36,299 nucleotides of DNA, taken from assembly GCA_021767845.1 (NCBI GenBank), contig JAASSQ010000002.1:1-36299 (forward strand). The letters are read 5' to 3'. A program made the translations under genes and the position numbers. Shown one piece after another: positions 1 through 36,299 of the stretch. The stretch is from Roseovarius sp. (GTDB lineage: Bacteria > Pseudomonadota > Alphaproteobacteria > Rhodobacterales > Rhodobacteraceae). Position 1 is the stretch's first letter, and every line of letters starts with the position of its first letter. The notes beneath the pieces were generated by a model that saw only the letters and a list, made by a program, of their open reading frames with translations, was not told where the DNA came from and made no database searches.

Positions 1-342
<342 letters not shown>

Positions 343-396
343 CGGCGGGGCTTCCCCGCCGCCCTTTCCCCTTTGCCAGACTTCAAGGATTTGAAC

Positions 397-4641
<4,245 letters not shown>

Positions 4642-4668
4642 TCTTCGGGCCAAGCGTCTGAAAACCAG

Positions 4669-4698
4669 GGCCCCGCGGCACACGCTGCGGGGCCTTTT
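4669..4698 (+). terminator. Rho-independent terminator after rpoC
   Basis: Perfect 8-bp stem GGCCCCGC/GCGGGGCC (4669-4676/4687-4694) followed by TTTT, 28 bp after the stop. Confidence 0.8.
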
Positions 4699-4769
4699 CC
4701 TTGGGCGGATGGAGTGTTTGGCACGCGATTGACCTTGCAATCCGCCCCGTTCCCGAGAATTCATAGGCC

Positions 4770-6500
4770 ATGCGCCGGTCCCATGTCATCTTCGCCATCC
4801 TGTGCCTGGCGGTCGCGGCGGCCGGTATCTTCTGGCTGTCTCTTCGCTACTTCCAATCGCAGGAGCGGACCGAGGCGCAAGGCCGGCTCTCGCTCTATCG
4901 CAGCACTGTTCTGGCCGAGCTGGAGCGGTTTTCGCACCTGACCTACGTGCTGGCGCGCGATCCTTTCGTGATCGGCACCGCGCGCGGATCAGGCACCGCG
5001 CGGCTTGACGACAGGCTGGCCGCCTTCGCGCGGCAAGCGGGGCTTGATGCGATTTACCTGATGCGGACCGACGGCGAGACCATCGCCGCTTCGAATGCCG
5101 GCGCAACTGGCAGCTTCGTGGGGCAGAACTATGCCTTCCGCCCCTATTTCCAGGAGGCGGTCGCGGGCCGGCAGGGCCGCTTTTACGGGATCGGCGCGAC
5201 AACCGGCTTGCCGGGCTACTTCATCGCCGATGCCGTGCGAGGTGCGCAGGACAGGGTTCTTGGGGTTGTCGCGATCAAGCTGGATCTGTCAGCCTTGGAA
5301 AACAGTTGGCGCGAGGCCGGCGAACAGGTCTTGTTGGCCAACCGGGACGGGGTTGTGCTGCTGTCGTCCGATCCGGCATGGCGCTATCGGGCGCTGCACG
5401 CCCTGTCGCCGGCACAGCGCGAGGCGATCCGCGCAACCCGGCAGTTTCCGGGCCAGGGCCTGGAGCCGTTCGACTGGCGCCAAATGGACGGGCAGCGCGC
5501 TCTTCTGGGCGGTGCGGAACGCCTGCACCTGACGGCGCGTGATCTGCCGCACGGCTGGGCCTTGCACTATTTCGCCAGCGACGACCGCGCGGTGACACGT
5601 AGCCTGCTGGTGACCGGTGGGGTGCTGATCCTCGCCGCCCTGGGCTTCATCTTCTCGCAGATGCGGCGGACCAGCCGGATTGGTGCAGCGCTTCGAAAAT
5701 CCGTGGCCGAGGAGGCGCAATTGAGAGAAGCCAACGAACGGTTGGCCGTGGAAATCGAAGAACGGAAAGCGGCCGAGCGGCAGCTCAAGCGGACGCAGGG
5801 TGAGCTGGAACGGGCCAGCCGCTTGGCTGCCTTGGGGCAATTGGCGGCATCGGTCACCCATGAGCTGGGCCAACCGCTGGCCGCCATGCGCAACCATCTG
5901 GCCGCAGCGGAATTGACCGGCGGGGTAACGGCCCGCGTCGCTCCGCGGATCGGTGCGCTTGTTGACCGGATGGAGGGTATCACGCGGCAGTTGAAGTTCT
6001 TTGCCCGGACCGACAACGAAGGGTTCCGTCAGGTCGATCTGCGCCACGCCATGCAGGCTGCCCTGGAACTTGTCGCACCGAATATCGAACAGGTGGGCGC
6101 GCAGGTAAGCCTTGATGCGCCGGACGGCCCTGTCCTGGTGCGGGGCGATCAACTCAGGCTGGAACAGGTGATGACCAACATCTTGCGCAATGCGCTGGAT
6201 GCGTTGGAGGACAGCGGCGCGCGGACGCTCGACGTTCTGATCGGCGCCACCGATGATACCGGTTGGTTCGAAGTGCAGGACAGCGGCCAGGGCCTTGGCG
6301 GTGCCGCCCTGTCGGACCTGCAGGAGCCGTTCTTCACCACCCGTGAAAGCGGCCGTGGCATGGGTCTTGGCCTTGCGATCTCGGCCAGTATCGTCAAGGA
6401 ACATCACGGGCGGATCTCGGCACGTGACGCCGCCGAAGGAGGCGCGGTGTTCCGCGTGGAAATCCCGCTGGCCCGGGCAGAGGAGGAGGTCGCGGCATGA
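4770..6500 (+). CDS. Sensor histidine kinase, DctB-like
   Basis: N-terminal TM segment, periplasmic sensor region, second TM (~LLVTGGVLILAALGFIF), H-box SVTHELGQPLAAMRNH, N-box NILRNALDAL, G-boxes DSGQGLGG and GRGMGLGLAIS. Confidence 0.9.
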   Translation: MRRSHVIFAILCLAVAAAGIFWLSLRYFQSQERTEAQGRLSLYRSTVLAELERFSHLTYVLARDPFVIGTARGSGTARLDDRLAAFARQAGLDAIYLMRTDGETIAASNAGATGSFVGQNYAFRPYFQEAVAGRQGRFYGIGATTGLPGYFIADAVRGAQDRVLGVVAIKLDLSALENSWREAGEQVLLANRDGVVLLSSDPAWRYRALHALSPAQREAIRATRQFPGQGLEPFDWRQMDGQRALLGGAERLHLTARDLPHGWALHYFASDDRAVTRSLLVTGGVLILAALGFIFSQMRRTSRIGAALRKSVAEEAQLREANERLAVEIEERKAAERQLKRTQGELERASRLAALGQLAASVTHELGQPLAAMRNHLAAAELTGGVTARVAPRIGALVDRMEGITRQLKFFARTDNEGFRQVDLRHAMQAALELVAPNIEQVGAQVSLDAPDGPVLVRGDQLRLEQVMTNILRNALDALEDSGARTLDVLIGATDDTGWFEVQDSGQGLGGAALSDLQEPFFTTRESGRGMGLGLAISASIVKEHHGRISARDAAEGGAVFRVEIPLARAEEEVAA

Positions 6501-7837
6501 GCCGTTCGCCATCGCGAAGCATTCTTCTTGTCGATGACGACCGCTCCATGCGGGAGTCGCTCGTCGACCTGCTGGAGGCGGATGGCTGGCGGGTCGAGGC
6601 CGTGGCCCGCGCGGAAAAGGCCGCCGACAGGCTGCCTGACATGCTGCCCGATGTTGTCCTGTCGGATGTGCGGATGCCCGGAATGTCGGGGCTGGACCTG
6701 CTGGCCAGCCTTTCGCCCGGCTCCTCGCCGCCGCTGGTCCTGATTTCGGCGCATGGCGATATTCCGATGGCCGTTCAGGCCATGCAGGATGGCGCCTACA
6801 GTTTCGTTGAAAAGCCGTATGAGCCCCGCCGCCTTTTGACGATCCTGCGGCATGCGGCCGATCAGCACCGGATGAAACGCATGAACGAACGCCTCAAGGC
6901 GCGGCTCATGCGCTTGTCGGGACTTGACCGTGTGCTTCTGGGGCAGACGCCCGAAACACGGGCTCTGCGCGAGGACATCCTTGACCTGGCCGAAAGCGAT
7001 GCGGCGGTTCTGATCCAGGGCGAAACCGGCACGGGCAAGGAATTGGTGGCGCGCGCCCTGCACGATCTCGGCCCAAGCGGCGACGGGCCATTCGTGGCAT
7101 TGAATTGCGCGGCACTGTCCCCCGCCAGTTTCGAAGCGGAGATGTTCGGCGGCCGGAACGGCGAGGACAGCCGCCTTATCATGGCGGATGGCGGCACGCT
7201 TTTCCTGGACGAGATCTGTTCCTGCCCGCCCGAGGTGCAGGCCAAGCTCTTGCGCGTGATCGAGGACAAGCTGGTGCCGCCCACGGGCGGCGGTGCGCCG
7301 GTGCCGGTTGCCTTCCGCGTGGTATCGGCCACGAATGAAGACCCCGAACAGGCGGTGGCCGATGGCCGCTTGCGGCGCGACCTGCTGTTCCGGCTGAACA
7401 CGATGGTCCTGACGCTGCCCACCTTGCGCCAGCGCCGCGACGACCTGGTTTTGCTGGTCACGCATTTCATGCAGGAATTCAGCCGTGTCTACGAGACCGA
7501 TCCGCCCGGTCTGGAGCAAGAGGACATCGCGGCGCTGATGGCGCATGACTGGCCCGGCAATGTGCGCGAGCTGCGCAACGTCGCGGAACGTCGCGTTCTG
7601 GCGGCGCGGCGTGGAACCGGGTCGATTCCGCAGGCGATGCGGGTTGATGCCGTGCATGACGAGGTGCCCGATACCCTGCGCGAAGCCGTTGCCGCCTTCG
7701 AGCGCGAGTTGATCGGCAAGGCGATCAAGGCCCATCAGGGGCGGATGGATGGCGTGGCCGAAGCGCTCGGGATCGGGCGGCGGACCCTGAACGAGAAGAT
7801 CGTCAAGCTGGGGCTCGACAAGGACTCGCTTCTGTAG
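6497..7837 (+). CDS. NtrC-family response regulator, DctD-like, apparently lacking the GAFTGA loop
   Basis: REC domain (LLVDDDRSMRESL...VVLSDVRMPGMSG), Walker A GETGTGKE, Walker B GGTLFLDE, C-terminal Fis-type HTH; 4-bp overlap with the kinase gene. GAFTGA segment replaced by FGGRNGEDSRLIMADGG. Confidence 0.9.
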   Translation: MSRSPSRSILLVDDDRSMRESLVDLLEADGWRVEAVARAEKAADRLPDMLPDVVLSDVRMPGMSGLDLLASLSPGSSPPLVLISAHGDIPMAVQAMQDGAYSFVEKPYEPRRLLTILRHAADQHRMKRMNERLKARLMRLSGLDRVLLGQTPETRALREDILDLAESDAAVLIQGETGTGKELVARALHDLGPSGDGPFVALNCAALSPASFEAEMFGGRNGEDSRLIMADGGTLFLDEICSCPPEVQAKLLRVIEDKLVPPTGGGAPVPVAFRVVSATNEDPEQAVADGRLRRDLLFRLNTMVLTLPTLRQRRDDLVLLVTHFMQEFSRVYETDPPGLEQEDIAALMAHDWPGNVRELRNVAERRVLAARRGTGSIPQAMRVDAVHDEVPDTLREAVAAFERELIGKAIKAHQGRMDGVAEALGIGRRTLNEKIVKLGLDKDSLL

Positions 7838-7859
7838 CCCTGCGGATTTCCGCAGGGCT
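7836..7859 (+). terminator. Hairpin terminator candidate after the response regulator
   Basis: Perfect 10-bp stem AGCCCTGCGG-ATTT-CCGCAGGGCT overlapping the stop codon; only a weak U tract (ctctgt). Confidence 0.55.
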
Positions 7860-7953
7860 CTGTCACGCAAGCGCGCGGTTTTCTTCCTTGGACTGCGTGT
7901 GCATTTTTCCCATACTCGCGCCATCACACGCATGAACCTTGGGAGGAGAAACC

Positions 7954-8973
7954 ATGCAGAAATTTCTGAGCCGCACGGCCGTGGCAGCGATCAGCCTTGC
8001 CTTCGCCACCGAGGCGATGGCGACCGAGTGGAATGTTTCGCTCTGGGGCAAGCGCCGCGCCTTCACCGAACACGTCGAGAAGCTGGCAGAGCTTGTTAGC
8101 CAAAAGACCGACGGCGAATTCACCCTGAACATCAGCTATGGCGGCCTGTCCAAGAACCGCGAGAACCTGGACGGGATCAGCATCGGTGCCTTCGAGATGG
8201 CGCAGTTCTGCGCGGGCTATCACCGCGACAAGAACCCCACGATCACCGTTCTGGAACTGCCCTTCCTGGGCGTCGAAACGCTGGAGCAGGAGCGCGAGCT
8301 TTCGATGGCGCTTTATGACCAGCCCGCCGTGCAAGAGGATCTTGCGCGCTGGAACGCCACGCTGCTGATGCCCTCGCCGATGCCGCAATACAACCTCGTG
8401 GGCCTGGGCGAGCCACCGCGCACCCTTGACGATTTCGAGGGGCTGAGCGTGCGCGCAACCGGCGGGATCGGGGCCGCGATGGAGGCCGTGGGCGCCGTGC
8501 CGACCTCGATGTCGGCCACCGAGGTGCGTCAATCGCTGGACAGCGGCGTCATCACCGCCGCCGCCTTCGCCCCCCATGCGCACATGGCGTTCGGTACGAT
8601 CGAGAATGCGAACTGGTGGACCACGAACCTGAACCCCGGCACCGTGAACTGCCCGGTGGTGGCCAATACAGACGCGCTCAACGACCTGTCGGACGAGCAT
8701 CGCGAGGCGCTTCTGGGCTCCATCGAAGAGGCGCTCGACCATTACGTTGACAACTACCTCAACAACACGATGGAAGCCTGGGGTCCGGCGCTGGACGAGC
8801 GCGGGATTGAACGGATCACCTATGATGCGGAGTCGCTTGCGGCCTTTGAAGAGGCCGTTGCCGGCCCCGCGGCCGAAGCCTGGATCGAAGACATGAGCGC
8901 CCGCGGCCTGCCCGCGCAAGAGCTTTATGACTTCGTGACCGGCAAGCTGGCCGAGTTGAAGGAAGGCAGCTGA
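7954..8973 (+). CDS. TRAP transporter substrate-binding protein (DctP family)
   Basis: Signal peptide MQKFLSRTAVAAISLAFATEAMA, DctP-like body (LSVRATGGIGAAMEAVGAVPTSMSATEVRQSLDSGVI); strong RBS GGGAGGAGAAACC-ATG; followed by DctQ and DctM genes. Confidence 0.93.
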   Translation: MQKFLSRTAVAAISLAFATEAMATEWNVSLWGKRRAFTEHVEKLAELVSQKTDGEFTLNISYGGLSKNRENLDGISIGAFEMAQFCAGYHRDKNPTITVLELPFLGVETLEQERELSMALYDQPAVQEDLARWNATLLMPSPMPQYNLVGLGEPPRTLDDFEGLSVRATGGIGAAMEAVGAVPTSMSATEVRQSLDSGVITAAAFAPHAHMAFGTIENANWWTTNLNPGTVNCPVVANTDALNDLSDEHREALLGSIEEALDHYVDNYLNNTMEAWGPALDERGIERITYDAESLAAFEEAVAGPAAEAWIEDMSARGLPAQELYDFVTGKLAELKEGS

Positions 8974-9065
8974 TCCTTCCTTGCCGATGACAAGTGCCGC
9001 CGCGCCGGGTGAATTGCCGGCGCGGCGGATTTGGCACAAGCGCAGCTTAACGAGGGGGGACCGAC

Positions 9066-9710
9066 ATGGCAGGCGCCGCGTCCGTTCTGTCCGACGACAG
9101 TCTTCTCAGCCGAATTGACCGCAGACTCTACAGGCTCGAACGGGTTTTCGCCCTGCTCAGCGGTTTGGCCGTCTTTGCACTTATGATCCTTGCCGTCGTG
9201 TCGGTTGCGGGGCGGAATTTCTTCAACCAGCCGCTGCCGGGATACGTGGACTGGATCGAACAGGCCATGCCCCTGATCGCCTTCATGGGGATTTCCTATG
9301 TTCAGCGCGATGGGGCCCATATCCGCATGGACATGCTGGTGGGCGCCTTGAGAGGGCGCGCGCTGTATCTGGCCGAGTTCATCACGACCTTTGCCATCCT
9401 GATCCTGATGGTTCTGCTTGTCTGGGGAAGCTGGGCCCATTTCGAGCGCAGCTTCGACTGGGCCGCGCCAATGTGGAGCCGGGACAGTTCGATGGACATC
9501 GCGTTGCCGCTGTGGCCGGCCAAGCTGTTGGCGCCGGTGGCCTTTTCGATCCTGTGTGTGCGGCTTGTCCTGCAGTTTTGGGGCTATGCGCGGGCCTTTA
9601 TCCTTGGCCTTCCCAAGCCAGTGGCGGTGCCGCTGGTGATGGATGCGGCAACGCTGGCCGCGCGCGAGGCCGAGCATGTCAGCCAGCGTGAAGACAGGGG
9701 GGATGCCTGA
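9066..9710 (+). CDS. TRAP transporter small permease (DctQ family)
   Basis: Four predicted TM segments, DctQ-like motif GRNFFNQPLPGYVDWIEQAMPLIAFMGISYVQRDGAHIRMD. Confidence 0.9.
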   Translation: MAGAASVLSDDSLLSRIDRRLYRLERVFALLSGLAVFALMILAVVSVAGRNFFNQPLPGYVDWIEQAMPLIAFMGISYVQRDGAHIRMDMLVGALRGRALYLAEFITTFAILILMVLLVWGSWAHFERSFDWAAPMWSRDSSMDIALPLWPAKLLAPVAFSILCVRLVLQFWGYARAFILGLPKPVAVPLVMDAATLAAREAEHVSQREDRGDA

Positions 9711-11110
9711 TGGATCCGATCGACATCGGTCTGGCCGTCACCGGCGGTCTTCTGGTTCTCGTCGTTCTGGGCATGCGCGTGGCCTTTGCCGCCGGTCTGG
9801 CGGGCATGGTGGGCCTGATCTGGATTTTCTGGTCGAAGAAGGGCTACGCCCCCGACGATCTGGGCTGGGCGCTGACCGTGGCCGCCAAGACCGCCGGCCA
9901 GGTGCCGCATTCCAAGGTCAGCTCGCAAGCGTTGAGCCTGATCCCGACCTTCATCCTGATCGGCTATTTGGCCTATTACGCGGGGCTGACCCGTGCGCTT
10001 TTCGAGGCGGCAAAGCGCTGGATCGCCTGGGTGCCGGGCGGGTTGGCGGTTTCAACCGTCTTCGCGACCGCGGGCTTTGCCGCCGTGTCGGGCGCCAGCG
10101 TGGCCACCTCGGCCGTGTTCGCCCGCATCGCCATCCCCGAGATGCTGAAGATCGGGTATGACAAGAAATTCGCCGCCGGCGTGGTGGCCGCAGGCGGCAC
10201 GCTGGCCAGCCTCATTCCGCCCTCGGCGATTCTTGTGATCTACGCGATCATCGTGGAACAGGATGTCGGCAAGCTGCTCTTGGCGGGGTTCATTCCGGGC
10301 GCGTTCTCAGCGCTTGTCTATGGCACGCTCATCATCGGGCTGGCCCTGACGATCAAGGGATTCGGCCCGCCGGTGTCGGGCTTCACATGGCGTGAGCGGC
10401 TGGTCGCGCTGCCTCCTGCCTTGCCGATCCTGCTGGTCGTGGTGACGATCATCTTCTTCGTCTACAATCCCTTCGGCGGCGATGCCTGGGGCACGCCCAC
10501 CGAGGGCGGGGCGATCGGGGCATTCATCGTGTTCCTGATGGCGGTTTACCGCGGGATGCGGTGGACCGAGCTGAAAGATGCGCTGCTGGAAACCGCGAAA
10601 CTCAGCGTGATGATCTTCACGATCATCTGGGGCGTGCTGATCTATGTTCGCTTCTTGGGCTTTGCCGATCTGCCGGGGGCGTTTGCCGACTGGATCACAT
10701 CGCTGACCCTGTCGCCCATGCTGATCCTGATCTGCATCCTGCTGGCCTATGCCGTGCTGGGCATGTTCATGGACGCGATCGGGATGCTGCTTCTGACATT
10801 GCCGGTGGTCTACCCGGCGGTCATGGCGCTGAACGGAGGCGAATTCGTGTCGGCGGCCGACAGTGCCTTTGGAATGTCGGGGCCGATGTGCGCGATCTGG
10901 TTCGGTATCCTGGTGGTCAAGATGGCCGAGTTCTGCCTGATCACGCCGCCCATCGGCCTGAACTGCTTTGTCGTGGCCGGTGTGCGCCCGGATCTCAGCG
11001 TTCAGGACGTGTTCAAGGGCGTGATGCCGTTTTTCATCGCGGATGCGATCACCATTGGTCTTCTTGTGGCCTTCCCGATGATCGTCCTGTGGCTGCCGGG
11101 GCTCGTGTAA
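9710..11110 (+). CDS. TRAP transporter large permease (DctM family)
   Basis: Polytopic membrane protein with DctM-like motifs (FATAGFAAVSGASVATSAVFARIAIPEM, GGTLASLIPPSAILVIYAIIVEQDVGKLLLAGFIPG); overlaps the dctQ stop. Confidence 0.92.
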   Translation: MDPIDIGLAVTGGLLVLVVLGMRVAFAAGLAGMVGLIWIFWSKKGYAPDDLGWALTVAAKTAGQVPHSKVSSQALSLIPTFILIGYLAYYAGLTRALFEAAKRWIAWVPGGLAVSTVFATAGFAAVSGASVATSAVFARIAIPEMLKIGYDKKFAAGVVAAGGTLASLIPPSAILVIYAIIVEQDVGKLLLAGFIPGAFSALVYGTLIIGLALTIKGFGPPVSGFTWRERLVALPPALPILLVVVTIIFFVYNPFGGDAWGTPTEGGAIGAFIVFLMAVYRGMRWTELKDALLETAKLSVMIFTIIWGVLIYVRFLGFADLPGAFADWITSLTLSPMLILICILLAYAVLGMFMDAIGMLLLTLPVVYPAVMALNGGEFVSAADSAFGMSGPMCAIWFGILVVKMAEFCLITPPIGLNCFVVAGVRPDLSVQDVFKGVMPFFIADAITIGLLVAFPMIVLWLPGLV

Positions 11111-11126
11111 CGCGTGGGAAGGGGCC

Positions 11127-11140
11127 GGGCCCGCGGGCCC
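11127..11140. terminator. GC-rich palindrome between convergent genes, possible bidirectional terminator
   Basis: Perfect palindrome GGGCCCGCGGGCCC between dctM (+) and the NUDIX gene (-); no U tract. Confidence 0.35.
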
Positions 11141-11145
11141 CGGTC

Positions 11146-11592
11146 TCACGGCAGGGCGCGGATGTAGCGGGCCACGAAGGCTCCATCGCCCTCGCTGGCG
11201 AGCAGGCCGGCGGCTTGCCGGGCAGGGGCCCAGATAACGCTGTGGCCCGGTTCCGTTGGGGCCGACAGACATCGAACGGGCCGCGCCGCGAAGATCGTGC
11301 AGATCTTTTCCGCCCACAGGTCGTAATCCGGCATGTAAGTGAAGCGGCGATAGACGCCCAAGCGCCGCGCGCCCGCGATCTTCCAGCCGGTCTCCTCGTG
11401 CACCTCGCGGTGAAGCGCCTGCAACGGAGATTCGCCGGGATCGATTCCGCCACCCGGCAATTGTATCTCCGGCTGCGGCTCTTGCTGGAAGGTCAGAAGC
11501 AAGCCATCCGGCCCCGGCAATATCGCATAGACACCCGGTCGCGGGCGGTAGGCGATGTCGCGGCGCGGCGTGTCTCCGAATCTCGGCGTCAT
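11146..11592 (-). CDS. NUDIX hydrolase
   Basis: NUDIX box GGGIDPGESPLQALHREVHEETGWKI. Confidence 0.92.
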   Translation of the reverse strand: MTPRFGDTPRRDIAYRPRPGVYAILPGPDGLLLTFQQEPQPEIQLPGGGIDPGESPLQALHREVHEETGWKIAGARRLGVYRRFTYMPDYDLWAEKICTIFAARPVRCLSAPTEPGHSVIWAPARQAAGLLASEGDGAFVARYIRALP

Positions 11593-11613
11593 CCTTGCAT
11601 CATCCCTTGCCGC

Positions 11614-11859
11614 TCACCCGCCCTTGAGGCGCGCCAGAAGCACGACTTCGCTGTCCTCATGGATCGGGGTGAACCAGCTGTCATTGTAGACCTTGCCGTC
11701 AATCGCCACCGATATGCCGCGTTCAAGCTGCGGTTTGATGGCCGGATACTGCTCCGCCAACCCGTCCAGCAATTCCCGCAAAGTCGAGGCGTCGATGTTC
11801 ACCTCGGACCGACCGTCCGTCGCTGACGTCAGAGAGCCGAAGACCTTGACCTGCACCAT
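11614..11859 (-). CDS. MoaD/ThiS-family ubiquitin-like small protein
   Basis: 81 aa, beta-grasp-like pattern and C-terminal ...LLARLKGG (diglycine), directly downstream of molybdo-hydroxylase genes. Confidence 0.75.
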   Translation of the reverse strand: MVQVKVFGSLTSATDGRSEVNIDASTLRELLDGLAEQYPAIKPQLERGISVAIDGKVYNDSWFTPIHEDSEVVLLARLKGG

Positions 11860-11865
11860 GCCGGA

Positions 11866-14124
11866 TCAGCCGTTCTCCGACTGGATTGCGGCCAGCACGC
11901 GGGGTGGCGACATGGGCAATGCGGTCATCCGCACGCCGGCGGCCTCGGACACGGCGTTGGCGACAGCCGCCAGCGGCGGCACGATCGAGGTCTCGCCGAC
12001 GCCGCGCACGCCGTAGGGGTGGCCGGGGTTCGGGATTTCAAGGATCACCGTGTCGATCATCGGCAGGTCCGATGCGACCGGGATTCGGTAATCGAGGAAA
12101 CCGGGGTTCTGCAGGATGCCATCCTCGCCATAGATGTATTCCTCGTTCAGTGCCCAGCCGATGCCCTGCACCGCGCCGCCCTGGAACTGACCCTCGACAT
12201 AAGACGGGTGCACCGCCTTACCGGCGTCCTGGAACACCGTGTAGCGCAGGATCTTGACGGCGCCCGTATCGGGATCGACCTCGGTATCGACCATGTGGGT
12301 GGCAAAGCTGACACCGGCGCCTTCGGCATTGACCTCGAAATGGCCCGCAATCGGACCGCCGGTGTTCGAGGCGATGGCGGCGATCTCGGCCAGCGACATC
12401 GGCTCGTGGTCGCCGGCATTGGGGCCGGCCGGTTTGGCGGCGCCGTCTTCCCAGACCACGGCCTCTTCGTCGATGCCCCAGACCATCGCGGCGCGTTTGC
12501 ACATCTCACGCTTCGCGGCACGGGCCGCTTCAATGGTGGCAAGGCCCACGGCAAAGGTTACGCGGCTGCCATCCGTCACCTCGTTCTGGCCGAGCGATCC
12601 GGTATCGGCGATCACGGTGCGCACCTTGTCATAGGGGATGCCCAGTTCCTCGGCCGCCATCATCGACATCGAGGCGCGCGAGCCGCCGATGTCGGGGTTG
12701 CCCTCGGACAGCGTAACGGTACCGTCCGGCGTGATGTTGAGTGACACGCAGGTATCCCCGCCGAAGTTGAACCAGAACCCGCAAGCCACGCCCCGGCCCT
12801 GGTTCGGGCCAAGCGGCGCGGACCAATGCGGATGGTCCTTGGCCTTGCGCAGCGTGGCCTCCAGCCCGATGGCAGGATAGGTCGGGCCATAGGATGCACG
12901 CGTGCCTTCGCGCGCGGCGTTCTTCAACCGAACCTCCAGCGGGTCCAGGCCGAATCCCTTGGCCAATTCGTCGATCGCGCTTTCCACGGCAAAGGCAGCC
13001 ATCGGCGCGCCGGGTGCACGATACGCGGCCTGCTTGGGGCGGTTGGTGACAACGTCCCATCCCACCGTCTTCACGTTTTCCAGATCATAAGGCGCGAAGG
13101 CCGACATCGACCCCATGTCCACGGGCGAGCCGGGATAGGCCCCGCCCTGATAGCGCAGCTCGGCGAAACCGGCGGTGATGCGGCCATCTTTCGTCATGCC
13201 GATGCGCACGTCGATGGAGCTCGAGGCGGTGGGGCCGGTGGCGCGCAGCACCTCGGCGCGCGACATCACCATCTTGACCGGCCGCCCGGATTTTTGCGCC
13301 AGTTTCAGCGCGACGGGTTCAAGGAACACGGTGGTCTTGCCCCCGAACCCGCCACCGATTTCCGACGCCGTGACGCGCAACTGCCCCTGCTCGATGCCCA
13401 GGATCTCGGCGCATGTGTTGCGCACCATGTAATGACCTTGCGTGCAGCACCACAGATCGGCCTGACCATCCGGCCCCATCGAGGCCAGGCAGGCATGAGG
13501 TTCGATGTAGCCCTGATGCGTGGCCTCTGTGCGGTAGGTGCGTTCCAGCACCCGGTCGGCCTGTGCCAGCCCGGCCTCGATATCCCCGTGCCCGAATTCG
13601 TGGCGCGCCATGACATTGGGCGACATGCCCTCCGGCACGGTTTCGTTCGCGCGGCCATCGTGCAGGCTTGGCGCATCGGGTTGCATCGCCGCGTCCACGT
13701 CCGTGACATGCGGCAAAGGCTCGTAGTCGATTTCGATCAGCTTCAGCGCCTGCTTGGCAATCTTGCCCGATGTCGCGGCCACGGCGGCCACGGCGTGTCC
13801 GTCGTAAAGCGCCTTGTCGCCCGCCATGCAGTTATCCAGAACATCCGCCGTCGCCTCGTTCTCGACCGCGCCGAAATCGGCGCGCGTCACCACGGCATGC
13901 ACACCTGTCAGGGCCTCGGCGGCGGAGGTGTCGATCGACTTGATCCGCGCATGGGCGTGCGGGCTGCGCAGGACAAGCCCCACCAACATGCCGGGCGCCG
14001 ACATGTCGGCGCCGAACCGCGCCCTGCCCGTGACCTTGTCGATCCCGTCGGGCCGCAGCGGGCGGGTGCCGATCACCTTGAAATTCAGCTTTTCGCCGTC
14101 GCTCTTGCTGTCGAGTGCCATCAC
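11866..14124 (-). CDS. Xanthine dehydrogenase family, molybdopterin-binding (large) subunit
   Basis: IGTRPLRPDGIDKVTGRARFGADM, GGGFGGKT, AYRAPGAPMAAFAVESAIDELA, GVRGVGETSIVPPLAAVANAV. Confidence 0.92.
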   Translation of the reverse strand: MMALDSKSDGEKLNFKVIGTRPLRPDGIDKVTGRARFGADMSAPGMLVGLVLRSPHAHARIKSIDTSAAEALTGVHAVVTRADFGAVENEATADVLDNCMAGDKALYDGHAVAAVAATSGKIAKQALKLIEIDYEPLPHVTDVDAAMQPDAPSLHDGRANETVPEGMSPNVMARHEFGHGDIEAGLAQADRVLERTYRTEATHQGYIEPHACLASMGPDGQADLWCCTQGHYMVRNTCAEILGIEQGQLRVTASEIGGGFGGKTTVFLEPVALKLAQKSGRPVKMVMSRAEVLRATGPTASSSIDVRIGMTKDGRITAGFAELRYQGGAYPGSPVDMGSMSAFAPYDLENVKTVGWDVVTNRPKQAAYRAPGAPMAAFAVESAIDELAKGFGLDPLEVRLKNAAREGTRASYGPTYPAIGLEATLRKAKDHPHWSAPLGPNQGRGVACGFWFNFGGDTCVSLNITPDGTVTLSEGNPDIGGSRASMSMMAAEELGIPYDKVRTVIADTGSLGQNEVTDGSRVTFAVGLATIEAARAAKREMCKRAAMVWGIDEEAVVWEDGAAKPAGPNAGDHEPMSLAEIAAIASNTGGPIAGHFEVNAEGAGVSFATHMVDTEVDPDTGAVKILRYTVFQDAGKAVHPSYVEGQFQGGAVQGIGWALNEEYIYGEDGILQNPGFLDYRIPVASDLPMIDTVILEIPNPGHPYGVRGVGETSIVPPLAAVANAVSEAAGVRMTALPMSPPRVLAAIQSENG

Positions 14125-14600
14125 GATGCCTCCCGCATGTCCTGGGCCGCATCCAGAACGGCCCGGATAATCTTGTCATATCCGGTGCAGCGGCACAGGT
14201 TGCCCGCCAGCCAGTAGCGCGCCTCTTCCTCGGTCGGGTCGGGGTTGCGTTCCAGCAGCGACTTGGCCGCCACGAGGATGCCCGGCGTGCAGATCCCGCA
14301 TTGCAGCGCCGCGTGCTCGATGAACTTCTGTTGCAGCGGGTGCAGCGTATCGCCTTTGGCCATGCCCTCGATCGTGCCGATCTCGCGGCCCTCGGCCTCG
14401 GCGCCCAGCATCAGGCAGGCGCAGACCAGACGGCCATCGACCGTGATCGAACAGGCCCCGCAATCGCCGGTGCCACAGCCCTCTTTCGATCCGGTCATGC
14501 CCAGCCTGTCACGCAGCACGTCCAGCAGCGTGTCCTCGGCCTCGCACAGGTATTCCGTGGGGTCGCCATTGATCGTCGTGGTGACGTGAATCTTGCTCAT
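14121..14600 (-). CDS. (2Fe-2S)-binding small subunit of molybdo-hydroxylase
   Basis: Two 2Fe-2S motifs: GCGTGDCGACSITVDG...C and QCGICTPG...NLCRCTGYDKI; start set at MSKIHVTTTING (14600). Confidence 0.93.
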   Translation of the reverse strand: MSKIHVTTTINGDPTEYLCEAEDTLLDVLRDRLGMTGSKEGCGTGDCGACSITVDGRLVCACLMLGAEAEGREIGTIEGMAKGDTLHPLQQKFIEHAALQCGICTPGILVAAKSLLERNPDPTEEEARYWLAGNLCRCTGYDKIIRAVLDAAQDMREAS

Positions 14601-15460
14601 GCCGCACCTCCTGCGCGGGTCTTTGCGATGGCCGTGGCGCGCCGCGCCAGCACACCGGCCACGTGTTTGCGGTAATCCGCGGTGCCGCGCTTGTCGTCGA
14701 TCGGGTTGGCCGCGGCCGAGCAGGCCTGCGCCACGCGATCCAGCGTGGCCGCGTCGATGATTGACCCGGTCAGGATGTCGGCTGCCTCCTTGACCGCGAT
14801 CACCTTGGGCCCCACCGCGCCAAGCGCCACCCGCGCCGCGGTGCAGGTGCCTGCGGCGTCCAGTGTCAACGAGACTGCGCAACCCACCACCGCGATGTCC
14901 ATTTCGGTGCGCGGAATGAAACGCAGGTAGGCATCGCCCGACCGCGCCGGCCGCGCGGGCAGGAAGATCGAGGTGATGAACTCGTCCCGCCCAAGGCTGG
15001 TTTTTCCCGGCCCGTCCGGCACATCGAACACCGCCACATCCCGAACACCGTCGGGTCCGGCCACCCGCGCCACCGCGTCGGCGGCAACCAGTGCCGGAAC
15101 GCTGTCGGCGGCGGGCGAGGCGTTGCACAGGTTGCCCGCCATCGTGGCGCGGCCCTGGATCTGGGTCGATCCGATCAGGCCCACGGCCTCGACCACGCCC
15201 GGCCAGTCGCTGACCAGATCGGCGTTTTCGCTCATTTCCGCGCCCGGGACCGCCGCCCCGATCCGCCAGCCGCCGTCTTCGCGGGTGATCCGGCGCAGTT
15301 CGTCTATGCGCTTGATGTCAAGCACGCTGTCGGGTTCGGTCATGCCCGAGCGCAGACGCACCAGAAGATCGGTGCCGCCTGCCAAAACGCGGCATTCGCC
15401 GGTTCGAGACGCCAGAAGCTGCACGGCATCTTCAACGGTGTTGGGGGACAAATATTGCAT
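14597..15460 (-). CDS. FAD-binding subunit of molybdo-hydroxylase (CoxM/CutM-like)
   Basis: MQYLSPNTVEDAVQLLA...VLAGGTDLLVRLRSG, TMAGNLCNASPAADSVPAL. Confidence 0.92.
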   Translation of the reverse strand: MQYLSPNTVEDAVQLLASRTGECRVLAGGTDLLVRLRSGMTEPDSVLDIKRIDELRRITREDGGWRIGAAVPGAEMSENADLVSDWPGVVEAVGLIGSTQIQGRATMAGNLCNASPAADSVPALVAADAVARVAGPDGVRDVAVFDVPDGPGKTSLGRDEFITSIFLPARPARSGDAYLRFIPRTEMDIAVVGCAVSLTLDAAGTCTAARVALGAVGPKVIAVKEAADILTGSIIDAATLDRVAQACSAAANPIDDKRGTADYRKHVAGVLARRATAIAKTRAGGAA

Positions 15461-15647
15461 TGGCGCTTCCAGATTGCAGGTGGCTGGCCGCGGTCCCGCG
15501 ACCGGATCGTGTTGTCGCCCAAAGCGTAACCACTGCCGGGAGCGGACTCAATGACCGTTCCGACACGTTCTGTTGCCTCCGGCGACATCGCGCTGGCGCA
15601 TTTTTTGACCACATCCCGAATGCTGTCACAGTCATGTGGCGCAGTAG

Positions 15648-17504
15648 ATGGACCGGGCAGCCCGGTTGTTCTACCACTTGAAAGGAGATCGTCCGGCGCT
15701 TCGATACGTTTCGGTCGGTCCCGGCAAGACGGAACCAGGAGCCGCCCCAAAGGTGACGCAACAATCGAAACCCGGACTGTTCCAGGCCCGCCTGCATGAA
15801 TTGGTCGCGACGATCTATCCGCAGGAAGACTGCGAGGCGCTGTCGGCCAGGATCGTATCCGCCTTCTGGCCCGAAGGCACGCATCGGCGCAAACGCGCCC
15901 GAGCGCCCAGCAACGGGCTTTGGTCGGAAAGGGACGCGGTTCTGATCACCTACGGGGACACCATCCGCGACGGCAAACACAAGCCTCTGGACCTGTTGCA
16001 GGATTTCCTGGTCAACCATCTGCAAGGCGTGGTGAACGGCGTGCATATCCTGCCGTTCTTCCCGTTCAGCTCGGATGACGGGTTCGCCGTCACCGATTAC
16101 CGTGCCGTGAACTCCCAGCTTGGGGAGTGGGCCGATATCGAACGGATCGCAAGGCGCTTCCATCTGATGTCGGACCTTGTGCTGAACCATGTCTCGTCAC
16201 AGGGCGCGTGGTTCAATGCCTACCGGCAGGGACAATCCCCGTATGATCGCTTCTTTTACGAGGCCGATCCGAATGATGACCTGTCCAAGGTGGTGCGCCC
16301 CCGGACAACGCCGCTGCTGCAAAGGATCGAGACCCGGCAGGGTGTGCGCCATGTCTGGTGTACCTTCAGTCACGACCAGATCGACCTGAATTTCGCCAAT
16401 CCCGAGGTTCTGCTGGAAATGCTTCGCATCATCCGGCTGCATATCAAAAAGGGCGTGCGCATCCTGAGGCTGGATGCCGTGGCGTTCATCTGGAAAGAGG
16501 TCGGGACCAATTGCATCCACCTGCCGCAAACGCATGCCATCGTGCAGCTTTTGCGCCTGCTGTGTGATTATGCCACCGAAACCGTCGTTCTACTGACCGA
16601 AACCAACGTGCCGCGCAGCGAGAACCTGAGCTATTTCGGCAACCGAAACGAGGCACACGCGGTCTACAACTTCCCCCTGCCGCCGCTGATTTTGCATGCG
16701 ATGCAATCGGGAACCGCGCGATACCTGCATCGCTGGCAGGCCGCGATGCCCCCCGCGCAGCTTGGATGTGCCTATCTGAATTTCACGGCCAGCCATGATG
16801 GCATCGGGATGCGCCCGGCCGAGGGCGTCCTGCCGCCCGAGGAAAAGGCGCGCATGATCGAAACGGTTCAGGCGGCGGGCGGTCTGGTCTCGATGCGGGC
16901 GCTGCCCGATGGCAGGGAAGAACCCTACGAACTCAATTCATCGCTGTTCGATGCTCTGCGCCGCACCTTCAAGGGTGAAGACGCCCATCACATCGAACGG
17001 TTCTTTTGTTCGCAGACCATCGTGATGTCGCTCGAGGGAATACCGGCCTTCTACATCCATTCCCTGCTGGCCACCCGCAACGATCACGACGCCGTCACGC
17101 GGCGCGGCATGAAGCGGGCGATCAACCGTCACCGCTGGCACTATCCCGATCTGATGGAGCTTCTGCGCGACCCCGCCTCCGAGCAGTCGCAGGTGATGCG
17201 CGGCATGTCCGAACGCCTGCGGATCCGGTCACGCCAGCCTGCCTTTCATCCCAATGCCACCCAGTTCACGCTGACGCTGGATGACCGGTTGTTCGGCATC
17301 TGGCGGCAAAGCCTTGACCGCAACCAGTCGATCTTCGCCATCCACAATGTCAGCGATGAACCGGTGTCGGTCAGCCGCTCGGCGATCAACCTGATCGAGG
17401 ATGACCGCTGGTTCGATCTGCTGAGCGGGGAGGAAATCGTGCTTGGCGGTCCCGAAATCGTCTTCGGGCCCTATCAATGCCGCTGGATCTCCAACCGGGC
17501 CTGA
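15648..17504 (+). CDS. GH13_18-type sugar phosphorylase (sucrose phosphorylase-like; probable glucosylglycerate phosphorylase)
   Basis: GH13 elements: GVHILPFFPFSSDDGFAVTDY, RLDAVAFIWKE, LLTETNVPRSENLSYFGN, NFTASHDGIGMRPAEG. Glucosylglycerate assignment is from the adjacent GpgS/GpgP-like genes. Exact start uncertain. Confidence 0.8.
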   Translation: MDRAARLFYHLKGDRPALRYVSVGPGKTEPGAAPKVTQQSKPGLFQARLHELVATIYPQEDCEALSARIVSAFWPEGTHRRKRARAPSNGLWSERDAVLITYGDTIRDGKHKPLDLLQDFLVNHLQGVVNGVHILPFFPFSSDDGFAVTDYRAVNSQLGEWADIERIARRFHLMSDLVLNHVSSQGAWFNAYRQGQSPYDRFFYEADPNDDLSKVVRPRTTPLLQRIETRQGVRHVWCTFSHDQIDLNFANPEVLLEMLRIIRLHIKKGVRILRLDAVAFIWKEVGTNCIHLPQTHAIVQLLRLLCDYATETVVLLTETNVPRSENLSYFGNRNEAHAVYNFPLPPLILHAMQSGTARYLHRWQAAMPPAQLGCAYLNFTASHDGIGMRPAEGVLPPEEKARMIETVQAAGGLVSMRALPDGREEPYELNSSLFDALRRTFKGEDAHHIERFFCSQTIVMSLEGIPAFYIHSLLATRNDHDAVTRRGMKRAINRHRWHYPDLMELLRDPASEQSQVMRGMSERLRIRSRQPAFHPNATQFTLTLDDRLFGIWRQSLDRNQSIFAIHNVSDEPVSVSRSAINLIEDDRWFDLLSGEEIVLGGPEIVFGPYQCRWISNRA

Positions 17505-17510
17505 CCGCGG

Positions 17511-18731
17511 TCAGCGGAACCGGGCCTCGTCCTCGGATGCGGCCCGCCGGAGATCGGCCAGGAAATCCGGGTCGGCAGCATGCACGCGGTTCCACGTCGG
17601 GATGAAGGGGCTTTCGTTGGGATTTTCCAGGAAGACCTGGCCCGCGCGAATGATGTTCTCGGCGAAAAGCTCGACGGATTTTTCTTCCTTGTGACGGTCC
17701 ACGGCAAGGCCGTTCATCTTGGCGTCGTTGTAATAGCTTTCCAGCAGGTCCAGCGCCTGCCTGTAATAGGTGGCTTTCAGCGTGCGAAAAAGGTTCGGGG
17801 TAAACACCGTCCCGTCCGAGGCCAGCTTGCGGAACACCGCCTTGCAGATGTCGGTGGACATGCGGCTCAGTCCGCGGCTGGCATCCTCTGGCGACAGGTC
17901 TTGGTGCTTGTGGTCATAGGCGTCCGAGATATCCACCTGGCAGACCGCATGCGGCGCCAGGTTGCGCCACGCTTCGGACAGGACGCCGATCTCCAGCCCC
18001 CAGTCCGACGGGATGCGCAAATCCGGCAGGGTGGCCGTGCGCAGCGCGAATTCACCGGACAGCGGATAGCGGAAGCTGCGCAGGTAATCCAGGTAATCGC
18101 GGTCGCCCACCACCTTTTTCAGAGCGATCAGGAGCGGGCTGACCAGCAGGCGCGTCACCCGCCCGTTCAGCCGCTGGCCGTCGATGCGCGGATAGAACCC
18201 CTTGGCCATCTGGTAGGGAAAGGCCGGATGCGCCACCGGGTAGACAAGCCGGGCCAGCATCCCGCGGTCATAGGTCAGGATGTCACAATCATGAATCGCC
18301 ATGATCGCGCTGTCCGCGCAGGCGATCAAATAGCCCATGCAGCCCCAGACATTCTTGCCCTTGCCGGCCTCTTGCGGGGCCAGGCCAAGATGGTCCAGCC
18401 TAGAGCCCAGTTCCGTCATGCGCGGGCTGTCGTTCCAAAGCACGATGTGCTTCTGCGGCAGCCGCGCAAAAAACTCTCGTGCGTGGCGAAACTGCGCCTC
18501 GTTCGCCTGATCCAGGCCGATGATGATGCGGTGCAGATAGGGAACACTGGAAAGCTCGTCGAGGATATGCGGCAGGGCGGGCCCTTCGAGTTCGGAGTAG
18601 AGACACGGCAGGATCAACGAGATCTTGCGGCTCTCGGCAAAGGCGCTCAACTCGTAGGTCAGGTCGTCGAGGCTGCGGGTTCTGAGGTTGTGCAGCGTGG
18701 TGATGCTGCCGTTCTGATGAAAATCAGCCAT
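17511..18731 (-). CDS. Glucosyl-3-phosphoglycerate synthase-like glycosyltransferase (GT81)
   Basis: ISLILPCLYSELEGPALPHILDEL, IMAIHDCDILTYDRGMLARLVYPV, IPSDWGLEIGVLSEAWRNL resemble the GpgS/MpgS-type GT-A fold; neighbours fit. Confidence 0.8.
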   Translation of the reverse strand: MADFHQNGSITTLHNLRTRSLDDLTYELSAFAESRKISLILPCLYSELEGPALPHILDELSSVPYLHRIIIGLDQANEAQFRHAREFFARLPQKHIVLWNDSPRMTELGSRLDHLGLAPQEAGKGKNVWGCMGYLIACADSAIMAIHDCDILTYDRGMLARLVYPVAHPAFPYQMAKGFYPRIDGQRLNGRVTRLLVSPLLIALKKVVGDRDYLDYLRSFRYPLSGEFALRTATLPDLRIPSDWGLEIGVLSEAWRNLAPHAVCQVDISDAYDHKHQDLSPEDASRGLSRMSTDICKAVFRKLASDGTVFTPNLFRTLKATYYRQALDLLESYYNDAKMNGLAVDRHKEEKSVELFAENIIRAGQVFLENPNESPFIPTWNRVHAADPDFLADLRRAASEDEARFR

Positions 18732-19518
18732 CGTGTTTCATGCCCTCGATCAACCCCAGTTCGGTCAGACGCGCCACGACGGCCTGCGCCCACCCTTGCG
18801 GGCCTTCCAGCGTGCTCCGCCGGATTTGTCCGGTGTCTTCTCCGGGCAGCCGGGGAAGGGGCGGGGACTGGCGGTTCTTAACAATCACGCCGATCTCGGC
18901 GCTTTGCAACATTTCAAGGTCGTTGGGCGCATCGCCAAGTGCCATGGTGTGGCGTGGCCTAAAGGCGGCAATGATCTCGGCCATGCGGTCCGCCTTGCTG
19001 CCGCCAAGCGACAGCGTCAGGAAACGCCCGCCGCTGCGCACATGCAAACCGGCGGCTTGGGCGCGGTCCAGAAACCTGTGCAGGCCTTCTTCCGTTCCGG
19101 TCCAAAGGCCCGGTTCGCTGAACAGTCGTTGCTGGGCGAGGGCGGCACCGGCGTGGGGCAGTCCGGTAAGGCGGGCAATTTCCTCCTCGCTCATGTCGCC
19201 GAAGCCGCGAAACCCCGAGGGCAACCCGCCAAGACGTGCCCGGATTTCGGCGTATTGCGTGTCGGTCTGCGGGATACCCTGACCGGGTGGCAACAGGCCG
19301 CCGCCGTTCTCGACGATGGCGGGCCAGTCGGCGAATCCCATCTCGTCGCGCAGCGGCGCGACCTCCGCGGCGGTCTTGCTCGAGGCCAGCACCAGCCCCA
19401 CGCCAAGATTTTGCAGACGGGCCAGCACGGGGGCCGCCGCCGCCCAGGAATAGCTGTTGTGATCCAGCAACGTGCCATCCAGATCGGAAAACACGATGAT
19501 GTCCGGTGCGTCTCGCAT
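18724..19518 (-). CDS. HAD-superfamily mannosyl-/glucosyl-3-phosphoglycerate phosphatase-like
   Basis: FSDLDGTLLDHNSYSW, LASSKTAAEVAPLRDEMG, SLGGSKADRMAEII, ALGDAPNDLEMLQ; start/stop overlap with the GpgS-like gene. Confidence 0.85.
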   Translation of the reverse strand: MRDAPDIIVFSDLDGTLLDHNSYSWAAAAPVLARLQNLGVGLVLASSKTAAEVAPLRDEMGFADWPAIVENGGGLLPPGQGIPQTDTQYAEIRARLGGLPSGFRGFGDMSEEEIARLTGLPHAGAALAQQRLFSEPGLWTGTEEGLHRFLDRAQAAGLHVRSGGRFLTLSLGGSKADRMAEIIAAFRPRHTMALGDAPNDLEMLQSAEIGVIVKNRQSPPLPRLPGEDTGQIRRSTLEGPQGWAQAVVARLTELGLIEGMKHDG

Positions 19519-19665
19519 GGCAAAAGCATAGACCGGTCCCCCGCCGGGGGCGAGGCGCGCAGCGTCGCAGGCACCAAGCGCACGCCGGACGCTTGCCCTG
19601 CCGCCTGCTTGCAGACCTTCCGCTTGACGTCGATAGCTGCTTGAAATAACTCTCGGCATGGCCGA

Positions 19666-19739
19666 GCGGGCATGGTGAAATGGTATCACACGAGCCTTCC
19701 AAGCTCTTGGTGCGGGTTCGATTCCCGCTGCCCGCTCCA
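19666..19739 (+). tRNA. tRNA-Gly(UCC)
   Basis: Acceptor GCGGGCA/TGCCCGC, anticodon arm GAGC-CTTCCAA-GCTC, T arm GCGGG-TTCGATT-CCCGC, encoded CCA. Confidence 0.93.
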
Positions 19740-19857
19740 CCTCCCGTTCCCCGGCACACCGTGTGCGACGTTTCAGGGTGTGCGACGATTCAGGCCTCTT
19801 GACCCCGGCGGCCTGCGCGGCCAAGAAACATGCCCGGACAGGTTAAGGGAACGGACC

Positions 19858-21654
19858 ATGGTGCGCAAAGCCGAGAACGGCGCCGATATGCTGGATCGCG
19901 AGAAGTCCAAGGACGTGGGCGCGCTCGCCGAATTGTGGCCGTTCGTCAAGCCTTATAAGATGCTCGCCGGCGCCGCCGTTCTGGCGCTGGTTCTGACAGC
20001 GGCCGTCTCGCTGATCCTGCCCATGGCGGTGCGCCGTGTGGTGGACAATTTCGGCGCCAAGGACAGCCATATCCTGGACCTGTATTTCATGGCAGCCCTC
20101 GGGATTGCCGGCCTGCTGGCGATCGGGACGGGCCTGCGCTATGCGCTGGTGACCCGGTTGGGCGAACGGGTCGTGGCCGACATCCGCAAGGCGGTTTTCG
20201 GCCGCGTGATCGGGATGAGCCCGGCGTTCTTTGAAAAAATCATGACCGGCGAGGTCCTGAGCCGGATCACCACCGACACCACGCTGATCCTGTCGGTGAT
20301 CGGCTCCTCGATCTCGATCGCGCTGCGCAATTTCCTGATCTTCGTGGGCGGGCTTGCGCTGATGCTCATCACCTCGGCCAAGCTGACGGGCATGGTGCTG
20401 CTGCTGGTGCCGCTGGTGGTGGTCCCGATCCTGACGATGGGGCGCAAGCTGCGCAAGCTCAGCCGCGAAAACCAGGACTGGATCGCCAACAGCTCCGGCA
20501 ATGCCTCCGAGGCGCTGCAATCTGTGCAGACGGTGCAGGCCTTCACCCACGAAGCCGCCAGCCGTGGCCGCTTTTCCGACGTGACCGAGGAAAGCTTCGA
20601 TGCTGCCCGCCGGCGGATCACCACGCGGGCCGCGATGACGGTGATCGTGATTTTCCTGGTCTTTACCGGGATTGTCGGGGTGCTCTGGATCGGGGCCAAC
20701 GACGTCCGCGCAGGCGAGATGACGGCCGGCACCCTCGTGCAGTTCGTCATCTACTCGGTGATGGTGGCCGGCGCCGTCGCCGCCCTGTCGGAAATCTATG
20801 GCGAGCTTCAGCGCGCCGCCGGCGCGACCGAACGCCTGGTCGAATTGCTGCGCGCCGAGGATCAGGTGCGCGACCCGGCCAACCCCGTGGCCCTGCCGCG
20901 CCCGGTGCGCGGCGAGATCGTGTTCGACAACGTGCGCTTTTCCTATCCGTCGCGGCCCGACACCCCCGCTTTGGACGGGTTCGACCTGTCCGTCGCGCCA
21001 GGGGAAACCGTGGCGCTTGTCGGGCCGTCGGGGGCGGGCAAGACCAGCGTGATCCAGATGATCCAGCGGTTCTACGATCCCGAGGCGGGCCGCGTGATGC
21101 TGGACGGCATTTCCTTGGCCGACATGGCGCGGCAGGATTTCCGCAAGGAACTGGCGCTGGTGCCGCAGGATCCGGTGATCTTCGCCGCCTCGGCCCGTGA
21201 CAATATCCGTTTCGGTCGGCTCGACGCCTCGGATGCCGAGGTCGAGGCCGCTGCCCGCGCTGCGGCCGCGCATGACTTCATCACCGCTCTGCCCGAGGGC
21301 TATGACACCTATGTCGGCGAACGCGGCGTGATGCTGTCTGGCGGGCAGAAACAGCGCATCGCGATCGCCCGCGCGATCCTGCGCGATGCGCCGGTTTTGC
21401 TGCTGGACGAGGCGACATCGGCGCTCGATGCCGAAAGCGAACGCGCGGTCCAGTCGGCGGTCGAGGCGATGGCCCGCACCCGCACGACGATCATTGTCGC
21501 ACATCGTCTGGCGACTGTGAAAAAGGCCGACCGCATCATCGTGATGGACCAGGGGCGCATCGTCTCGCAGGGCACGCACGAGGCGCTGGTAGCCGAAGAC
21601 GGGCTTTACGCACGGCTGGCGCGACTGCAGTTCACCGACGGCCAGGCCGCCTGA
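19858..21654 (+). CDS. ABC transporter, fused permease and ATPase (MsbA-like exporter)
   Basis: Six-TM N-terminal domain, Walker A GPSGAGKTS, signature LSGGQKQRIAIARAI, Walker B VLLLDEATSALD. Confidence 0.93.
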   Translation: MVRKAENGADMLDREKSKDVGALAELWPFVKPYKMLAGAAVLALVLTAAVSLILPMAVRRVVDNFGAKDSHILDLYFMAALGIAGLLAIGTGLRYALVTRLGERVVADIRKAVFGRVIGMSPAFFEKIMTGEVLSRITTDTTLILSVIGSSISIALRNFLIFVGGLALMLITSAKLTGMVLLLVPLVVVPILTMGRKLRKLSRENQDWIANSSGNASEALQSVQTVQAFTHEAASRGRFSDVTEESFDAARRRITTRAAMTVIVIFLVFTGIVGVLWIGANDVRAGEMTAGTLVQFVIYSVMVAGAVAALSEIYGELQRAAGATERLVELLRAEDQVRDPANPVALPRPVRGEIVFDNVRFSYPSRPDTPALDGFDLSVAPGETVALVGPSGAGKTSVIQMIQRFYDPEAGRVMLDGISLADMARQDFRKELALVPQDPVIFAASARDNIRFGRLDASDAEVEAAARAAAAHDFITALPEGYDTYVGERGVMLSGGQKQRIAIARAILRDAPVLLLDEATSALDAESERAVQSAVEAMARTRTTIIVAHRLATVKKADRIIVMDQGRIVSQGTHEALVAEDGLYARLARLQFTDGQAA

Positions 21655-21697
21655 GTCACCCACGGCCATCGCGTCATCGCTTGCCGGAGGATTAGCT

Positions 21698-22582
21698 ATG
21701 AAAATCGCCACGGCCGCCTATCCGCTCGATCCCGTCACGACCTGGAAAGCCTACGCGGAAAAGCTGCGGGCCTGGGTTGCCGAAGCGGCGGGGCAGGGGG
21801 CCGAACTGCTGCTGTTCCCCGAATACGCCGCGATGGAACTGGCCATGCTCGACGGCCCCGAGGCGGCGGGCGATCTGGAACGCTCGCTCGAAGCAGTGTC
21901 CCGCCATATCCCCGATGCCGACCAGCTGCATTCCGATCTGGCCGCCGAATTCGGCGTTCATATCTGTGCGGCCTCCGCGCCGGTTTTCGATGCGGGGACG
22001 GGGCCACGCCCGGTGAACCGCGCGCGGTTCTTCACGCCACAGGGCGGGGTTGGCGTGCAGGACAAGCAAATCATGACCCGTTTCGAGCGCGAGGAATGGG
22101 ATGTCGTGCCCGGCGGGCCGCTGCGCGTGTTCGACACGGCATTGGGGCGGATCGGCATCCTGATCTGTTATGACGCCGAGTTCCCGCTTCTGGGTCGCGC
22201 CCTCTCTGACGCCGACGTGATCCTTGTGCCCTCCGCGACCGAGGCACAGGCAGGCTATTCGCGGGTGCGGATCGGGGCCATGTCCCGCGCGTTGGAGAAC
22301 CAGTGCGTCACCGTCATGGCCTCGACCGTTGGGGATGCGGCCTGGTGCCCGGCCGTGGACGAAAATACCGGGATGGGGGGCGTGTTCGGCCCGCCGGATA
22401 CCGGCTTCCCGCAGACCGGCATCATCGCCGAAGGCCGCCTGAACGCGCCCGGCTGGACCTTTGCTGAGATCGATTCGGCCGCGATCGCGCATGTTCGCGC
22501 CGAAGGTGTCGTGCTCAACCGCACCCATTGGGGCGAACAGCACCCCCGCGCCGCGAAAGCCACAAACCAGCGGCTGACGTGA
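21698..22582 (+). CDS. Carbon-nitrogen (nitrilase-family) hydrolase
   Basis: Catalytic triad context: E in [12 protein letters not shown] in [14 protein letters not shown] in [18 protein letters not shown]. Confidence 0.9.
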
Positions 22583-22664
22583 TTATCTGCTTGAAAAACA
22601 CGGCGAATGGTCCCATTTAAGGCGCGGTCCACGCATCGGTGGATCGCGAAACAAAGGAGACATC

Positions 22665-22883
22665 ATGGCCAAGGAAGATACGCTCGAATTTCCCGGTGTC
22701 GTGAAGGAACTCCTGCCCAACGCGACGTTCCGGGTCGAGCTTGACAACGGCCATGAGATCATCGCGCACACGGCAGGCAAGATGCGCAAGAACCGCATCC
22801 GTGTTCTGGCCGGCGACCGGGTTCAGGTGGAAATGACCCCTTACGATCTGACCAAGGGTCGGATCAATTACCGCTTCAAGTAA
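22665..22883 (+). CDS. infA: Translation initiation factor IF-1
   Basis: [72 protein letters not shown]. Confidence 0.98.
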
Positions 22884-22895
22884 GCGCCTTTCCGA

Positions 22896-23474
22896 ATGCG
22901 TTTGATCCTCGGATCGGGCAGCCCGCGCCGGCGGGATCTGCTGACGCAGATCGGTGTCGTGGCGGATGACATCCGCCCGCCGGAAATCGACGAAACACCC
23001 CACGACCACGAACTGCCGCGCCCTTATTGCGTGCGCATGGCCCGCGAAAAGGCCCGCGCCGTCATGGCCGGGCCCGATGATGTGGTGCTGTCGGCCGATA
23101 CCACGGTCGCGCTTGGCCGCCGTATCCTGGGCAAACCGGCGGATGCGGACGAGGCTGCGCAATTCCTGCGTGCCATGTCGGGCCGGCGGCACAAGGTCAT
23201 TACCGCCGTGGCCGTCCGGCGCGGCGACCGGATCTGGGAACGGGACGTTGTCACGACCGTCAAGATGAAACGCCTGTCGCGGCAAGAGCTTGACGCCTAC
23301 CTTGCCACGGACGATTGGCAGGGCAAGGCCGGCGGATATGGTATCCAGGGGCCGGCCGGCGCGTTGATCCCGTGGATCCAGGGCTCTTTCACCGCCGTTG
23401 TCGGCCTGCCCCTGTGCGAAGCGGCGGGCCTGTTGCAGGCGGCGGGCTATCCCGTTTTCCGGGGGGCATCATGA
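22896..23474 (+). CDS. maf: Maf-like nucleotide pyrophosphatase
   Basis: [53 protein letters not shown]. Confidence 0.94.
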
Positions 23475-24496
23475 AAGGACGTCTGATCGCGCTCGATCAC
23501 CTGAACGGCCACGAGGCTGCGGCGCTCCTCGTAGATGGCCGGCTCGAGGATCTGTTTCTCGACAGCGATGCGCCACGTCCCGGCGCGATCTACCGCGCCA
23601 TTGCCGACCGGCCGGTCAAGGGGCAAGGCGGGATGTTCCTGCGCACGCCGGACGGGCCGGCCTTCCTGCGTCAGGTCAAGGGGCTCGCGCCCGGTCAGCC
23701 GCTTCTCGTGCAGGTAACGGGATACCCCGAGCCGGGCAAGGCGCTGCCGGTCACCTCGAAGCTGCTGTTCAAGAGCCGTTACGCCATCGTCACGCCGGAG
23801 GCGCCGGGGTTGAACGTGTCGCGCAGCATCTGCGACGACGACCGCCGCGATGCGCTTCTGGCCGTGGCCCATGCGGAAATGGGCGAGGCCGGGATGGGCC
23901 TGATCCTGCGGTCGTCATGCGCCGAAGCGCCGGAGGACGAAATCGCCGAGGATATTCGCGCCATGCACGCTCTTGCATTGGCGGTGACAGGAGATGCCGC
24001 AGGCGCCACGCCCGAGAAACTGACTGAAGGCGACGGCCCGCATGCGCTGGCCTGGCGCGAATGGACCGCCCCTGCCGAGATCGACACGGGCCATGGCAGC
24101 TTCGCGAGCCATGCCGTGCTGGACGCGATCGACGAGTTGCGCGTGCCCGACTCCCCCCTGCCTGGCGGGGCGTCGATGGCGGTCGAGCGCACGCGCGCGC
24201 TGGTCGCGGTGGACGTGAACACCGGGGGCGACACCTCGCCCGCGGCGGGCCTCAAGGCGAACATGGCCGCTGCCCGCGACCTGCCACGGCAGCTGCGCCT
24301 GCGGGGGCTTGGTGGCCAGGTGGTGATCGACCTTGCGCCGATGCCGAAAAAGGAACGCAGGCAGTTTGAAATCACGCTGAGGGCCGCATTCCGAGCCGAT
24401 ATCGTGGAAACTGCCCTTGTCGGATGGACGCCCCTGGGCCATTTCGAATTGCAACGCAAACGTGACAGGATCGCCCTGAGCGAGGTGACGACATGA
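23471..24496 (+). CDS. Ribonuclease E/G family protein
   Basis: [10 protein letters not shown]...[31 protein letters not shown]...; start at [19 protein letters not shown] overlapping the maf stop. Confidence 0.9.
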
Positions 24497-24675
24497 GCTG
24501 CCCGATCTGCCAAAAAGACACCGACCCGCGCTTTCGCCCGTTCTGCTCGAAACGCTGTGCCGATGTCGATCTGGGCAAGTGGCTAAGTGGCGATTACGCC
24601 GTGCCCTCGCGCGACCCCGAGGACATCGAGCGCGCGCTCGACGAGGCGGAACAACAGCGCGCCAAACCGCACTGA
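24493..24675 (+). CDS. yacG: YacG-family zinc-binding DNA gyrase inhibitor
   Basis: CPICQKDTDPRFRPFCSKRCADVDLGKWLSGDYAVPS, four-Cys zinc site; 4-bp overlap with RNase gene. Confidence 0.93.
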   Translation: MSCPICQKDTDPRFRPFCSKRCADVDLGKWLSGDYAVPSRDPEDIERALDEAEQQRAKPH

Positions 24676-24754
24676 AAAATTTGCGCGATCCCTCTGGACA
24701 CCACCTTCCCGCTCGCCTAAACCACCCGCACCCGAACGCATCCGCGTTCCCCGT

Positions 24755-24829
24755 GCCCGGGTAGCTCAGGGGTAGAGCAGTGGATTGAAAATCCTCGTGT
24801 CGGTGGTTCGATTCCGCCCCCGGGCACCA
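24755..24829 (+). tRNA. tRNA-Phe(GAA), island integration site
   Basis: Acceptor GCCCGGG/CCCGGGC, anticodon loop TTGAAAA, T arm GGTGG-TTCGATT-CCGCC, encoded CCA. Confidence 0.93.
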
Positions 24830-24830
24830 C
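24814..24830 (+). repeat. att direct repeat, tRNA-proximal copy
   Basis: CCGCCCCCGGGCACCAC, identical to 34092-34108. Confidence 0.92.
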
Positions 24831-24964
24831 TACAACTTCCGAGATAGTCCAGAAAAGTCCTAAAGGTCTGTTAAATCAGTGGTTTCCGCTATTGGTTGTC
24901 CAGCGCGTTCCGCGTTTGTCCGCCTCAAGCCATGAAAGTTGGGGGTAGAATGCGGGGTGCTTAA

Positions 24965-25693
24965 ATGCTACCAAATAGCATGCCCTTGACCGATATCGCC
25001 TTGAAAAAATTGAAGCCTTTGGAGCGCGCTTATAAGAAAGCCGACTCGAACGGCTTGTTCATTTGGGTAAAACCAAACGGATCGAAACACTGGCATTTCA
25101 AGTACCGTTTTTTGGGAAAAGAAAAACTGATGTCCTACGGGCCTTATCCGCTAATCTCTTTGAAGGAAGCCCGAGACAAGCGCGACCGAGACAAGAAGCT
25201 GCTGCTTGAGGGCATCGATCCCGCATCTGTGAAGAAAGAACGCAAGCTGGCCGCCGAGATTGCTCAGCGCGGCCAGTTCGAAGTACTGGCCGAAGAACTG
25301 CTGGACAAAAACCGGCGCGAAGGGAAGGCCGAGCAGACCATCAAGAAGAAGTCCTGGCTGCTCGACATGGCAAACGCAAAGCTGGGCAAGCGGCCCATCA
25401 TGGAGATCACGCCCAGCGAGGTTTTGGCTGTGCTCAAAAAGCAGGAACAGGCCGGAAATCTGGAAACGGCCAGCCGCCTGCGTTCGACCATCGGCGAGGT
25501 GTTCCGCTATGCCATTGCAACGGGTTTCACCGTGAATGATCCGACGGTGGCCTTGAAAGGTGCGCTGGTTCGCAAGCGTGTGAAATCTCGTTCCGCCATC
25601 ACAGACAAGAAACAGCTTGGTAAGCTGCTGGTCGCCATATCCAACGCCTCGAAGACAATACCAAGCTGGACGCTACCAAGCGACGGGATCTGA
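24965..25693 (+). pseudogene. P4-type tyrosine integrase, C-terminally truncated (arm-binding and core-binding domains only)
   Basis: Typical N-terminal part (LTDIALKKLKPLERAYKKADSNGLFIWVKPNGSKHWHFKYRFLGKEKLMSYGPYPLISLKEARDKRD). Family-like sequence stops near ITDKKQLGKLLVAI (~25642); no catalytic R/HxxR/GH/Y segment. Confidence 0.85.
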
Positions 25694-25755
25694 TTTCCGC
25701 AGTCTGTTGCGCAGCTAACCTGATCGACCGTCAGCCCTTCGAACTCGAAGCTGAC

Positions 25756-27267
25756 GTGCCCAGACTGCGGGATGCCCTCTTGAAGGTTCACCCGAAGCAA
25801 GCCGGGATTACGGCTAAGCGGCTGTCGAACATCAAATCCGATCTCGGACTTGCTTTGCGCATTACCCGCACCGCGCCCCGGCAACGGAGCAGTGCAGACC
25901 GTACCGATGCCTGGTTGAGTTTTCTGAACAGCGCGAGCGTCAAGCATCAGAAACACCAGTTGTCCCGGTTTGTGGATTTCTGCTGCAGTCATGGGCTTGA
26001 GCCGGATCAGGTCAACGACAACGTTATGAGTGCGTTCGAAGCTCATCTTGACGCCCGCATTCTGACGAAAAACCCCAAAGAAATCCGCAAGGATGCCAGC
26101 TACGCTTGGAATGCGATCATCAAACAGAACAATCTGTCGTTTACCCCTTTGGTGGTGCCTAAAGCTGACCGTTACATTGCGGCGCCTCTGAACCAGTACC
26201 CCGTTTCGCTTCAGGCCGATCTCGCAAAGTATCTCGAACGGCTTCGCCACGCAGACATCATGGATGAGGAAGGCCCGGACAGGGCATTGAGTGAAACCTC
26301 CCTCCGCAACGTTGAAGCGCATGTTCGCCAGTTCTTGGACGCCGCCTGTTCGAACGGTTTCGACCGGACCGACTTCGAAAATCTGTCGGACGCTTTGCGG
26401 CCTGACGTTATGAAGGCAGCCGTCACCAAAATCCAGGAGCGCCAAGGCGGCCAGCTTACCGCAACGACGCGCAACATTCTCGCGACCCTTCAGGCCATCG
26501 CCAAGTACCACGTGAAGGCACCGAATGAGACCGTCAACTTGATCCGCAAAGCCAAGTCCAAGATTGGAGATGTCCAGATCGGGATGACCGATAAGAATAT
26601 GGAGCGGCTTGCGCAGTTTGATGACCCGCGGAACATCGCCCGGCTTGTCACGCTTCCCAACGATTTGATGCAATGGGCGCAGGAAAACTCGACCCAAAAG
26701 CACGCACCGCTTCGTGCAATGCATGCCGTGGCGATCAGTATCCTCTTGGTATGCCCTTTGCGCATCAAAAACATCTCGATGCTGGACATTGAGAGGCACC
26801 TTAGGGCGCAACGCGGCGGGAAGCACAAGATTTACGCGTTGCATATTCCGGCCAGCGAGATGAAGAACCGCAACCCGATGGATTTTGCCTTGGGAGAGCA
26901 GCCCTCTCGCCATCTGGAAACGTATCTGTCCAATTTCAGGCAGCATGTATCCAATGACCCGGGGACCGCTCTGTTTCCCAAAAAGTCAGGAGGGGGGCCT
27001 CGGACTCCGGACAACCTCGGTCATGAAATCTCGCGGCTGATCCGCCGCGAAACCGGTTTAGTGATGAACGCGCACCTCTTCCGCCATTTTAATGGCATGA
27101 TGTACCTGAACTACTATCCGGGTGAGTTTGAAACGGTGCGTCAATTTCTGGGGCACAAGAAACTCGATACAACGATGACATTTTATGCCCGCTTCAGCAG
27201 CAAGGCTGCCATCGCGCGGTACGACCAGGCTGTTCTGTCCAAATGGCAGGGAGGCCAAGATGACTGA
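25756..27267 (+). CDS. Tyrosine-type recombinase (long form), probably 5'-truncated
   Basis: Catalytic signatures: R in CPLRIKNISML, HLFRHF (HxxR), LGHKKLDTTMTFYARF (GH...Y). Protein-like sequence continues upstream in frame to ~25650 without ATG/GTG/TTG. Confidence 0.85.
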   Translation: MPRLRDALLKVHPKQAGITAKRLSNIKSDLGLALRITRTAPRQRSSADRTDAWLSFLNSASVKHQKHQLSRFVDFCCSHGLEPDQVNDNVMSAFEAHLDARILTKNPKEIRKDASYAWNAIIKQNNLSFTPLVVPKADRYIAAPLNQYPVSLQADLAKYLERLRHADIMDEEGPDRALSETSLRNVEAHVRQFLDAACSNGFDRTDFENLSDALRPDVMKAAVTKIQERQGGQLTATTRNILATLQAIAKYHVKAPNETVNLIRKAKSKIGDVQIGMTDKNMERLAQFDDPRNIARLVTLPNDLMQWAQENSTQKHAPLRAMHAVAISILLVCPLRIKNISMLDIERHLRAQRGGKHKIYALHIPASEMKNRNPMDFALGEQPSRHLETYLSNFRQHVSNDPGTALFPKKSGGGPRTPDNLGHEISRLIRRETGLVMNAHLFRHFNGMMYLNYYPGEFETVRQFLGHKKLDTTMTFYARFSSKAAIARYDQAVLSKWQGGQDD

Positions 27268-28297
27268 TATTCCGCTGGTTCTGAAAATTGACGATTGGCC
27301 GTCGCCTGACAAGGCCCTTTGGTATTCGCTGTTCGAGAAAGCGGACCTTTTCGACGACACGGGTCAACTGGCACATTGGCGTTCGGGTTCCCAGCAAATG
27401 TTGCGTCAAGCCTACGGCCAGTGGCTCTCCTTTTTGGCACGTAATCACGATCAAGCTTTGCTCGAAGCGCCGCTCACGCGGGTTCGGCCCGATTTGGTCG
27501 GCCAATACATCAAAGAGTGCCAACTGCGTCTTGCGCCGCAAACGGTCTACAACCTCGTAACGGATATCTGCATTTTGGCGCGAGCCGCTGCTCCCGAGCT
27601 CGATTGGGCTTGGTTGCACCGCGTTGCAAAACGTCTGGCTCATAAGGCGGATAGCGACAGCTTGAAGGCGCGTATCCCGTTGACGGCAGGACAGATATTC
27701 GACTGGAGCCTTCGTCGAATGGCGGCTATCCAATCCGATCAGACCCGGTCCGAGAAGAAGCGTGCCATCCATTTTCGTGACGCTCTGATCATTGGTTTTC
27801 TCATCGCGCGTCCCGTCCGCAAGCGCGCTCTTCTTGCAATGAATGTGGATCAGCACCTAAATAAGCGAGGGCAGGGCTTCTCGCTGTACTTCCCGAAAGA
27901 AGACATGAAGGACGGTCGTTCTCGGGAATATCCGTTCCCAGAGAAACTGGCTGCATCAATGTTCGAATATCTGGACGTTCATCGGCCGGTTTTGCTGGGC
28001 GGAAACGACGAGGCAGGGCTTTGGGTTAACTATTATGGGAAGCGCTTCGCTTATGACGGCTTCACGCGGATGTTTGGAAAACTGACGGAGGCGCATTTTG
28101 GTTTCCATCTTCGCCCCCATTCATTTCGTCATATCGTTGCGACATCCATCGCTGAATTCGATCCAGCGCATGTCGGGATAATTCGGGATATCCTGGGTCA
28201 TGCCACATTGGATATGGCTGAGAGACATTACAACTGCGCAACTCAGATTTCGAGCTGCAACGCGTTGCAGTTGCTCTACGCTGCTTATTTGAGATAG
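27260..28297 (+). CDS. Tyrosine-type recombinase (second, shorter)
   Basis: RPVRKRALLAM, HSFRHIVATS, LGHATLDMAERHYN; start MTDIPLVLKIDDW overlaps the preceding stop by 8 bp. The ORF track's 27185 start is less likely. Confidence 0.85.
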   Translation: MTDIPLVLKIDDWPSPDKALWYSLFEKADLFDDTGQLAHWRSGSQQMLRQAYGQWLSFLARNHDQALLEAPLTRVRPDLVGQYIKECQLRLAPQTVYNLVTDICILARAAAPELDWAWLHRVAKRLAHKADSDSLKARIPLTAGQIFDWSLRRMAAIQSDQTRSEKKRAIHFRDALIIGFLIARPVRKRALLAMNVDQHLNKRGQGFSLYFPKEDMKDGRSREYPFPEKLAASMFEYLDVHRPVLLGGNDEAGLWVNYYGKRFAYDGFTRMFGKLTEAHFGFHLRPHSFRHIVATSIAEFDPAHVGIIRDILGHATLDMAERHYNCATQISSCNALQLLYAAYLR

Positions 28298-28516
28298 AAG
28301 CTCTGTGCTCTTTACACATCTCCCGCGCCATCGCAGAAACCTGGTGTTGATTGGATTGACGGAAAGCGAAAGTTCGCTGCAGAAGCTAGCCGAATATCAA
28401 CTAACGTGCAGATCAAACCTCCGGTAGGCATTTTTCTAGGCGGCCACGTTGAGGACAGAAGAACTTTGAATGGCTACAAGAACAAGTCTCCGCGCTGCAG
28501 GCATTAGCCTTGAGGT

Positions 28517-28541
28517 TTTCAAACGACCAGCATGTTTGAAA
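28517..28541. repeat. Inverted repeat in spacer downstream of recombinases
   Basis: TTTCAAAC (28517-28524) - 9 nt - GTTTGAAA (28534-28541), perfect 8-bp arms. Confidence 0.7.
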
Positions 28542-28845
28542 GCAGATGTTGCCGTACTTTCTCGATCTCCAAAAGGCTGGGTTGGCAAATGGACGATTTG
28601 ACGAATTTGAAACGTTCGATGTGTCAGCCACTCGACAAAGCAGAAATCCACTGCATTGCGCCAAAGTGCTCATTTTCGGCGTTGCTGTGGCGCATTTGGT
28701 GATTTTGCGTAGTTTGGGGGCCAAAAATCGAGAACAGGAAGGTAGCACATCGTAGCTGCCCTTGCCTGGGAACCACCCCATCGACAAAAGACCTTTCGGA
28801 GCCTCTGGACACCTGACCAACATTGCCGCGGCGTCGGATCGCGCC

Positions 28846-28922
28846 GTGTCATGGATACATCATCCGCGGGACCAACCAAGCGCCGGTTGGAGGGCGATCC
28901 CGCCTCGTGATATCCATGGGAC
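28846..28922. repeat. Nested co-linear inverted repeats, possible structured RNA/DNA element
   Basis: CATGGATA/TATCCATG (28850-28857/28911-28918), GCGGGA/TCCCGC (28866-28871/28898-28903), CCAACC/GGTTGG (28872-28877/28885-28890), loop AAGCGCC. Confidence 0.75.
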
Positions 28923-28959
28923 ATTGACCCGAAACTGGCAATTAGAGACCGAAACACGC

Positions 28960-29012
28960 TAGACTCACGGAAGGTCGCGCCTATAGTGTCGGCGGGAAAA
29001 TCAGGCACTATA
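28960..29012 (+). promoter_or_regulatory. Candidate promoter plus operator dyad for the methyltransferase operon
   Basis: TAGACT (28960-28965) - 16 bp - TATAGT (28982-28987), and dyad TATAGTG (28982-28988)/CACTATA (29006-29012) whose left arm overlaps the -10. Confidence 0.45.
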
Positions 29013-29095
29013 TCCGGTGCTGGACCCCATCTTCGGCTACCAAAGTGTGCTGGCGGCTCCGGTGTTCGGAAATACAAGAGGGCAGCCGAGGGGCA

Positions 29096-30031
29096 ATGGA
29101 CGCATATTACAGCACTCAGTTGGGTTCAGCGTATAACGTCGCCGCAGAAGAATTCCTGGAAAGCCAGCATGCCGCGCAGATAAAAGGCAAGCTTGATCTG
29201 ATCTTCACATCCCCGCCATTTCCCCTCATCGCCAAGAAGAAATACGGCAACCAGATCGGTGAAGAGTACCTCGCCTGGATCGTCGAGACTATTAAAGGTC
29301 TTGCCGAATTGCTCGCCGAGGACGGCTCGCTTGTGATTGAGATCGGCAATGCCTGGATCAAGGGCTCGCCGGTCATGTCAACACTCCCGCTTGAAACGCT
29401 TCTCGAAATCCAGAAGAAAACGGACCTTCACCTCTGCCAACAATTCATCTGCCATAACCCCGCGCGCCTTCCCGGTCCCGCGCAATGGGTCACCATTGAG
29501 CGCATCCGCGTGAAAGACAGCTTTACGCATGTCTGGTGGTTTTCCCCGAGCGAACGGCCAAAGGCTTCAAACCGCAAGGTGCTCCAACCCTATAAACCCG
29601 CCATGCGCAAGCTCATGGCGCGCAAAAGCTACAATGCTGGACCGCGCCCGTCCGGCCACAGTATCAGTGAAGACTCATTTTTTACGGATAACGGCGGAGC
29701 CATTCCGCCGAACGTATTGGAGTTCTCCAATACGGCGTGGAAAGCAGCATACAAGAAGTGGTGCAAACGCCATAATGTGCCGCCTCATCCGGCGCGTATG
29801 CCCCAGGGGCTAGTGGAATTCTTCATCAAGTTTCTCACCGAGGAAGGCGATCTTGTGCTCGACCCGTTCGCCGGGAGCAACACAACGGGCGCAACCGCCG
29901 AGAAGCTGAACCGCCGATGGATCGGCATCGAGAAGATCGAGCCTTACCTTCTGGGGTCGATGGGCCAGTTCGATGATCCAGATCGCCTGCTTTCCAACCC
30001 GCCGGGCGCCAGCAACGATGCCGCTGAATGA
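29096..30031 (+). CDS. Beta-class site-specific DNA methyltransferase (N4-cytosine or N6-adenine)
   Basis: Motif IV DLIFTSPPF upstream of C-terminal motif I LVLDPFAGSNTTGATAEKLNRRWIGIE; HNPARLPGPAQWVTIERIRVKDSFTHVWWFSPS typical of the PF01555 type. Start ATG 29096 after a GAGGGG RBS. Confidence 0.9.
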   Translation: MDAYYSTQLGSAYNVAAEEFLESQHAAQIKGKLDLIFTSPPFPLIAKKKYGNQIGEEYLAWIVETIKGLAELLAEDGSLVIEIGNAWIKGSPVMSTLPLETLLEIQKKTDLHLCQQFICHNPARLPGPAQWVTIERIRVKDSFTHVWWFSPSERPKASNRKVLQPYKPAMRKLMARKSYNAGPRPSGHSISEDSFFTDNGGAIPPNVLEFSNTAWKAAYKKWCKRHNVPPHPARMPQGLVEFFIKFLTEEGDLVLDPFAGSNTTGATAEKLNRRWIGIEKIEPYLLGSMGQFDDPDRLLSNPPGASNDAAE

Positions 30032-31233
30032 GCACGCCAGCCTTAAAATTTGAGCCGCGCGACTGGCAAAAGAACGCCCTCGCCGCGTGGGAGCAGGCCG
30101 GTCGCCGCGGCATTGCCAAGGTGGTCACGGGCGGCGGCAAAACCATATTCGCAGAGCTTTGCATGAGCTTGGTGCTGAAAAGCGAAGAGGCGCCGCATTT
30201 CGTCATTCTGGTTCCCACCATCTCGTTGCTCGACCAGTGGACGCTCAGTCTTGAAGACGAGTTTGGCGTCTCGCCGGCTGACATCGCCCTTTGGTCCGGC
30301 AGGAAAAAGCCGAAGGAGCCTGCTACATTCAATATCGCTGTCATCAATTCCGCACGGAACCTGATTGGCAAGATCACCGGCGGCGATCACCCGACTATGC
30401 TCATCGTCGATGAAGTCCATCGTGCGGCCAGCGCGCAGAACGCCAAGGCCCTTGAAGGCGACTTCGTCGCACGGCTCGGGCTATCGGCCACACCGGAACG
30501 CCAGTTCGACGACCTCTTCGAAGAGGTGCTCAAACCGCGGATCGGTCCTATCATCTTCGACTATGACATCATCGCCGCGGCGAAGGACGGTATCCTCTCT
30601 CGCTTCGAAGCCGTGAATGTCGAGTTTGAGCTTCTGGCCGATGAGGCGGCGGCCTACAACGACCTGACCGCCCGTATTGCTCGGCGCAGAGCCATGGTCT
30701 CCGGTGATGATGACGAGGTGCTAGAAGCGCTCTTGCGCAAACGGGCGCGCGTCTCTGCGATGGCGACGTTTCGCGTGCCGCTTTCCGTTCGGCTTTGCGA
30801 ACAGCACAAAGGCGCACGCACCTTGATTTTTCACGAAGACATCGGCGCGGCACAGAACATCTTTCAGACACTAATCTCCCGTAACCACGCCGCAACCATG
30901 TACCACTCCAAGATTGCCGGACCGCGGCGACGGGAGAATCTACGCATGTTTAAGAAAGGGATATTCGATGTACTTGTTTGCTGCCGCGCTCTTGATGAAG
31001 GCCTGAACATCCCGGAAGTCGAAGTGGCGATCATCGCCAGCTCCACCTCCAGCATGCGCCAGCGCATCCAGCGCCTTGGTCGGGTTCTGCGCCCGCATGC
31101 GAGCAAAAACAAGGCGACGATCTACACGCTCTTTGCCACGGGAGCCGAGAAGGACCGGCTCGCAGCAGAGGCTATTGCACTGCAGGAAATCGCCGATATT
31201 CGCTGGGCTAAGGTTAGTCGCGCCGATGGCTAG
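30028..31233 (+). CDS. Superfamily II DEAD/DEAH-type helicase (XPB/type III Res subunit-like)
   Basis: RDWQKNALAAWEQ (Q motif), VVTGGGKT (Walker A), LIVDEVHRA (DEVH), GLSATPER (motif III), QRIQRLGRVLRPH (motif VI). Starts at ATGA overlap with MTase. Confidence 0.93.
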   Translation: MSTPALKFEPRDWQKNALAAWEQAGRRGIAKVVTGGGKTIFAELCMSLVLKSEEAPHFVILVPTISLLDQWTLSLEDEFGVSPADIALWSGRKKPKEPATFNIAVINSARNLIGKITGGDHPTMLIVDEVHRAASAQNAKALEGDFVARLGLSATPERQFDDLFEEVLKPRIGPIIFDYDIIAAAKDGILSRFEAVNVEFELLADEAAAYNDLTARIARRRAMVSGDDDEVLEALLRKRARVSAMATFRVPLSVRLCEQHKGARTLIFHEDIGAAQNIFQTLISRNHAATMYHSKIAGPRRRENLRMFKKGIFDVLVCCRALDEGLNIPEVEVAIIASSTSSMRQRIQRLGRVLRPHASKNKATIYTLFATGAEKDRLAAEAIALQEIADIRWAKVSRADG

Positions 31234-32017
31234 GCTCCTTGTCAACGGGCAATGGTACGATCCGGTGCAAGCCGACTCCATCTACGAGTCCGATCTTGAA
31301 GACCTGATCATCGCGCAAGCGCCAGTGCTTTATCCTAATTATTGGGTGATCAAGTACAAGCGCGTGATCACCTCAGAATATGGAACGGCGACGCCGGACC
31401 TGGCCTTCATCGAAAAAAACTACCGGACCTGGTATCTCTGCGAAGTGGAGCTTGGCTCGCACGATCTTTTCTCACACGTGCTCCCTCAGATCATGGTGTT
31501 CTCGAATGCGCGTGTCGGAGCATCGGAAGCGGCCTATATCGCCGCGAAAGAACCAGCGCTCGACGAGGATCAGCTTGCCGCCATGATGAAAGGCGTACCA
31601 CCCGGCGTCGTCGTGCTAGTCAACACTTTTGATCAGGATTGGCGGCGCGCCTTGAGTAAATGGGGTGCGCTTGTTGGGTTCATCGAACTCTACCGTGATC
31701 AGGGCCAGCGGCTCATCATGCGGATCAATGGCGATGATCTCAGTATACCAGCACAGCTCGTCACAGAATGCATCCGCGACGAGCTTCTGCCGAACGCGCT
31801 GCGTGTGAACGCTCCGGCGCCGATAGAGGCGCTTGCCAATCCCGATCTGGAGCTGTGGTATGAGGGCGGCCGCACGACATGGAAGGTCCTGCGTTCCGGC
31901 GGCTCATGCTGGCTGCTTCCCAAGGAGCGCTGCCCCCTGGGGGCCAAAGATCAGCGCTTTGTTATTACCCGCAACGCCAATGCACGGATCATGTTGGAAA
32001 GGGCAGGAAAGAAATGA
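31226..32017 (+). CDS. Putative PD-(D/E)XK-superfamily nuclease-like protein with D...ExE signature
   Basis: ESDLEDLIIAQAP...TATPDLAFIEKNYRTWYLCEVELGSHD: E, then PD, then E-V-E in strand spacing typical of the fold; K of ExK replaced by E. Start inside the helicase 3' end. Confidence 0.6.
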   Translation: MARLLVNGQWYDPVQADSIYESDLEDLIIAQAPVLYPNYWVIKYKRVITSEYGTATPDLAFIEKNYRTWYLCEVELGSHDLFSHVLPQIMVFSNARVGASEAAYIAAKEPALDEDQLAAMMKGVPPGVVVLVNTFDQDWRRALSKWGALVGFIELYRDQGQRLIMRINGDDLSIPAQLVTECIRDELLPNALRVNAPAPIEALANPDLELWYEGGRTTWKVLRSGGSCWLLPKERCPLGAKDQRFVITRNANARIMLERAGKK

Positions 32018-33546
32018 GCCTGAATTTTGTAATCGAGAATGACGTTGTTCTATCCTACCGTCGCCTTTCTTATACTCACTGGCACGCCCTCGCCGAGTTC
32101 GTCGACAACTCCACGCAGGCCTATTTCAACAGCCGCGACGAGCTTGATCCGCTTCTCCAGGAAGAAAATGAAATCCTCGAAGTCCGGATCACCTATGATC
32201 GCAACACCGATGAGCTTCGGATCACTGACAACTCCATCGGCATGTCCTACGGAGACCTAGAACGCGCTTTGAAAATCGGCAAGCCGCCGCCCAACACGTC
32301 CGGGCGCTCGCAATATGGTATGGGCATGAAGACGGCAGCATGCTGGTTGGGTGAGGCCTGGGAGATCGTGACCAAGCGCCTCGGCGAAGACGTCGAGCAC
32401 CGGGTGCATATTGATGTCTCCAAGATTGCTGGCGGGGACAACGCACTCGAATACAGCACCATCCCGAAGCCGCAGACCCAGCACTACACCTACATCACAG
32501 TCAAGAAGCTGCACTCCAAGATTGCCGGCCGGACCATCGGCAAGATCAAGGCGTTTCTTCGCTCGATGTATCGCGTCGATCTTCGCGAGGGCAATCTGCG
32601 CCTATGGTTTCAGGATGAGGAGCTTCTCTGGGAAGACGAGAGCATCTTTCTGCAAAAACCCGACGGTTCTCTCTACAAGCGCGATTTCGAATTCGAGGTT
32701 TACGGCAAGAAAGCCTATGGCTGGTTCGGCATTCTTGGCAAAGGCCGGACAGGGCGTGCCAATGCCGGTTTTTCCATCATGCGGCGCGGACGGATGGTGC
32801 GCGGTCATCCCGCGGCCTGGCGTCCGGAGGATATCTTCGGACCCGGCGGTAGCAACGATTTGATCAACCAAAGGCTCGTCGGCGAGATTCACCTCGATGA
32901 TTTTTCTGTTTCCCACACCAAGGATGACATCCAGTGGGAGAACGATGAGGAAGAGAAAGTCGAAGCGGCGCTTGCCGAAGAGTGCGCTGACTTCACCGCC
33001 TTCATCAAAGCATCCGGGAAGCGCCAAGGCGGGGACACGCGTGGACCGACAGCCGTCGAAGTACAAACCGCCACGGACGAATTGCGTCACGAGATGGAAA
33101 CCAAGGAATTCGTAGACTCGATCACTATCGATGATGCACCCCCGCCGGAAGTCGTCGCTGCCGCCAACGCTCAGCTTGTCGCGCAAGCATCGGAACATGA
33201 ACCCAACCTCATGCTGAGGATCGGAGACCATGTGTGCAAGATCTTCATCTCGGACGATTATTCGATCAACGACCCGTACTATGTTCATGAAATTACCAAT
33301 GAAAGCATGGTGGTCGTGGTTAACCAGAACCACCCACACTGGATCGAGCTTCAAGGTTCGGAAGGCGTGCTGAACTATTTGCGTCATTGCGTCTATGACG
33401 CGATTGCCGAGTGGCAAGCATCAATGCGGACGGCTGCTATCCTTCCAGAGACGGTCAGAATATATAAAGACAAGCTCTTGCGCCTTCCGGCGCAAATCGA
33501 GGATGGCTCCCACTATGAAGAAAACGGGCAAGGCCAGTTGCTCTGA
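32014..33546 (+). CDS. MORC/MutL-like GHKL (HSP90-type) ATPase
   Basis: GHKL N-box ALAEFVDNSTQAY, DNSIGMS (DxGxG-like), GRSQYGMGMKTAACWLG (lid GxxGxG/GxK). Start ATGA overlaps preceding stop. Confidence 0.88.
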   Translation: MSLNFVIENDVVLSYRRLSYTHWHALAEFVDNSTQAYFNSRDELDPLLQEENEILEVRITYDRNTDELRITDNSIGMSYGDLERALKIGKPPPNTSGRSQYGMGMKTAACWLGEAWEIVTKRLGEDVEHRVHIDVSKIAGGDNALEYSTIPKPQTQHYTYITVKKLHSKIAGRTIGKIKAFLRSMYRVDLREGNLRLWFQDEELLWEDESIFLQKPDGSLYKRDFEFEVYGKKAYGWFGILGKGRTGRANAGFSIMRRGRMVRGHPAAWRPEDIFGPGGSNDLINQRLVGEIHLDDFSVSHTKDDIQWENDEEEKVEAALAEECADFTAFIKASGKRQGGDTRGPTAVEVQTATDELRHEMETKEFVDSITIDDAPPPEVVAAANAQLVAQASEHEPNLMLRIGDHVCKIFISDDYSINDPYYVHEITNESMVVVVNQNHPHWIELQGSEGVLNYLRHCVYDAIAEWQASMRTAAILPETVRIYKDKLLRLPAQIEDGSHYEENGQGQLL

Positions 33547-33903
33547 GCCAAATTTACCGTAAGAAGACGCAGTCGACTTTGGCCGTCAGTTTTCTGCGTT
33601 TGTCAGATAGCTGATGGTCCGCCTGGCCGGTGCAAATCGGGAATCTTCGTCGCCACCACCCATGCACAACGCGCGGCGGATTTCCTGCACGAGTCGCAGC
33701 CCGTGATCGATGAAGAGCAGCCGGCAGGGGCTGCCGCGTAGGGTACCCCCATTCTTCAGCCGGTTGCACCGACCTGCTTGCCTGAAAAGTCCACGAAGGT
33801 CGGCTAAGGGCCGTAAGCGGAGCCAAGGTCGAGGAGTTAATTTTGATGCCGAGACACCTCCAAGACCGGCAGTGTGTCCTGCGTTATCATGATTTCGAGT
33901 TCT

Positions 33904-33920
33904 GCACTTTTCCAAAGTGC
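33904..33920. repeat. Small perfect hairpin downstream of the defense-like operon
   Basis: GCACTTT-TCC-AAAGTGC. Confidence 0.5.
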
Positions 33921-33975
33921 TCTGAGGGATACGGAAACGGGGTCAGATGCGGCCCTAAATGGAGATAGTTTAAGG

Positions 33976-34010
33976 CATGGTTTGATTCCCATTTTTCATG
34001 GTTTGGTTCC
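33976..34010 (+). repeat. Imperfect tandem direct repeat near island right end
   Basis: CATGGTTTGATTCC (33976-33989) and CATGGTTTGGTTCC (33997-34010), 13/14 identical, 21-bp period. Confidence 0.65.
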
Positions 34011-34091
34011 AGTGGTTTAAACGGGGGTATTTACATAATTTTTCTTTAACCAAGTAACTGTTTTTAATAAACTAGCGATTGCGCTTTGTTG

Positions 34092-34108
34092 CCGCCCCCG
34101 GGCACCAC
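34092..34108 (+). repeat. att direct repeat, distal copy
   Basis: CCGCCCCCGGGCACCAC, identical to the tRNA-Phe 3' end. Confidence 0.92.
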
Positions 34109-34187
34109 ATTTCTTCGACCGCGCTCCACGAAAACGCCCTCGCCCTGTAGGCAGGGGCGCCGATCTGTTCGGTGTGGCCGCGGCCGG

Positions 34188-35705
34188 TCAGGCCGGGGTG
34201 AACATCTCCTTGAACTCGTCCCGCAGGACGTTCTTCTGCACCTTGCCCATCGTGTTGCGCGGCAGGGCCTCCATGACCACCAGCTTGCGGGGGTGCTTGA
34301 AGCGGGCCAGCGAGTGCTGCGCGGCCTCCATGATCCCGTCCAGGTCGGGTGTCGCGCCCTTTTCCGGCACGATCACGCCCAGCACGGTTTCCCCGAAATC
34401 CGGGTGCGGCACGCCGATCACCGCGCTTTCCAGAACGCCCGGCTGCTCGTCCAGCAGCAGCTCGATCTCCTTGGGATAGATGTTGTAGCCGCCCGAGATG
34501 ATCAGGTCCTTGTTGCGGCCCACGATATGCACATAGCCGTCGGCGTCAATCCGGCCCAGATCGCCGGTGATGAAGAACCCGTCCTCGCGCAGCTCGGCCG
34601 CCGTCTTTTCCGGCATCTGCCAATAGCCCTTGAACACGTTGGGGCCGCGCACCTCGATCTGGCCGATCTCGCCCTGCGGCAGCGTCTTGCCGGTGTCCGG
34701 GTCTGTCACCTTCAGCTCGACACCGGGTAGGGGGAAGCCCACGGTGCCGGCGCGCCGCTCCCCGTCATAGGGGTTCGAGGTGTTCATGTTGGTTTCCGTC
34801 ATCCCGTAGCGTTCCAGGATACGGTGGCCGGTGCGTTCTTCGAATTGCACGTGGGTTTCCGCCAGCAGCGGCGCGGACCCCGAGATGAAGAGCCGCATAT
34901 GCGCCACGAGGTCGCCGGTGAACCGAGCATCATCCAGCAGCCGCGTGTAGAAGGTCGGCACGCCCATCATCGTGGTCGCCCTTGGCAGCCAGTCGATCAC
35001 CGCGTCCTGGTCGAACTTCGGCAGGAAGATCATCGCCCCGCCCACGGCCAGGATGATGTTGGTGGCCACGAACAGCCCGTGGGTGTGAAAGATCGGCAGC
35101 GCGTGCAACAGCACGTCGTCGCCCGTGAAGCGCCAGTGATCGACCAGCACCTCGGTGTTCGACAGCAGGTTGTTCTGCGTCAGCATCGCGCCTTTCGACC
35201 GCCCCGTGGTCCCCGAGGTGTAAAGGAACGCGGCCAGGTCATCAGGCCCGCGCGAAACCGTCTCGAACCTGTCGGATGCCGCGTTCGCGCGCTCCATCAG
35301 GCTGCCCGAGCCATCGGCGTTCAGCGTGGCCACCTGTGCGTTCAGCGGTTCGGCCATGGGCGCGATGTCGCCCTGCTTTGCGCCGTCGCAGACAACCAGC
35401 TTCGCGCCGCTGTTCTCGATGAAATAGGACAGCTCATCCACCGTGTAGGCGGTATTGAGCGGCAGGAAGATCAGCCCCGCCTGGACGCAGGCGGCATAAA
35501 GCGCCAACGCTTCAGGGGATTTCTCGACCTGCGCGGCCACGCGGTCGCCGGGCTCCAGCCCCATGTCGGTCATGGCGTTGGCCATGCGCGCGGCCATCCG
35601 CAGGAAGGCGTCATAGGTGATCGTGCTTCCGTCCGGTAGGTGCAGGAAGGGGGCCGCGCTGCCTGCATGTTTTCCGAAAAGACTGTCGTAGAGAAGATTT
35701 GCCAT
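34188..35705 (-). CDS. matB: Malonyl-CoA synthetase (acyl-CoA synthetase superfamily)
   Basis: AMP-binding motif LYTSGTTGRSKGAMLTQNNL, ERYGMTETNMNTSNPYDGERRAGTVGFPLPGV, downstream of malonyl-CoA decarboxylase gene. Confidence 0.9.
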   Translation of the reverse strand: MANLLYDSLFGKHAGSAAPFLHLPDGSTITYDAFLRMAARMANAMTDMGLEPGDRVAAQVEKSPEALALYAACVQAGLIFLPLNTAYTVDELSYFIENSGAKLVVCDGAKQGDIAPMAEPLNAQVATLNADGSGSLMERANAASDRFETVSRGPDDLAAFLYTSGTTGRSKGAMLTQNNLLSNTEVLVDHWRFTGDDVLLHALPIFHTHGLFVATNIILAVGGAMIFLPKFDQDAVIDWLPRATTMMGVPTFYTRLLDDARFTGDLVAHMRLFISGSAPLLAETHVQFEERTGHRILERYGMTETNMNTSNPYDGERRAGTVGFPLPGVELKVTDPDTGKTLPQGEIGQIEVRGPNVFKGYWQMPEKTAAELREDGFFITGDLGRIDADGYVHIVGRNKDLIISGGYNIYPKEIELLLDEQPGVLESAVIGVPHPDFGETVLGVIVPEKGATPDLDGIMEAAQHSLARFKHPRKLVVMEALPRNTMGKVQKNVLRDEFKEMFTPA

Positions 35706-35708
35706 GGT

Positions 35709-36299
35709 TCAGTTTTCCTCGGCCTGAACGAGAGTTGCGGAATTGGCCAGCGATTTGACCTCTGATGTGGCGATCACCTTCTGCGTGGTGACGAACTGTT
35801 CGTGGTTCTGCGCGACCTTGGACAGATCGTAAAGGTAGTTCACCATCGTCCCGCCCGATTGCGCGCGCCCGTTCTCCGAGATGTCGGCCTCGGCGTGCAC
35901 CGCGTGCACGATCGCGCCGTTGCCAAGGTGGAACCGCGCCACCGGATCGACCGGGTCGCCTGTTTTGCGCGTGGCGTTCAGCAGGTAATACGCGGCCAGC
36001 GCGCGCATCTGGTCGGGCGCGTTCGCATCCCAGGCCAGCCCCTCGTCCTCCAGCCAGCGGCAGAGGCCGGGAATCGGCGACAGCGTCACGAAGGTCTTGA
36101 GCCCCGGCAACCCCGCCGACAGGTCCGCGGCCACCTGCTTGATCAGCGAATTGCCGAAGGAAATGCTGGCCAGCCCCGCCTGGCAGTTCGAAATCGAATA
36201 GAACACCGCCGTGTCGGCCTCGTCCTCGGACAGCGTGTCGCGCTCGGGCGCCAGCAGCGACTGGACCGAATCCGGGATACCCTTGGTCAGGGCCACTTC
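35709..36299 (-). CDS. Malonyl-CoA decarboxylase, C-terminal part (5' end beyond window)
   Basis: AVFYSISNCQAGLASISFGNSLIKQVAADL...FVTLSPIPGLCRWL...ARFHLGNGAIVHAVHAEADIS.NG..QSGGTMVNYLYDL. Confidence 0.92.
   Translation of the reverse strand, partial: EVALTKGIPDSVQSLLAPERDTLSEDEADTAVFYSISNCQAGLASISFGNSLIKQVAADLSAGLPGLKTFVTLSPIPGLCRWLEDEGLAWDANAPDQMRALAAYYLLNATRKTGDPVDPVARFHLGNGAIVHAVHAEADISENGRAQSGGTMVNYLYDLSKVAQNHEQFVTTQKVIATSEVKSLANSATLVQAEEN

What the first reader, a model, noticed from the sequence alone, without database searches (positions are those of the whole stretch)
29096..33546. Four-gene, translationally coupled methyltransferase - SF2 helicase - ExE nuclease-like - MORC-type GHKL ATPase operon
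Seen directly: each junction overlaps (30028/30031, 31226/31233, 32014/32017), so the genes are probably co-expressed in fixed order. Motifs support a beta-class DNA MTase, a DEVH helicase, a PD-(D/E)XK-like protein and a GHKL ATPase with intact N, G1 and G2 boxes. Established knowledge: Iyer, Abhiman and Aravind (2008) described prokaryotic MORC/paraMORC GHKL proteins in predicted restriction-modification neighbourhoods with SF2 helicases and endonucleases. Inference: a modification-dependent anti-phage system in which the ATPase acts as a DNA clamp or gate coupling helicase to nuclease. It has no recognisable specificity subunit and does not look like canonical type I, type III, DISARM or BREX.
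Basis: partly seen in the sequence, partly recalled or inferred. Interest (0 to 1): 0.88.

Follow-up and report, generated by a model that had tools for sequence, protein, structure and literature searches.

The report
MORC restriction operon with PvuII-like methylase
A bacterial chromosome carries, on a small mobile island, a conserved set of four overlapping genes that looks like a DNA-marking and foreign-DNA-attack system built around a MORC ATPase, a protein family best known from gene silencing in plants and animals; no experimental study of a bacterial MORC turned up in the papers searched.

Summary
In detail: four genes at 29096-33546, overlapping by 4, 8 and 4 nt. The reading is mostly right and can be sharpened. 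(1) The methylase is M.PvuII-like (N4-cytosine) and should carry its own target recognition, so no specificity subunit is missing. (2) The helicase is a bare XPB/Rad25 core, apart from PbeA. (3) The 263-aa protein matches no known family; it keeps a PD...ExE motif and a weakly supported restriction-endonuclease fold. (4) The GHKL protein carries the motif that defines prokaryotic MORCs. All four genes recur in a Rhodospirillales MAG (same order) and in genome G041 (order permuted, near SIR2-HerA defence genes). Eleven other MORC relatives sit in Dcm-MORC-Z1 operons instead. The operon lies on a 9.3-kb island bounded by a 17-bp tRNA-Phe repeat; the same tRNA site holds Dcm-type MORC islands in two relatives. 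The same methylase clade also serves a PbeA/PbeC module. Best reading: an uncharacterised, methylation-guarded, ATP-dependent restriction system, a new variant of the MORC systems predicted by Iyer et al. 2008. Not shown: DNA modification, cleavage, phage resistance, the MORC's role.

The parts
29096..30031 (+). M.PvuII-like N4-cytosine DNA methylase (P0001, 311 aa)
   Evidence: 1boo M.PvuII E 3.3e-68 over residues 5-294; Pfam N6_N4_Mtase; 43% identity to M.PvuII of pPvu1
30028..31233 (+). XPB/Rad25-like SF2 helicase core without fused nuclease (P0002, 401 aa)
   Evidence: ResIII and Helicase_C; archaeal XPB 5.7e-28; own clade apart from PbeA
31226..32017 (+). PD-(D/E)xE protein, predicted nuclease (P0003, 263 aa)
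   Evidence: invariant E21, E25, PD57-58, EVEL73-76 in four homologues; model pLDDT 65; Foldseek neighbours mostly RE-fold nucleases, best E 3e-3
32014..33546 (+). MORC-family GHKL ATPase (P0004, 510 aa)
   Evidence: HATPase_c_3; MORC motif GFSIMRRGRMV and SHTKD lysine; clade distinct from Dcm-linked MORCs
24755..24829 (+). tRNA-Phe gene, attachment site of the island
   Evidence: ARAGORN
24814..24830 (+). left end repeat of the island, CCGCCCCCGGGCACCAC
   Evidence: exact 17-bp direct repeat
34092..34108 (+). right end repeat of the island, same 17 bp
   Evidence: about 2e-6 expected by base composition in the 2.75 kb searched
24965..25693 (+). truncated tyrosine integrase (no catalytic domain)
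   Evidence: Arm-DNA-bind_3 and Phage_int_M only; the same-genus G885 copy is 95% identical and 501 aa
25756..27267 (+). tyrosine recombinase of the island
   Evidence: Phage_integrase 2.9e-9
27260..28297 (+). second tyrosine recombinase of the island (exact start unsure)
   Evidence: Phage_integrase 1.7e-11

Best explanation
A horizontally acquired, methylation-guarded, ATP-dependent restriction system. Step 1 (strong homology): the M.PvuII-like enzyme puts N4-methylcytosine on a short, probably palindromic site in host DNA. Step 2 (inferred): the XPB-like helicase and the PD-(D/E)xE protein form a helicase-nuclease pair that engages DNA with unmethylated sites, the helicase opening or translocating and the partner cutting. 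Step 3 (inferred): the MORC dimerises on ATP, encloses or loops DNA, and couples recognition of unmarked sites to activation of the pair, so that host DNA is spared and unmarked phage or plasmid DNA is attacked.
For: Four coupled genes kept together in two other lineages, once in a permuted order. Full-length M.PvuII relative. Helicase of the restriction/repair XPB group. P0003 with conserved PD...ExE and RE-fold neighbours that include Bax1 alone and in complex with XPB. MORC with intact motifs. Parallel design: the same methylase clade precedes a PbeA/PbeC module on a plasmid, and PbeABCD defends against a virus in a modification-dependent way (PMC6459918). tRNA-Phe island; SIR2-HerA defence genes beside the G041 copy. 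Iyer et al. found MORCs linked to SF2 helicases, nucleases and methylases.
Against: No functional data of any kind. P0003 has E in place of the usual lysine and only weak fold support, none of the Foldseek hits below E 1e-3. The set is rare, so conservation rests on three loci. The Rhodospirillales copy has an in-frame stop in the helicase. CAGCTG is no more avoided than in the genus.
Confidence: 0.58

Rival explanations
1. Pbe-like replication block: the methylase marks self, while helicase, MORC and P0003 bind unmarked DNA and stall its replication without degrading it; P0003 is a binding or catalytically weak protein.
For: PbeABCD with a related helicase inhibits viral DNA replication with no visible cleavage (PMC6459918); P0002 matches PbeA models; P0003 lacks the catalytic lysine.
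Against: PbeA's HKD domain, PbeC and the DndE partner are absent; the helicase lies in another clade; Aravind's group argue that Pbe does cleave (PMC10853773); the acidic residues of P0003 are invariant.
Confidence: 0.2
2. MORC-gated suicide system: the pair is held off by methylated host DNA and, once infection or loss of methylation is sensed, attacks the cell's own genome as abortive infection or as an addiction module.
For: Some R-M systems kill cells that lose them (own knowledge); the operon is tightly coupled and mobile.
Against: No direct sign in the sequence; cells tolerate loss of modification in the Pbe case (PMC6459918).
Confidence: 0.08
3. Repair or decayed module: the XPB-like helicase and nuclease serve DNA repair as XPB-Bax1 does, or the operon is a relic without function.
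For: In a small tree the helicase groups with XPB-Bax1 helicases; the island's integrase is broken; one relative has a stop in its helicase.
Against: A site-specific methylase and a MORC are not part of XPB-Bax1; all four frames and motifs are intact here; the set is mobile and rare, unlike housekeeping repair.
Confidence: 0.1

Closest known systems
Prokaryotic MORC operons with Rad25-like helicase (first type of Iyer, Abhiman and Aravind 2008, PMC2292703)
   Same: MORC with the defining motif, Rad25/XPB-like SF2 helicase, RE-fold-like protein, methylase, mobile hotspot.
   Different: Their Rad25-like helicases are commonly fused to an RE or HKD nuclease; here helicase and predicted nuclease are separate genes, and the methylase is an M.PvuII-like N4mC enzyme, where they report mostly cytosine and rarely adenine methylases.
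Dcm-MORC-Z1-DUF4420 operons (third type of Iyer 2008; the helicase also matches PADLOC MzaC)
   Same: Methylase, MORC, SF2 helicase, PD-(D/E)XK-like protein; same tRNA-Phe site in two relatives.
   Different: C5 methylase, Z1 helicase and DUF4420 in place of N4 methylase, XPB and P0003; the MORCs form a separate clade, 100/100.
PbeABCD / CxC ABC ATPase-DndE systems, including those with N4 methylases (PMC6459918, PMC10853773)
   Same: XPB-type helicase; the same methylase clade in the Aurantiacibacter plasmid copy.
   Different: No HKD domain, no PbeB, PbeC or DndE partner here; MORC and P0003 instead.
PvuII restriction-modification system
   Same: Methylase family.
   Different: No PvuII endonuclease or controller gene; three other proteins take the restriction place.
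XPB-Bax1 helicase-nuclease (PMC7293015)
   Same: Nearest helicase group in a small tree; separate nuclease gene beside the helicase.
   Different: P0003 is not detectably Bax1 by profile; Bax1 is only a weak fold neighbour.

Membership tests
Prokaryotic MORC family (Iyer 2008) | GHKL N, G1 and G2 motifs | tested here: met
   E28, D31-N32, D72-N73-x-x-G76, G102-MGMK-106 invariant in 12 sequences
Prokaryotic MORC family (Iyer 2008) | GhXhhpXXRhl motif in the S5 domain | tested here: met
   GFSIMRRGRMV in P0004; relaxed (GSSLFQNERQI) in the L008 copy
Prokaryotic MORC family (Iyer 2008) | S5-fold domain with basic residue | tested here: inconclusive
   SHTKD lysine invariant, but the structure model was poor, pLDDT 46
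Rad25-type MORC operon (Iyer 2008, first type) | Rad25-like helicase beside the MORC | tested here: met
   XPB match 5.7e-28
Rad25-type MORC operon (Iyer 2008, first type) | nuclease domain fused to the helicase (common, not universal) | tested here: not met
   P0002 has only ResIII and Helicase_C over 401 aa
PbeABCD | HKD domain at the N-terminus of the helicase | tested here: not met
   P0002 aligns only to PbeA positions 250-635
PbeABCD | PbeC ATPase, PbeB small protein and DndE-like partner in the operon | tested here: not met
   P0003 and P0004 have no PADLOC match
MZA | MzaB and Z1 helicase MzaC | tested here: not met
   MzaB 21.6 bits against cut-off 850; no Z1 match
M.PvuII-like N4mC methylases | full-length homology with SPPF and FxGSNTTG motifs | tested here: met
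M.PvuII-like N4mC methylases | N4 methylation of cytosine in CAGCTG | not testable with these tools
   needs a methylome; site counts undecided
PD-(D/E)XK nuclease superfamily | E, PD and (D/E)xK residues on the core fold | tested here: inconclusive
   E, PD and ExE conserved but lysine replaced; RE-fold neighbours at E 3e-3 to 6e-2 only
XPB-Bax1 | Bax1 (DUF790) partner | tested here: not met
   profile comparison probability 0.1%
DISARM, BREX, type I and type III R-M | their signature proteins as best matches | tested here: not met
   only weak helicase- or methylase-domain cross-matches

The most novel reading that the evidence does not exclude
The bacterial MORC does here what eukaryotic MORCs are thought to do: it loads on unmethylated foreign DNA, traps and compacts it, and silences or stalls it, with the helicase-nuclease pair as a secondary step. 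That would be a methylation-read topological silencing system in bacteria.
Probability: 0.12. Interest if true: 0.85.

Novelty: new variant of a known kind. Interest (0 to 1): 0.52.

Why it matters
MORC ATPases silence transposons in animals and plants, and their proposed origin is bacterial restriction systems (PMC2292703), yet the papers searched held no assay of a bacterial MORC. This operon is small (4.45 kb, four genes), complete, and has a methylase of a structurally known family, so that origin and the MORC mechanism can be tested directly. It also shows restriction halves being exchanged: one methylase clade is joined to a PbeA/PbeC module or to a MORC module, and one tRNA-Phe site receives different MORC islands.

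Tried and rejected
Pbe membership (helicase in another clade, no HKD domain). MZA membership. P0003 as a relative of Bax1 or DUF4420 by profile (probability 0.1%). CAGCTG avoidance as a sign of specificity: no different from the genus. AlphaFold of the MORC: pLDDT 46, not used. P0003 homologues in plasmids, phages and viral contigs: none. MORC in viral contigs: only a Dcm-type one. Promoter and terminator scan no better than shuffles. The island's two recombinases are unrelated, at the cut-off used, to the pair beside the Aurantiacibacter operon.

Full report
OBSERVATION. The four genes lie where stated and overlap by 4, 8 and 4 nt. A sigma-70-like site at 28960-28987 is no better than chance, so the promoter is unknown.

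METHYLASE. P0001 is a full-length relative of M.PvuII (1boo, E 3.3e-68, residues 5-294) and is 43% identical to the M.PvuII gene of pPvu1. The SPPF motif, the DPFAGSNTTG motif and the region between them all align. It is therefore predicted to make N4-methylcytosine. M.PvuII is a lone enzyme that reads its own site (own knowledge), so the lack of a specificity subunit is expected. The target may be CAGCTG or a relative; site counts do not decide this.

HELICASE. P0002 aligns with archaeal XPB from its residue 9 on and lacks the roughly 90 residues before that point. Its best family matches are the helicase part of PbeA and the Dnd-linked restriction family TIGR04095, the latter below its cut-off. 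In a small tree (11 rows, midpoint root, some long branches) the helicases of the window, L002 and L008 form one clade (99/98), which groups with XPB-Bax1 helicases and not with PbeA (100/99).

P0003. No family match beyond chance in Pfam, PADLOC or NCBIfam. Four homologues keep E21, E25, PD57-58, EVEL73-76, SH78-79 and H84-V85-x-P87-Q88. The model has mean pLDDT 65, higher over residues 40-120. Foldseek returns mostly restriction-endonuclease-fold nucleases (AF1548, Card1, Can2, Cdn1, Bax1, the XPB-Bax1 complex, MunI, MspJI), best E 3e-3 and none below 1e-3. This is suggestive, not proof. Sequence profiles do not link it to Bax1 or DUF4420. A distant copy with a DUF5655 tail stands among housekeeping genes in G458.

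MORC. P0004 has all GHKL motifs, the SHTKD segment, and GFSIMRRGRMV, which fits letter by letter the motif with which Iyer et al. (PMC2292703) set MORCs apart.

CONSERVATION. L002, a Rhodospirillales MAG, has the four genes in the same order at 77-86% identity, with an in-frame TAG in its helicase. L008 (genome G041, same class, another order of bacteria) has all four in the order methylase-MORC-helicase-nuclease. The same contents in a changed order argue for a shared function rather than passive inheritance of one segment. The set is rare: 2 of 386 genomes of the class, the window's own included. P0003 relatives were found in 3 of 399 genomes of the phylum, two of them in this operon. Only samples of genomes were searched.

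OTHER MORCs. Eleven further relatives of P0004 (L009, L010, L011, L017, L018, L025, L026, L036, L040, L041, L042; genomes, two plasmids and one viral contig) sit with a Dcm-type C5 methylase and a Z1 helicase, in most with a DUF4420-like nuclease where the contig reaches it. A twelfth (L027) is a divergent 601-aa protein beside a Dcm gene without a recognised Z1 partner. In a tree of 12 MORCs the N4-methylase kind and the Dcm kind separate with 100/100 support.

EXCHANGE OF MODULES. On an Aurantiacibacter plasmid a methylase 53% identical to P0001 precedes an HKD-XPB helicase (PADLOC PbeA 1.6e-216), an Sp-DndD small protein and a PbeC ATPase. The four methylases (window, L002, L008, Aurantiacibacter) form a clade (96/98), and that of L008 is sister to the Pbe-linked one (100/98). 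Aravind's group had noted N4 methylases in such CxC-DndE systems (PMC10853773), and Xiong et al. suggested that Pbe may pair with methylases (PMC6459918). What is added here is that the same methylase clade also serves a MORC module.

ISLAND. A 17-bp exact repeat of the tRNA-Phe 3' end, at 24814-24830 and 34092-34108, bounds 9.3 kb (about 2e-6 expected by base composition). The integrase beside the tRNA is truncated: against the G885 island of the same genus, whose integrase is 95% identical and 501 aa and whose cargo differs, a deletion joins it to the recombinase region. The same tRNA-Phe/maf site carries Dcm-MORC-Z1-DUF4420 islands in G851 (second att-like copy with one mismatch, 13 kb away) and in G774. 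In L008 the operon is followed by an integrase and by SIR2 and HerA genes, a known defence pair in PADLOC. Iyer et al. had noted that MORC operons enter hotspots.

MECHANISM. Shown by sequence: four coupled genes, a PvuII-like methylase, an XPB-type ATPase, a protein with conserved acidic residues, a MORC. Inferred: self-marking by N4mC; helicase plus P0003 as the effector pair; the MORC as an ATP-driven clamp or loop that licenses it. Which protein reads the unmodified site is open: the methylase itself, the C-terminal half of P0003 or that of the MORC are candidates.

STATUS. A new variant of the MORC restriction systems predicted in 2008. Figure 2 of that paper could not be viewed, so this exact layout may have been drawn there. 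No experimental report on a bacterial MORC was found in the papers searched, which leave out most subscription journals.

Noticed in passing
L040 (G851) 1068-14237; L042 (G774) 5630-17541: Two other members of the window's family carry a Dcm-MORC-Z1-DUF4420 operon at the same tRNA-Phe/maf site as the window's operon: one integration site, two kinds of MORC island.
   Followed up: partly
window 25600-25760; L070 2971-11361: The window's integrase is cut short and joined to the following recombinase region by a deletion; the G885 island of the same genus keeps a longer integrase and other cargo.
   Followed up: partly
L063, L068, L074 (same genus): Further islands of 14.7, 10.6 and 1.1 kb bounded by copies of the same tRNA-Phe end: a recurrent integration site.
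   Followed up: no
own-genome sample: L089-L108 and window 1-24800: GTCGAC is strongly depleted (8 found, 101 expected in 189 kb), more than any other 6-base palindrome; possibly another restriction system.
   Followed up: no
L016 9000-10004; L118: Stand-alone distant relatives of P0003 in two genomes of another class, one with a DUF5655 tail.
   Followed up: no
L111 729-2303: A viral contig with a PvuII-like methylase directly followed by a PbeA N-terminal relative.
   Followed up: no
L002 8490-8492: In-frame TAG in the helicase of the Rhodospirillales copy: sequencing error or a broken gene.
   Followed up: no
L008 15377-19724: SIR2 and HerA genes and an unknown 345-aa protein next to the G041 copy of the operon.
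   Followed up: partly
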